IMG/VR virus record: IMGVR_UViG_3300028800_000125
Span: 1 to 51,746 of that record
Length of the DNA: 51,746 bases
Reading direction: 5' to 3' (one strand)
Source: a virus
The notes below the pieces were generated by a model. That model worked only from the letters and a program-made list of their open reading frames with translations. It was not told where the DNA came from and searched no databases. Below, in pieces: positions 1 to 51,746 of this stretch (within the stretch, counting starts at the first letter, position 1; the number at the start of each line of letters is the position of its first letter). The position numbers and the translations under genes are program-made.

Positions 1-126
1 TGCATCGGTGAGTCCACTGCCCACGTTGAACTCAATCACCTTATCACGCTTCGCGTCGAAGTAGGAACACTCTAATGCCCCTACCATATCAACGTACTTG
101 CCCTCTCCCGGAGTGTGGCCTAGAAC
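1..126. repeat. Terminal overlap of a circular assembly (copy 1)
   Basis: Bases 1-126 are identical to 51619-51744. The two copies diverge only at the second-last base of the window. An exact overlap of this size is what a de Bruijn graph assembler leaves when it closes a circle. The genome is therefore circular or circularly permuted, about 51618 bp long, with one real copy of this sequence. It lies inside the DNA ligase gene, so it is not a natural terminal repeat between genes. A true direct terminal repeat cannot be excluded without read data. Confidence 0.9.
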
Positions 127-666
127 CGCGCACTCTAGTTCTAACTCCGGCTTGACCTTAAGCAACCACTCACTGCGAGTGAACTTATACGTCTTATCAG
201 GATGGCGTAGCATAAGTCCTTCTCCGCCCTGTGCCACAATCTGGTCATACATCGAGAGCATGTACTCCAAGTCGTTGCAGTAGAAATGCTGCACAGGGAT
301 TAGACACGGAGTGGGTTCTACGCGAAAGCGTTCGAGCCAAGTCTTCACCGGGTCTATCACATCAAAGCACATGAAACGAATCTTGGCCCAGTCGAGCAGA
401 TTTGGATTCTGTCGCCGAACGATAGAGACACACTTCTGGAAGTTACCTCGACCCATATAGAGTTCGCCGTCTAGTGGCTTGTCTATCACCTGCGGCATAC
501 CTGCTTTCCACTGCGGGGGAGCGTAGATAGGTTTGTTATTTCGTGAGACGAAATCGATTCCATTCCAGATGGCTCGGACTCCATCTAGTTTTTCGGAAAT
601 CCACCAACCAGTTGGGTCGGTAGATTCGTCCCATGTTTTTGCTAGCATTACGTTTTCAGTTTTCAT
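1..666 (-). CDS. ATP-dependent DNA ligase, N-terminal and middle part (continues at 51508-51746)
   Basis: Seals nicks during phage DNA replication and repair through an enzyme-AMP intermediate. The protein starts at the ATG at 666 and runs off the left edge; closing the circle gives 258 residues. Visible ligase motifs are motif I KLDGVR with the adenylated lysine at residue 26, a DGELYMG motif, the GGEGLMLR motif and the LLKVKP motif. The C-terminal OB domain, with VGSGLTDADR and GVPRFPRFVER, lies at the other end of the window. At 258 residues it is a minimal ligase of nucleotidyltransferase plus OB domain, as in small phage ligases. The start overlaps the stop of the upstream gene as ATGA, so translation is probably coupled. 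Confidence 0.93.
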   Translation of the reverse strand, partial: MKTENVMLAKTWDESTDPTGWWISEKLDGVRAIWNGIDFVSRNNKPIYAPPQWKAGMPQVIDKPLDGELYMGRGNFQKCVSIVRRQNPNLLDWAKIRFMCFDVIDPVKTWLERFRVEPTPCLIPVQHFYCNDLEYMLSMYDQIVAQGGEGLMLRHPDKTYKFTRSEWLLKVKPELELECAVLGHTPGEGKYVDMVGALECSYFDAKRDKVIEFNVGSGLTDA

Positions 667-1199
667 ATGAGGTTAAATTTAACTGTGTGTTTATTATGTG
701 GAAGGTTAATTTTCAAATACGGATACAACACTTTACAATCCACAACGGCTGTTTTAGATTTTATTGGAAACCATTTAGTAACGCGAAGAAGCCTTTTCAG
801 TTTCGCCCAACAATCCCACTCGTGTGTGATCTTTAGTTGGGTTACATCGGTTGTTATATTCAGACGAAGACCCACAAATAACTCCGCGCCAAACTCTCGC
901 TTAGTAATCTCTAGCTGTCCAGATTCAAACAAATAGAATGGATCAATAGCCCTTTCAGTTACAAATAAAGAAGTCTTGCATTCAACTCTGTTAGTTCGGA
1001 TACATTCTGCAAACTCAGTCTTCCATACTTCATGACCAAACAACTCTGGCTTCGATGGAACCGCAAAGTCAACCGAATGCGTGCAGTGATTATAAACTAT
1101 CTCATCTACTTCAATATTTGACAGTGGGATAGTCTCTTGTGGTTTGTCGTCGTAAGATAGACGATCGATGTATTGGCGTATTTGTTTTAATATGTACAT
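663..1199 (-). CDS. Hypothetical protein between polymerase and ligase
   Basis: A 178-residue protein I do not recognise. It is charged and mixed alpha/beta in appearance, with no signal peptide or membrane segment and scattered cysteines without a clear metal motif. It lies three bases after the DNA polymerase domain gene and its stop overlaps the ligase start as ATGA, so it belongs to the replication operon. Its A/T content is higher than that of its neighbours. A replication accessory role is only suggested by position. Confidence 0.75.
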   Translation of the reverse strand: MYILKQIRQYIDRLSYDDKPQETIPLSNIEVDEIVYNHCTHSVDFAVPSKPELFGHEVWKTEFAECIRTNRVECKTSLFVTERAIDPFYLFESGQLEITKREFGAELFVGLRLNITTDVTQLKITHEWDCWAKLKRLLRVTKWFPIKSKTAVVDCKVLYPYLKINLPHNKHTVKFNLI

Positions 1200-1202
1200 A
1201 AA

Positions 1203-2066
1203 TTAATTTAATTTTAATTCTTGCATCTCTCCCCAACTCGTTTCGCTCCACTGTGCTTCGCTTTTCATAAAGAAGACTTCGCCTCTCGGCGAGACTAATC
1301 TTCGATTTAACTTACTAGAGACGAGCCTCGAACAGTAGTCCCGATTTTCGGGGAACGATTGCCAGAGAATACTGTCGTGGTTGTTTTGTAGCACATCAAA
1401 ATCAGATGGATGCTTCCCCTCGACTATCTCCTCCTGTAACTCTGTGAAGGCATAGTTCGTAATCTGGCCAACGGTCGATTGTGGCACTTGAGCCAACCAC
1501 TCCTTATACGCCGTCTCATCATGAGGGCCGGTTACTATCCTAGGATGACCGAATAGGTTTCGTAGGATATTCGTCTTTCTTACCTCCGCGATAACATTAC
1601 TATGCCACTCCCTAATCTCTGGGAATAACCGATGATACATCTCCAACATCTGTTCACACTGAGCGACGGTTAGAGCTACTGCACCATCACTCTTCTGTAG
1701 AATGTTAATCCTAAAAGTCCTAGCTGTCATCCCGTAGTTACTAGCATGGCAGATCATCTTAGCCATGAAGTAATACCTACGCGAGGCGTCCCAATTATCA
1801 GAGTCTTTAATCAGCGTCTCCAAAGTCTTCCATCCGGGGACGTTCTTTAAGTCCTTCGGCTCTGCTACTAGTGCGAGGATTAGCGTTTTGTTATCCACCT
1901 TATCCACCATCTTCGACCACTGCTCTGCGAAGACGTGAAGAGCTACGAAGACGTGGGGTTTAATCCCGTGGATGAACAAGTCGCGGAACTTCCCTGCGCG
2001 ACATAGGTAGGCTACGATAAGAGCCTCGGCGCCACTTTGATCGTTTTGTCCAAAAATCTTTTTCAT
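1203..2066 (-). CDS. Family A DNA polymerase, polymerase-domain subunit (split gene, C-terminal half)
   Basis: Carries the palm and fingers of a family A (PolA-like) DNA polymerase, 287 residues from the ATG at 2066. Motif A is NDQSGAEAL with catalytic Asp9 and Glu14. Motif B contains the O-helix Lys103 followed by Tyr111-Gly112. Motif C is HD at 230-231. The QVPQSTVGQ stretch matches the family's conserved helix before motif C. The usual O-helix Arg four residues before the Lys is a Tyr here. The N-terminal exonuclease half is encoded by the upstream gene, which ends with TGA in an ATGA overlap with this start. An ATG at 2123 in the same frame would add 19 residues that look like out-of-frame noise, so I prefer 2066. 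Confidence 0.9.
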   Translation of the reverse strand: MKKIFGQNDQSGAEALIVAYLCRAGKFRDLFIHGIKPHVFVALHVFAEQWSKMVDKVDNKTLILALVAEPKDLKNVPGWKTLETLIKDSDNWDASRRYYFMAKMICHASNYGMTARTFRINILQKSDGAVALTVAQCEQMLEMYHRLFPEIREWHSNVIAEVRKTNILRNLFGHPRIVTGPHDETAYKEWLAQVPQSTVGQITNYAFTELQEEIVEGKHPSDFDVLQNNHDSILWQSFPENRDYCSRLVSSKLNRRLVSPRGEVFFMKSEAQWSETSWGEMQELKLN

Positions 2067-3691
2067 GCTGGCACGATAACCTTCCTTAAATATTTTTCCC
2101 AGTTCTGAAAGTTGCCTCCCCAATAACGAAGGAGTTCCCTACTGCTTAATCTGTACGAGGTAGTTCCAGCTAGTACCCATGAGGTAGTAAAGTACCTTTG
2201 GCCAGTGTAATCCTCACGCGGGGACATATCTGAGTTGTACCTATCAGCGCGCCACAAACCTAGGTAGGGAGTAAACTGTAACTTAGACGTCTGCTTACCT
2301 ACCTTACGATACTCAAGTATCGCGTGTATCGCAGGTATCTCTACCTTGAGAAATAGTTGAAGTAGGGTCTTCTCATTTGTTAAGTCTTTCTTCGGGCGCT
2401 CTATTCCTAGCTCGTCATAGATATATGTTGCAACCTGCTTAGGCGAGTTAGGATTAAACTCCTCCTTACTTAATAGGACACGCAGGATTCTGGAGATTTG
2501 TAACTTCATTCTATCGTTCTTGGCTATGATAGTGTTTATCTTCTCATAATCAACAGGAGTCCCTTGCAAGGTAGAAGTAAGATACGGCACCACCATTCGG
2601 TTAACTTGCTCCACACTCTCACTAGCCCCAAGAAGCTTCGCTCTCTCCTCTATCGCAGGTTTAAGTAACTTCATCGCATAGACATCCTTCCCATTGTAAC
2701 GGTAGAGGTCTTCTGTCTCTGCTTGGTTCCTAGGCTCGAACACTCCTTCGTTCTTGTGATAAGGAAGGTTGGTGTATAGACTGATACAATGTCCTAGTGA
2801 TTTCTCGACCTCAATATAACAACGAGAGTGAGCCAGCATAGTATCGAACACCCTGTTACCAATGGGTAGACCATAACGCCAAACAAGAACAAAAAGATCA
2901 AACATGCTGTTGTGGATAACAACAGTATTACGGCAAAGAGCAATCGAGAGAGCGCGAAGAATCTTCGCCCAAGTGAGTTCATCATAGTAGTATTTGCGCG
3001 GCGTAAAATGAGTCTGGACTCCGGGGACTACATAGACTAACTCGCTCCCGAGAAAGGAAAACCCGAAGCAAGTAAGCTGGAGGCAACTGTCTGTTTCGAT
3101 GTCGAAGTAGATTGTTGAATCTCTTGTAGTTGATAAGAGTTCAATAACCCTACCAGCATCAGGATAGAGTTCGTATCTTGGTTCACCGTTCTGCATAGAC
3201 GAACGAGTGAGTCTAACCGCTTTTCGTATATCTTGTCTGAGCCAGAACTTAAAGTTCTTTCGGCGAGTTCTGCCATGTGTTGACTTTCCTTCGCTATCAT
3301 CTTCGCTGCCCTCACCGTCACTCTCAGCGTCTTCTGCCGCGAAGAACTGCTTTCTATCGAACGAGTCTTGGAGTCCAAAGGACGAGATACATGTTTTGTC
3401 TTCATAAGTAAAGGGGCTACCGCGTTGTTCCATCAGGTTAGTTTTAAGTTGAAATCTCTTATGCGCGCTCTCTCCGAGTAGAAGTAGTACCTTGGTGTTA
3501 GGTAAGAATGGAGCGGCTTCTTCTGGAGTTCTTATCTGAATAGTCCCTCGATGCACTCCATACTTCGCATCTGCTAGGAGACAATTATCGAACCAAGCTT
3601 CCGCCCATGAAGAAGCTATGCCGGGGAAGCGTAGTGAGCGTTCTGCTACGACTGTTAGACCTGAGTAAGTTGATGTGGGGTTGATAATCAT
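2063..3691 (-). CDS. Family A DNA polymerase, 3'-5' exonuclease subunit (split gene, N-terminal half)
   Basis: 542 residues. Exonuclease motifs are clear: Exo I YFDIET (Asp197, Glu199), Exo II HNSMFD (Asn261, Asp265) and Exo III YNGKD (Tyr332, Asp336). The thumb region follows, ending in the family A signature SSRE...NFQN and RKVIVPA, where the gene stops. In an intact enzyme this leads straight into motif A, which is found at the start of the next gene in the -1 frame. Residues 1-110 include a GESAHKRF...RGSPF stretch that resembles a uracil-DNA-glycosylase-like domain, as found fused to some phage polymerases; that is inference. Residues 119-145 form an acidic linker. Confidence 0.9.
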   Translation of the reverse strand: MIINPTSTYSGLTVVAERSLRFPGIASSWAEAWFDNCLLADAKYGVHRGTIQIRTPEEAAPFLPNTKVLLLLGESAHKRFQLKTNLMEQRGSPFTYEDKTCISSFGLQDSFDRKQFFAAEDAESDGEGSEDDSEGKSTHGRTRRKNFKFWLRQDIRKAVRLTRSSMQNGEPRYELYPDAGRVIELLSTTRDSTIYFDIETDSCLQLTCFGFSFLGSELVYVVPGVQTHFTPRKYYYDELTWAKILRALSIALCRNTVVIHNSMFDLFVLVWRYGLPIGNRVFDTMLAHSRCYIEVEKSLGHCISLYTNLPYHKNEGVFEPRNQAETEDLYRYNGKDVYAMKLLKPAIEERAKLLGASESVEQVNRMVVPYLTSTLQGTPVDYEKINTIIAKNDRMKLQISRILRVLLSKEEFNPNSPKQVATYIYDELGIERPKKDLTNEKTLLQLFLKVEIPAIHAILEYRKVGKQTSKLQFTPYLGLWRADRYNSDMSPREDYTGQRYFTTSWVLAGTTSYRLSSRELLRYWGGNFQNWEKYLRKVIVPA

Positions 3692-3936
3692 TCCTGAAAC
3701 TCGTTAAGCATTTTAATAATCCTACCACGCAAATCACTAGGAATATAACTAGGCTTCCACACAACCGCATTTATACTAACAGTTATATCAATATCGTCAG
3801 CAGTGATGGGCTGCACTAACTCATTACCATCTTCCTTTGCCCGTCTATTACACTTTTTTGCCAAGTCCTCAAAAAAGGCGTGAATCAAAGGAATAGATTC
3901 TACATCTACTTTTATTCTTTCACAATGCTTGCACAT
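3688..3936 (-). CDS. Small hypothetical protein with N-terminal CxxC
   Basis: 82 residues starting MCKHCER, so a CxxC pair lies at the extreme N terminus, with a third Cys near residue 29. No complete zinc-binding set is visible. The rest is soluble and mildly acidic. It overlaps the start of the polymerase exonuclease gene as ATGA and so is translationally coupled to it. Function unknown; a replication accessory role is possible from position only. Confidence 0.7.
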   Translation of the reverse strand: MCKHCERIKVDVESIPLIHAFFEDLAKKCNRRAKEDGNELVQPITADDIDITVSINAVVWKPSYIPSDLRGRIIKMLNEFQE

Positions 3937-3964
3937 AAATTATATTGGTTTTAAAGATTAAGTC

Positions 3965-3986
3965 GGCATACTATAAGTGGTATGCC
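3965..3986 (-). terminator. Hairpin between genes, weak terminator or processing site
   Basis: Seven-base perfect stem GGCATAC / GTATGCC around an 8-base loop, in the 84-base gap after the gene ending at 4021. The sequence after it on the minus strand is A/T-rich but has no proper T run, so attenuation or RNA processing is as likely as termination. Confidence 0.4.
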
Positions 3987-4020
3987 AGCACTTTGTTTGT
4001 TTCTTCTAAACCTTAACCAC

Positions 4021-4542
4021 TCAGAACGGCACTGCGCTAGCAGGAATAGTATACACATCATTCGCCCCAACGAAGCGAGTGACCTTGTAGTTATTATCCA
4101 CAATCGGCGCGCCACTATCATCCATCACCGGAGTGATATTCCCATCCCCATCCACCTGAGTCAGCGGCTGCGTCTCCGTGCGAATCTCACAGCGAATCCC
4201 CTTGCCAAGGAAGTTCTCTTTGAGGAACGCCGGATTGTCGAGGTCAACACTAGGACTAGCCTTACACGCTGCGGCGAACGCCTTCAACTCTACCAACGGC
4301 CTGTTGTTCTTCCCGTGGAAGACAATCTGGCTACCGAAGTTAAGCCCAGTGAGCTTAACTACTTCCCCTACGGGAGTCTTAACTGAATCTGGATAACAGA
4401 ACTCCAGCTTATAGCTAAGCATGTCGTTCTTCGCTGCGGAGACTTTCTTCTCAATCCCGATGACTCGGAGATAGTAGACCATCTTCGGTAGGAACGGACG
4501 ACCTGCGGACTGTGCAACTTCTGCGGTATTGATTACTGACAT
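4021..4542 (-). CDS. Probable single-strand DNA-binding or recombination partner protein
   Basis: 173 residues with beta-rich composition and an acidic C-terminal third. I do not recognise it by motif. It sits close downstream of the Sak4-type ATPase, HIRAN protein and Cas4-like nuclease, with the endolysin candidate in between. Phage Sak4 clusters often encode a ssDNA-binding or DUF669-like partner of about this size here. That assignment is inference from neighbourhood. The start at 4542 has an A-rich leader without Shine-Dalgarno. Confidence 0.6.
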   Translation of the reverse strand: MSVINTAEVAQSAGRPFLPKMVYYLRVIGIEKKVSAAKNDMLSYKLEFCYPDSVKTPVGEVVKLTGLNFGSQIVFHGKNNRPLVELKAFAAACKASPSVDLDNPAFLKENFLGKGIRCEIRTETQPLTQVDGDGNITPVMDDSGAPIVDNNYKVTRFVGANDVYTIPASAVPF

Positions 4543-4565
4543 ATGTTTTGTTTGTTTTATTTACG

Positions 4566-4985
4566 TTAGTTTGGATGGACTTGACGCGCCATCACTGATT
4601 CGTTTGTGCTACGGAGTAGCAGAAATTTAGTCATGTTGTTAGTCCAATTTACATACCCAATCGGATCGGCACTAGGTGGACAATATTTCAGTCCAAGATA
4701 CGCAATGAAACTATTCGTTTCACCACTGGCTTGCCATCTTGCATTATTATTTCGTACAGTGTTTCTACAGATTGACTCGGCCTGCCGTCGCTCATATCTA
4801 ATCCAACGACCAGCGGAGTCTTTGATTTTAATTCCATACGGGTAAGAGGTTTTGTCTCCACCTTCGACTTTGTAGATCGCATTAACAATTCTCGCAAGTT
4901 CATTTTCTGATAAGCGTGAATGCGATAAATCCGCACAGGCAGAATAGGATAACAATGATAACGAGAGTGTCCATAGGCGAATCAT
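4566..4985 (-). CDS. Secreted lysozyme-like protein, endolysin candidate
   Basis: 139 residues. The first 18 or so form a Sec-type signal peptide (basic start, Leu/Ser-rich core, cleavage near SACA-D). The mature part has the pattern IVNAIYKVEGG with Glu41 as likely catalytic acid, then YPYGI, a Cys, RNTVRNNNARW, and YLGLKYCPP...NWTNNM. This fits small lysozyme or transglycosylase-like phage endolysins with a catalytic Glu near the N terminus and a conserved Cys pair. It would cleave peptidoglycan after export. Oddly, it lies in the replication arm between the Sak4 ATPase and the SSB-like gene, with its start overlapping the Sak4 stop as ATGA, far from the membrane-protein block at 33-35 kb. 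Confidence 0.7.
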   Translation of the reverse strand: MIRLWTLSLSLLSYSACADLSHSRLSENELARIVNAIYKVEGGDKTSYPYGIKIKDSAGRWIRYERRQAESICRNTVRNNNARWQASGETNSFIAYLGLKYCPPSADPIGYVNWTNNMTKFLLLRSTNESVMARQVHPN

Positions 4986-5641
4986 GTGAGTTTCGTATTC
5001 ACCGCATCCACCACCAGTTTCAAATCATTCGCTATAAACCTCCCATCAAACAACCCCATAGGAGTCTTCGCGGTAGTCACCCCGTCATTATTCGTCTCGA
5101 ACTGATACTGAATGACTCCGAGTTTATCCTTGCGAACATCGGTGAAGAGAACTAATAGCATATCAGGTTCAATCCCTCCCTGCTTACCTAGCTCTTGCCC
5201 CTCGTAACCTATCATTCGCTTCGACACCGACGAACCATCAGGCTGTGGAATCTCAACAATATGGTCGATGGCGGTGAAGACGATTAGCGCCCGGTCATTC
5301 TTACAATTCACCAGAACCTCTCGAACCATCTTCGCATACACCGTCCAGATGTCGTAGCCCTTATTGAGTTGTTGAGACATACTCTTAATCATAAACGCTA
5401 GTCTAGTAAAAGACTCGATGACTATTAGAGTGACTGCCGGGTCTGCTAGAGCGGCCTTAAGCTCTCGATTAAAATCCATCACAGTCTTAATCTGTTTGAT
5501 GTTGAACTTAGATGAACCTGCGAAAGGGAAACCCTTACACTCACAGTCGAGAATGACTGTAGTAGCCGGGTCTAAGTTTCGGAGAGAAGTGGATTTACCA
5601 CTACCAGACGGGCCAACTATGGCGATGATTGGTTTAGACAT
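4982..5641 (-). CDS. Sak4-type RecA-like recombination ATPase
   Basis: 219 residues from the ATG at 5641 (MSKPIIAIVG). Walker A is GPSGSGKST near residue 10. Walker B-like strand LIVIES follows at about 95. A second beta strand ALIVFTAID fits the RecA core. The protein has the length and single-domain layout of phage Sak4 or 'AAA family ATPase' recombinases, which promote single-strand annealing with an SSB partner. It sits one base after the HIRAN gene stop and next to a Cas4/RecB-like nuclease, so the three probably act together in recombination-dependent replication or end processing. The longer in-frame start at 5692 would overlap the HIRAN gene and is unlikely. Confidence 0.85.
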   Translation of the reverse strand: MSKPIIAIVGPSGSGKSTSLRNLDPATTVILDCECKGFPFAGSSKFNIKQIKTVMDFNRELKAALADPAVTLIVIESFTRLAFMIKSMSQQLNKGYDIWTVYAKMVREVLVNCKNDRALIVFTAIDHIVEIPQPDGSSVSKRMIGYEGQELGKQGGIEPDMLLVLFTDVRKDKLGVIQYQFETNNDGVTTAKTPMGLFDGRFIANDLKLVVDAVNTKLT

Positions 5642-5642
5642 A

Positions 5643-5969
5643 CTAGACAAGCTGTACCAATTTATGCGTCTCGTCACTCTCATGCACTTCAAGCTCGATC
5701 TCGAACATCAAATGCGTCTTAGCCTCCGGGTCATACTTCGACAGCTTCGCAGAGTTAATATACCCAGTAATAGTTAGAATCTGTGCTTCACTACCTTTTG
5801 GTAGATAACCAATACGTACTCCGTGGAGCATAACATGAACCGCGAGTGGGTCGAACTTGTTATCTCGTTGGTGATGGAGTTCGATAGAGTCATCTATCCT
5901 AACCATCTCTGTCATTGTTTTATAGTCAGAGAATTGAACTCCGGCTAGGGGTGTTTTGATTGTTCTCAT
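5643..5969 (-). CDS. Small HIRAN-domain protein (1 of 2)
   Basis: 108 residues, almost all one HIRAN domain: LAGVQF near the start, then the LHHQRDNKFDPLAVHV core and GVRIGYLPKG. HIRAN domains bind DNA 3' ends (known for HLTF/Rad5). As a free-standing phage protein it may recognise stalled or broken ends for the neighbouring recombinase and nuclease. Leader is A-rich and ends ACAAACTATG. A second HIRAN protein is at 12425-12805. Confidence 0.85.
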   Translation of the reverse strand: MRTIKTPLAGVQFSDYKTMTEMVRIDDSIELHHQRDNKFDPLAVHVMLHGVRIGYLPKGSEAQILTITGYINSAKLSKYDPEAKTHLMFEIELEVHESDETHKLVQLV

Positions 5970-5997
5970 AGTTTGTTTTTTTTTGTTTATTTAGTTA

Positions 5998-6927
5998 CTA
6001 AAGTTGATGCGTTGTAGGGTCATATTCTTTCATCTCGAAACACGATTCTGCCATCGCCACACTCTCAGCGAAGCTAGGTTGCTTACACAGCATAGTGTAA
6101 TTACACGGCGAAGCCTTCTCTCCATAGCGTTTGATGCAGGCGCAATAGTTGGGCTTGAACGTCTTAGTTGAGTCAGACGCGCCGGGGTTACGAATCATAT
6201 CCTCTAACCCAGAGACGATAGTCATCACCTTCATCTTGAAGTCGGCGAGTAGTCCGGTGATTTGTTCTTCCGAGAATTGAATCGGGTCGCTACGCTTAAA
6301 CTTCGCAGGGGCTTTAGCAGAGATAAAAATTCCATTAACCATACACCCGTGACTAACTCCATAGAGTCTATCAACCACACTTTTGTAGATCATCAACTGT
6401 GGAGATAGATCATACTCCGCTAGGTACTCGTATTGATTCCACGCAGAGGTGAACTTATGGTCAACTATAACCGGCTGTCCTTGCCATGTTCCGATCAAGT
6501 CCACTGTTCCGCAGAGAAGGACTTCTACTAAATCTGTCTTGAAGAATGGGAGCGTGAACCTATGCTCGCACTTGCTCACCTTAAGTAGTTCGCCATTCTG
6601 TTTATAGAACGTATCATACCCAACTAACGTCCCTACCAAGTGACCCATATTCCTCCAATCAGTCTCAGAGACTACAATCTCCGGTTGGGAGAAGTGAGTA
6701 GTTGCTAGTTGAAGTTGCTCGTCGAAGGGTTTACCCTCGTAGCGAGCTTGTAGAAACTTATGTCCAGCAGTTCCATACTCCATAACTGGATTCTTTCCAG
6801 CCGAAGGCTGTTGAAAGCCGTAGATTAGCTTCAACATTATGTAACGAGCGCAGTCCATTTCTTTGTAGATTGAAGCGTCAACCTTTAGGATATATCTACC
6901 ACTAGTGGGGTCTTTTGTAAGTATCAT
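5998..6927 (-). CDS. PD-(D/E)XK exonuclease, Cas4/RecB-like, with likely Fe-S cluster
   Basis: 309 residues. The nuclease core shows CGTVDLI (metal-binding Asp), VIVDHKF (D-x-K) and QLMIYK. A Cys near residue 27 (EMDCARY) plus three Cys at the C terminus (YCACIKRY, SPCNY, MLCKQ) match the 4Fe-4S staple of Cas4/AddB-type nucleases. It would resect DNA ends to give the single strands used by the Sak4 ATPase. It is the upstream member of the nuclease, HIRAN, Sak4 set. Confidence 0.87.
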   Translation of the reverse strand: MILTKDPTSGRYILKVDASIYKEMDCARYIMLKLIYGFQQPSAGKNPVMEYGTAGHKFLQARYEGKPFDEQLQLATTHFSQPEIVVSETDWRNMGHLVGTLVGYDTFYKQNGELLKVSKCEHRFTLPFFKTDLVEVLLCGTVDLIGTWQGQPVIVDHKFTSAWNQYEYLAEYDLSPQLMIYKSVVDRLYGVSHGCMVNGIFISAKAPAKFKRSDPIQFSEEQITGLLADFKMKVMTIVSGLEDMIRNPGASDSTKTFKPNYCACIKRYGEKASPCNYTMLCKQPSFAESVAMAESCFEMKEYDPTTHQL

Positions 6928-6939
6928 ATTTCGATGTCT

Positions 6940-7191
6940 CTATTCAAGTTGTTTCTTCATTAAACTCTCTGCCATGCCCATCATTCTCTTCGTGAACTCC
7001 TCTACACTCTCCGCCTTCTTTGCTTGGCGCTCCACTAACCCACTCACGTCTATCACGGAGTTCTTAGAACGCGAGGCGGGCTTTAGGTTCTGGACTACTT
7101 CCATAGACGGTCGGAGGTAGTCTAGGAGTTCAGCGTCAGTGAGTTTCTCCAACTCATCAACTGACATACCTAATAGTTGCTTGATGGTCAT
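6940..7191 (-). CDS. Small helical hypothetical protein
   Basis: 83 residues from the ATG at 7191 (MTIKQLLGMSVDELEKL), strongly helical and charged, possibly coiled coil. The start overlaps the stop of the upstream membrane peptide as ATGA, so I prefer it to the longer frame starting at 7254. No recognised domain. It lies directly before the Cas4-like nuclease. Confidence 0.65.
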   Translation of the reverse strand: MTIKQLLGMSVDELEKLTDAELLDYLRPSMEVVQNLKPASRSKNSVIDVSGLVERQAKKAESVEEFTKRMMGMAESLMKKQLE

Positions 7192-7346
7192 TGAACTGGT
7201 ATATGATGCAGTTGGCTTACAGGAACTACATCTCCGAAGGGTGTAGTTATGCACTTCTCATAACCAGCTAGGCGCGTCAGCAGAACCGTCAGCAGAACTC
7301 CAAGAGCTAAGCCTAGCATAAATGCAGATAGTGGTGGTAGTTTCAT
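7188..7346 (-). CDS. Single-pass membrane peptide
   Basis: 52 residues from the ATG at 7346 (MKLPPLSAFMLGLALG). Residues 7-26 form one hydrophobic helix. The rest is a short polar tail with one Cys. It is too small for a clear family. A lysis or inner-membrane spanin-like role is possible but the context is replication genes. The longer frame to 7403 reads through the end of the upstream gene and is less likely. Confidence 0.55.
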   Translation of the reverse strand: MKLPPLSAFMLGLALGVLLTVLLTRLAGYEKCITTPFGDVVPVSQLHHIPVQ

Positions 7347-7350
7347 AACC

Positions 7351-7623
7351 TCATGAATGCGCCGTGAGTTTCTTGTACTTCGCAATCGTATTATCAAGTT
7401 CACGAATCTTCTCCATATATCCTGCTCGTTGGGTGTCTAGTTCGAGAAGGGCTTTAGTAATAGTCTTCTCCGCGAGTAGAATAGTCTCTAACGGAGACAC
7501 CGGCGGAGCAGTATGTCCGCGCTTAACTACCGCAATCCCATGCTCTACTTGTTTGTGTTTCGAGAATGAGTAGTAGCTACCAAAATCATTCTTACCGCAG
7601 GTTTTACATGTGTAGGTTTTCAT
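7351..7623 (-). CDS. Small C2H2 zinc-finger and coiled-coil protein
   Basis: 90 residues. The N terminus is a zinc finger, YTCKTCGKNDF...FSKHKQVEH, with two Cys and two His in C2H2 spacing. Residues 47-88 form an amphipathic helix likely to dimerise. Such proteins are usually DNA-binding, so a regulatory role is plausible; the target is unknown. It overlaps the stop of the upstream gene by four bases. Confidence 0.75.
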   Translation of the reverse strand: MKTYTCKTCGKNDFGSYYSFSKHKQVEHGIAVVKRGHTAPPVSPLETILLAEKTITKALLELDTQRAGYMEKIRELDNTIAKYKKLTAHS

Positions 7624-7904
7624 AGTTGTTCTAGTTTTGTTTTTATGTTATTCAGCAAATCGTTAATATGATCTTCGTTCTCCCAGCACAAACCCTCATG
7701 AACTAATATGAGTAACTCCTCCCTATGCCTCTTCAACACATGAACATAGTTCACTAGGTCAATTACTTCTTCTCCTATATTATCAACCGTAGGTTTAGAG
7801 AAGAAATCCCCTCCATGCTCTTCTTGACCCGCCATGAACTTCTCATGATTCACATCGTTGAAGTCTAGGTTTATCTCAGCTATCTGTTCTTTGGGTGTTA
7901 GCAT
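7620..7904 (-). CDS. MazG-like nucleotide pyrophosphohydrolase-like protein, short
   Basis: 94 residues. The pattern F.AGQEEHGGDFF...IGEEVIDLVNYVHVLKRH resembles phage all-alpha (d)NTP pyrophosphohydrolases, with the HGG turn and the EE..D metal ligands. The protein is short, lacking a second EXXD helix pair that I can identify, so it may work as a dimer or be degenerate. It may adjust nucleotide pools. A classical MazG is also present at 49540. Confidence 0.6.
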   Translation of the reverse strand: MLTPKEQIAEINLDFNDVNHEKFMAGQEEHGGDFFSKPTVDNIGEEVIDLVNYVHVLKRHREELLILVHEGLCWENEDHINDLLNNIKTKLEQL

Positions 7905-7908
7905 AAAT

Positions 7909-8277
7909 TTATTCAGTCCACTTTGCAGCAGTTTTCAACAGGGCGGCTTTGATTTCCTGTGGCTGTGAGGCATAGAGACATTCAGCTAACTTTATGATGC
8001 TGAAATAATAACTCTTGTCGCGCTCGTACGCTAGGTGGTGCAATAGTGACATCCACTTGCTGTTGTTGTCATCTCCGCAGACTTTGACGACTAGTGGGAT
8101 TAGCACGTCGAGGGAGTTGTAGTTTGGAAGTTCTGTTACATCAATCCAGTCTGGTGAATTATCACAGTGTTGATCGCCTCTGGTTTTCCACACTTTGTCT
8201 CCAAATGTGTTTGGCTGTAAAGCAAATGTCCACCCATCCAACTCCGCACACGCCATGTCTTGATCGAGGTCTTTCAT
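7909..8277 (-). CDS. Phage ABA-sandwich-like protein
   Basis: 122 residues. The stretch WIDVTELPNYNSLDVLIPLVVKV followed by a helical C terminus is typical of the small 'phage ABA sandwich' proteins of unknown role found in early phage operons. That assignment rests on pattern only. It is soluble, with no signal or membrane segment. Confidence 0.6.
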   Translation of the reverse strand: MKDLDQDMACAELDGWTFALQPNTFGDKVWKTRGDQHCDNSPDWIDVTELPNYNSLDVLIPLVVKVCGDDNNSKWMSLLHHLAYERDKSYYFSIIKLAECLYASQPQEIKAALLKTAAKWTE

Positions 8278-8333
8278 GTTATTTCTTTATGTAGAAGGAA
8301 TTAAGTAGAATAATTGCCTGTATGAAACATATT

Positions 8334-8353
8334 ATAAATAAAGCGTTATTTAT
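8334..8353. repeat. A/T-rich perfect hairpin
   Basis: ATAAATAA, loop AGCG, TTATTTAT: eight perfect pairs, in the 96-base gap between the genes ending at 8374 and starting at 8277. No T run follows on the transcribed minus strand, so it is not a standard terminator. Confidence 0.45.
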
Positions 8354-8373
8354 ATGGTCAAACTGTTCAGGTG

Positions 8374-8664
8374 TCACACATTTCCTTTCTTCATGGCTTC
8401 GAGGATGGTTTGGCGATCTTTAATTTCCTCATACATTCCTCCCTCGCTTACCGCATCTGTTAATATCAATGTTGATTTATCTGACAACACCGAATCCAAT
8501 ATCTGCTTATCTTGGATTAGGGAGGCGAGGTTGAGTTTGGATTTGATAAGCGTTTTAAGCCGTTCAAAGTGACATGCTGCAATACAAACACTGCAATCAA
8601 TATAAATTGCCCCCATAGCTTTATCCACCATCTCATCTGCGATTTGTTCGGGTGTTTTGGTCAT
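8374..8664 (-). CDS. Hypothetical protein
   Basis: 96 residues, not recognised. It contains four Cys within the first half (DCSVCIAAC and others are close together), which could bind a metal. The rest is helical. It belongs to the run of small minus-arm genes and has no near neighbour of known function. Confidence 0.6.
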   Translation of the reverse strand: MTKTPEQIADEMVDKAMGAIYIDCSVCIAACHFERLKTLIKSKLNLASLIQDKQILDSVLSDKSTLILTDAVSEGGMYEEIKDRQTILEAMKKGNV

Positions 8665-8692
8665 ATTAATCCTTCAAAACAAGCAATCTAGT

Positions 8693-9247
8693 TCATCTCA
8701 TCGCCTTGAAGCTCCCAGTCTCTTTACTAATATCCATCTCCAGCCCTAACTGCGCGCCGAGCTTAACTAACGCCGCTTCACCATCATTGGTAATCTCAAT
8801 CTTCCCGCCGAATCTCTCCTTCGAGTCGAAGACTTCCATGTCAACAGCAGCAGTTGTCCACTCTGTAAACACTTGAAGCCACGACTTTTGCACTTCGCTA
8901 GAGGCTATCGCCACCAGCTTCGCCGGGACAAGCATTCTAACCGAGTTCTTTTGTTGAATTAGTACCCCGCCAGCTGTGCGTTTAGTAGAGTATTCGTTCT
9001 TGAACTTCTTATACTTCCCTTCGGGGTCGGAGTTCTCAACTAGCCAGAGAAGCCCATAGAGGATACGATTCTGTAGCGTGGAGACACCAATCCCTTCTTC
9101 TGATGCGTCGATAAATGCATTTCGGGGATTAGCGATTAGATCGTCGAAGACTGCTTTTAGTGTAATCGCATTCTTCTCTGTGTAGTAAGGGCGATAAACC
9201 GCCGTAGCAGGAGGCGGTTCTGATGTAGTTAGTGTTTTAAGATTCAT
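8693..9247 (-). CDS. Hypothetical protein, possibly DNA-associated
   Basis: 184 residues, soluble, without recognised motif. It has a Pro-rich N terminus, a predicted helical centre and a C-terminal alpha/beta part. Its leader ends TTAACTATG. It is the first gene after the 540-base structured non-coding block at 9248-9787, so its expression may depend on read-through of that block. Confidence 0.65.
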   Translation of the reverse strand: MNLKTLTTSEPPPATAVYRPYYTEKNAITLKAVFDDLIANPRNAFIDASEEGIGVSTLQNRILYGLLWLVENSDPEGKYKKFKNEYSTKRTAGGVLIQQKNSVRMLVPAKLVAIASSEVQKSWLQVFTEWTTAAVDMEVFDSKERFGGKIEITNDGEAALVKLGAQLGLEMDISKETGSFKAMR

Positions 9248-9787
9248 AGTTAAGTTAATCCAACTACTTTAGTCTAGTTGGCAGACCTGCATTTTCGTCT
9301 CCGCGCCGGTCGATTCAGACAGTTACCTTTTACTCCACATGATGCAGAACATGACGGGACTCGAACCCATAACTCCCGGTCGAAATTATTTAGTTCTTTT
9401 ACGCCTAAGAACTACAGAACCGGCACTTAGCTTTAGAGGCATCTAAGTCTGCCTAAATCTTCGAGTCTTGATTGCTTGACGCTGGCGACAAGGCTAGGAA
9501 AATCGTCATAAACGCCAGTAGCCCTATTTACGATTCGGATATTCTCCGGGTTTCACGAGAAGTTAATCAAGTGGACATAACCAAGCTAAATTGGAGCGGC
9601 TCATTTAGGTTGTCAGCCTCGTATTTAATACATTTAACGACAGTCACCGCATTATAAACACCACTCAAACCTGTCGGTCACACAAGCTAGGTCGCCACAG
9701 GCGATTCAAGCCCAATTAGTATATAGAGCGTAGCTTTCACTACGGTATGCTCGCTTAACGTTGAGTGGTGTTGAAAGTAACTCTATT
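9248..9787 (-). ncRNA. Non-coding block with nested inverted repeats and a tRNA T-arm-like motif
   Basis: No ORF of credible coding quality lies here. On the minus strand (direction of flanking genes) it contains several structures. Bases 9657-9772 are closed by a perfect 12-bp stem (AACACCACTCAA / TTGAGTGGTGTT) with internal hairpins at 9692-9704 and 9726-9752. Bases 9482-9523 can form a pseudoknot: CTGGCG pairs with CGCCAG and GGCTA with TAGCC in interleaved order. Bases 9354-9370 give ATGGG, loop TTCGAGT, CCCGT, a perfect tRNA T-arm. A 7-bp hairpin lies at 9260-9281. I could not complete a cloverleaf or a tmRNA. The density of helices suggests one or more structured RNAs, but this was judged by eye. 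Confidence 0.5.
9354..9370 (-). other. tRNA T-arm-like hairpin
   Basis: Five-pair stem (one G-T) around TTCGAGT, the standard T-loop consensus, on the minus strand. Acceptor, D and anticodon arms could not be matched nearby: the expected acceptor partner GAACATG is absent within the block. A degenerate tRNA, a tRNA-like domain of a larger RNA, or chance all remain open. Confidence 0.4.
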
Positions 9788-10078
9788 CTACTCCGCAAGC
9801 CACGCGAAGAGTTCCTTTGCTGTGTCGAATCTATAGGCTTGCTTGATAGCAGGGTTCCTGAAAATATTTCTGAAACTTGCCGCGGCTCCATACGAGTTTC
9901 TGGCACAGAAACTCTTAGAGGAAATAATTTTAAACTGACTACTCATATAGTGTTCATTAAGTAACACAGCTTTAAGTCCGTCTATCATCTCAAAACCATA
10001 GCAGTCATCAAGATCAAACTCATCTGGCAGTTCAATAGTTCGGTTCTCTGGAAGCTTTTCCACAATCTTGTATTTCAT
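9788..10078 (-). CDS. Hypothetical protein between two structured non-coding blocks
   Basis: 96 residues, soluble, not recognised. Evidence that it is real is the start context: an A-rich leader ending ACAAACTATG, the same as at other minus-arm genes, and an undisturbed frame. It is isolated, with about 640 non-coding bases before it and 540 after it. Confidence 0.65.
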   Translation of the reverse strand: MKYKIVEKLPENRTIELPDEFDLDDCYGFEMIDGLKAVLLNEHYMSSQFKIISSKSFCARNSYGAAASFRNIFRNPAIKQAYRFDTAKELFAWLAE

Positions 10079-10723
10079 AGTTTGTTTTATTTTGTTTGTT
10101 TACTAACTCTAAATCAACTCCCAACCAGCTAACCTACCGACGGACTCACTTAGGTTACACCAAGACTAGAGGAGCGGAAACCCGTGGACAAACGCATCGA
10201 CTCTATCTTCTACCTTCGAGGAAGTTCCCTATCCTCGTTACCGTCCAGTTAGTTGCTGGTTGGGATTATTAAATTGGCCCTAGTCGGGATATTTACAATC
10301 CCTGTTCAATCTATCACAGAATCTTGTACTTCAACGCTATGAATAATAGACTTTGCACTTAGCACTAGGAGATTAACGTCGATAGAATCGCGTATTGGTC
10401 GAAACCATTATTGCTTAACTCTACCGACGGACACAGGGTGGGGATTCTACCCAATCTTACTAAGTTAAATCGCCGAAGCGAACTAATACCTAGCTGTGCT
10501 CTCCGTGACTGTACAGCATAACATGAAACAGTCACCCAATACACTACTCTGTGTCGAAATCCTAAATAGAGAAGTCAAACTTGTTCAAACAAAGGCTTAT
10601 TCAATGAACAATCATTGGTCGCTGTGTCCGCTTAACTTCTCTATTTAAGATGCCCCGTTTAATTATATCGCCGAAACGGGACGGGAAAGGGCTATCTAGT
10701 TTATCGTTCTAGCAAACTAAACA
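10079..10723 (-). ncRNA. Candidate large structured RNA region, 645 bases
   Basis: A gene-free stretch made of consecutive stem-closed domains. Perfect or near-perfect arms are: 10119-10129 with 10255-10265 (TCCCAACCAGC / GCTGGTTGGGA), hairpin 10286-10302, 10430-10436 with 10549-10555 enclosing an 8-bp hairpin at 10505-10535, 10564-10575 with 10635-10646 (AAATAGAGAAGT / ACTTCTCTATTT) enclosing a 7-bp stem 10581-10611, and 10654-10660 with 10674-10680. Small CGAA and UUCG-type loops recur. This is denser pairing than ordinary leader DNA shows. Size and phage context recall the large ornate RNAs (GOLLD, ROOL), but I cannot match a consensus by eye. Confidence 0.5.
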
Positions 10724-10873
10724 CTAGCTGACTTCTTCCTCTACTGTACCAGCGATGAAGTCTTCTTTTTCCAAGTCCATAGCGTCGATAACAGCATCTT
10801 TAGCTACGTCTTTGAGTTCTTTGGCAGAGTCTAAGGATTCTGCCGATACCACGAGTATAATCCTGTAGTTCAT
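10724..10873 (-). CDS. Small acidic protein, 49 residues
   Basis: An intact frame from the ATG at 10873 (MNYRIILVVSAESLDSAKE) to TAG at 10724. The N-terminal half has a beta strand then helix, the C-terminal half is acidic. It follows the 185-residue gene by 11 bases and precedes the structured block. No family recognised. Confidence 0.55.
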   Translation of the reverse strand: MNYRIILVVSAESLDSAKELKDVAKDAVIDAMDLEKEDFIAGTVEEEVS

Positions 10874-10884
10874 AACACGAAGTG

Positions 10885-11442
10885 TTAACCCACCACTTCC
10901 GCCCGCTGTGCATCGCGCTGGCTAGTCTTAACAATCTCGTTAAGCCAGTTCTGCATCGTGGCGAAATGATTAGCCTTCTCTTCAGGAGTTTTCGCGGCGG
11001 CCATGAGCTTGTAAGCCTCCGTGACTTTCTTCTGGATACCATTGATAGTCAACTCGCGTTCGCCGGGCTTCCATGCTTTCGCATCAGCTTCGGTGAAGAT
11101 GACCTTCGAGGGGAAGCTAGCGGTCAACTTCGCAACGAGTTCGTTCTTCTTATTAGTGTAACTAGGAGAAGTCGAGTCACCGAGGTCGCCGAAGCCAGTA
11201 GAAGAGCGTGCTTTCATACCAATGCGAGCCGCGACTTCCGCATTGAGAACGTCAAGCAGGAGTTGAGCGCCGAGGTCAGCTACCGCAGCATCAATCGAGT
11301 TGTACTCTTTGGTAGTGAATGAGAACTGTTCAGCGGCGCCGCCTTTACGGAAGGGAACCACTGAGTAGGTAATCGGAGGGAGTGTAGAGACAGGAGCGGT
11401 AGTTGTGGCTGAATCAGCCGTTTGAGTAGTCGTATCGGACAT
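10885..11442 (-). CDS. Probable abundant structural or DNA-binding protein under a sigma-54-type promoter
   Basis: 185 residues. A Thr/Ala-rich, likely disordered N terminus (about 25 residues) leads to a mixed domain containing PFRKGGAAEQF and a helical, Lys-rich C terminus. No enzyme motif. It is the first gene downstream of the composite -24/-12 promoter at 11520-11570, with a 5' leader that carries a 6-bp hairpin. Size and layout resemble the protein at 18243-18803, which also has an RKGGA motif; the two may be distant paralogues. Function not known. Confidence 0.7.
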   Translation of the reverse strand: MSDTTTQTADSATTTAPVSTLPPITYSVVPFRKGGAAEQFSFTTKEYNSIDAAVADLGAQLLLDVLNAEVAARIGMKARSSTGFGDLGDSTSPSYTNKKNELVAKLTASFPSKVIFTEADAKAWKPGERELTINGIQKKVTEAYKLMAAAKTPEEKANHFATMQNWLNEIVKTSQRDAQRAEVVG

Positions 11443-11519
11443 ATTTGTTTCTTTCTATTCTATTTGTTTCTGGTTGTTTACTAACTAAGGCAATGGGAAT
11501 TGCCGAACTATGATTCTAA

Positions 11520-11570
11520 TAGCAGGACGCGTGCCAAGTTTGATTAGTTTTGGCGTGGCTCTGTGACAGC
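11520..11570 (-). promoter_or_regulatory. Composite sigma-54-type promoter with upstream GCTGTCACA box
   Basis: On the minus strand GCTGTCACA (11570-11562), exactly 24 bases, then TTGGCACGCGTCCTGCTA (11537-11520). GG and GC are 12 bases apart, as sigma-54 needs. The -12 element CTGC departs from TTGC by one base. The predicted start near 11510 is followed at once by hairpin GGCAAT-TCCC-ATTGCC. It would drive 10885-11442. The upstream box overlaps the 3' end of gene 11544-11786. The same box and spacing occur at 19609 and 26485. Confidence 0.75.
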
Positions 11571-11786
11571 AGAGTGAGAAGATGGGACAATAGTGAAGGC
11601 CCTGTTTTCATAGCCGCCCATACTCCACGTCCAGTAACTAGGAATTTCTTTCTGCGATGGAATAGACTTAGGACTATCGCAAACCACAATAGTAGAAGCT
11701 GCAAAAGCTACCGCTTCGTCATGTGGGATTCTCATAGCCTTCATTAATTTAATATTCTTCCAACTCGATTTGATTTTGATTTTCAT
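11544..11786 (-). CDS. Small hypothetical protein
   Basis: 80 residues from the ATG at 11786 (MKIKIKSSWKNIKLM). A basic N terminus is followed by a neutral domain with PSYWTWSMGGYENRAF. An alternative in-frame ATG at 11804 overlaps the upstream stop. I prefer 11786 because its leader fits the A-rich type. Its last codons overlap the promoter at 11520-11570. Not recognised. Confidence 0.6.
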   Translation of the reverse strand: MKIKIKSSWKNIKLMKAMRIPHDEAVAFAASTIVVCDSPKSIPSQKEIPSYWTWSMGGYENRAFTIVPSSHSAVTEPRQN

Positions 11787-11796
11787 AATTTCTGGT

Positions 11797-12192
11797 TTAT
11801 TCATTAACCAACACTCCGCAAGGCAACCATGTTTTGCCGGAGTCTAGGGAGTGTTCCCTTAGAATACATAGATTAGCGAAGTCATAACTTCCAGTGTCTC
11901 CGGCGAGAAGAACACCATTGATGGTGACTCCTATAATCATGAGTTTTTGTCCTCCTAAGTCATTCTTTGCTCTAGTAATCGCCCCAACCGGAACCTCTTC
12001 ACTAGTCCATGGGCGATAGCTAGTGGGCTTGATTCGGTATTCGTATTCGTCGTAAGCCTCAAACCAGATGTTCGTATCTAGTCCTTGGCAATCATCCCAC
12101 CGGCTAGTTCCTTTGTGTTTATGTTGAATTGTCTTTCCTTCTGCCGCCGCTTGTACAAACGGCAAGTAGTATTTAGCTTGTGTTAGTTTCAT
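11797..12192 (-). CDS. Conserved-looking phage protein of unknown function
   Basis: 131 residues. The central YEYRIKPTSYRPWTSEEVPVGA motif, preceded by a WDDCQGLD...FEAYDEY stretch, occurs in many small phage proteins annotated only as hypothetical. It is beta-rich and soluble. No catalytic set is visible. Confidence 0.65.
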   Translation of the reverse strand: MKLTQAKYYLPFVQAAAEGKTIQHKHKGTSRWDDCQGLDTNIWFEAYDEYEYRIKPTSYRPWTSEEVPVGAITRAKNDLGGQKLMIIGVTINGVLLAGDTGSYDFANLCILREHSLDSGKTWLPCGVLVNE

Positions 12193-12200
12193 ATTTAATC

Positions 12201-12422
12201 CTACGAGTATTGATTCGCTTTAATCGGTGTCTCTAAACATTCTTCCACACTCCATCCGCGAGACAACCTTTTACGGAGAAGGGTGGGTTTTAGCGAGATT
12301 AATCTCGCCCATTCGTTAAGGGAGCGAGTTTCACCTTTGTAGGTTAGCTGACGCTCTTGATTGGATTTCTTCGCGGAGCGGTTCTCCGCTATCCATTGTT
12401 GCATTTCGGGAGAGAGGGGCAT
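12201..12422 (-). CDS. Small HTH-type DNA-binding protein
   Basis: 73 residues. The pattern YKGETRSLNEWARLISLKPTLL followed by RKRLSRGWSVEECLETP is a repeatable DNA-binding module often found with phage endonucleases, here alone. Residues 33-60 carry the helix-turn-helix-like part. As the only compact HTH protein near the HTH-less sigma-54 activator, it is a candidate for the missing DNA-binding partner; that is speculation. Confidence 0.7.
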   Translation of the reverse strand: MPLSPEMQQWIAENRSAKKSNQERQLTYKGETRSLNEWARLISLKPTLLRKRLSRGWSVEECLETPIKANQYS

Positions 12423-12424
12423 AG

Positions 12425-12805
12425 TTACAACTCCACCTCACTCCTAACCTGCCTAACTACCTTCGGCAGAGTCCTCTTCAACTGAATCGTCACCATACTC
12501 CACGTCGGATTAGTCTTGTTAAAAGCCGTTAAGACGGCTATGCACTTCGCTCCTCGACGGTGGTTGTTCCACAGTTCTGACTGGTGGATTGACTTCGCGG
12601 GGATGTAGCCTAGGCTATAGCCAGCGTACTCCACTCGGATAGCGAAGCGGTCGAATGAGTTACTAGTCTCACCGACTAGTTTAAGGATTAATCCGGGGAC
12701 TAAGACTCTCGGGGAGAGTCTTTGATAATCGCTGTATGCTACTCCCGCGAGATTAACTCTCTCACAGATGTTTTGCCACTTCGTGGGTTTAGTTTGTCGT
12801 TTCAT
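12425..12805 (-). CDS. HIRAN-domain protein (2 of 2)
   Basis: 126 residues. The HIRAN core is visible as NLAGVAYSDYQ, LVGETSNSFDRFAIRVE and YSLGYIPAK. The N-terminal 15 and C-terminal 25 residues are basic, which fits nucleic-acid binding. It is only moderately similar to the HIRAN protein at 5643, so an old duplication or separate gain is likely. It overlaps no gene and lies 2 bases from its neighbours on both sides, so it is part of a tight operon. Confidence 0.8.
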   Translation of the reverse strand: MKRQTKPTKWQNICERVNLAGVAYSDYQRLSPRVLVPGLILKLVGETSNSFDRFAIRVEYAGYSLGYIPAKSIHQSELWNNHRRGAKCIAVLTAFNKTNPTWSMVTIQLKRTLPKVVRQVRSEVEL

Positions 12806-12807
12806 AA

Positions 12808-13161
12808 TTATTTAAATTTATCTGTATGCCAGTCTTCTAAACATGCCCAAATTAGTTCTTCCCTGCCATTAACGATGTACTTATCCCATAAGCTTTGCCC
12901 TGCTGATGAAGAACCATCACAGTAACATTTTCCGCCTGTGTGAATACAATGGTCTATCGGAGTGTGATTCTCATAATGTGGAACCGTGTCATGGTAATCT
13001 ATTCCCATAGGGAGATAGTAATTCCATGATTTTGTAGGCATTCGAACATTAAATGTAAAATGCCTATTCTTATCATCCGAGATAACCCAGATAATTGTAG
13101 TAGCTTCTTCGGAGGGAAGATAGACTACTTTTATTTCTCTAAATAATTTAGTTACTTTCAC
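12808..13161 (-). CDS. Hypothetical protein, GTG start
   Basis: 117 residues. The codon at 13161 is GTG; no better ATG lies nearby. The C-terminal half has HCIHTGGKCYCDG, with closely spaced His and Cys that may bind zinc. The start overlaps the upstream 58-residue gene by 14 bases. Not recognised. Confidence 0.6.
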   Translation of the reverse strand: MKVTKLFREIKVVYLPSEEATTIIWVISDDKNRHFTFNVRMPTKSWNYYLPMGIDYHDTVPHYENHTPIDHCIHTGGKCYCDGSSSAGQSLWDKYIVNGREELIWACLEDWHTDKFK

Positions 13162-13324
13162 GTGTTTCCTTTCCCAGAGTCGGTCTGCGTTTAAGTCCTA
13201 CGTTAGATGTCGGAACTCCAGAGTCCTTCGACTTAGGTAGTCTCACTTCAATCGGTACAATCTGCTCTATCTCATGCGGAGAGTAGAAGTGGATTAGTTT
13301 TCCTTTGTGTTTTAGTGTTGTCAT
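13148..13324 (-). CDS. Small basic protein, 58 residues
   Basis: From the ATG at 13324 (MTTLKHKGKLIHFYSPHEIEQ) to TAA at 13148. Basic C terminus. The start overlaps the stop of the upstream gene as ATGA, strong evidence that it is translated. Function unknown. Confidence 0.6.
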   Translation of the reverse strand: MTTLKHKGKLIHFYSPHEIEQIVPIEVRLPKSKDSGVPTSNVGLKRRPTLGKETRESN

Positions 13325-13515
13325 GGCAGTTTAGTTTTGAATGCTTCGGGGAATTGTTTTCGAGCTTCTTTTTGGGAGATATGGCCGGCTGAAAACTCGG
13401 TATCTGTCCAAGACCTAAGCCATTCACCATAGCGCCAAAACCAATGTTCGCCTTTTGCGTTTAGCCTGTACAACTTACCATTATCTATCTGATAACTAAC
13501 TTTGTTTGTTTTCAT
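13321..13515 (-). CDS. Small hypothetical protein
   Basis: 64 residues, rich in Trp and Tyr in the first half (FWRYGEWLRSW) with a helical KEARKQFPEAF end. The start at 13515 overlaps the stop of the sigma-54 activator gene as ATGA, so the two are translationally coupled. Coupling makes it a candidate partner or modulator of the activator. No family recognised. Confidence 0.65.
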   Translation of the reverse strand: MKTNKVSYQIDNGKLYRLNAKGEHWFWRYGEWLRSWTDTEFSAGHISQKEARKQFPEAFKTKLP

Positions 13516-14303
13516 AATTCTCTAAAAAGTTCCCATCTCCTAATAACCGACTCTAACTCCCTAACATTGCCGGGGAACTCATGGGTTTTTAGCAACGCTA
13601 GTAGTTCTTCGTCCTTAGTAAATAACTCCACGTCAGGACGACGCTCGCGTAGAGGTTTGATGTTTAACTCGAATGTCGCAAGGCGATAGTATAGGTCGGA
13701 GCGGAATCTCCCTTTAGCCACCAGCCTCTCTAAGTCCCCATGTGTAGCTGCGATTATTCTACAACGTACGGGTTGTTCGATATTGGAACCAACCACTCGG
13801 TAGCGCCGAGTCTGGATGACTCGGAGAAGTTTCGGTTGGAGAGTTATCGGCATGTCAGCTATCTCGTCGAAGAATAGTGTTCCGTCGTTCGCATGGGAGA
13901 TTAAACCCGCGCGGTTATCTACTGCTCCGGTAAATGCTCCGCGAGTGTGGCCGAATAGTTCAGACTCGAAGAGCGTATCGGTTACGGCGGTCATGTTAAC
14001 TGCGACGAGATTGCCCTTCCTAGGGCCGTGAAGGATACTAGCAACTAGTTCTTTGCCAGTTCCGCTTTCGCCGCGAATCACTACACACTCGTCGCGCGGA
14101 GCTAGTTTGAGTGCGCGCGCTTTCATAGCTAGGCAGTCGGGGTCGATGGATTTAAACGACTCCTGTGCGAGAATCCACCTAGCTTGCTCGTTGAGGTCGG
14201 GGATACTACCCCGACGGAGTAACTCTAGTATTCTCGCCGAGGCGATGTCGCCACGGGCGAGAGCTAGAGTGAGTTCTGGGGTTAGTGGAGTGGGGGAGTC
14301 CAT
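13512..14303 (-). CDS. Sigma-54 enhancer-binding AAA+ activator, minimal (no receiver, no HTH)
   Basis: 263 residues. It matches the AAA+ core of NtrC/PspF-type activators, which use ATP to remodel the closed sigma-54 RNA polymerase complex. Walker A GESGTGKE is at 78-85, the sigma-54-contacting GAFTGA loop at 122-127 within ELFGHTRGAFTGA, Walker B TLFFDE at 142-147, a sensor I-like AATHGD at 185, arginine-finger region FRSDLYYRL at 200-208 and sensor II GNVREL at 245. Residues 1-55 are a short helical N terminus, not a receiver, GAF or PAS domain. The lid between 225 and 243 is shorter than usual, and the protein ends at 263 with no Fis-type HTH. It should be constitutively active and need a partner, the N-terminal helices or high dose for targeting. 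Sigma-54-type promoters elsewhere in the genome are its likely targets. Confidence 0.9.
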   Translation of the reverse strand: MDSPTPLTPELTLALARGDIASARILELLRRGSIPDLNEQARWILAQESFKSIDPDCLAMKARALKLAPRDECVVIRGESGTGKELVASILHGPRKGNLVAVNMTAVTDTLFESELFGHTRGAFTGAVDNRAGLISHANDGTLFFDEIADMPITLQPKLLRVIQTRRYRVVGSNIEQPVRCRIIAATHGDLERLVAKGRFRSDLYYRLATFELNIKPLRERRPDVELFTKDEELLALLKTHEFPGNVRELESVIRRWELFREL

Positions 14304-14308
14304 TTAGG

Positions 14309-14701
14309 TTAGTCCTTAACCAGCTCCAGAAGTTTAACCTGCGAAGCGAAGAGAGTTCCGGGGACAATTGGTTGGATTCTGCAACTCTTAGAACGGTTGA
14401 ATCCGAGAGTTTTCCAGAATTTTTCTACTTCATAAACCAAATCCGAAATATACTTCTGTGAACTAACTCTACGGACTTCGCATTTATAGATGGCTTCGGG
14501 GTAGGTGTTATTATTAGCAAAACTCTTCGCGTTCTCCAATGTATCGAACACTAGAAGTTTTGAGTTCTTAACTAGCGGACTGACCCACTCGTTTAACTTG
14601 TAAGTTACAGCCCATTGATCGGAGTTATCCCAAGTGCTTGCTCGGCATGATTTTAGCGTTCCCGCTACCACGACTTTGTACGCTATCTTTGGTGTTTTCA
14701 T
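14309..14701 (-). CDS. Hypothetical protein upstream of the sigma-54 activator
   Basis: 130 residues, alpha/beta, soluble, not recognised. It lies five bases before the activator gene, so the two are probably co-transcribed. The leader is A-rich (ends AAAAATG) without Shine-Dalgarno. Confidence 0.65.
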   Translation of the reverse strand: MKTPKIAYKVVVAGTLKSCRASTWDNSDQWAVTYKLNEWVSPLVKNSKLLVFDTLENAKSFANNNTYPEAIYKCEVRRVSSQKYISDLVYEVEKFWKTLGFNRSKSCRIQPIVPGTLFASQVKLLELVKD

Positions 14702-14718
14702 TTTTGTTTATTTCTAGT

Positions 14719-16422
14719 TTAGTTTGTTAACTGCAACCGCTCCATTCTATCCTCTTCATCTAGTCCCTCTCCCGTCAGGGAGTCGGAGTCATCTGAACTA
14801 GATAAATCATCACTAGTGTCGTCGGCGTTCGCGTGCTCTGATTCGGCCTGTGCCTCTGCTACTTCATCTGCGTCGAGACGCTCGCCAATTTGTTCTACGA
14901 ACGTATCCACGAATTGCTCTTTAGCCGTCACGGCTTTAGAGAGACATTTGATTTTAAGCTCGACACGGATTTTAACTGCGTCCTCGATGGTATTAGCATA
15001 CCAGAGAATCTCTTGGGTAGTTGCGGAGAGCGAAGTTAGGCGATGCCCGCGTCCTAAGGCTTGAACTAGGTCAATAGCACTCCATGTTGGAGGAAGGATT
15101 ATATGGCGAGGTTTCGTCGATTCTCGATCATGGTGAAGGGAAATGCCTACCCCGCCCGACTTCATAGTGAATAACAGGATGTCTCGCTTACCCGTCTGGA
15201 AGTCCCTAACCATTGCCGCGCGAGTCTCTTGATCTTGCCCGCCCATAACTAGGGCAATTCGATTCTCGGCTACTCCGCGACGTTCTATTAGCATACGGCG
15301 AACACAGAGTAGGGTATCTACGAAGTTGGATGCTACGATTACAGCTTTCTTGTCCATGTTAAGAACTACTCGGTCACAGATATGTGGGACACGGAGAATT
15401 TCCGCTCCCTGTTGCATCTTTTGCATCTCTACTAGGAAATGGATAGCTGAGAGTTCATCGCGCGCTTTACGCTTGTTTAGATTCTCAATCAGCTTGGCTA
15501 CGATTTTATCATAGGCGGCTTTCTCTTTCTCGTCTTTGAATAAGATAGAGACGCACTTAGTGTGAGCGGGGAACTTGAACCGGACATTCTTTAGCTCTAC
15601 GATGTACGGAGTCAGTTCTTCGCGAAGCCGTTCAACTGCGCTAGGGGCATAAGCACTAGGTTTTTTCGGGTCTGCTATCCATTTGAGAATACGCCCACTA
15701 GTCTCTGGCGAAGCCGGGACAACGGGGTTATACTTAGTTCTTACCTGAAAGCGTTCTAGTAGAGTAGTCGCATCCTCGCAGCGTTGAAACGGCGTAGCCG
15801 ATGCGAAGATAGATTTAACGAAAGCGGGAATAGCACGAACCACCGCGCTTTGTTGGGATTTTGGATTCTTTAGAACTTGACACTCGTCACACTTAACTAG
15901 CGCGGGGAGCATTTGGGGATTCCAAATAGGCATTGGCCCGGAGGGGAGTTCTACCCAAGTGACATACATCGCGCCGAGACTAGTTTTAATCTCTGAGTAG
16001 CTCATGACGTGGACATAGGGCGTAAGCCCATACTGATTTACAACTAGCATAGTTTGGGATTTAACTGACTTCGGAGTTAGCCAGAGGACGTAGAAGGGGT
16101 TCACAGAACCCTCTGGTTTAGTTAGCAGGTTCTTTTCCAGCATTACGCGCAGCGCCGCACAAGCCATATACATCTTGCCTGTTCCAGTCCCCGCGCGGAG
16201 TAGAACTCCATTTTGTGTCCACTTTTCAGTGAGTATGTCCGCGTCTTTAACTGTGCGGATGTCCTCTACTACTTTATCGCCGACAATCTTCCGCGTAATC
16301 ACTTCCGTGTAACACTCTTTGCGGTCATAAACTGGCGTGGTTAGACGCGAGACTAACTCCGCGCTGGCATCGGATTGCCAGTCGAAAGGGAGGATTTTAG
16401 GGGAGAGAGGAGGGAGGAGCAT
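14719..16422 (-). CDS. Superfamily 2 DNA helicase (SNF2/DEAD-like)
   Basis: 567 residues. Motif I is GTGTGK at about 80, motif II DECQ (a DEAH-type variant) in KCDECQVLKNP, motif III SATP, then FTMKSGGVGISLH and motif VI QALGRGHRLTS with both arginines. This is an ATP-driven DNA or protein-DNA translocase, likely to remodel replication forks. The last 50 residues are very acidic (Asp/Ser/Glu-rich), which may bind basic proteins or mimic DNA. It sits upstream of the sigma-54 activator in the same operon. Confidence 0.88.
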   Translation of the reverse strand: MLLPPLSPKILPFDWQSDASAELVSRLTTPVYDRKECYTEVITRKIVGDKVVEDIRTVKDADILTEKWTQNGVLLRAGTGTGKMYMACAALRVMLEKNLLTKPEGSVNPFYVLWLTPKSVKSQTMLVVNQYGLTPYVHVMSYSEIKTSLGAMYVTWVELPSGPMPIWNPQMLPALVKCDECQVLKNPKSQQSAVVRAIPAFVKSIFASATPFQRCEDATTLLERFQVRTKYNPVVPASPETSGRILKWIADPKKPSAYAPSAVERLREELTPYIVELKNVRFKFPAHTKCVSILFKDEKEKAAYDKIVAKLIENLNKRKARDELSAIHFLVEMQKMQQGAEILRVPHICDRVVLNMDKKAVIVASNFVDTLLCVRRMLIERRGVAENRIALVMGGQDQETRAAMVRDFQTGKRDILLFTMKSGGVGISLHHDRESTKPRHIILPPTWSAIDLVQALGRGHRLTSLSATTQEILWYANTIEDAVKIRVELKIKCLSKAVTAKEQFVDTFVEQIGERLDADEVAEAQAESEHANADDTSDDLSSSDDSDSLTGEGLDEEDRMERLQLTN

Positions 16423-16425
16423 AGG

Positions 16426-16605
16426 TTAATGAAGTACAATAACACTAATCTCTGTCCATCGGCTATACTTGATCACTTCTAGCTCTCGATTGTCTTTAGC
16501 GTAGAAGTAGTGCTCGTCTAAGCCGGATTTATACGAGACTTCTGGATGGATTCTAGTCCACCCATGCGAGAGCAGTAGGGTTTGAATTTCGGGGAGGGAT
16601 TTCAT
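16426..16605 (-). CDS. Small hypothetical protein, 59 residues
   Basis: ATG at 16605 (MKSLPEIQTLLLSHGWTRIHPE) to TAA at 16426, ending four bases before the helicase start. Leader ends ATAAACTATG, the genome's preferred start context. Not recognised. Confidence 0.6.
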   Translation of the reverse strand: MKSLPEIQTLLLSHGWTRIHPEVSYKSGLDEHYFYAKDNRELEVIKYSRWTEISVIVLH

Positions 16606-16645
16606 AGTTTATTGGGTGTTTAGTTTTAAGTTAATTCTCTTTAAT

Positions 16646-16669
16646 CGGCTATCTCGTTAAAGATAACCG
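16646..16669. repeat. Nine-pair hairpin in intergenic gap
   Basis: CGGCTATCT and AGATAACCG pair over nine positions (one G-T on the minus-strand RNA) around a 6-base loop, between the genes ending at 16681 and starting at 16605. No T run follows; an RNA processing or attenuation element is possible. Confidence 0.4.
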
Positions 16670-16680
16670 AGTGAAGGGAA

Positions 16681-16848
16681 CTAGTAACGCTCTACGCAGT
16701 TTTGCTCGAAACTATCGAATGCCTTTCGCCAATTATTCCACCATGCCGCTTGCATAGTGTAATGCGGCTTAGTTCCGAACTCGAAATACATCCGAGTCTT
16801 CTCCGAGAGTGTCGCGTTGTTCCATACCCATCGTGATATTTTCTTCAT
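16681..16848 (-). CDS. Small Trp-rich hypothetical protein, 55 residues
   Basis: ATG at 16848 (MKKISRWVWNNATLSEKTRM) to TAG at 16681. Trp- and Arg-rich, likely helical. Its leader ends GCAAACTATG. Not recognised. The following gap to 16941 (about 90 bases) holds only small hairpins. Confidence 0.6.
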   Translation of the reverse strand: MKKISRWVWNNATLSEKTRMYFEFGTKPHYTMQAAWWNNWRKAFDSFEQNCVERY

Positions 16849-16940
16849 AGTTTGCTTAGTTTAGTCTTGTTTGTTAATGTTTAGTTGCTAGGAAATTGAC
16901 TCTAACCGAGAACCACTTCGTGCCTCGCCTTCGGCTCGAA

Positions 16941-17219
16941 CTAAGCTAATTCTGTTAGCCTGTCTGTTTCGTTAATACTGCCGCCCTTACAATGTATCCA
17001 TGATTTCATGCAATTCATGTAACCTTGTTTATCTTTACAATAAAGTCTAACATCTGAACATTCTGTCGAGCGTAATTTAGTTATTTGTGCTCGGTATGCT
17101 GACATGGCAAACTCTTTCGTGTTAAATTCATGCTCTGTCTCTTCGTCGCTAATACTAGCACATGAAACCACGACCCATTTGATCGGTATCATTTCGCCAT
17201 TTCCACAGTCTCTTTTCAT
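16941..17219 (-). CDS. Small Cys-containing hypothetical protein
   Basis: 92 residues with five Cys spread along the chain and an alpha/beta pattern (IKWVVVSCAS, FAMSAYRAQITKL). No clear metal motif. Leader ends ACAAACTATG. Unknown function. Confidence 0.6.
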   Translation of the reverse strand: MKRDCGNGEMIPIKWVVVSCASISDEETEHEFNTKEFAMSAYRAQITKLRSTECSDVRLYCKDKQGYMNCMKSWIHCKGGSINETDRLTELA

Positions 17220-17232
17220 AGTTTGTATTTGT

Positions 17233-17691
17233 TTAGTTAGTTGGTTGAACCGTCAGAGAAAGTTTAAGCCCGTCGAATATCGTGCTGATTTTCTCCTCGT
17301 TACAGTCTTTTCCGAAGATAACTAGGTTAACTATTTCAGTAGTTAAGCCGGTTTTGACGAAGTGTTTCATGATCGCGGCGCGCTTGGACGCGATTAGATC
17401 CGCGCGTGCGATATCCGCTTGGCGAAGTCGTTCCGATGTCTCTTTTGCCTTGCGGCGCACATTGTCGGTGATCTCCCAGTCTTGGCGTGACCATAGACGG
17501 GAGTAGCCAGTGCGGCAATCAGGGAGTATTTCGGACTTCCAGTTAATCGTATTCGGGGAGTTCTCTAGGTGAACTAGTGAATCAGCATCTTCAATAGAAG
17601 CAAATAGTTCAACTAGACTCGCGGGGATTTCGATATAATCTCGCTCCCGCATGATTAATGGGAGTAGTTTGGATAGTTCAGATTTTAGCAT
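17233..17691 (-). CDS. Helical hypothetical protein under a -24/-12 promoter
   Basis: 152 residues, mostly helical and charged. A Leu-rich N terminus is followed by WSRQDWEITDNVRRKAKETSE, which looks coiled-coil. It is the first gene downstream of the sigma-54-type element at 17738-17755, with a leader of about 37 bases. No recognised domain. Confidence 0.65.
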   Translation of the reverse strand: MLKSELSKLLPLIMRERDYIEIPASLVELFASIEDADSLVHLENSPNTINWKSEILPDCRTGYSRLWSRQDWEITDNVRRKAKETSERLRQADIARADLIASKRAAIMKHFVKTGLTTEIVNLVIFGKDCNEEKISTIFDGLKLSLTVQPTN

Positions 17692-17737
17692 AGTGTATTA
17701 GATTGTGACAGCGGGAAACGCTGGTGAAGCCCTTAGA

Positions 17738-17755
17738 GAGCATTCCCCGTGCCAA
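17738..17755 (-). promoter_or_regulatory. Sigma-54-type promoter element
   Basis: Minus-strand TTGGCACGGGGAATGCTC, with GG and GC 12 apart. Predicted start near 17728, followed by hairpin CAGCG-TTTCC-CGCTG. It nearly repeats the -24/-12 core at 19642 (TGGCATGGGGAATGCT). It lacks the GCTGTCACA box 35 bases upstream; that same 9-mer instead lies downstream at 17714-17706, overlapping the hairpin. It would drive 17233-17691. Confidence 0.65.
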
Positions 17756-17786
17756 GTGAGGTTAGTTGAATGGGGTTTTAGTTAGT

Positions 17787-18053
17787 TTAATTAACAAATA
17801 TCTTTTGCTTGTTAGAGATAAACCAAACTGAACCGGCGTTAGAGTAGCAAGTATTGTAAAGCCGATAAAGCTTGCCATTGAAGCTAATCTTATAAACTGA
17901 CGTTAGCTTTGCTCCATAACCCGAACGTGTCTGTTGTAATCCGCGCTTTTGCCAAGCAAGCGGTGATTCAAGTAAATCACTTATTTCGTTTATATTCAAG
18001 CAAGCATAATCAAGTTCGCCTTTTATAATATCATTTGAAGTGAATAGTTTCAT
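17787..18053 (-). CDS. Small hypothetical protein
   Basis: 88 residues, beta-rich C-terminal half with repeated aromatic residues (KISFNGKLYRLYNTCY). A/T-rich coding. Leader ends TTAACTATG. No family recognised. Confidence 0.6.
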   Translation of the reverse strand: MKLFTSNDIIKGELDYACLNINEISDLLESPLAWQKRGLQQTRSGYGAKLTSVYKISFNGKLYRLYNTCYSNAGSVWFISNKQKIFVN

Positions 18054-18242
18054 AGTTAATTATGTTCTATTAGATGTCTGAACGGCCGGGGCCGAACGGG
18101 TTAGTGAAATACTCCTTCATTGTAGCTGTTGTCTGTTTCGTTATCGTTCATTTGTTTTAAGTCTAACAGTCTAGTTATTGGCTAGGCTGCTAGAGTTAAA
18201 AGACAGTGGTTAGTTACTCTCCACTGTCATTGAACCGACAGG
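18054..18242. other. Intergenic region with terminator
   Basis: 189 bases between two minus-strand genes. It holds the terminator at 18196-18228, a GC-rich palindrome CGGCCCCGGCCG around 18074-18085, and a possible 16-codon ORF from the ATG near 18150 that I cannot support further. Confidence 0.5.
18196..18228 (-). terminator. Intrinsic terminator after gene 18243-18803
   Basis: Minus-strand GACAGTGG, 11-base loop, CCACTGTC, then TTTTA. It ends the first minus-arm transcription unit, which fits the separate promoter at 17755 for the next genes. Confidence 0.7.
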
Positions 18243-18803
18243 TTACTCCGCACTCGCTTCCGCGTCGATCTGCGCATTCAACTCCGCAATTTTCACGGCC
18301 ATAGCTTGCAGCTTCGTGGCGAACTCAACCGGGTTAGCCATATTCGCTGGATTCGCGGCGTACTCTGTCATCTCTTTCGTGAGCCGCTTGGCTTCACTAG
18401 CCTTGCCACTACGCTGGCGCGTGATTTCGTCAATAGTCGAGACGTACGCGCGGAGCGCAGTGAGTTTCTCCGCATCGGTGAGAACTTTCGGAGTCTTGCC
18501 AGTCGCGGGACTAGTGACTTGCAAAGATACCATCGCCTTGTCGAAATCCGCTTGGAAGAACGCCCGGAACGCGTCGAAACCGCGAAAGAACGTTAGCAGA
18601 TTCTTACCCGTAGCAGAGTAGTCTTCTACTTTCTTCACACTCTTATCCGCTTGTACCACTTCGCTAGTCACGAGCAGCTCGCCGAAATCCACCGTATAGA
18701 ACACTTTCCCCGCTCCGCCCTTGCGGCCTAGGGTAGTCTCTTTAGTCACCGGGAGGGTAAACCCCTCGTGAATTACTGTCTCGTTAGTCTTGGTATCATT
18801 CAT
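18243..18803 (-). CDS. First minus-arm gene; probable abundant Ala/Lys-rich protein
   Basis: 186 residues. A short Thr/Glu N terminus is followed by TLGRKGGAGKVFYTVDF, then a long helical part rich in Ala, Lys and Glu. No enzyme motif. It is bounded by its own terminator and preceded by -24/-12-like elements at 18885 and 19149, so it is probably a separate, strongly expressed unit. The RKGGA motif and size resemble 10885-11442. A DNA-binding or host-takeover role is possible but not shown. Confidence 0.7.
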   Translation of the reverse strand: MNDTKTNETVIHEGFTLPVTKETTLGRKGGAGKVFYTVDFGELLVTSEVVQADKSVKKVEDYSATGKNLLTFFRGFDAFRAFFQADFDKAMVSLQVTSPATGKTPKVLTDAEKLTALRAYVSTIDEITRQRSGKASEAKRLTKEMTEYAANPANMANPVEFATKLQAMAVKIAELNAQIDAEASAE

Positions 18804-18867
18804 AGTATTGTGTCTTGTTTTGAGTCGTTTAGTTGTTATCCGGCTTTGTCCGCCGTTGCTCTAACAG

Positions 18868-18885
18868 TAGCTAGTCATATGCCAA
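18868..18885 (-). promoter_or_regulatory. Weak sigma-54-like element upstream of 18243-18803
   Basis: Minus-strand TTGGCATATGACTAGCTA. GG-GC spacing is right, but the -12 element is AGCT rather than TTGC. Predicted start near 18858 is followed at once by hairpin CGGC...GCCG (18841-18855). Listed because position and hairpin match the stronger elements. Confidence 0.4.
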
Positions 18886-18938
18886 CCACTTCACGCTCAA
18901 TTCCACTAGCTTAATACCCTAGAGTGTAAACCAATCCG

Positions 18939-18956
18939 ACGGCACGGGACTTGCTT
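18939..18956 (+). promoter_or_regulatory. Possible sigma-54-like element, plus strand
   Basis: ACGGCACGGGACTTGCTT has GG-GC spacing of 12 and a good TTGC, but C in place of T before GG. It points toward the terminase operon across about 730 non-coding bases. No GCTGTCACA box upstream. Chance is possible. Confidence 0.3.
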
Positions 18957-19001
18957 CACTCCTCTAACACCCTCTAATTGAGCCACTTGCGCGGGATTTC
19001 C

Positions 19002-19036
19002 CGGAGTGTAAAGTTTTCCCTTCATTTTACACTCCG
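19002..19036. promoter_or_regulatory. Palindrome CGGAGTGTAAA...TTTACACTCCG, operator candidate
   Basis: Eleven perfect pairs around 13 bases. A half-site copy AGAGTGTAAA lies at 18921-18930. The pair stands 40-150 bases upstream of the minus-strand element at 18885, a usual distance for enhancer sites of sigma-54 activators. It could equally form an RNA hairpin. Confidence 0.5.
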
Positions 19037-19131
19037 CGCTCTGCGCGACAAAGTGTCCGCTCTTGAGTCATTAGCTGAAATAGGACGACAGTCCGCTAGT
19101 TAGCTTAGCTAGTGTACTAGAATGGGACATA

Positions 19132-19149
19132 TAGCATCCCTCATGCCAG
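19132..19149 (-). promoter_or_regulatory. Sigma-54-type promoter element directed to the minus arm
   Basis: Minus-strand CTGGCATGAGGGATGCTA differs from the plus-strand core at 19642 at only a few spacer positions and shares TGGCATG and ATGCTA. Predicted start near 19122, followed by hairpin CTAG-TGTA-CTAG at 19109-19120. A palindromic operator-like site lies 41-52 bases upstream (19190-19201). Confidence 0.6.
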
Positions 19150-19184
19150 CCACAAAGTGGCTAGGGCTAGTGAGTTACTTAGAA

Positions 19185-19314
19185 TTGACGTGATTCATCA
19201 CACCCTCTGACATTAGCTCTCATCATCATCACACTACTTATCTCACCTACCTCATAGGTGAGGCGACAGGACGTTAGACGGGGGGGGGTACCGGCTTGTG
19301 ATGAATCACGTCAA
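19185..19314. repeat. 18-bp perfect inverted repeat, each arm containing a palindrome
   Basis: Arms 19185-19202 (TTGACGTGATTCATCACA) and 19297-19314 are exact reverse complements. Inside each arm, GTGAT-TC/GA-ATCAC is itself a dyad, as expected for a dimeric regulator site. The dyad centres are 108 bp apart. Between them are hairpin CTCACCT...AGGTGAG (19242-19262) and G9. Whether it works as DNA operators, a looping pair or a cruciform or RNA stem cannot be told from sequence. Confidence 0.75.
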
Positions 19315-19608
19315 TAGCCTCTAACCTACCCGTCTCGATTTCTGGACACTAGCATAGCTAGCGCTTCGCGTGACTCAATAGTAGTGGTTCTTAACTCTAC
19401 TATCACCTAGACTAATGATTAGTTCAACTCGTTCTAACCATTCGATGTTCTAATCTCCACTAACCTAGTCGTGGCTCTAGCCTACCGGCGCCGCCTAGTT
19501 AATTAATCCAGCATAGCTGACCTACCCACCACCCACCAGAAACAGAAGCGCGATTTCGAACTATGGGAGTCTCTCGAAATGATAAATTTGTGGTATTCAA
19601 CTAACCAC

Positions 19609-19659
19609 GCTGTCACATGGGTAGGATAGTGGAGGGGAATATTGGCATGGGGAATGCTA
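19609..19659 (+). promoter_or_regulatory. Composite sigma-54-type promoter of the structural operon
   Basis: GCTGTCACA (19609-19617), exactly 24 bases, then TTGGCATGGGGAATGCTA (19642-19659). The predicted start near 19669 falls in hairpin CTACC-TAAAA-GGTAG just before the ATG at 19674, so the first gene would have an almost absent leader. The 20-30 kb plus arm begins here, so this is the natural late promoter. Confidence 0.75.
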
Positions 19660-19673
19660 CCTAAAAGGTAGTT

Positions 19674-19859
19674 ATGCTAAGTTATTCTAAATTGCAAGAA
19701 CAACTACGACAGGAGGGGTGGAGTGATACAGCTATCGCTATGGTGAATCGCTCCGCCGCAGTGGTGGATTTAGCAAATCAAGTAAAGAATCAAATCAGTG
19801 GAATCTTAGCAGAACCACCAAAGTACAGGTGGAATGGAGAGATTAAGTTACCAGAATGA
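19674..19859 (+). CDS. Small hypothetical protein at the head of the late operon
   Basis: 61 residues, helical first half. The stop overlaps the next gene by four bases (ATGA). The ATG lies about five bases from the predicted transcript start, so either it is nearly leaderless or translation starts at a later ATG (for example the MVNRSAAV start near 19740). Function unknown. Confidence 0.55.
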   Translation: MLSYSKLQEQLRQEGWSDTAIAMVNRSAAVVDLANQVKNQISGILAEPPKYRWNGEIKLPE

Positions 19860-20239
19860 ACGCCACGAATCAACAGATAGTTGAACTCGCGAAGAGGGGA
19901 TTCTCTAGCGAGCAGATCGAGCAGGCTTTAAGCCTAGCTCCGGGCGCAGCTGCGTCTATTCTCTCGAAGGACAATGAAGCGATGAGGGCGGTGGAGAAGA
20001 ATGGTCTGGAGGGCAAGTTTGCGAATCTTCAAGAGGCGGCATTGGAGACGTTGAAGTTCAATCTAAATGATGATAACGGAAGTGTGAGACAGAGGGCGGT
20101 GGAGTTGATTTTGAAGCAAGGTCTGGGATTGATGAAGCCGAAGGTTCAACAGACGACGGTGAATAATAACCTAGTGTTCTTAGTCGAGAGAGCGGCAAAG
20201 GCGAAGTCGATAAGAGAGGCTACGGTGGTGGATGTTTAA
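19856..20239 (+). CDS. Probable terminase small subunit
   Basis: 127 residues. An N-terminal helical segment QQIVELAKRGFSSEQIEQAL has the look of the small-terminase HTH. A central part with ALETLKFNLNDDN and VRQRAVELILKQGL is helical oligomerisation-like. It lies before terL with one small gene between. TerS recognises phage DNA for packaging. Assignment is by fold pattern and position. Confidence 0.65.
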   Translation: MNATNQQIVELAKRGFSSEQIEQALSLAPGAAASILSKDNEAMRAVEKNGLEGKFANLQEAALETLKFNLNDDNGSVRQRAVELILKQGLGLMKPKVQQTTVNNNLVFLVERAAKAKSIREATVVDV

Positions 20240-20435
20240 TAAAGTCATAACTAAACTAGCTCTATGGTGGATAGGAAGAGTTAAGAAAGCTAAAGTGGAT
20301 ACTACGGAAGGGTTTGAGAAGTTTAAGGTTAAGCAGCTTCCCACGTCTGTAGGAGAGGCTAACTTCAAAATTTTTGTTGCTTATGAAGCTGGAAGGGCCA
20401 GACTGTTAAGAGAACAGACTATTGTGGATGCGTAA
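20232..20435 (+). CDS. Small hypothetical protein before terL
   Basis: 67 residues. A hydrophobic-amphipathic N terminus (ITKLALWWIGRV) precedes a basic polar part. The start overlaps the small-terminase stop by eight bases, and TerL begins two bases after. Not recognised. Confidence 0.55.
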   Translation: MFNKVITKLALWWIGRVKKAKVDTTEGFEKFKVKQLPTSVGEANFKIFVAYEAGRARLLREQTIVDA

Positions 20436-20436
20436 T

Positions 20437-22122
20437 ATGAACCCCGCCGATTCAACTCAACTGTCCCTCTCTGACTTGTGGGAGAGTCCGTATGATATGC
20501 TCTTGTTTCTCCAAGATGACTTTCACTCGGAGGTTAACCCGACTAGGTTATACAAGTGGCAGATTCAGTTCATGCTAGACTTTGCTAGCAAGGATTGGAC
20601 TGCACAGGTGCCGTTTAAAGCAGCTGTGAGGGCGGCGAATGGGAGTGGCAAAGATAGATACCTGATCGCAGCGTGTATAGTCTGGTTCTGTGTGAAGTAC
20701 TCGGAGAGTGTGGCGATTGTCACTTCTGCCTCTGGCACCCAGCTAGACCGACAGACTTATACATACATAAAACAACTAGCAGATTTAACGAACACGAAGT
20801 GTGGAGATGGGGTTTGGAAAGTGAACTATAGGCATCTTGAATGCTTAGTCTCTCACTCGACTATAGAGTTGTTTGTCACCGACGAGAGTGGTCGTGCAGA
20901 AGGGTGGCATCCGATTGTCCCCAATGGTAAACTAGCAATATTCACTAGCGAAGCAAAATCAATACCAGATGAAATCTTCACCGCTCTCTCTCGTTGCACT
21001 GGCTTCACTCATAGAGTTGATGTCTCTTCACCGGGACTCCCAATGGGATTCTTCTTTAACACTTGCTCAAGTGCAATCAATCGTAAAACAATACATTCAG
21101 TTAGCGAAGCACTTGAGAGAGGAAGTTGGGTCGAATACCACGTTACTGCCTATGACTGTACTCACTTGTCAGATGGTACCTATATCGAGGAACTAAAACG
21201 AAGTATGCCCGGCGGGGAGAGTGGAGCAGCGTTCAAGTCTTGCGTTCTTGCTGAGTTTGGTACGACTGACGAGATGACGGTTATACCATATCAGCATATT
21301 TGGAAGTGTGTGAATCGGTCGGGTTCGACAGTAGGATGGCTCTCTGAACCAACTAATACCGGCGGTCTCGACCTATCAGCCGGTGGAGACGAGACAGTAC
21401 TCTCAGTTAGGAATGGAAATAAGTTACTCAAAGTAATCGGCTTTCGCTTTAACAACACACAAGATACAGTTAATTTTTTAGTGGAGGAATTTAAGAAATA
21501 TGAACTCGACAGACCAAACAGTTTCATTTACGCTGACGCGGGTGGTCTTGGCAAGCCCATTATCGACCAACTGCGAAGCAAGGGATGGACGAATATACGA
21601 TATGTACTCAATCAAGCTAAGGCGTATAATGATAGAGTGTATCTCAATAGAGGCGCAGAGATGTGGTTTAAATTTGGAAAACTTCTTGAAACAGGTGAAA
21701 TCTGGTTGGCTAATGACGATAGGCTTATTCGTCAACTGGCTACTAGATACTACAAGATCACCGAAGGAAATAAACATAAACTTGAATCCAAACTTCAAGC
21801 ACGTGCGGCTGGAAGACCCAGTCCTGATAGAGGCGACTCCGTTGTGTTATGTTTCAGTAATTACAAGTCCAAACTCGAAGTAGATGATTCAGGGATAGTA
21901 AAGGAATGGAGTGAAGAGGAACTCGACGCAGCGAAGGGGAAAGAGGTAGAGATTGAAGTTCAACGATTCGATCTACGCAAGTGGTCGTCGGACTCGTATG
22001 ATGAGGATAGGACTAGAGGGTATGCCAAGACCTGTGCAAGTAGAGATTTCAAACGGCTCAAAGAGCAAGTTAAGCGGTTAAATATTAACAATCAAAATAA
22101 GAAAGAGTTGGTGATAACATGA
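20437..22122 (+). CDS. terL: Terminase large subunit
   Basis: 561 residues from the ATG at 20437; the TTG at 20422 would extend into the previous gene. The packaging ATPase shows Walker A AANGSGKD, a beta strand ending SEAKSIPDE that occupies the Walker B and coupling position, and SPGLPMG. The RNase H-like nuclease has Asp in GLDLSAGGDE, YADAGG and a final RGDS. It cleaves and pumps DNA into the prohead through the portal. The last codons overlap the zinc-ribbon gene as ATGA. Confidence 0.9.
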   Translation: MNPADSTQLSLSDLWESPYDMLLFLQDDFHSEVNPTRLYKWQIQFMLDFASKDWTAQVPFKAAVRAANGSGKDRYLIAACIVWFCVKYSESVAIVTSASGTQLDRQTYTYIKQLADLTNTKCGDGVWKVNYRHLECLVSHSTIELFVTDESGRAEGWHPIVPNGKLAIFTSEAKSIPDEIFTALSRCTGFTHRVDVSSPGLPMGFFFNTCSSAINRKTIHSVSEALERGSWVEYHVTAYDCTHLSDGTYIEELKRSMPGGESGAAFKSCVLAEFGTTDEMTVIPYQHIWKCVNRSGSTVGWLSEPTNTGGLDLSAGGDETVLSVRNGNKLLKVIGFRFNNTQDTVNFLVEEFKKYELDRPNSFIYADAGGLGKPIIDQLRSKGWTNIRYVLNQAKAYNDRVYLNRGAEMWFKFGKLLETGEIWLANDDRLIRQLATRYYKITEGNKHKLESKLQARAAGRPSPDRGDSVVLCFSNYKSKLEVDDSGIVKEWSEEELDAAKGKEVEIEVQRFDLRKWSSDSYDEDRTRGYAKTCASRDFKRLKEQVKRLNINNQNKKELVIT

Positions 22123-22442
22123 ATAAATACACTTGTCCCGAATGCGGTAATGTGGTGGTGGTTCGCTCTAATGCAGCGGAACTCCAGAACTACAAAGACA
22201 CCTGTGGTCAGACTGTTACGATGAAGTTAGGAGTGGTGGATGTGGCCAAACCTACAGCGAAGGCGAATGTAGTCCCCGCGCCGGTGGTTCAACTAAAGGC
22301 TGCGCCACTTCCTGAGCGGCCGCAACAGTTCAATCCGAGTCAGTCGTCGAATATTCCTAAGCAGGAACTTGTGCAAGGTCAGGTGGGTAGTACACCTATC
22401 ATCCCCGGAACTCTTAATGCAACTCTTTACCCTGCGAAATAA
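22119..22442 (+). CDS. Zinc-ribbon-like small protein
   Basis: 107 residues. It starts NKYTCPECGNVVVVR, with a CPxC pair and a later Cys, so a zinc ribbon is possible but incomplete. The rest is Pro/Gln-rich and likely disordered. It is coupled to terL by overlap. Role unknown. Confidence 0.6.
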   Translation: MNKYTCPECGNVVVVRSNAAELQNYKDTCGQTVTMKLGVVDVAKPTAKANVVPAPVVQLKAAPLPERPQQFNPSQSSNIPKQELVQGQVGSTPIIPGTLNATLYPAK

Positions 22443-22445
22443 CCT

Positions 22446-22736
22446 ATGCCATCTCCAGCAACTACTGATATGGTGAAAGGCTATGCCGATGAACCAGACA
22501 CCTCAACAAATAATGGAGGAACTAAAGAGAGTTCGGATGAGTCTGAATCCTCCGAAGGTTCGGTTGATATTACCGAAGAGTTTCAGAGAGAAGTCCAAGA
22601 GATCATCACTCCCGCGACGAAGGTCGAACTTGACTACTTGAGGAGCAAGATTATGGATAGGGAGAAGGAGTTGATGAAGAGTGAGACGAAAGCGGAGAAG
22701 TCGGGGGACTTTGACATGGAAGGAGTTCCTGAATGA
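22446..22736 (+). CDS. Acidic low-complexity protein
   Basis: 96 residues. The first 50 are Ser/Glu/Asp-rich and disordered, the rest a charged helix (VELDYLRSKIMDREKEL). It lies between terL and portal. It may be an assembly chaperone, but nothing specific is visible. Confidence 0.55.
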   Translation: MPSPATTDMVKGYADEPDTSTNNGGTKESSDESESSEGSVDITEEFQREVQEIITPATKVELDYLRSKIMDREKELMKSETKAEKSGDFDMEGVPE

Positions 22737-22939
22737 ATGACATGAAACGAGCTAATGTTGCTGGTAGACTTTATGATGAGTATTGCAAAGCTGTGGGAGG
22801 TTTAGCTTATGATGGAAAACCACTCCCTGTCTGGCATGTGTTCTACTCTGACTCGGCTAAAAGAAAACAAGCTAATGCTTGGATTCACATAGCAGGATTG
22901 GCTGAAGATATAATTAAAACAACTAAACCAAACGATTAA
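22733..22939 (+). CDS. Small hypothetical protein before portal
   Basis: 68 residues, soluble, with GGLAYDGKPLPVWHVFYSD then a helix. This sequence style occurs in small phage proteins near DNA-packaging genes. The start overlaps the previous stop by four bases. Function unknown. Confidence 0.55.
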   Translation: MNDMKRANVAGRLYDEYCKAVGGLAYDGKPLPVWHVFYSDSAKRKQANAWIHIAGLAEDIIKTTKPND

Positions 22940-22941
22940 TC

Positions 22942-24759
22942 ATGCCCGACGAAACATCAGAGGAATATATTGGTAGTCTGAAGTATGATGATTGGTCTCT
23001 CAAGATCAAAGACATCGTCTCAACTGCCCATGAGCTTCAAGATAAGTGCTTCGCTGCTCGGCGTTTACGCTGGGGAGAAGTGGATATAGAGGGTCAGAAA
23101 GCGGCTTCGCGTATTGCCCCCGATGAAATCTATATTCCCCTCCACTTAATTGATGCAAACATTCGTCGAGAACAACCATACTATGTCCAGTATGTGACAC
23201 AATCAAACAGAGCAGCGATCTTGAAGTGTGCGGATAATGTTCTACAAGATTCCTCTGCGATTGAGCATGATTTGACGGAGAGGCTTAGGTATGAGGGTTG
23301 GCAGCAACCGCTGTATGCGACGATTGATGGATTCCAGCAAGATGGTTATCGGTTCGTTGAAGTAGTTCACGACCAGTCGAAAAGTGGTGAGGTAGCTATT
23401 GAGACGATGGCTTACGGAGACTTTGGATTCATAAACGACACTAGGGATATTCAAGAGTGTGAGATTGTTTGCAGGAAATACTACTACACTAAGACGAAGA
23501 TGAAGAACTTGGCGGCGCTCGGACAGTTTGACCCCGTTCAGGTAGATAGAGTAGTTGATGGAGATAGAGTGGAGAACGGTTCGACCAGTGGGGATATGGT
23601 CGAGAAGAAAGATAAGTCATTGTATATGATCTACAAGATCATGTTCAGGAATAAGGGAGTTGTGCATGTGGCTTGGGCGAGTGATGAGAGGGGAGATGAT
23701 TGGTTGCGCGCGCCGCGTCCTTTGAGTATTGGGAGAAAGAAAGTAACTGGCCCGCCTACAGTAGTTGGAGGGCCGCCGGCTAGTGAAGATGTGTATGAGA
23801 CTAACTATCCATATGTTTTGTATCCATACATGATTTCAGAGAATGACACGACTTCTAGGCTCCCCGGTAGAGTGATACTCGATCAGGATGTACAAGAGGG
23901 CGCATCGAGTTTACTTTCTAGTTACGTCACCGCTCACAGGCGCGGAGCTGGACTCTACTTCTCGAAGGACGTAGATGATCCGAATGATGACATAGAACTA
24001 CAGAAGAATGTCTTCTTCCGCACCGGGGCGCTAATCAACTCGAAGATTAAGCAGTTTCAGTTGAATCCGCCGGATGCTAGTATGATGACGGCAATTCAAT
24101 CTCTAATCACCGAGAACATGGCTGAGATGAGTCAGGTGAACTTCGCAGCGAATAATCGGAAAGACAGTAGGAAGACTGCGACTGAGATTAGTGCTGCTTC
24201 GCAGAGTGCTTCGACTCTTACGACGGTTCAGGTAGTTCTCTTCTCGACTGCGTTGAGGAAGACGTATCAGTTGATGTTTGATGTGATTAAGTCTAGGGTG
24301 ACGGCGGGGCTGATTAAGGTTAGCCCAGAGCTAGCTCAACTCTACGCGATGAATTGGGTTGTGAAACCGGCGGGAGATGTGGATGTGATTGAGCGTCAAC
24401 AGTTAGTCTCACAGATGATGGCTGCGTGGCCGGTGATTCAAGGAACTCCGGCGAACATGGCCTTTCTCTGTGATGCACTAGAGAAGATGTTTCCTGAGAC
24501 TGCACAGAAGTATGTGCAGATTCTATTACAGGCTCAGGCTCAGCAACAGCAGGCTCAACAAAGTCAGCAGGCGCAGTTACAACAAGCGGCGATACAAATG
24601 GCACAGAAGATTGTTGGGCTTAGTCAACACCCAGAGATGTTCTCGGATGTTGGGAAACAGAATGCACTTCCACAGATTCAACAAGCTGCGAGTCAGATTG
24701 AACAGCTTCAACAACAGATGAGCCAACAGAGTCAATCACAAGGAAAGAAACAACAATGA
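22942..24759 (+). CDS. Portal protein
   Basis: 605 residues, in the usual place after terL and before scaffold and capsid. Features in order: helical N terminus, a beta-rich part with FINDTRDIQECEIVCRKYYYTK (wing), the long helical crown and stem region with NNRKDSRKTATEISAASQSAS, a motif typical of podovirus portals, then a C-terminal Gln-rich tail (residues 540-605). It forms the dodecameric DNA channel and docks terminase. The long Gln-rich crown or barrel recalls P22-like portals. Confidence 0.85.
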   Translation: MPDETSEEYIGSLKYDDWSLKIKDIVSTAHELQDKCFAARRLRWGEVDIEGQKAASRIAPDEIYIPLHLIDANIRREQPYYVQYVTQSNRAAILKCADNVLQDSSAIEHDLTERLRYEGWQQPLYATIDGFQQDGYRFVEVVHDQSKSGEVAIETMAYGDFGFINDTRDIQECEIVCRKYYYTKTKMKNLAALGQFDPVQVDRVVDGDRVENGSTSGDMVEKKDKSLYMIYKIMFRNKGVVHVAWASDERGDDWLRAPRPLSIGRKKVTGPPTVVGGPPASEDVYETNYPYVLYPYMISENDTTSRLPGRVILDQDVQEGASSLLSSYVTAHRRGAGLYFSKDVDDPNDDIELQKNVFFRTGALINSKIKQFQLNPPDASMMTAIQSLITENMAEMSQVNFAANNRKDSRKTATEISAASQSASTLTTVQVVLFSTALRKTYQLMFDVIKSRVTAGLIKVSPELAQLYAMNWVVKPAGDVDVIERQQLVSQMMAAWPVIQGTPANMAFLCDALEKMFPETAQKYVQILLQAQAQQQQAQQSQQAQLQQAAIQMAQKIVGLSQHPEMFSDVGKQNALPQIQQAASQIEQLQQQMSQQSQSQGKKQQ

Positions 24760-25016
24760 CCGAAGAACAACAGAAAGAGGCCGCGAGGTCTATACTAGCG
24801 ACACAGCATCAACTCTGGCAGCAGAACGCAGTAACAAAGCATCTAGTCGAGATTCTCGATGGGAAGATTGCGAAGTTTGAATCTTGGCTCTCGGATAAGA
24901 GTGTAGCTGCAACGGAAGTAGAAGTGAGAAGCTTTCTCGCTCAGCTACGAGAGCAGAAACAGGTTAGGAAACTTTTAGTAGAAACAACAACGTTCGTGAA
25001 AGAAGTGATTAAGTAA
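24756..25016 (+). CDS. Small helical protein after portal
   Basis: 86 residues, nearly all helix with Gln, Glu and Lys, coiled-coil-like. It overlaps the portal stop as ATGA and lies before the scaffold-like gene. Possibly an assembly factor; not recognised. Confidence 0.6.
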   Translation: MTEEQQKEAARSILATQHQLWQQNAVTKHLVEILDGKIAKFESWLSDKSVAATEVEVRSFLAQLREQKQVRKLLVETTTFVKEVIK

Positions 25017-25017
25017 T

Positions 25018-26232
25018 ATGGAACCTACAATAGAAACAAACAAACCAGTAGTTAATTCACCGGCTCCAGCTAGTTCGGTTAATACTCCTAGCCGACCGGC
25101 TTCGACCGCTCCTAGTAGAGCTACGGCTCCGACGGCTAAGCCGCCGACGGCCGAGGCTATGGCGGTTAAGTTCGATTCAGCGGATGCAGATGATCTAGAT
25201 ATTCCGGGCTATACTCCAGAGGATGCTTCGACAGGGAAGACTGTGGAGACAGCTAAGCCTACTCCGGCTAAAGAGACCCCACTACCTGTCGAATCCGCTA
25301 GGCAAGTTGGTACTCAAGTAGAGCCATCGGTTAAACCAGCAGATAAGATAGTAGAAACTCCGGCTAAGGTTAATCCCCTACTCGGCGAGCCGGTTAAGCC
25401 TAGTGATAAGACGAGAGATTACACAGGGTTTTCCCCGGAGGAGGTGACTCAACTGAAACAGATGTCGAACACGGCGTTTGACTTCTCTGCGAAGATAATC
25501 AAGGAGAATAAGGAACTTGCGAAGTTGAAGGACTCGACTTATCTCCAATCGCCGGAGGCGTATAGGTTAGACCCGGCATACACTAAAGCTGCGGAGGATG
25601 TAGACTATCTACGCGCGGAGGCGCAGATTTGGAAGAACCAATTAGTTAATATCAAGACGGGAAAAGAGTGGAGTCCGTTACTCGGTTGGGATAAATCTGG
25701 TAAACCAGTATTCGACACTAAGCGTGCTCCGGGAGAGATGGATGAAGAAGACGTGCGTTCGAGAATGCAACAGTGTGAGGGGTCTGCTCAACAGATGGCG
25801 GGACAACTCCAACAGATGCAACAGAGCTATGCGAATAGGGTGGCGACAGACAACTCTGCGATTGATGAAGTCCAGAAGAGTAAGTTCAGTTGGGTAGCTG
25901 ATCCTGCGCTCGCGGAGAAGACTGTGACGATTCCTAATCTAGGAGAGCGTTCGATTAAACAGATTACGAATGACTTTAAGGAGTTACTCCCTGCATATCA
26001 CAGAGGGAGTAAACTCGCAGAGCTTGGGGCGAATATGTTTGCTGCACTTCAGGTCTACGCTAGTGAGATTAGGAATCTCCAAGCACAGTTGCAGATCACC
26101 GAGACTAAGAGAGCTGATGCACTCAGGGCAGAGCCGACCAGTTCAGATAAACCTGCGAATGCCGGAGGCGGAGTTGCGAAGAGTAAATTCGGTGGGCCGG
26201 CTAGCTTTGATCTTGGTGGACTTCCTGACTAG
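25018..26232 (+). CDS. Scaffold-like protein
   Basis: 404 residues between portal and capsid. The first 110 are Pro/Ala/Thr-rich and disordered; residues 145-180 and 235-280 are Gln- and Leu-rich helices likely to form coiled coils; the C terminus ends with a Gly-rich KSKFGGPASFDLGG tail. This profile fits an internal scaffolding protein for prohead assembly. Assignment by position and composition. Confidence 0.7.
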   Translation: MEPTIETNKPVVNSPAPASSVNTPSRPASTAPSRATAPTAKPPTAEAMAVKFDSADADDLDIPGYTPEDASTGKTVETAKPTPAKETPLPVESARQVGTQVEPSVKPADKIVETPAKVNPLLGEPVKPSDKTRDYTGFSPEEVTQLKQMSNTAFDFSAKIIKENKELAKLKDSTYLQSPEAYRLDPAYTKAAEDVDYLRAEAQIWKNQLVNIKTGKEWSPLLGWDKSGKPVFDTKRAPGEMDEEDVRSRMQQCEGSAQQMAGQLQQMQQSYANRVATDNSAIDEVQKSKFSWVADPALAEKTVTIPNLGERSIKQITNDFKELLPAYHRGSKLAELGANMFAALQVYASEIRNLQAQLQITETKRADALRAEPTSSDKPANAGGGVAKSKFGGPASFDLGGLPD

Positions 26233-26237
26233 AGTTT

Positions 26238-26483
26238 ATGAAATTCAAGGTACTCATGTGGATTATCCGACTGTTCGGATATACAGTTCAAGTTCGTGCG
26301 AAGCATGATATTTGTACCGTACAACAAGTCACAGGATGTATTGATATATCTAAAGATGTGGATATTCTGGAAACAATTAGTTACAGTCCTGAAGATCACT
26401 TTAAGATTCTGTCTTGGCGTAATAGTGGGCCTAGAGATGAGCTAAACAGTCCTCTGCTAGAAATTCCTATCAGACCAAACTAA
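26238..26483 (+). CDS. Small hypothetical protein before the capsid promoter
   Basis: 81 residues. A hydrophobic, basic N terminus (MKFKVLMWIIRLFGY) could be a membrane anchor; the rest is polar. Its stop lies at the start of the capsid promoter region (GCTGTCACA begins at 26485). Unknown function. Confidence 0.55.
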   Translation: MKFKVLMWIIRLFGYTVQVRAKHDICTVQQVTGCIDISKDVDILETISYSPEDHFKILSWRNSGPRDELNSPLLEIPIRPN

Positions 26484-26484
26484 C

Positions 26485-26535
26485 GCTGTCACACCTCCAC
26501 GCTAGTGGTGCCTAATCTTGGCACGCAAATTGCTA
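26485..26535 (+). promoter_or_regulatory. Composite sigma-54-type promoter of the major capsid gene
   Basis: GCTGTCACA (26485-26493), exactly 24 bases, TTGGCACGCAAATTGCTA (26518-26535). This is a near-perfect sigma-54 consensus (TGGCACG, four bases, TTGC). Predicted start near 26545, inside the hairpin 26541-26569. It gives the capsid gene its own strong late promoter within the operon. Confidence 0.85.
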
Positions 26536-26540
26536 CCATC

Positions 26541-26569
26541 CGGGTAGATAGTTAAACCCTATCTACCCG
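26541..26569 (+). other. 11-bp hairpin at the 5' end of the capsid transcript
   Basis: CGGGTAGATAG, loop TTAAACC, CTATCTACCCG, perfect. No T run follows, and it lies at the predicted start of the transcript, so a 5' stabilising hairpin is more likely than a terminator. If transcripts reading through from upstream pass it, it could also act as a processing site. The 114 bases up to the capsid ATG hold nothing else clear. Confidence 0.6.
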
Positions 26570-26683
26570 CTTCTGTCGTAAGGGCATACGAAACGCTACT
26601 GTAGTTGAAGGGCATCAACAGTTGTCAGACTTGACTCTACTAAGTTTGAATAAAACAATTGTTGGTGTTAATTTTTAACTACT

Positions 26684-27994
26684 ATGCCCGCATTTTACGA
26701 CAAACCTGCACAGTTCGCTAACGCTGCTGTGGAAGACACAGACAGGTTTCAGAAACTTCCCTTCTACCTCGTTAAGAACGAAGTAGCACAGTTCCCTAAG
26801 TGGAATGTGTTTGAACAACTTCTTTCGGATATTGACTGGCAACCGAATGAAGGTAATGTGATGAAAGGCGTGACTCCACAGGGTTCTCCTGTTGGTCGTG
26901 CTCTGTTCTTCCCGAATGCCATCACTACCGCGCCGAATAAAGACATCTATCAGGTGTCTGAATCTGTTGAAACGGCTATCGTGTACATGCACGATTATGA
27001 GTCGTATCAGTTTAACTTCATTCCTTCGTTCAACTCCTTCTGGAAGACCTATCTTCAGTTTGCGAATAAAGACATCGTGGAGAAGATTGGTTGTTCGAAT
27101 AACCAGTTTCTCGAAACTCAGATGTTGCAGTCCGCGACGTATATGTATCTGTGTGGTAGTGGATTGATTAGTGGTTGTCCCACCGGGACAATGAACGCTG
27201 CTATGACCGCGGCGGGTTCTAAGACTGCTGCGTGGTTGGTTGGAGTGACTCAGCCGGGTAATGGAACTGGGGTTCTTCAAAATCTCACGTTGCGTGATGT
27301 TTACAACGCCGCGTTGTCTCTTCAAGAAGACTTGGCGGCACCTCCATTCGAGAAGGCCCGGAACATGCCAGTGGATAATGAGGGCCTGAAAGGTAAGTAT
27401 GTTCTCGTTACCTCTACAGAGGCGTGGATGAACTTCATGTTTGACCCGGACGTTCAGACTCTTAAGCCGTTGAATCTCGACATTCTGTTCAACGAATTCA
27501 AAGGACTCCTCTTCGGTACCACTACTGTTAAGTTCAATCGCTTTCCGCTGCGATTCTCGCTGGCGAATGTGAACGACCCGAATGGTAATCTTCTCTACGC
27601 TGCTGGAACTCCGATTCCCCCGGAAATCTACGACCAGACTGATTCTAAGCGGAAACCTAATCCGTATTATACTAGTTTGATCTCTGCTCCGTATGAGGTT
27701 GCGTGGATGCTAGGTGCGGACTTTGGTAAGTCTATTAAAGTCGGCCCTCCGCCGAAAGAGTTTGCGACGACGAACATGGCGAGTGAGAAGTTCTACTCTC
27801 TTCGGTGGAATGGTGAAGTTAAACTGACTGACCAAGTGTTGATTCAGTATGCGGATGGTTCGTATGATTTGAATCATTACGGTAAGCAGTTGAAGTTCAT
27901 CAGTGAGTTGACTCATGGTTATCTCCCCGGTGAACGGCGCTTCGCATTCCCAATGGTGTTTGAACGTAAACGCCCGACGCGCCTTCTCGCCTAA
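26684..27994 (+). CDS. Major capsid protein (probable)
   Basis: 436 residues. It follows portal and scaffold, has its own strong promoter and a terminator one gene later, and has the size of a coat protein. Sequence features: NAITTAPNKDIYQVSESVETAIVYMHDY (E-loop-like region), Gly/Ala-rich middle and a beta-rich C-terminal half with AGTPIPPEIYDQTD. I did not identify it by family motif; an HK97-like fold is inferred. The leader has no Shine-Dalgarno. Confidence 0.8.
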   Translation: MPAFYDKPAQFANAAVEDTDRFQKLPFYLVKNEVAQFPKWNVFEQLLSDIDWQPNEGNVMKGVTPQGSPVGRALFFPNAITTAPNKDIYQVSESVETAIVYMHDYESYQFNFIPSFNSFWKTYLQFANKDIVEKIGCSNNQFLETQMLQSATYMYLCGSGLISGCPTGTMNAAMTAAGSKTAAWLVGVTQPGNGTGVLQNLTLRDVYNAALSLQEDLAAPPFEKARNMPVDNEGLKGKYVLVTSTEAWMNFMFDPDVQTLKPLNLDILFNEFKGLLFGTTTVKFNRFPLRFSLANVNDPNGNLLYAAGTPIPPEIYDQTDSKRKPNPYYTSLISAPYEVAWMLGADFGKSIKVGPPPKEFATTNMASEKFYSLRWNGEVKLTDQVLIQYADGSYDLNHYGKQLKFISELTHGYLPGERRFAFPMVFERKRPTRLLA

Positions 27995-28020
27995 TTAAAG
28001 CAAACCAATCTAATTAAATA

Positions 28021-28542
28021 ATGAATATGAAAAAGATTCTTCTTTCTTTGGTTCTTGCAGTAGGGCTTAGCTCCCAAGCTGCGCAGATTACTCTAACTGT
28101 ACTCCCCGGCACGATGACGAATCTGCTCGGAGCGGTTAATGGAATGGCGAAAGTCTCTCAGATTATTGTCGCGGCTTCTACTTCGACTAATGTCTACGGG
28201 ATTCAGTTGATCGACACTCCTACGAATCAGCTTGGATATGCTACCCCGGCGTACTCAAACACTGTTTCGTATGCGACGAATAACACTGGCTGGTCGGTGT
28301 ATACGAACTACTTCGGTGTCACCACGACGATTACTAACTTCACTTTGGTGGATGTTACTAACAACGTAGTTGCAGCGACAACTAACCTATATCCGATTCG
28401 GGCGCAGATTTCTACGCTCGGCGGAACTTCTACTAGGGCTGACAATGTTAATTATTGGTTCAGTACTGGTATTTGGGTTACGAACAGTGGAGCGGTTGGG
28501 ACGGGTGGGCCTGCTAGTGTGACGATCACATATCAGCAATAG
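28021..28542 (+). CDS. Secreted beta-rich protein, Sec signal peptide
   Basis: 173 residues. Residues 1-20 (MNMKKILLSLVLAVGLSSQA) are a clear Sec signal peptide with an AQA-type cleavage site. The mature part is Thr/Asn/Val-rich and all beta. It sits directly after the capsid gene and before a strong terminator. Its highly expressed position suggests a decoration or surface protein, but a signal peptide is unexpected for a virion protein. The alternative start is the ATG six bases on. Confidence 0.7.
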   Translation: MNMKKILLSLVLAVGLSSQAAQITLTVLPGTMTNLLGAVNGMAKVSQIIVAASTSTNVYGIQLIDTPTNQLGYATPAYSNTVSYATNNTGWSVYTNYFGVTTTITNFTLVDVTNNVVAATTNLYPIRAQISTLGGTSTRADNVNYWFSTGIWVTNSGAVGTGGPASVTITYQQ

Positions 28543-28551
28543 CGAACTCTG

Positions 28552-28586
28552 GAGTGGGTGGACTAAATCCACCCACTCTTTCTTTT
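28552..28586 (+). terminator. Strong intrinsic terminator
   Basis: GAGTGGGTGGA, loop CTAAA, TCCACCCACTC, then TTTCTTTT: an 11-bp perfect GC-rich stem with a T run. It closes the capsid plus 28021-28542 unit that begins at the promoter 26485-26535. Confidence 0.9.
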
Positions 28587-28614
28587 AAACTACAACAATT
28601 TAATTTTCCCTCCT

Positions 28615-29004
28615 ATGCTTTACGTCTATGGCAATGTTGCAGAGCGCGATGTCTACACTGACCCGCCGATGGTTATTACAGTCGCCGCCGCGACTCCAAA
28701 GGAAGTCCTTCCTGACGAACAGCTTAAAGGAACTGGTGAAATCTCTCTGCGGTTGATTCAGAATACTGGAGCCAACACTTTATACTATGCAGAGAACACT
28801 TCGGACTCTGGTGGTAATCCGATGTGCGATGGGACGAACGCGTATCATGGAATGCTTCTTGCTGGTCAGCAGTTAGACTGCTCTACCCATAGACAGAGGG
28901 TTTGTGTATGGAGTCAGGCGGGAACTACGGTCTCTGTTACTGTTCGTCGGCGTCGGCAGCAAGGGAAAATGACTATTCTCAATATGAATCAAGGAGGAGT
29001 CTAA
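28615..29004 (+). CDS. Probable small virion protein
   Basis: 129 residues, beta-rich, without signal peptide, with VITVAAATPKEVLPDEQ and LRLIQNTGANTLYYAENT, a pattern seen in small head or tail decoration proteins. The C terminus is Arg-rich. Start context is pyrimidine-rich (TCCCTCCTATG). Function tentative. Confidence 0.6.
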   Translation: MLYVYGNVAERDVYTDPPMVITVAAATPKEVLPDEQLKGTGEISLRLIQNTGANTLYYAENTSDSGGNPMCDGTNAYHGMLLAGQQLDCSTHRQRVCVWSQAGTTVSVTVRRRRQQGKMTILNMNQGGV

Positions 29005-29007
29005 GTT

Positions 29008-29715
29008 GTGAAGAATATTCTCTTAACTCTCTTGTGTCTTGGTGGTGTTAGCTTCGCGGCTGGAACTCTTAGCCCCGGTGGCGGAACTATAGCGGGTGGA
29101 GGTAGTGGGGGAGGGACGAATATAACGTATGTGACGAATATCTTCCCTGTGAGTGTTAGTGTCTCGACGGTTACGAATGTTCCGGTTGGGGGTTTAGCTA
29201 CTGCGAATGCTTCTGGTTCGTCTAATTTGGTTTTCAACTTTGGAATTCCTATTGGTGCTACAGGGGCAACGGGTGCAACTGGGTCAAATGGAACTAATGG
29301 ATTAAATGGAGCGACTGGAGCCACGGGAGCCACAGGTTCGACTGGTGCTAAGGGAGATACTGGTGCAACAGGCCCTCAAGGCGTAGCAGGGACTAATGGA
29401 GTTACCACAACTACATTCATAGGAATAGCTACTGCAATGCAGTCGGTTAGTGAGACGAAACAGGTTTCGGTGATTAATGCTGTGGTGAATTGCGTTACCA
29501 ATGATGGAGGAATGACTGCCGGACAGAGTGTTGCGATTAATAACGTATGGGATGCTTCTTTCTCCGAGCCGTACTTCTTTCTTGGAACAGATGCTACGCA
29601 TCTTTATGAAGGTTCAGTCTCTACAGCAACGGCGGTTGGTAGGATTATATGGAATGGAGCTAGGAATTCGGTGACGAATTGGAGTAACTTCACGATTACT
29701 GTTTTATACCAATGA
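29008..29715 (+). CDS. Secreted collagen-like fibre protein
   Basis: 235 residues from a GTG at 29008, preceded by GGAGGAG, one of the few good Shine-Dalgarno sites here. Signal peptide [19 protein letters not shown] Gly-rich segment is followed by a threonine-rich part, then about 15 collagen-like G-x-y triplets ([13 protein letters not shown]...[10 protein letters not shown]) at about 90-135 and a beta-rich C-terminal knob. It likely trimerises as a fibre. The stop overlaps the next start (ATGA). Confidence 0.75.
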
Positions 29716-31685
29716 GATTAGCACTAGTATTGTTGGCGGTTAGTGTGGTTGCGGCGCGGGGTCAGTATGTTACTGACCAATACACTGCTACGACGAATGA
29801 GGTTAATGATGGTTTGAATCAGACTAAACCGCTAACTTCGTATAATTTTGCGAATAGCAAGTGGGCTAATACCAATACCAGCAGTGTGAATACTACCACT
29901 AAACCATATCTAGGATTCGTAGCTGGCCAAGGTCGTGTTCCAAATGCTCTAGTATCTGGCAATAAGGTATTTGGCTCGCGCCAAGCTTTCATTGCAGCTG
30001 TTGATATAACAAACATTCAAGTAGTTCTTCCGAACTTCTATGGTAATAATGGCGATGAAACTGGGTCTGGTGGTGCGGCAACGGTGGCGGCGAGCATTAT
30101 GTATCCGTCAGGAACATTCAACCAACTATTGTTCAGCGGGCAACAGTATAGCAATGTTCCAAGTGGGACAATGGCCTTTTCCGACCTAAAATCACAACCA
30201 AGAATACCGCAAGGTGCAATGTTTTGGGTTTGCGCTTATTACACAAATGGCGCAGGCATCATCTATCAACCAAGCTCAAGCCCTTATGACTACGGAGAGC
30301 TTGGAGCAACCGGAAGTGATAAGACAACCAATGGAGCATCCATGTCTCAGTTAAATGCGGCGAACCCTATGTATGGGGCGATAGCTGTGCTTGGCAATAC
30401 CACGAAAGAATCGGTTCTCATATTGGGAGATTCAAGAGACTATGGGTACGCGGATGTGAACAGTTTCGGAAACGCCGGGGGTTCTCAACGGTTTCCAAGC
30501 CCCTATCTAGGAATAGACCGCGTTATTTGTCCGTACTACGGAAGCTGCAATCTGGCTGTAAATTCGGCGCAGTTCTTCAACTACACCACACACTCAAACC
30601 TGATGTATTTCACCAATTTCGCAACAGTTGTGTGGTGCGAACTTGGAATCAACGGCATTGGAGCAACTACCTTCGGACTAGCCACTAATTTCTATAGCCG
30701 ATTCTCGGTGCCGGTATATCAGGAAACATTGTCGCCTGAGACATCTTCGTCCGATGGATGGATGACGCTCGCAAACCAAACCGATACCGGAGGGCCATAC
30801 AGAACCAACTTTAACACGCTGGTCAGAAGCCATCTAGTGCCATATCTTGCGGGTTATTACGACACCGCTGCCATCGCCACGGAAAGCTCGCTTAATAGTG
30901 GCAAATGGCAGGTGTTGCAATCCACCAACTTTCCGGGATTGACAACCGCGTGCCTAACTAATTTTACAGCCGATGGATTGCACGGCCCGTACTACGGCAT
31001 TCTGGCTGCATCAAGTGGAGACCCGTTGCGCCAATACGCTCCATTATCTATTATTACTGGGGATACTAGGCAGGGAAATTTCACAGGAAGTTACGCTGGA
31101 AATGGCTCCAACCTGAACAACCTCAATGCCTCCGCAATCTCAAGCGGCACAGTTCCCACCGCGAATTTGCCGGGAAGTGTGGTGACGAACAACCAGCAGT
31201 TTGTGACCGTCAGCAACTTGAATGTTGGAACAGTGACAGCGACGAACATCTCCGGCAACGGCAGCGGGTTGACGAACACTGCGTCATCAAGCCTTCAACA
31301 ATTTGCGCAGATTGGCGCATTTTATATTGGCACTAACGGAACTAGCTTGGTGGTTTCAAACCAATATGGAATCATGTTCAACCTCACAACCAATGGCAGT
31401 GGGTCGTTTGTTGGATTGACCAACACAGACAACGTATCGTTAGGAGGAAATGGCAAGACACTAAGAATTATTGGGTCAGCAACAATGGCCGGTAATTTTG
31501 TGCCGGACACGAACCCAAGGACATGGGGTGGTTCAGTTGTAAATTTTTTAGCCTCAACACTAACACTCTCAACAACCAACGCGGGGCCATCAAACGTGAC
31601 GATAGGCGTTACTGCCGTCGATTTATGGTTTCCTGTCACCAATTCTGGAAGCGTGTACTTCATGCCAGTTTGGAAAAACCATTAA
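29712..31685 (+). CDS. Secreted fibre with SGNH/GDSL-type esterase domain
   Basis: 657 residues. Signal peptide at 1-17 (ends VAARGQ). SGNH hydrolase motifs: LILGDSR with Ser241, a GING stretch in the block III place, and TADGLHGP with the Asp-x-x-His pair near 415. The C-terminal part has the [24 protein letters not shown] type repeats, typical of Verrucomicrobia and phage fibre proteins. It may deacetylate host surface glycan. Base and codon use from about 29.9 to 31.7 kb looks different from neighbours, with more CC/GG-type codons, suggesting acquisition. The signal peptide is unusual for a fibre. Confidence 0.8.
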
Positions 31686-31774
31686 TGAAACCCCTCCTTC
31701 CATTCCTCTTCGCCGCCGCATTTCTGGGCAACGCTCAGGTGCCGCCAGCGCCGTGCTACGCTTTATTTATCTAG
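31685..31774 (+). pseudogene. 29-codon signal-peptide remnant
   Basis: ATG at 31685 shares a base with the preceding stop (TAATG). It encodes [18 protein letters not shown], a good signal peptide, followed by only 11 residues before TAG. It looks like the start of a secreted protein cut off by deletion or by arrival of the fibre gene. A functional small lysis or toxin peptide is the alternative. Confidence 0.5.
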
Positions 31775-31787
31775 AAACAAATGACTA

Positions 31788-33320
31788 ATGAAGACTCTCT
31801 TAACGACATTTATTATAATGATGGTTGGAATCACTAGCTTGTTGGCTGGAACAGGTAGACCAATTCAGTTCATGAATCCTAATCAGTTCAAGAACTCATC
31901 TAACACAGCAGACTATTATCCGAGTGGTTTTAGTAAACCGGTGATTCTGTATCAGATTGCACTGGTTTACAAGACTAACTATTTGTATCTGACGAATATT
32001 GTCAACCAGACAAATACGTTTAGTGTTACAAATTACACACAAGTTACGTCGCATGTTACTATAACGAACATTGTTAGTGTGACGAATAACCCCGCGTCGA
32101 GTTCTACAAACTACGTTGTAGCTAGTTCTGGTTCGTATAATGACGTTTCATATGCGATTACTGTAGCTCAAACCACAGGTGCTCCAACTGTTTGGATTCC
32201 GGGTGGAACTAATGTGTGGAGTCAAGGGCCTTTAGTTGATGCAGGGATTTCACTCTTATGCAGTAATACTTGTTCTATTCTATTCAACACTAACTCTAGT
32301 ACTGGTTTCTACCTAAGTGCTCAGGGCCAGTTTGTTACAATCTCCAACTTCGTCTTTGACGTGAACCCAACCAACGGGCCTACTGGTTCAGTGATTGATA
32401 TTGATGGTTCTAATGTTTGTTTTCGTATTACTCATTGCACATTGATGCAACCGTCAACAGCTCTTACGCCCTACAATGGAACGACACCTTCGGGGATTCA
32501 TTGCGGAGCTGCACTTTCTTACCCTAACTCTATCAATACTGATGGCCCTTTTGGTTTATTCGATCATTGTAACTTCTACTTCCCCGGAGGGTATGTCTCT
32601 GATTACTTGAACGTACAGTGTAATGGACAAGTGACTGGATACTGTTGGCAGAAGCCTAATAGTTGGGGTACGACTAATAATGTGGTTATTGAGAATTGTA
32701 ACTTCTCGTCTCCGACGAATAATCATTCTTTCAACTCATCTGTCGTGGATGGATGGGGAGGACTCAGAGTTGTGCTTCGCTATTGTAATATAACCAACAT
32801 CGTCGAGACAGTTCATGGGGTTAATAGTGGAGCACCGGGAGTGGCTCAGGGTTCATTGGAACTAGAGATGTACGAGAACAACTGGGTCTTTAATGAGAAT
32901 AATCCTAATAACTTCAACATCCTCCTCTGGATTCGTGGAGGGAGTTGTTACTTCTGGAGTAATAACATTATCAACGCAATGGGTGCGGGACAGTTTGGGA
33001 TTAATGCTTGGGGACATTTTAGTGTGGAGTGTGCGTCTACGACTATATACGACCCATCATATTGTCCTGCACTACTAACCTATCCTGCCAACTATCCCGC
33101 GAGTGAACAAGTAGGTCAGGGTATACTAACTAACTACGTCCACAGTTACCAACCTATCTGTATCTGGAGTAACTCTTGGCCAAACGTGGGGTATAATAAT
33201 TTCTATCTCGGTACAGACTCAGGTGACTCTCCGTTCATTAAACAAGGTATTGATATATTCACCAATACTCCACCAGTTAGTTATACTCCACTCCAATATC
33301 CACATCCACTTAATAATTAA
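31788..33320 (+). CDS. Secreted right-handed beta-helix protein, tailspike-like
   Basis: 510 residues. Signal peptide at 1-20 (MKTLLTTFIIMMVGITSLLA). A linker with repeated TNxxxVTN motifs (residues 60-110) leads to a parallel beta-helix: DVSYAITVAQTTGAPTVWIPGGTN, then repeated N-rich rungs (VIENCNFSS, LRYCNITN). This is the pectate-lyase-like fold of polysaccharide-degrading tailspikes. It may cut host capsule. No catalytic residue set can be named from sequence. Confidence 0.8.
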   Translation: MKTLLTTFIIMMVGITSLLAGTGRPIQFMNPNQFKNSSNTADYYPSGFSKPVILYQIALVYKTNYLYLTNIVNQTNTFSVTNYTQVTSHVTITNIVSVTNNPASSSTNYVVASSGSYNDVSYAITVAQTTGAPTVWIPGGTNVWSQGPLVDAGISLLCSNTCSILFNTNSSTGFYLSAQGQFVTISNFVFDVNPTNGPTGSVIDIDGSNVCFRITHCTLMQPSTALTPYNGTTPSGIHCGAALSYPNSINTDGPFGLFDHCNFYFPGGYVSDYLNVQCNGQVTGYCWQKPNSWGTTNNVVIENCNFSSPTNNHSFNSSVVDGWGGLRVVLRYCNITNIVETVHGVNSGAPGVAQGSLELEMYENNWVFNENNPNNFNILLWIRGGSCYFWSNNIINAMGAGQFGINAWGHFSVECASTTIYDPSYCPALLTYPANYPASEQVGQGILTNYVHSYQPICIWSNSWPNVGYNNFYLGTDSGDSPFIKQGIDIFTNTPPVSYTPLQYPHPLNN

Positions 33321-33327
33321 ACAGAAC

Positions 33328-33663
33328 ATGCAAAACGAAATCATAGTTGGGATTGTAATAGCTCTCGTCTCCTCAGCCTTAGGCTGGGCAGTATCGCAAG
33401 TTACAGTAGGGCGTAAGACTTATGCCGCGATTAGTGATGTGAAACTTGCTATAGAGAAGGCGACCAGTGAAATGAAACTCTCCGCCGAGCGTGCGACAAA
33501 TGATGCGCACAGAGCACAGGATGAGGTTAGCGCAGTTAAAACTGATGTGACTCTTAGAATATCCGGCGTGGTTGGATTGGTTACGAAAGTCTTGGAAACA
33601 GCCGACAAGTTAATTGAGTTAGTAAGAGAACAAAATGCCCGTCTTGACGAGAGGAGCAAATGA
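33328..33663 (+). CDS. Membrane-anchored coiled-coil protein, spanin- or holin-like
   Basis: 111 residues from the ATG at 33328 (MQNEIIVGIVIALVSSALGW). One N-terminal transmembrane helix is followed by a long charged coiled coil. This is the layout of inner-membrane spanins. It starts the probable lysis block. The frame extends to 33223 but that part overlaps the beta-helix gene. Confidence 0.65.
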   Translation: MQNEIIVGIVIALVSSALGWAVSQVTVGRKTYAAISDVKLAIEKATSEMKLSAERATNDAHRAQDEVSAVKTDVTLRISGVVGLVTKVLETADKLIELVREQNARLDERSK

Positions 33664-34013
33664 TCGTTAAGAAATACACAGACTGGAGGACTTGGTGGGA
33701 TGGTTTGAGGACGAACCTAATCAAGTGCATTGGAACAACTGGCACTTCGTGGTTGGGGTCTAATGCGATTGATACTGTTGGGATTCCACACTTACCTCAT
33801 ATCGGACTCAACTGGGAGCAGGCTTGTGGATTATTCGCGGTTCATATCGGGTTTGAAGTATTCAACTACATGAAGACCAATCAACCACAAGTGATAACCG
33901 AACAAGTGGATACAAGCTTTAGCTCTAAGAAACCTTCGGGTGAAGTTGTTACTCAATCGAGTAGCACGTTAACAACAACACCGGTGAAGGTATCGCCGGA
34001 GAAGAGTAATTAA
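33660..34013 (+). CDS. Possible holin-like protein
   Basis: 117 residues, overlapping the previous stop by four bases. Residues 25-75 contain weakly hydrophobic segments (CIGTTGTSWLGSNAI, ACGLFAVHIGFEVFNYM), then a polar Ser/Thr-rich tail. Similar proteins near phage lysis genes are annotated as holins; assignment uncertain. Confidence 0.5.
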   Translation: MIVKKYTDWRTWWDGLRTNLIKCIGTTGTSWLGSNAIDTVGIPHLPHIGLNWEQACGLFAVHIGFEVFNYMKTNQPQVITEQVDTSFSSKKPSGEVVTQSSSTLTTTPVKVSPEKSN

Positions 34014-34016
34014 ACT

Positions 34017-34466
34017 ATGTCATTCTATAGAATGATAGAAGCCTTCGAGCAGTTAACAAACGAGACGACTAGATTGTGTAAGTTAATCAAGTCTCTTGAA
34101 ACCAAACAGAGCTTACAAGAACTGAAAGAAAGTATTATGTCACAGATCACAGACTTCGCCACAAGCGAACAGAACACACTCACCGAGATTCAAACGTCGC
34201 TGAACACTCTCGCAACCGGGATTGCGAATTTGGATTCGATTATTAACGCATTCCAAAACTCTCCGGGGACATTGAGTGTGGAAGATCAAGCGGCTCTGAC
34301 TACGGTTCAGAGTGTTAGTAACGCACTTGCCAAGCAAGCTCAGGGGATTGTGGTTACTCCCCCAGTTGGGCCGAGTGTGGTTACTCCGGCGATTACGCCA
34401 GTTGGTGGTGAGGCTACGCCGTTTACTCCCACGCCGACTACTCAACTCACGCCTCCGGCGAACTAA
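34017..34466 (+). CDS. Coiled-coil protein in the lysis block
   Basis: 149 residues. Helical coiled coil for the first 100 (QLTNETTRLCKLIKSLETKQ and a heptad-rich region), then a Pro/Thr/Val-rich tail. No membrane segment. Unknown role; may be a structural fibre hinge or lysis partner. Confidence 0.6.
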   Translation: MSFYRMIEAFEQLTNETTRLCKLIKSLETKQSLQELKESIMSQITDFATSEQNTLTEIQTSLNTLATGIANLDSIINAFQNSPGTLSVEDQAALTTVQSVSNALAKQAQGIVVTPPVGPSVVTPAITPVGGEATPFTPTPTTQLTPPAN

Positions 34467-34475
34467 TAATTAATC

Positions 34476-34506
34476 TGGTGGGTTAGAGGCTACTAATAAC
34501 CCACCA
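34476..34506 (+). terminator. Hairpin after 34466, possible terminator
   Basis: TGGTGGGTTA / TAACCCACCA, ten perfect pairs with an 11-base loop, followed by CTTTAC. Short T run, so termination would be partial. Confidence 0.55.
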
Positions 34507-34517
34507 CTTTACAAACT

Positions 34518-34682
34518 ATGTCAATAGCTTTAATATTCTGGATAATCATGTTAGTCTGGTTAGTTTTCGGTTGCATAACAAACAAAGCCAACTTAATGAT
34601 CTGGGTAGGTGGACAACTCTTTGAGTGGATTCTTTTCGCTTTGCTAGGATGGGCAGTTTTCGGGCCAGCAATACATCGGTGA
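34518..34682 (+). CDS. 54-residue protein with two membrane helices, holin candidate
   Basis: ATG at 34518 to TGA at 34682. Two hydrophobic helices (IALIFWIIMLVWLVFGC and FEWILFALLGWAVFG) joined by a short polar turn. Small two-helix proteins next to an outer-membrane lipoprotein are typical of class II holins. The leader ends ACAAACTATG, the genome's preferred start. Confidence 0.65.
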   Translation: MSIALIFWIIMLVWLVFGCITNKANLMIWVGGQLFEWILFALLGWAVFGPAIHR

Positions 34683-34697
34683 ATAATTAAACAAAAT

Positions 34698-34952
34698 ATG
34701 AAAAAACTTTTACTTCTAATTCCACTAGCTCTAATTGCTGCTGGATGTAATACCACGACCTTTACTTATACAGGTAAAGATGGTTCAACTCAAACACTTC
34801 GTAACTCACGGGCTGCGTGGAGTTCTGAGAGTTATGACTGGTCATATACCACCAATGGCTGGCACGCTTCGGCGAATAAATCTGGCCCTGACCAAGCGAC
34901 TGTTCAAGCTATCGCAGGGATTGTTAACACAATGGCGATGATGAAGCCATAG
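34698..34952 (+). CDS. Lipoprotein, outer-membrane spanin candidate
   Basis: 84 residues. Signal peptide with lipobox LIAAGC, so Cys18 would be lipidated. The mature chain is polar and short. Position next to membrane and coiled-coil proteins suggests an o-spanin that joins inner and outer membranes at lysis. It also implies a Gram-negative host. Confidence 0.7.
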   Translation: MKKLLLLIPLALIAAGCNTTTFTYTGKDGSTQTLRNSRAAWSSESYDWSYTTNGWHASANKSGPDQATVQAIAGIVNTMAMMKP

Positions 34953-34957
34953 AATCT

Positions 34958-35443
34958 ATGACCTACGGTTTTCAACAGACTAAGTTAGTTGTGGAGTTCG
35001 ATCTCGTTTCAGGGGTTGACTTTCAGTTGAAGGAATACCTCTACTACAACTCCCAACAGTTTGGTCAGTTGAGGACTATGACGGCGAGTGATGGGTTGAG
35101 TGTTCCTAGGATTGTTGAGAACGTGGTTGAGAGATTCGGGCCGTACTTAGCGAGTGGGATAATGCACGACGGGGCGTTTCGAGGTAAGCTAGAACAACTC
35201 CAAGAAGATGGAACGTGGATTCCGTTTATGATAACTGACACGAATGATTCTAGAGCGAATGATCTAATCGAAGAGTGTTTGAAGTCCGAAGGGTGCAGTT
35301 GGCTAGAACGGACAATTATCTATCACATGCTAGGGTTGTTTGGTTGGAAAGCCTTTGATGCTGACCGGATGACATTAAATAACAAACCTTCAACGAGTGA
35401 TATTGCTGCGTTGATTAAACCCATCACAACTCAAGTAGCTTAA
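34958..35443 (+). CDS. DUF1353-like protein
   Basis: 161 residues. The pattern SDGLSVPRIVENVV...GIMHDGAF...SRANDLIEECL...ERTIIYHMLGLFGW is the DUF1353 signature, with a conserved His-Asp and Asp. Phage members commonly lie near lysis genes; a hydrolase or peptidase role has been proposed, not proven. It may assist host lysis together with the secreted lysozyme-like protein at 4566. Confidence 0.75.
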   Translation: MTYGFQQTKLVVEFDLVSGVDFQLKEYLYYNSQQFGQLRTMTASDGLSVPRIVENVVERFGPYLASGIMHDGAFRGKLEQLQEDGTWIPFMITDTNDSRANDLIEECLKSEGCSWLERTIIYHMLGLFGWKAFDADRMTLNNKPSTSDIAALIKPITTQVA

Positions 35444-35517
35444 CTATGTCGCCTGAAACTAAGAGTTCTTGTTTGTTTCTCCCTCGAAGGAGTAGGGCGA
35501 CTATTTCTAACTAATTT
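35444..35517 (+). other. Gap with inverted repeat before the HNH gene
   Basis: GTCGCC near 35448 pairs with GGCGAC near 35496, with inner CTCC / GGAG. A 22-codon frame from 35446 has the AACTATG context but no other support. The element may mark the junction of the inserted endonuclease gene. Confidence 0.4.
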
Positions 35518-36033
35518 ATGAGACATTATATGCCATACAAGACTGGGCCAAAACCACCGCTTACTGTAGAAATGGCTTGCGCAAACAAACATCGTGTTGA
35601 GCATTATACAGAGGCTACTGATAAGTGCTGGAACTGGAAGGGGCCAGTCAATAAAAGCAGCCGTGGAACTTACGGAAACTTAGGAATAGGAAAAGGTCTA
35701 AGGTATTTAGCTCACAGAATCTCATACATGATTCACAAAGGTGATATACCCGACGACATGCTTGTTCTTCATACATGCGACAATACGCTCTGCGTAAATC
35801 CTGAACACCTGTATTTAGGTAGCGATAAGAAAAACACAGATGATAGATTTATAAGGAACAGAAATTTTGGAAAGCTTGTTAAAGAAGATGCGGCCGAAAT
35901 AAAAAGATTGTTGGATGGCGGAGAACATACGCAGGCTGAGATTGCTTCTATGTTTAATATATCTCAAAGCCATGTATCTCACATTTCTACAGGAAGAGAA
36001 TGGAGTCAATATATACCTTATGCCACAACCTAA
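35518..36033 (+). CDS. HNH homing-type endonuclease
   Basis: 171 residues, A/T-richer than its neighbours. The HNH_3-like core is ISYMIHKGDIP...LVLHTCDNTLCVNPEHLYLGS, with the catalytic His and Asn. Residues 120-165 (EIKRLLDGGEHTQAEIASMFNISQSHVSHI) are an HTH that would give target specificity. Free-standing HNH genes move by cutting an allele without the insert. Its last 14 bases overlap the next virion gene. A second ATG lies 12 bases downstream of the first. Confidence 0.85.
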   Translation: MRHYMPYKTGPKPPLTVEMACANKHRVEHYTEATDKCWNWKGPVNKSSRGTYGNLGIGKGLRYLAHRISYMIHKGDIPDDMLVLHTCDNTLCVNPEHLYLGSDKKNTDDRFIRNRNFGKLVKEDAAEIKRLLDGGEHTQAEIASMFNISQSHVSHISTGREWSQYIPYATT

Positions 36034-37270
36034 TTTTCCCCCGTTTGAGTCAGGTGCGGTTATTATTCCCCGAACGCTAAAGCGTTGGTTGGGAGTTAAC
36101 TACCAAGGCGGGCCATTGACTAGGACGATGACCTACATCACTCTGCCGGTGTTTAATGCAGATGTTACTTGGGCTGGGTATTCGGATATTGTTACAGCGT
36201 TCAACGTAGAGGCCCCGAATAACTTCTCGATTAATTCGGCGATTGGGAGTGTGGGGACGCCGAATTTCACACTTTGTATCTCGTATCGAGTTGGGGCGAA
36301 GTTAACTAGGTATATCATCTGGCAAGCTTCTGGGAGTGTGATGGATGTTAATATCCCGATGTATGAAGGCCAGCCGATTTTGAAGAACTTCCGCCTCGAG
36401 GTTTGGAGCACTAGTCAGGGGAATGCTAGTCAGGCGACAGCGATTAACTTCTACACCACCGTAGGCGGAGAGCAGGATTATAGGTATGGAGTTGACCAGC
36501 CATTGGCGGGGAACGATGGGCAGGTAGTTAATTTTACAGACATTAGTGGATTCCTAACTCCCCAAACTGTTCCTACAACTGTTAGTTTAGATGGTGTCGA
36601 TGCTGATGTAATCCAACAATGGGATAATGCAGGCTTTCAAAGTAATTTCACAACATGGATTCCGTCTTACTCTTTGAATGCTCCGGTTAATTTAGTTGGA
36701 ACTAACGCTGCTGCTGGTTATCCTTTTGGTAATGGTCATGCAGTAGAACCAACTCCCGGAATAACAAACTGGACTGCAACTATCGCAACGTTTAGCTCGG
36801 TTATTATTTCATTCATACCAGTTAACGTGGCTGGTTATACTCTACGTTGTGCGGGTTTAGTTACTATCCAAGCAAGTGGCACTGGAACATATAGCATTAA
36901 TGGTCAAGTTGACAGCAGGATAACTACAAACACTAAATGTACTGTAGTAGTTAGAGTCAACGCCGGAGTAGCAGAAGCGGCAGTTTATCCCATCTGGTAC
37001 GGTGTCGCATCAGAGAGTGACTTTGTCACTGTTCCACATCTTGGCAGCAACACTGCCACTAGCGTTATTGTATTTGACGGCTCAGCAATGACAGGAAAAG
37101 TAGCTGAGTTAGTTTGCATAACGTCATATGATGACTTGAATCCTTCGACGCCAATAATGCTCCCGGCGAATATTGTTCAACAATACCTAAACTGGATTAA
37201 GCCTATTTTCACCAACACATTCGTGTTACCAATAACCTTTCCAACAAATGCAGTTTCAACAACTAACTAA
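36020..37270 (+). CDS. Virion protein, tail or fibre related
   Basis: 416 residues from the ATG at 36020 (MPQPNFPPFESGAVIIP). The frame extends further 5' but that part lies within the HNH gene. Beta-rich, Thr/Val/Asn-rich, without signal peptide. It is in a block of large beta proteins that leads to the tail genes. Probably a receptor-binding or base protein; no motif. Confidence 0.6.
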   Translation: MPQPNFPPFESGAVIIPRTLKRWLGVNYQGGPLTRTMTYITLPVFNADVTWAGYSDIVTAFNVEAPNNFSINSAIGSVGTPNFTLCISYRVGAKLTRYIIWQASGSVMDVNIPMYEGQPILKNFRLEVWSTSQGNASQATAINFYTTVGGEQDYRYGVDQPLAGNDGQVVNFTDISGFLTPQTVPTTVSLDGVDADVIQQWDNAGFQSNFTTWIPSYSLNAPVNLVGTNAAAGYPFGNGHAVEPTPGITNWTATIATFSSVIISFIPVNVAGYTLRCAGLVTIQASGTGTYSINGQVDSRITTNTKCTVVVRVNAGVAEAAVYPIWYGVASESDFVTVPHLGSNTATSVIVFDGSAMTGKVAELVCITSYDDLNPSTPIMLPANIVQQYLNWIKPIFTNTFVLPITFPTNAVSTTN

Positions 37271-37276
37271 TTAAAT

Positions 37277-38650
37277 ATGAGTCAACAAGTACTACAACCC
37301 GGCTTTGACCCAACAAGTCTTCCGGGACTTACAGGTGCAGAGATTGGTCAGCTTATTACACAGGCTACCTTCTCCACTTCAATCGGCGGGGTTATCACCA
37401 CTCTCGACGATGCTGGTGGAGTTCCGAGTGTTCCTAATCCAGTGGTTGACACCACTCTAACTACATTCATCTGGGTTCGTGTTGGGTATCCAACCTCCTC
37501 TGGAGTGTTCGTGACGGCATATCTGTGGAATCCAAACTCTGCTAATCCAACAAATCCCTCCCAGTTGCTCAACTGGAATAGTGTAACCTCTGCGTCTATT
37601 GGCCCCGGTGAACTTCAAGGCTTTCAAATTGCTGCGAATACTATTACGGCGGATAAACTAACTGGTGGGATTTCTGCTAGTCAAGTAGTTGGCCTTAGTG
37701 CATTGATGCTTAACGCTCTAACCTCTCAATCATCTCCTGTTCCGGGGGCAATCACTGGGTCATTTGGAACGGGCTTTACTCTGGGGGTGAATGCGTTGAA
37801 TTCTATCAATCAAATCGCTAATGGGATTCTGAATCAGTCGAATAAGTTTTCTGGGACTCCGATTCTTCCGGGGTTTATTGACACAACTCTAGGAAGCCCC
37901 GCCGCGAATAGTGTGGTAATGGCATTGAATGGAACAGGTCAACCCGCTAGTTGGGTACTTAAGGCTATTCTAAATATGCCTGAACCGGATAACCAAGCGG
38001 GGTACATTCCAGTTGCTCGGGCGGATAACTCTATTCATTGGACTACTCCAACAGCAGCATTTCCTGCCGGTTCTATTAGTGCGGTGGCGGAGATTCAAGG
38101 TGGGCAATCTATCACTGTTACGGCAGTTGCAGCTACTACCAATTCATGGACATTGAGTACAGCAGCGACAGGAACTTTAATTGCCGGACAGACTTATGTT
38201 ACTATTGCCGGAATGGGTACGAAGTACGCGAACCTTAACGGAACGTGGCTTGTTACGACAGTTACTACAAATGCTTCATTTGTTGTTGTTACTAGTGGTA
38301 TTATAGCCGGGTCTGGAACTACCACGATTGGGACAGTTAAGTATTGTAACTACATCGGAACATCGAATTTGAATGTGGGTAGTTCTCCGACTATTGTAGA
38401 TGCAGGAACACAGTCTGTTACCTACAATGGAGTTGGACTGTACACAATCTATTTTACCACCCCCAAAGGAAGTGCGAGTTACCTCGTACTCGCCCAAGCA
38501 TCAGATTCTAACTCAATGGCGAATGCCGTCTTTGTTCGAGTTATAGCCAAGAACACAAACTATGTTCAGGTTCTGGTTTATAACTTAGCTGCTGGCAGCG
38601 CAGGTATGTCGGCGATTGACAGTGCAGACGTGTCGGTTATTGTTCTTTAA
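37277..38650 (+). CDS. Tail fibre-like virion protein
   Basis: 457 residues, Thr/Ser/Gly-rich and beta-structured. It contains ITADKLTGGISASQV, similar to repeated fibre-shaft motifs, and a C-terminal domain with GTQSVTYNGVGLYTIYFTTPKG. Lacks a signal peptide. Stop and next start are five bases apart. Confidence 0.65.
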   Translation: MSQQVLQPGFDPTSLPGLTGAEIGQLITQATFSTSIGGVITTLDDAGGVPSVPNPVVDTTLTTFIWVRVGYPTSSGVFVTAYLWNPNSANPTNPSQLLNWNSVTSASIGPGELQGFQIAANTITADKLTGGISASQVVGLSALMLNALTSQSSPVPGAITGSFGTGFTLGVNALNSINQIANGILNQSNKFSGTPILPGFIDTTLGSPAANSVVMALNGTGQPASWVLKAILNMPEPDNQAGYIPVARADNSIHWTTPTAAFPAGSISAVAEIQGGQSITVTAVAATTNSWTLSTAATGTLIAGQTYVTIAGMGTKYANLNGTWLVTTVTTNASFVVVTSGIIAGSGTTTIGTVKYCNYIGTSNLNVGSSPTIVDAGTQSVTYNGVGLYTIYFTTPKGSASYLVLAQASDSNSMANAVFVRVIAKNTNYVQVLVYNLAAGSAGMSAIDSADVSVIVL

Positions 38651-38654
38651 CTCT

Positions 38655-39641
38655 ATGTCTGTTCAATTTATACTTAGCCAAGTCGGAGTGAAGGCGGGGT
38701 TGAATCCCCTAGTTCCGTCTGAACGACTAACTCTGCTTCGATGGCTCAACGAAGCTGCGAGGGAACTCTATACTCAATGTGACCCGCCGGGTTCGTTGAT
38801 GGAGCAGGTCTTTAAAATTAACGGAGACCAGACTATCTCTTGTCCGAGTAACGTGGGACAGATTCGAGCGGTTCGCGAAGCGGATTCACAAATTACTTGG
38901 AGTATCAACCAGATGCGACCGAGGTATAATGTGTTCAACTGGGGAGACTCTTGGAGGAATATTCGGCTGTTGAATATTCGGGCGTTGATGTCCACTGTGT
39001 CGAACGCGTCAGTGGGAGTAGTGAGTGTTGGAGCGGTGGAGAATCCCCCGATTCAAGTAACGGTTTCGGGGCCGACGGTTAATTCGTCGAATGCTTTTGA
39101 GACACTGACGATGACACAAGTTAGTGTGCAGACACAGAACGCATTTACGAACTATGTCTCTGTGAAGAAAGACCGGGTTAATGGATTTGATGTTATCCTG
39201 TCGGATATAGATGGGAAACTCTTAACTACCATCCCGAACAACCAACTAGCTGCGCAGTATCAGATTGTTGACGTGTCGAGTTGTCCTTGGTTGAGTACGT
39301 CGAATAATCCGAATGAACATTACTTAGAGATTCTGTTCAAGATTGCGTTGACAGAGTTGTCGAACGACAGCGATGAATTCGTCTTCGGAAAGAAGTATGA
39401 CGACGTTCTAGTGAATAAGATGTTTCAGCTCTGGTGTGAGGAGCAGGGTAAGGCGGACTTGGCTATTGCATTTGACACTAAGGCGTCGAGGACACTAGCT
39501 AGGTTGAATGAAGACCAGAATAGAGCGACGCAAGATGTGATCGCACTGGTTGCGAATCCGCATGATGAGTTGCTTCCTAGGATTAGATCACAGAGAAGGC
39601 TTTATCGGAGAGGCTATGGACAGAGAGGATTTGGGTATTAA
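38655..39641 (+). CDS. Head-to-tail adaptor or connector-like protein
   Basis: 328 residues from the ATG at 38655. The N terminus LLRWLNEAARELYTQCDP is the helical pattern common to podovirus adaptor proteins, and the C-terminal half is helical (EILFKIALTELSNDSDEF). Its place just before the beta-propeller-like tail protein supports this. Family not identified with certainty. Confidence 0.55.
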   Translation: MSVQFILSQVGVKAGLNPLVPSERLTLLRWLNEAARELYTQCDPPGSLMEQVFKINGDQTISCPSNVGQIRAVREADSQITWSINQMRPRYNVFNWGDSWRNIRLLNIRALMSTVSNASVGVVSVGAVENPPIQVTVSGPTVNSSNAFETLTMTQVSVQTQNAFTNYVSVKKDRVNGFDVILSDIDGKLLTTIPNNQLAAQYQIVDVSSCPWLSTSNNPNEHYLEILFKIALTELSNDSDEFVFGKKYDDVLVNKMFQLWCEEQGKADLAIAFDTKASRTLARLNEDQNRATQDVIALVANPHDELLPRIRSQRRLYRRGYGQRGFGY

Positions 39642-39643
39642 AT

Positions 39644-39769
39644 ATGACCAACCGACAAGCGTGGGTTAAGTTTTACGAAGCTATGAATGTGTGCAGATAC
39701 ATTCAGAGAGAGTTCTTAACATTCGAGGATAACCAGTGGGTTGTTGTTTATAGACATCATTATAACTAG
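39644..39769 (+). CDS. Small protein, 41 residues
   Basis: ATG two bases after the previous stop, ending one base before the next start, so it fills an operon gap exactly. Sequence begins MTNRQAWVKFYEAMNVCR. Unknown role. Confidence 0.55.
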   Translation: MTNRQAWVKFYEAMNVCRYIQREFLTFEDNQWVVVYRHHYN

Positions 39770-39770
39770 T

Positions 39771-41660
39771 ATGAACGGCCAAGACGATACAACAACACAA
39801 AAAGGCTCGGAGTATAATCAACAGTCCTTCCGAGGAGGGATGAATTTACTCCTCGATGATACGCGTCTAGAAACGAACCAGTATCGGATTGGATTCGATT
39901 TAACTAATCGCCTAGATGTTCTAGACCCCGTCCTTGCTAGTGTAGAGGACTTAGCAATCCCCAGAGGGATTATCCAAGAATGCGTTACCTTCGGCGAGTA
40001 TGTTATACTATTCGTCTCCGGGAGTGCGTGGTATAGACTCTACAATGATATTGTCTGGTCGAAGATTGAGGGATTCTCTATGTCGTCGAGCGCGGTTAGA
40101 TTATGGACTTGTCCTGTTCCAGTGAATTTAACTAACTATGTTCGACTGGCTAACTCTGCTACAGTGAACTCCCAAGTGTTTGCCTCACCATCCTCTGGGA
40201 TTAATCAACTAATAGTCGAGGGTTCAGCCGGGGGCAATAATCCCGGACTTCTCGTTCAGGATAATGTCAACCAGCCGTGTTTTATCTTCCTCGACGGAAG
40301 TGGATTCCCCGCCGTTAGAATTACACAAACCTTTGACGAATGGGCGATTGGGTTTACCGACGCAACTAATACTGTGGTCGGCCCTTACACTGGTGGGCAT
40401 CTAGTAACTAGCTCCGACCCGACTTATGATCTTCGCGAATACGTTCCTGTTGGAAATTCCATGTGCTGGTCGAATGGGATACTGTTCATTGTGTCTCCTG
40501 ACCTTAATTCTATTTACCGTTCTGTGTCGGGAAGGCCGTTAGATTTTGTGGTGAATGTGACGAATAACTTGGTGACTGGAACTGGTAGTACGTTTCAGGT
40601 GGGTAATGAACTACTACACGCCTGTTGGCAGTTTGGTGGTGGCGATGCGACGACTACTTCCTACGGAGTTGGAGTTGGGGGGATTAGTTGTGTTAGACCG
40701 ATTTCCACAGGGGGAATATTCGTCTCAGCTAGTAATGCTAACTTCGCGGTTACGTTGAATCAGTCTGCTACTGCGCCGACGATTTTCGGGGAGTATACGT
40801 TTAATAGACAGTTCTTATTTAACGCGACGTGTCTCTCAGATAGGACTATTATTGATACGTTAGGAGATACTCGATTCATCGAACTGACCGGAATCCGTTC
40901 ATTCAATGCCGTCGAACAAGTAGAGAACCAAGGCCGTAACTCTGTGTTCTCTGCGGATATCCAAGGAGCATTCGGCCCAGAAGAGAGTCCATTGATTCAA
41001 GATGACTTTGCTACCGCTGCGATACTTTACAATAACTACGAGTTATACTCGGTGAATACCATCTTCGGCCCTGCGATTGCAAAGTATGATACGATTAATA
41101 ACTGTTGGGTTAGTTTCGACCGGCAACAAACTGGTGGGATAGCGATTAAGACCTTTGCGAAGATTGAACTCACGGTGTTGAGGCTGTACGCTGTAACTAC
41201 GGATAATAGGTTGTTCACACTATATGTCGGCCCGAATAAGACTACTCCGTATGTTAGAACTATTGGAGTGTGTTCTTCGATCATCTACGCGGGGTCTACG
41301 ATTAAGACGGCTACGCCGAAGATCGAATTGAAGCTCGACAAGACTAGGGTGATTCTCAACAAGATAACGGAGAATTGCCAGTGTTCGTTTACGCCGTATT
41401 TCAACAATCGAATCGCGGCTTCTAAGACGATTACGAAGAAAGTTACTTTCCAAGAGGCCGTACCTGTCTCGAATGACCCACTAGCCCTAGACGATATAAA
41501 CACCCAACTAATGAACATTCTCTGGACTACCCCGGACATTCACCAAGGATGGAAATACTTCATCGTCTTCACATGGACAAATGGTTCATTGACACAATTT
41601 TCCCTAGAATTACAAACCCTAACCCCTATTAACTCCGCGAGTTCACAAGGATTAATCTAA
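39771..41660 (+). CDS. Tail protein, P22 gp10-like stabiliser or tail-tube-like
   Basis: 629 residues from the ATG at 39771. The N terminus SFRGGMNLLLDDTRLETNQYRIGFDLTNR is characteristic of phage proteins that form the podovirus tail-tube or packaged-DNA stabilisation ring, followed by repeated beta segments that look like a beta-propeller. It would sit below the portal. Assignment by pattern and order. Confidence 0.7.
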   Translation: MNGQDDTTTQKGSEYNQQSFRGGMNLLLDDTRLETNQYRIGFDLTNRLDVLDPVLASVEDLAIPRGIIQECVTFGEYVILFVSGSAWYRLYNDIVWSKIEGFSMSSSAVRLWTCPVPVNLTNYVRLANSATVNSQVFASPSSGINQLIVEGSAGGNNPGLLVQDNVNQPCFIFLDGSGFPAVRITQTFDEWAIGFTDATNTVVGPYTGGHLVTSSDPTYDLREYVPVGNSMCWSNGILFIVSPDLNSIYRSVSGRPLDFVVNVTNNLVTGTGSTFQVGNELLHACWQFGGGDATTTSYGVGVGGISCVRPISTGGIFVSASNANFAVTLNQSATAPTIFGEYTFNRQFLFNATCLSDRTIIDTLGDTRFIELTGIRSFNAVEQVENQGRNSVFSADIQGAFGPEESPLIQDDFATAAILYNNYELYSVNTIFGPAIAKYDTINNCWVSFDRQQTGGIAIKTFAKIELTVLRLYAVTTDNRLFTLYVGPNKTTPYVRTIGVCSSIIYAGSTIKTATPKIELKLDKTRVILNKITENCQCSFTPYFNNRIAASKTITKKVTFQEAVPVSNDPLALDDINTQLMNILWTTPDIHQGWKYFIVFTWTNGSLTQFSLELQTLTPINSASSQGLI

Positions 41661-41661
41661 C

Positions 41662-42072
41662 ATGAGCGCAAGACATTACCGAGTAGCAATGGACACTAAA
41701 CAAGCAACAGCGTGCGAGACAGCACCGAAGTTCAAAGAACTCTTTGAGTTTGTTCTGGCGAATAAGGGAGTGAAGACTTTTCGAGGTTATTCAGACGGGC
41801 AGATAGCTCAGATGCTTTATGACGGCTTGGTGAATCAATCGTTGTACTATGAACAGGGATTGGATGGTAGACTAGTTGGGATGATACTAGCTAGTGTGTG
41901 CTCCGAGAAGAAGACGATTTGGGTCGACGAGAACTTGGCGATGTCCAAGGAAACTCTAAGTCGTTTTGCGATGAAGGCGAAGAGTATGTTCCCAGACTAC
42001 TCAATCGGCGCGCAACGACATGGACGAGATGTTTATTTTGACACAACGAAACTCTACAACAAATTAGGTTAA
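41662..42072 (+). CDS. GNAT-like protein of the podovirus internal-protein type
   Basis: 136 residues. ILASVCSEKKTIWVDENLAMSKETL followed by a helix and SIGAQRHGRDVYF resembles the GNAT-fold proteins encoded at this place in T7-like phages (internal protein A type). Whether it acetylates anything is unknown; the virion role is inferred from position before the ejection proteins. Confidence 0.6.
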   Translation: MSARHYRVAMDTKQATACETAPKFKELFEFVLANKGVKTFRGYSDGQIAQMLYDGLVNQSLYYEQGLDGRLVGMILASVCSEKKTIWVDENLAMSKETLSRFAMKAKSMFPDYSIGAQRHGRDVYFDTTKLYNKLG

Positions 42073-42077
42073 TAGAT

Positions 42078-42995
42078 ATGATTAATAATTTTAAGATCGA
42101 AGAGAAGCTTGGGCTTAGGTTGTACTCTGGTGGGTCGTCCTCTGGGAGTGGCCAACAGCTTAGTAAGAGTAGTGGTTCTTCCTCTGGGACTAGTACCTCG
42201 ACTAGTCATCCACAGATGACTCCGCAACAGCTTCTTTCGTTATATAATACTGCGTTGCCACAGATGTTATCGACCGCCACAACTGCGGCGAATAAGAGTA
42301 GTCCTGCGCTTGGCGCGGCTAATCAAGGAGCTGTGGCGGGAGTTAATGCTGTTAACATGAACGGGCTATCACCGGGTGAGAGTAATGCTATTGAGCGTTC
42401 GACTAATCAGGGGAATTTAGCGACGGGGAATCTAGGCAACTCGAATGCGTTGAATACAATTAAGAATGCAGTTAACTTCGGAGGGGCGTTTAATTCCAAG
42501 CTGCCTCTGCTAAATCAATCGACTAACGCCGCCTCTACTGCTGCTGGTGCTAACGCTGGGAGTTTAGCCGCAACCACAGGAGTGTTCGGGCCGATTGGGA
42601 ACAATGCAACCTCGCCTATCCAAGCGAGTAATTCTCTAATGAACTCGATGAGTAGTGGTACGGGGATTGGAGCGAGTAATAACTCTTCGTTCAATATGGG
42701 CTGTTTCTTGACTACAGCTTGTTGTCAATATAAGGGTCTCCCTGATGATTGCGAGGAGCTTACAGTTCTGCGTAAGTTTCGTGAAACCTTTGTCTCCAAG
42801 CCCGTTATTGATGAGTATGAACGTATCGCTCCTAGGCTTGCTGCAAAGATTATCCACGCTCCATTCATGTGCGAGTATGTCTATTCCACTGTCAAGGACT
42901 GCGTAGATTTAATTAAAGAAGAAAAGAACCGCGAAGCATTAATTCGCTATACCCAAATGGTCAAAACCCTAGAGAAAATTTATGGAACCGCTTAA
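42078..42995 (+). CDS. Ser/Asn-rich protein with C-terminal CFI-box-like domain
   Basis: 305 residues. The first 205 are Ser/Gly/Asn/Ala-rich and probably unstructured. The C-terminal domain starts MGCFLTTACCQYKGLPDDCEEL, close to the CFI-box domain seen in some bacterial and phage proteins, with closely spaced Cys. It is probably a virion or internal protein; the role of this box is not established. Its last codons overlap the next gene by 14 bases. Confidence 0.65.
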   Translation: MINNFKIEEKLGLRLYSGGSSSGSGQQLSKSSGSSSGTSTSTSHPQMTPQQLLSLYNTALPQMLSTATTAANKSSPALGAANQGAVAGVNAVNMNGLSPGESNAIERSTNQGNLATGNLGNSNALNTIKNAVNFGGAFNSKLPLLNQSTNAASTAAGANAGSLAATTGVFGPIGNNATSPIQASNSLMNSMSSGTGIGASNNSSFNMGCFLTTACCQYKGLPDDCEELTVLRKFRETFVSKPVIDEYERIAPRLAAKIIHAPFMCEYVYSTVKDCVDLIKEEKNREALIRYTQMVKTLEKIYGTA

Positions 42996-43287
42996 TACAA
43001 CTCCGGTGTGGCAGATGTATGGTCTTCCACAGTTGCAGAATATGAACATCGACCCGTCGTTTGGGATGAGTCAGGCGAGTGGTCAGGATAAATCTCAGGC
43101 CATTGCACCGGGTAGTGGGTTACAGTCGCTCGGAGACTCGCTATCCCAAGCTGGTGGTATTGCTAGCAAGGGCGGCTCTGGTGGATTAGGCTCTAGTCTC
43201 TCCTCAGTTGGTGGAGCCTTATCCTCTGCGGGTGGAACTGCCAGCGGAGGGATTCTGAAACTTCTAGCTTCTATCATTGGAGTTTAA
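42982..43287 (+). CDS. Gly/Ser-rich internal protein
   Basis: 101 residues. A Gln/Met-rich start followed by repeated GG/SS segments and a hydrophobic end (ILKLLASIIGV). Likely an internal virion or membrane-active protein because of its place in the ejection block. Confidence 0.55.
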   Translation: MEPLNTTPVWQMYGLPQLQNMNIDPSFGMSQASGQDKSQAIAPGSGLQSLGDSLSQAGGIASKGGSGGLGSSLSSVGGALSSAGGTASGGILKLLASIIGV

Positions 43288-43294
43288 TAAATTT

Positions 43295-44533
43295 ATGCCA
43301 TTAAATAATGTTGTTGATATTCTTAGCACCCTAGCTCGCGCGGCTTATTCACCCACGAACTACCAGAACACCTACGACCCCGCCACTCAACAGTGGATTG
43401 ACCCTACCACTAAGCAGCCTGCGGCGACTCAAGCGCCGTATCGTCCCGCTAGCGGTTGGCAGAATGCTTTCAACCCGGAGCAATCCCAACACATGAGGGA
43501 TGTAGATGAATCTTATATTACCTCACAATCCGCAGGAGATATTAAACGCAAGCAAGCATTACTTGACTCGGCTAATACTACAACTGGCGATATTGCCAGA
43601 GCGTCAACCTTTGCTAATCCTGCGAATAAAGCACTACTCCCATATCTCGGTGGGACAGATAAGTTTAACCCCGCTGGTGCATCAGGAGTGAGTCAGTGGC
43701 AAGCTAGTGTGGATAATGGAGTTTATCCACAAGAGGCCGCTGCGCGCAAAGCATGGGCTACTGTTGCTCCTGAGACTGTGCCTAGTGAGATTGCTAGGAC
43801 TAGGGCGGAGAACACTACTGCCGCGAGCGGCGCTGAGAATCAGGGTTTTCTTAATAGACTAACAGGCGAAGCTTTCTCTAGTCCGATGTACTCATTGAAT
43901 TACAAGAATGGACTTCTGAATAAGATGCAGGGAGATAACTTAGATGCGACTGCCACTATGAAGGATGCGGGGACAAGATTGGCTCTTGCTACTGATCGTA
44001 ATGATAACAAGGACGAACTAGTTCAACAACAACAAGCGGAGCGTAGTGGCGGGATGTTTGCTTCTAGGTATGTTGACCTCGGTGCGGGACAAGCCCTAGA
44101 TACTGTTACTCACAAGGTAGTTCCTAATCCCCGATGGAGTATGCAGAACATTCTCGGTCAGAGTATGGGAGTCGGTGCGAATAAGATGACGAATATAGTA
44201 GACCCTAAAGACCCAACTAAGACGTATCAGATTCCGTTCTCTAGGGATGTCTCGGTATTTAGACGCCCGGCAAATCAGAGAATGGGCGCTGCTCCTGATG
44301 ACGGAGCGGGCGATGATAATGCAAAACCAATTGTTGAGAGGCCACCAGCGGCTATTCGCAAACAACTCCCTACAGGAACACTATCAGTTCTTGGAAATAC
44401 CGCTCTTAATAACCTAGAAGATATTGGATATAATAAGAACCCATTAACTAAGGGAACCGTCGAGGGAAGTAAACTTCTCTATCGTAAAGCCCTCAAACCT
44501 CTCTGGGATTACCTCGGTGGTGTGAATCAATAA
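43295..44533 (+). CDS. Probable internal virion protein
   Basis: 412 residues from the ATG at 43295; a TTG at 43277 in frame is less likely. Helical, with Asn/Gln/Ala-rich segments and no signal peptide. Lies between two internal-type genes. No motif; an ejection protein is inferred. Confidence 0.6.
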   Translation: MPLNNVVDILSTLARAAYSPTNYQNTYDPATQQWIDPTTKQPAATQAPYRPASGWQNAFNPEQSQHMRDVDESYITSQSAGDIKRKQALLDSANTTTGDIARASTFANPANKALLPYLGGTDKFNPAGASGVSQWQASVDNGVYPQEAAARKAWATVAPETVPSEIARTRAENTTAASGAENQGFLNRLTGEAFSSPMYSLNYKNGLLNKMQGDNLDATATMKDAGTRLALATDRNDNKDELVQQQQAERSGGMFASRYVDLGAGQALDTVTHKVVPNPRWSMQNILGQSMGVGANKMTNIVDPKDPTKTYQIPFSRDVSVFRRPANQRMGAAPDDGAGDDNAKPIVERPPAAIRKQLPTGTLSVLGNTALNNLEDIGYNKNPLTKGTVEGSKLLYRKALKPLWDYLGGVNQ

Positions 44534-44537
44534 TACT

Positions 44538-47500
44538 ATGCCTATTACAATCGGAGATTTAACAGACGATCAGATTGATGCGTTGAAAGCTCAAGGCTTT
44601 GACCCGTCGAAGTATAGTCCAGAGACAGTGTTGAATGAAGCGGAGTCATCTACTCAAACTGGTAATGGAGACAAGATGAGTGTTACTAGGGCTGCGTATA
44701 CTCCACTGAAAGCCCACGCTGGTGGACTAATCGGTGGTGGAATAGGTGGCGGGGCCGCAATGGGTGCGTTGAGCGGAACTGAACTAGGCCCATTGGGTAT
44801 ACTTGTTGGTGGGTTAATCGGAGGTGGACTAGGAGCCTATGGTGGGCAGAAGGCGCAAGAAGTTGTTGTAAGTCCTGAGCAACAAGCGGAGTTAGAGAGA
44901 CAGGCCACGCAGGCGTATGAGGAACATCCACTAGTAGCGAGAGGGACTGAACTAGCTGCTGGCGCGGTACTTGGTGGAGGAAGACCTTCACTTAAGAATC
45001 TAAGCTACGCCCTTGGGAGGAACGCTGACAATCTCGCTCCAGAAGAACTTGCTAAGGTAGTGTCTGGTGCTCGCGCTAATGTGCTGACTGGTAATGCTAT
45101 TAACATCGGCGCTCAGACCGGACTTAATGCTGCGGAGCAACTCTATCAAACCGGAACAGTTGATCCGAAAGAACTCGGCAAGAGTGCTCTCGAAGGCGCT
45201 GCTGCGGGTGCGTTATTCACCAATCCTAATTGGTTGGGGAAGACTCTTAATCCACGCTGGCACTCTGTGGAAGATCACATCGCTGCGTTAAAGGAGAGTG
45301 CGGCTAGTGATTTACTTGATGACCAATCTCCAGACCATGACCAGATTCTTAATACGACGAAAGACATAGTCATGACGGGGCTTAATGGAATGGAGCAAGA
45401 TGCTCATGTCCAGCCGTATAAGATGGGCGAGTTCCAGAGGGTATCTGGACTGGTCGCTACTAAGGCTCTTCCTATACTAGACCCAACGGCTATCTCCGAT
45501 GCGTTGATGCTTAAGAATTTCAAGAAGCTAGTTCCTAAAGTCTCGTCGAGCATGGATATAACTGACCAAGCTAACACTCTTGCGAAGGCCCAAGAGATGA
45601 ATCAGATGACGAACGAACAGAAGAGGCAGTTCTTGTTTAAGAATGCGTTGGAGAATATCCACACGGGGTTATCTGATACAGTTGGACAGTACATGACTCA
45701 ATCAGACTCGATGGTTGATATGTACAAGAGAGACATGCTCGCTAGGCAGAAGATTACCGAAGAGCAACTTGCTGCACACCAGACTGGACTCGATCAACAA
45801 CAACAAGAAAGGGAGAATGCTTTCGCACAAGCGGAGCATGAGAGAACGATTGCGCAGAATGAACAAGAGAGACAGATGCTTAGGGAGAGGAATCTTGCGG
45901 AGATAGAACAGAATCGTCAGGCGACGGAGTTGGAAGCTGCGAAGAATACAGGGTTAGCGACGAAGGAGAGGATTGCTAAGACGAACATCCAACACACGAT
46001 TGTGAAGAATCAAATCGCAGGGGATGAGTCTAGGGAGGGAGAAGGTACAGCTAGTAAGCTCGCAGAGAACATGCCGAAGTTTGATGAAGAGACAGGGAGG
46101 ACTCCAGAGGAGGAGATACAGGATAGGTTTGAATCGCCTACAGCGAAGTTCTCAGCCGGTAATGCTGATGATAAGATCCCTGTCCCTGCTGCGTTGACTC
46201 AACACATACAATCCGGGAAAGCGACTACTGGCTCTGTGCTTCAACACTTTGCTAACGAGCCGGGACATCAATACCAAGAACTTGCTAGTGAAGCCTTAGC
46301 TGGTTCACATCCAGTTCTTCTCAACACTCCATGGAATGCTACCACCGGACGACCACACTTTAGTACTAGCGGAAAGGTTCTCTTCGATGGGCCTATGGCT
46401 AACCATGCAGGTGAGATTCTCGAAGAGGCTATGCACAGTCTACAGACTAGGCAGATACCTTCGGAGTTATTGAATACCAAAGGTGGTGAGTGGTATAATC
46501 ACGCTCAACGATTCATTGCAAACAATCCGGGACATCCTGTTTCGGAGTTGCTCAAGGCATACATCGAAACCGCGAAGCATATGGGACTTCACAAGACTCT
46601 ATTCGGCACAGAGGGAGAGACTGGAGATGCAGATAAATTCCGTGCTGAACATGGCGGTAGTCATGTTGCCTATGCAATGGGTGATTTCGCGGAGTTCCTC
46701 GCGCATACCTACAGAACTAAAGAACTCCAAGAGTATCTGAACACTATCAAATCTCCGGGCGAGACTAGAACTATGTGGCAGAAGGTTGTGGATTCTATTA
46801 AGTCTATGTTAGGACTATCGCCGAAGGCTGGTTCTATGCTAGAGCATGTACTTAAACATACCGCCGAGCTTCACTCTATGAAGCCACGCGAGGAGTATGG
46901 TAGTGGAGATAAAGAGTTCTTCAAGCCGGGCGAGGCTTCTCCTGAACGCTCCGCTGACATCTCTAAGTTCGACGAACTCGGCAAGACTATGCAAGCTTCC
47001 GAGATAGGCTCAGATGAGTTCATGAAGGCTTGGGGAGAACGTGAGAAGATAAAGAACAAGTATGGTGGAATGCCGCCAGAGCATGAGGTTACTAAGAATG
47101 CCCCGAAGCGCAAAGACGAAGACCTTCACCCCGCTCAAGAGGGACAGGATTGGTTATCGAAGCATCTCCGTAATCTAACTGGCGCAGCGATTGATAAAAT
47201 CTACAACATAGGTGTTCCTGAAGCTAAACACGTCGGGGACTCCTTTACTAAAACCTACACAGAGCAGAAGGAACTCCAAGGCAAGTGGTGGACGAAGTTA
47301 GATCATCTTACTAGGAAGCTAACTACTCTCCAGAGACAGACTCTTGATAAAGTCCTCTCCTCTGAGAACAGGGACAAGCGTAGCTATGTCACCACTCTCC
47401 GTAACCAAGCTACGCGAAATGCGCACAACGGAATCCGTGAAGTACTCAAGGAGATGCAAGCTCATCAAGTCGAGAACAAACAACCAGTGATGCGTAATGG

Positions 47501-49562
47501 TAAACCCTCTATGCCTATTCATGACGAGTGGTATTACCCTACTACCGAGGACTTGAAAGCTGGGGATGTTATTCGTCAAGGCACTGACACTGCGAAGATT
47601 GCAGAGTTCAAGAAAGCATTCGTCGAGAACTATGCTTCGCATCATCCCACTATGAAACCCGAACAAGTCGAAGGTGAGTGGAATGAGTTTGTGAAGTCTC
47701 ACCAAGGTTCACCTATGACTAATGACCATCCCGACTTAGCTCACTTCGCAGCGGTTAGGCGTCAACAAGGAACCCCTCTCCCAGATGCTATGCGACGCAC
47801 AGACCCGACGGAGAATATGTTCCACTATATTCGCCGGGCTAGTATGGACTATGCGCACTACAAGAATATTGAGAGTGACCCGAAAACTGCGGCAGCGCTT
47901 GGCTACACTAGGGACGGCTGGGGTAATGAGATACCTCAAGCTAAGAATGTAATCCACGGCAACGATGCGGTTAAGCATGTGTTGAATGATATTCGCGGGG
48001 AGATTGAACCTTACTCTGAACGGAGTGCGAAGGCTACCGAAGGCTTCGCTAGTGCGATGATTCTCGGCCCGCTCACGGAGATTCACAAGATGGCGGCGTC
48101 TGCCTTCCAAGCTACTATCTTCTCGTCGAATCCTACGGAGTTTGCACTATCACTAACTCACGCAGTGAAGAACATGGGACGTAGTTTTCTCCACGCAGAG
48201 CAGAATGGGTTAAGCGTTAGGAACCCCCAACAGATTAAGAGATTCACCGATGCGAATGTAACTGCTGCGGAGAAGATTAATCTCGTCGCTAAGGCTCTTA
48301 GGAATGTCTACACCTTTGGTGGACTCACTGAACGAGTACAGCTAGTACTCGCCCAAGGTACTTCGGAGTACCTTGTTGGTAGAAAGATCGACCAAGCTAA
48401 TCAGGGCGGAGCCACCAGTTCTGCGACGATGAAACAACTCGACCCCGATTGGGTTAGAGGAAAAGACTACTCTCCAGAAGATAGAGTTAAGCTCGCCAGT
48501 CGAATGGCGGGGTTCCTTACTGGAACGAGAGACGCGAGGACTATGCCGGTGTGGATGCTCCGTGATACGGAGATTAGTTCGTTCTTTAAGTTAATGTCAT
48601 GGAACACTGCGCAGACAAATTCATTCATGAAGAATGCTTGGCTCCCGGCAACTAAAGGAGACCTTCGCCCGATGATGATGACGGTCTTCGGTGCTAGTAT
48701 TGGTGGGTATATTATTAAAGAACTACGCGAGAAGGCTAGTGGAAGACCTAGCCCGATTGCTAGTCTCGCTGACATCGCAGCATCGAGTAGGGGAGTTGAA
48801 GGTAATATTCCCGCTGTAGCTTACAACTGGATGAGTGCGGCTAGTTTTGGTGGACTGGGGGGAATGATCTCACTTGCGGCGAAAGTACCCTTCGACATTT
48901 ACTACAGGAATGCTCCACAGGGAATGGTGTTTCCATTGGATGAATACGCTACGGAGTATGGGAGGATTGCTATTCACGCCGCCGACGCGTTGATTAATGA
49001 CCCGACAGTTAATCCAACGAAGTTGGCTGCACAGGTTGCGAACGACTTGATTCTTAACAACACTCAGTTGGGTCGAGTGGTGTTGAACCAAGCGATTAAT
49101 GCCGGAGTAATTAACGAACACAATGACTCAACCACCGCTAGGGAACTCGCGTATAAGAGATACACTGGCGATGCGAATAGTCAACTTCGCCGCTTTGAGC
49201 AAGTTGAAGGTTTACCTATCCCACCGAATGAAGCTAGTGAAGCTAACCCGTATCTCAATCTCGAAGCGAAGAGATTCAAACACACTCAGGACATTGGCGA
49301 AGCCGTGGGGAATATCCAGTCTATCCTAAAGAGTTACATCGACAAGTACCACTCGTCCCCGGATATACTAATGCAGAAGATCAAAGGGCTTAAGGAGAAT
49401 CCGCTAAACGTATTCCCCAGCGTCGAGACCAACCCTATCGTCTTCGGTAGATACATGCAGTTCCTTACAAAAGAGTACGGCCAACACACCGCTATGGGAA
49501 TGCTGGCCGAGTATGAGACTAGGAAGGCGATTAACTCTGCTAAGGGACAGATTGTGCCTTAG
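44538..49562 (+). CDS. Giant virion protein, ejection or tape-measure-like
   Basis: 1674 residues, the longest gene. Residues 50-110 form Gly-rich hydrophobic segments (GGLIGGGIGGGAAM, GGLIGGGLGAYGG) able to span or insert into membrane. Residues about 400-480 are a long coiled coil (QQQQERENAFAQAEHERTIAQ). Between 610 and 780 lies an EILEEAMHSLQ helix in a possible protease-like context, but without a HExxH site. The C-terminal third is helical. Similar giants at the end of podovirus operons are DNA-ejection proteins (T7 gp16 type); tape measure is the alternative. Its 3' end overlaps mazG on the other strand by 23 bases. Confidence 0.65.
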   Translation: MPITIGDLTDDQIDALKAQGFDPSKYSPETVLNEAESSTQTGNGDKMSVTRAAYTPLKAHAGGLIGGGIGGGAAMGALSGTELGPLGILVGGLIGGGLGAYGGQKAQEVVVSPEQQAELERQATQAYEEHPLVARGTELAAGAVLGGGRPSLKNLSYALGRNADNLAPEELAKVVSGARANVLTGNAINIGAQTGLNAAEQLYQTGTVDPKELGKSALEGAAAGALFTNPNWLGKTLNPRWHSVEDHIAALKESAASDLLDDQSPDHDQILNTTKDIVMTGLNGMEQDAHVQPYKMGEFQRVSGLVATKALPILDPTAISDALMLKNFKKLVPKVSSSMDITDQANTLAKAQEMNQMTNEQKRQFLFKNALENIHTGLSDTVGQYMTQSDSMVDMYKRDMLARQKITEEQLAAHQTGLDQQQQERENAFAQAEHERTIAQNEQERQMLRERNLAEIEQNRQATELEAAKNTGLATKERIAKTNIQHTIVKNQIAGDESREGEGTASKLAENMPKFDEETGRTPEEEIQDRFESPTAKFSAGNADDKIPVPAALTQHIQSGKATTGSVLQHFANEPGHQYQELASEALAGSHPVLLNTPWNATTGRPHFSTSGKVLFDGPMANHAGEILEEAMHSLQTRQIPSELLNTKGGEWYNHAQRFIANNPGHPVSELLKAYIETAKHMGLHKTLFGTEGETGDADKFRAEHGGSHVAYAMGDFAEFLAHTYRTKELQEYLNTIKSPGETRTMWQKVVDSIKSMLGLSPKAGSMLEHVLKHTAELHSMKPREEYGSGDKEFFKPGEASPERSADISKFDELGKTMQASEIGSDEFMKAWGEREKIKNKYGGMPPEHEVTKNAPKRKDEDLHPAQEGQDWLSKHLRNLTGAAIDKIYNIGVPEAKHVGDSFTKTYTEQKELQGKWWTKLDHLTRKLTTLQRQTLDKVLSSENRDKRSYVTTLRNQATRNAHNGIREVLKEMQAHQVENKQPVMRNGKPSMPIHDEWYYPTTEDLKAGDVIRQGTDTAKIAEFKKAFVENYASHHPTMKPEQVEGEWNEFVKSHQGSPMTNDHPDLAHFAAVRRQQGTPLPDAMRRTDPTENMFHYIRRASMDYAHYKNIESDPKTAAALGYTRDGWGNEIPQAKNVIHGNDAVKHVLNDIRGEIEPYSERSAKATEGFASAMILGPLTEIHKMAASAFQATIFSSNPTEFALSLTHAVKNMGRSFLHAEQNGLSVRNPQQIKRFTDANVTAAEKINLVAKALRNVYTFGGLTERVQLVLAQGTSEYLVGRKIDQANQGGATSSATMKQLDPDWVRGKDYSPEDRVKLASRMAGFLTGTRDARTMPVWMLRDTEISSFFKLMSWNTAQTNSFMKNAWLPATKGDLRPMMMTVFGASIGGYIIKELREKASGRPSPIASLADIAASSRGVEGNIPAVAYNWMSAASFGGLGGMISLAAKVPFDIYYRNAPQGMVFPLDEYATEYGRIAIHAADALINDPTVNPTKLAAQVANDLILNNTQLGRVVLNQAINAGVINEHNDSTTARELAYKRYTGDANSQLRRFEQVEGLPIPPNEASEANPYLNLEAKRFKHTQDIGEAVGNIQSILKSYIDKYHSSPDILMQKIKGLKENPLNVFPSVETNPIVFGRYMQFLTKEYGQHTAMGMLAEYETRKAINSAKGQIVP

Positions 49563-49938
49563 CACACTGCGCCTCAATAATTGGTTGCAAACAAGCCGGT
49601 GAGTAAGATGGGCCTTTAATCCACTTACCATCGGCTCGTTTGTATCCGTCTATGAACTTGGACATGTTAGACCTATGAATCTCGTTGAAGATAGGTTCAA
49701 TGTCGAAGCCGTAAGCTACTGCGGTTCCTAAGACTACTACAAGTAAGTCTCCGATTGCGTCGGCTACGCCTATTCTATCACAGTCTTCCATAGCTTCTGT
49801 TAATTCGTCTAGCTCTTCATCAATTAATCTAATGCGTAATTCTTTAATTCTTTCTGAAGGCTCTAGTGTAGGATAGACAGGACACTCCTGCCCAGCTTTA
49901 ATCATGAACTCCCTAACCATCTCTTGTTCTTTTCTCAT
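49540..49938 (-). CDS. MazG-type nucleotide pyrophosphohydrolase
   Basis: 132 residues from the ATG at 49938 (MRKEQEMVREF), which overlaps the upstream stop as ATGA. Metal-binding EELDEL and ADAIGDLL helices define the MazG fold. It converts noncanonical or excess NTPs, such as ppGpp-related or dNTP pools, to monophosphates, favouring phage replication. It is the last minus-arm gene and converges on the late operon. Confidence 0.88.
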   Translation of the reverse strand: MRKEQEMVREFMIKAGQECPVYPTLEPSERIKELRIRLIDEELDELTEAMEDCDRIGVADAIGDLLVVVLGTAVAYGFDIEPIFNEIHRSNMSKFIDGYKRADGKWIKGPSYSPACLQPIIEAQCAKAQSVP

Positions 49939-51284
49939 TTGTTTATTACTCCTATTGTTGTTTGTTGATTCAACGGACACTTTTCATTCCACTGAAATCC
50001 ATTCCCTGTGGGAAGTACCTGTTCGGTTATTGTCATGTAATTAATCACATCATCAAAGTCTGGCTTGCCGCCCTTACATAGTCGATATACATTGAAGAAT
50101 AATTTCTTCGTACTAGTTATCCCATTCGTCCTTAGATACATAAGTATCTCCTTCGCAATCTCGTCGCGGTAGTTATCTCCACCTTCTCGGAAGCATAGGT
50201 GCATACTCACCTCTGTCTTATTTAAGAGTGCTAGCGCACTCTTACATACCTCAAGAGGTATTGGGTGAATTGTACAGAGGCCAGTTGAGTCGATGGTGAA
50301 AGATTCAGTCATTCCAAACCACATAGCGGCAGATAACTTTCGCCAGTGAAGTTTCTTTCGGCCATAGTAACCGTCGAGGAGAACGTCGAAATTAGTTCGT
50401 TCAGACTCGCGGAGCTTACCTGATTCATAATAGTCCCTCATGAACTCACGGGCCTCTGGAGTGAAGGAGACTTCTCCCATTACTTTAGTAACGAGAGTGT
50501 TGCAGTGTTTTAGGATAGCTCTCATAGAAGCTTCCTTTTCAGGAGTCATTATCGAGTCGTCTCGGTAGAATCTAGGCCCGGCTGCATAGACGAATATACA
50601 ACGAGTAGATAAGCCCTCAGCTACTAGGTTGTCTCTGGAGAGCCTAGCTAGTTGTTGGACAGTTGTTCCCGCGAGGAAGTTAACACAGACGTTCTGTATA
50701 TTCTCACTACCAGCAGTCTTAGTATGGCGAGACATATTCCTAGCGTCGTAAGCTTGAGTCATGAACGAAGTCACATCCTCTGTGTTCTTCGAGAACATAA
50801 CACCAAGTTCTTCGATGTTAGAGAACATGGAGTTATGGGAATAGACGGCTTCCTTCTTCTCCCCGGCGGGGTTAGTATAAGGGAGAAGAAAAGAATCTTG
50901 AGCTTTCGTCGCATTTAGTAACTGAAATAGCCCCTCGAATGTAACCGAATCCGGGGAGCAGTAGACTGCATCAAAGTGCGCTGTCATTCCTTTATCCTTT
51001 CCGTAGACTACCACCCTTTTATTCTCTGGGTGTTCACACAATCCTTTTACATTCGAGGTTATGCGAGTCTTACCTGCCGCTGGTGGGGCCACGAATACAA
51101 CGAATTGGTTTAGGAATATAGAGTTATGTGTCGGGAGCTTAGTTACTAGGTCGGAGTTACCAGAGAGCCAGACGCGTCTCTGGAGATGAGCGGAGATAAG
51201 CGAGTAGAATCCCCATGAGACAAGGAGGTCTGGCGACTCGAAATCTTTGGTATAGCATTCCCAGTCTGACAATAAGTTGGGCAT
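49935..51284 (-). CDS. AAA+ replicative helicase-like protein (DUF3987-type)
   Basis: 449 residues. Walker A APPAAGKT at about 66, a Walker B-like SNIEELGVMF near 160, and a sensor-like FLAGTTVQQL at about 205. This matches the RecA/DnaB-like ATPase of phage DUF3987 primase-helicases, though no primase domain is present. It probably unwinds DNA at the fork. Primase function must come from the host or an unrecognised gene. Confidence 0.75.
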   Translation of the reverse strand: MPNLLSDWECYTKDFESPDLLVSWGFYSLISAHLQRRVWLSGNSDLVTKLPTHNSIFLNQFVVFVAPPAAGKTRITSNVKGLCEHPENKRVVVYGKDKGMTAHFDAVYCSPDSVTFEGLFQLLNATKAQDSFLLPYTNPAGEKKEAVYSHNSMFSNIEELGVMFSKNTEDVTSFMTQAYDARNMSRHTKTAGSENIQNVCVNFLAGTTVQQLARLSRDNLVAEGLSTRCIFVYAAGPRFYRDDSIMTPEKEASMRAILKHCNTLVTKVMGEVSFTPEAREFMRDYYESGKLRESERTNFDVLLDGYYGRKKLHWRKLSAAMWFGMTESFTIDSTGLCTIHPIPLEVCKSALALLNKTEVSMHLCFREGGDNYRDEIAKEILMYLRTNGITSTKKLFFNVYRLCKGGKPDFDDVINYMTITEQVLPTGNGFQWNEKCPLNQQTTIGVINK

Positions 51285-51307
51285 AGAAGAAACATAGAAC
51301 CTATTGG

Positions 51308-51484
51308 TTAGAACTTGTTGCAGGTAGCATTTGCATGAGCAGATGTTAGATAAACTCTACCATCCTGTATGCATACGGTGTTTATCTTTATACATGTTGT
51401 GCATTTATCTACTTCGTAGTTTGCATAGTTTGGACGTTCCTTAACTATTCGTTGTAACTTCTCAATCAATTCTTCTACTGTCAT
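51308..51484 (-). CDS. Small Cys-rich protein, 58 residues
   Basis: ATG at 51484 (MTVEELIEKLQRIVKERPNY) to TAA at 51308. An N-terminal helix is followed by KCTTCIKINTVC with four Cys in the second half. Unknown. It follows the ligase gene. Confidence 0.6.
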   Translation of the reverse strand: MTVEELIEKLQRIVKERPNYANYEVDKCTTCIKINTVCIQDGRVYLTSAHANATCNKF

Positions 51485-51507
51485 AATTTAATCTCTGTTG
51501 TTTATTG

Positions 51508-51746
51508 TTATAATCTCTCCACAAATCTCGGAAACCTAGGCACCCCTGCATCAGTCAAACACTGATACCTAATCCTAATCTTCGTCCCCGGTTGTGGTGC
51601 ATACTTCGGAGTCCTATCTGCATCGGTGAGTCCACTGCCCACGTTGAACTCAATCACCTTATCACGCTTCGCGTCGAAGTAGGAACACTCTAATGCCCCT
51701 ACCATATCAACGTACTTGCCCTCTCCCGGAGTGTGGCCTAGAACAG
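51508..51746 (-). CDS. ATP-dependent DNA ligase, C-terminal part (continues from 1-666)
   Basis: The frame is open at the right edge and ends at 51508. It encodes the OB domain with FNVGSGLTDADRTP and GVPRFPRFVERL, typical of ligase C termini. Joined through the overlap, the gene is 777 bases. Its bases 51619-51744 are the second copy of the terminal overlap. Confidence 0.9.
   Translation of the reverse strand, partial: VLGHTPGEGKYVDMVGALECSYFDAKRDKVIEFNVGSGLTDADRTPKYAPQPGTKIRIRYQCLTDAGVPRFPRFVERL
51619..51744. repeat. Terminal overlap of a circular assembly (copy 2)
   Basis: Identical to 1-126. Removing one copy gives a circle of 51618 bp with an intact ligase gene. Confidence 0.9.

Follow-up and report, generated by a model that had tools for sequence, protein, structure and literature searches.

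A phage-encoded sigma-54 activator and matching -24/-12 promoters point to a sigma-54 switch in a phage lineage

Can a phage bring its virion genes under host sigma-54 by carrying the activator itself? Transcription by sigma-54 polymerase relies on machinery of a class apart, which ATP-driven activators gate. The question is raised by the window studied here (the whole stretch of DNA analysed, 51,746 nt), a near-complete phage genome of ~51.6 kb with a coding share of 91.6%. Parts of the window are repetitive and CTAG-rich, and an Rfam search of it returned no RNA family matches. A first-pass annotation had proposed that the phage captures host sigma-54 through its own activator, a reading that gained support from the linkage of activator and promoters, from shuffled sequences and from capsid structure. 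As judged from sequence, it is very probable that the phage encodes a sigma-54 switch, in which its own AAA+ protein opens phage -24/-12 promoters on host sigma-54 polymerase.

The window encodes a bare AAA+ activator

The AAA+ protein had been described as carrying intact GAFTGA, Walker and arginine-finger motifs, and all of them are present in the 263-aa ORF: GESGTGKE (Walker A), GAFTGA, FFDEI (Walker B) and FRSDLYYR (arginine fingers). A profile search matched the protein to PF00158 at E=1.3e-55 (188 bits, cut-off 20.2). In an alignment of 22 lineage sequences, G81, G83, K84, D146, E147, D203 and R207 were invariant and R201 nearly so, and all 22 had a GAFTGA or GSFTGA loop, the window protein having the former. 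The AF2 model (pLDDT 92.5) gave only NtrC-type AAA+ domains as top Foldseek matches, with FleQ at E 9e-24 and NtrC4, NtrC1, FlrC and PspF likewise matched.

Neither a regulatory receiver domain nor a C-terminal HTH DNA-binding domain was found in the 263-aa protein, and the 22-member alignment showed that the window protein and its relatives stop directly past the lid. The activator therefore most likely works from solution or with a partner. The first-pass annotation did not mention that a DNA-binding domain is missing. The lineage proteins are 230-379 aa long, as compared to 462-658 aa in a sample of 30 host proteins from Verrucomicrobiota, and they separate from these sampled host activators. 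All 22 lineage activators match phrog_7998 (best 3e-46), a family annotated in the database as 'unknown function'.

Five exact sigma-54 sites lie between genes

The strict promoter pattern TGGCAYG-N5-TGCW (equivalent to TGGCAYG-N4-NTGCW, GG-N10-GC) has five exact matches in the window. Over 400 dinucleotide shuffles it averaged 0.06 matches and never gave more than 1, which answers the earlier concern that such matches might be no more frequent than in shuffled sequence. All five predicted sites are intergenic, with zero coding bases, and they fall within ~1 base of the positions first given (11537, 17755, 19149, 19642 and 26518).

Table 1. Features of the window bearing on the proposed switch
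Feature	Position	Strand	Basis or context
185-aa protein	10885..11442	-	first gene behind activator-proximal sigma-54 promoter
Predicted sigma-54 promoter TGGCACGCGTCCTGCT	11521..11536	-	exact; upstream of 185-aa gene
Upstream element GCTGTCACA	11562..11570	-	34 nt before T of TGGC
Sigma-54 activator, bare AAA+ domain, 263 aa	13512..14303	-	PF00158; AF2; Foldseek; 22-member alignment
Helicase	14719..16422	-	phrog_62, 5e-25; same leftward run, two genes upstream of activator
Fourth GCTGTCACA	17704..17712	-	downstream of sigma-54 site, inside predicted leader
Predicted sigma-54 promoter TGGCACGGGGAATGCT	17739..17754	-	exact; upstream of 152-aa gene and leftward run helicase-130aa-activator
Sigma-54 promoter-like TGGCATGAGGGATGCT	19133..19148	-	exact; ~330 bp upstream of 186-aa gene
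Upstream element GCTGTCACA	19609..19617	+	34 nt before T of TGGC
Predicted sigma-54 promoter TGGCATGGGGAATGCT	19643..19658	+	exact, intergenic; precedes 61-aa ORF/TerS/TerL/portal operon
Large terminase subunit	20422..22122	+	tblastn to Akkermansia phage terminases, 3e-42
Portal protein, weak SU10_portal match	22942..24759	+	E 0.0077, below cut-off; position; kept in relatives
Upstream element GCTGTCACA	26485..26493	+	34 nt before T of TGGC
Predicted sigma-54 promoter TGGCACGCAAATTGCT	26519..26534	+	exact; 165 bp upstream of major capsid gene
Major capsid protein, 436 aa, HK97 fold	26684..27994	+	AF2 and Foldseek PDB

The placement of one site before the structural operon and one before the capsid gene held up: TGGCATGGGGAATGCT precedes the TerS-TerL-portal run, and the gene behind TGGCACGCAAATTGCT is identified by its HK97 fold, its model (pLDDT 72.9) matching the N4, DEV, GP4 and HK97 coats in Foldseek, closest to phage N4/DEV and best to the N4 coat (E 1.4e-10, probability 1.00). 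At the same time, the sites precede genes that are not all clearly late. The word 'late' in the original proposal fits the terminase/portal and capsid units, but sites also stand before three leftward units, among them the operon that includes the activator. The site before that operon, TGGCACGGGGAATGCT, has no predicted minus-strand terminator between it and the activator gene, and its position suggests possible positive feedback. The 185-aa protein behind TGGCACGCGTCCTGCT is kept in about half of the lineage (blastp to downstream genes, 12 relatives); in relatives the counterpart of this promoter directly follows the activator gene, forming an orthologous gene/promoter pair downstream of it.

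Activator and sites are conserved together across the lineage

Among 50 terminase-relative records, 45 have the activator and 42 have exact sites, while a reversed control pattern gave only 3 matches across the terminase relatives. Of 35 non-redundant genomes, 32 have a sigma-54 site immediately ahead of the capsid gene, the figure for random windows being 6.5%; as gene-position controls, a site was found upstream of TerL in 1/33, of the portal gene in 2/35 and of the gene before capsid in 0/34. Most relatives do have sense-strand sites ahead of TerL, at distances that vary. The logo of the 32 capsid promoters has its information confined to TGGCA..../TGC, a textbook sigma-54 logo. An independent scan anchored on the activator found a site within 250 bp past its stop codon in 40 of 44 loci and within 1 kb in all 44.

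Kin without the activator had no sites in 15 records. The linked pairs that the first-pass annotation suggested looking for in related phages were recovered across dozens of them, with both partners absent together in kin. Some points count against the switch. The closest named phages, those of Akkermansia, have neither partner; a distant group that does have the activator shows few exact matches, with the variant TAGCA as -12 element; and the agreement between activator and terminase distances, though significant, is weak (Mantel 0.26, 16/5000). What the sequences and models show is the family and fold of the protein, where the promoters lie, and that they are kept along with the activator across a phage lineage; this comparative evidence is the decisive support for the switch.

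In IMG/VR, neither the activator nor the capsid protein gave matches when searched singly, and alignments were required. Genomes scanned for terminase patterns specific to the lineage yielded no relatives, and therefore no sign of integrated lineage members. Several candidates were set aside. Annotated phage records matching the activator were mostly bacterial contigs deposited as phage; the one convincing phage among them, MT121960, has no sigma-54 sites, which weighs against the switch too, and so does not serve as a second example. The match near Verrucomicrobia prophage L117 was not counted, since it belongs to the host, being a full-length regulator of the NtrC type complete with receiver and HTH.

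Because of terminase kinship (14 of 19 genomic terminase matches are to Verrucomicrobiota/Lentisphaerae), we infer a Verrucomicrobiota host, at the level of phylum only. As to the concern, raised with the original proposal, that the host clade might have no sigma-54, RpoN is encoded by 114 of 115 genomes of this likely host phylum, to which terminase kinship tentatively assigns the window phage.

A model of the switch and its alternatives

In the model that we favour, host RNA polymerase with sigma-54 would occupy the -24/-12 promoters of the phage in closed complexes unable to start by themselves. The AAA+ protein, produced from an earlier leftward operon, would form a ring, hydrolyse ATP and remodel sigma-54 through its GAFTGA loop. 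Promoter opening would follow at the packaging/portal operon, at the capsid gene and at a small number of further units. Most likely the protein would act from solution on every phage sigma-54 promoter simultaneously, possibly assisted by a protein at a short upstream element. Promoter firing and its timing, like action from solution, are what we would predict from this arrangement.

Since the window is CTAG-rich and partly repetitive, and short motifs arise by chance, one might entertain that chance or composition produced the -24/-12 matches and that the AAA+ protein comes from a stray host gene. This reading has a negligible probability and is refuted by the shuffles, the reversed-pattern and gene-position controls, and the separation of phage from host activators. 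It is improbable, if less extremely so, that the phage promoters are driven mainly by host enhancer-binding proteins sensing host state, with the phage protein serving another purpose, e.g. acting on host sigma-54 genes during takeover. Such host proteins abound, with 3 to 15 strong matches in a Verrucomicrobiota genome, and a bare AAA+ domain would fire host sigma-54 promoters too, as seen for DctD250 (PMC3844500). However, the phage activator and sites are present or absent together, a site lies directly behind the activator gene in nearly every relative, and no shared enhancer at which a host activator might bind is visible in the upstream regions.

A more serious possibility, though still one that we consider unlikely, is that a putative DNA-binding partner, encoded by phage or host, brings the activator to each promoter by way of an upstream element peculiar to the lineage, here GCTGTCACA. 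This 9-mer has four copies in 51.7 kb, all beside sigma-54 sites and three of them at exactly -34; the fixed-distance element, at three of the five promoters, is a new observation. In the nearest relative, all three core promoters have AGCCAC at exactly -32; in further clades one sees TTTAGAAGAT at -18 or AGAAGTTA at -15. A pan-lineage enhancer or common upstream sequence was sought across the capsid promoters of the lineage and not found, and we therefore tested for fixed elements inside single genomes: of 21 genomes, 4 showed more internal agreement than 400 mixed-genome controls, but the other 17 had no clear fixed element. Moreover, two of the five window promoters do not have GCTGTCACA upstream, and a repressor site or an alpha-CTD contact would be equally good readings of the element. 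With the switch itself still the preferred reading, we offer, as speculation that is a shade more doubtful than recruitment, that a large virulent lineage with Verrucomicrobiota-type hosts may have replaced the usual late switch by its own bare AAA+ sigma-54 switch, which would also fire the host sigma-54 regulon, feed back from the 17754 promoter and be guided by fast-evolving fixed-distance elements.

Comparison with known systems

With a lineage-wide sigma-54 system, phage gene expression would gain a new class of switch. Such a system would also give phrog_7998 a likely function as a sigma-54 activator, offer a natural minimal activator for mechanistic study and a sequence marker for spotting such phages, and predict that phages of the lineage require host rpoN.

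Phage factors that redirect host RNA polymerase to late promoters include Mu C, P2 Ogr, T4 gp55/gp33/gp45 and N4 SSB, which work with sigma-70 or a phage sigma; to our knowledge, none of them remodels sigma-54 via ATP hydrolysis, and we know of no phage that uses sigma-54 for late genes. The open-access literature that we searched contained no precedent for a phage sigma-54 late switch. Natural activators without a DNA-binding domain, such as Helicobacter FlgR and Chlamydia CtcC, serve sigma-54 promoters genome-wide, but these are cellular and under two-component control, whereas the phage proteins have no receiver domain. With bacterial enhancer-binding proteins in general (NtrC/FleQ/PspF, PF00158) the phage version shares the AAA+ fold, Walker A/B, GAFTGA, arginine fingers and -24/-12 targets; it differs in being encoded by a phage lineage, in having neither receiver/GAF nor C-terminal HTH, and in its targets, which are virion and packaging genes. 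It also resembles DctD250, a bare AAA+ domain that fires all sigma-54 promoters without an enhancer (PMC3844500): both consist of the AAA+ domain alone, and enhancer-free activity at many sigma-54 promoters is predicted for the phage protein. At the same time, DctD250 is an engineered laboratory truncation, while the phage activator is natural, lineage-wide and carried by a virus.

Sigma-54 sites and the genes behind them

The window is an IMG/VR virus record 51,746 bases long. Its two ends share an overlap of about 128 bases, 127 of them identical, which is to be expected when a genome is near-complete. The first-pass annotation had proposed a phage late switch driven by host sigma-54 on the strength of five -24/-12 elements and a 263-residue AAA+ protein with GAFTGA. 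All five elements proved to be exact and are the genome's top five scores on a hand-made sigma-54 matrix, while 400 dinucleotide-preserving shuffles held the strict pattern 0.06 times on average and once at most. None of their bases is coding; by a greedy ORF map, coding sequence makes up 91.6% of the genome.

Coordinates of features in the phage genome
Feature	Position	Strand	Basis or remark
TGGCAYG-N5-TGCW, exact	11521-11536	-	pattern search and weighted scan
TGGCAYG-N5-TGCW, exact	17739-17754	-	pattern search and weighted scan
TGGCAYG-N5-TGCW, exact	19133-19148	-	pattern search and weighted scan
TGGCAYG-N5-TGCW, exact	19643-19658	+	pattern search and weighted scan
TGGCAYG-N5-TGCW, exact	26519-26534	+	pattern search and weighted scan
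Sigma-54 activator ORF	13512-14303	-	sigma-54 activator domain match 1.3e-55
GCTGTCACA copies	11562-11570, 17704-17712, 19609-19617, 26485-26493
73-aa ORF, activator operon	12201-12422
Hairpin, predicted capsid transcript start	26541-26569
Hairpin, predicted terminase transcript start	about 19655-19670
ATTGACGTGATTCATCACA arms	19184-19202, 19297-19315		94 nt between arms
Family A DNA polymerase ORFs	1203-2123, 2063-3691		overlapping, different frames

The site at 26519 lies upstream of the gene for a 436-aa protein whose AlphaFold model (pLDDT 72.9) matches HK97-fold coats in Foldseek, the best being the phage N4 coat, and the site at 19643 is followed by a 61-aa ORF, a small-terminase-like gene, the large terminase and a probable portal. 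With only about 5 nt between the predicted terminase transcript start and the ATG that opens the 61-aa ORF (19669-19674), this mRNA may be almost leaderless. Perfect short hairpins lie at, or directly after, the predicted capsid and terminase transcript starts and are possible 5' stabilisers. The site at 11536 precedes the gene for a 185-aa protein of unassigned function; in roughly half of the lineage, homologues of this protein follow the sigma-54 promoter nearest the activator. A leftward run containing a helicase and the activator gene begins behind the site at 17754, and since no minus-strand terminator was predicted between site and activator gene, positive feedback of the activator on its own operon is possible.

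The activator

By family and fold, the AAA+ protein is a sigma-54 activator, as proposed. An alignment of 22 relatives retains Walker A, Walker B, the GAFTGA/GSFTGA loop and the FRxDLY arginine-finger segment, and its AlphaFold model (pLDDT 92.5) matches the AAA+ domains of FleQ, NtrC4, NtrC1, FlrC and PspF in Foldseek, in agreement with sequence search. In the window and its relatives the chain stops right behind the lid helix, without an HTH; 28 phage activators measure 230-379 aa (stop to stop), compared with 462-658 aa for 30 sampled Verrucomicrobiota host activators, from which one well-supported branch of a tree separates them. Their PHROGs entry, phrog_7998, is annotated as unknown function.

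The 73-aa ORF contains an HTH-like stretch, SLNEWARLISLKPTLLRKRLSRGWSVEE, and has no Pfam match; it is a weak lead as a candidate DNA-binding partner. Separately, the human-gut record MT121960.1 (Phage DP SC_2_H4_2017) encodes an activator, about 304 aa long and without a DBD, whose Walker A is altered (GETGTDKE), and no exact sigma-54 sites were found in that record.

Conservation across the lineage

Related phage loci were collected from IMG/VR by terminase alignment (n=80). The linked activator and promoter pairs anticipated in related phages are present: among 50 terminase-relative records, 45 carry the activator above the family cut-off and 42 exact TGGCAYRNNNNNTGCT sites, the reversed control pattern giving three matches over all records. 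A sense-strand site stands no more than 350 bp upstream of the capsid gene in 32 of 35 genomes whose capsid proteins are less than 90% identical, as against 6.5% of random windows; by this measure terminase scores 1/33, portal 2/35 and the gene preceding capsid 0/34. The aligned capsid promoters give the consensus TTGGCACG.A..TTGCTA, with information centred on TGGCA and TGC, and no lineage-wide conserved sequence was found upstream of them. A second, activator-anchored scan yielded 46 non-redundant loci, 44 with sufficient flank; a site follows the activator stop codon within 250 bp in 40 of these and within 1 kb in all 44. No sigma-54 sites were found in 15 terminase relatives without activator, three Akkermansia phages included.

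The most distant activator-bearing group (L055-L065) retains a site before its capsid gene, TGGCATATCGTTAGCA, in which the -12 element is a variant, TAGCA; the host sigma-54 or the activator may differ in this group.

Bacterial-genome terminase kin lie mostly (14/19) in Akkermansia, Verrucomicrobia subdivision 3 and Lentisphaerae, and 114 of 115 Verrucomicrobiota genomes encode sigma-54; we infer the host to phylum level. One phage contig of the lineage, JACTVG010000014.1, carries the capsid-gene sigma-54 site and sits in the bin of a Methanoregulaceae (archaeal) MAG, to which it was probably assigned wrongly.

Upstream elements and other features

Each of the four genomic copies of the 9-mer GCTGTCACA has a sigma-54 site no more than about 50 bp away and in the same orientation; at 11536, 19643 and 26519 the copy begins exactly 34 nt before TGGC. 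The nearest relative, L005, has AGCCAC at exactly -32 at its three corresponding promoters; TTTAGAAGAT at -18 is common to two further close kin, and AGAAGTTA at -15 to a third pair. Relatives with such genome-specific, fixed-distance elements are L005, L021, L024 and L053. In a within-genome test, four genomes showed 7 to 9 of 10 identical columns, exceeding the maximum of 6 in 400 mixed-genome controls, and some members thus appear to use a fast-evolving accessory element at fixed distance.

The large non-coding region between leftward and rightward units holds, beside a G-run, a perfect 19-nt inverted repeat, ATTGACGTGATTCATCACA, possibly an origin or regulator site. Elsewhere, two ORFs encode adjacent parts of one polymerase (phrog_17 positions 628-979 and 993-1236), through a natural split, a programmed frameshift or an assembly error.

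Mechanism

At sigma-54 promoters, opening has to await the remodelling of sigma-54 by an AAA+ ring. What the analysis establishes for this phage is the activator's family and fold, the sites, where they lie, and the linkage of the two. On the simplest reading, the phage would produce its own minimal activator, which, acting from solution, would open all phage sigma-54 promoters together, firing them late. No phage sigma-54 late switch was found in searches of the open-access literature; the parts are already known, and what appears new is that a whole phage lineage uses them as a switch. DctD250, an isolated AAA+ domain, opens many sigma-54 promoters without an enhancer (PMC3844500), and the phage activator is like it in being an AAA+ domain alone.
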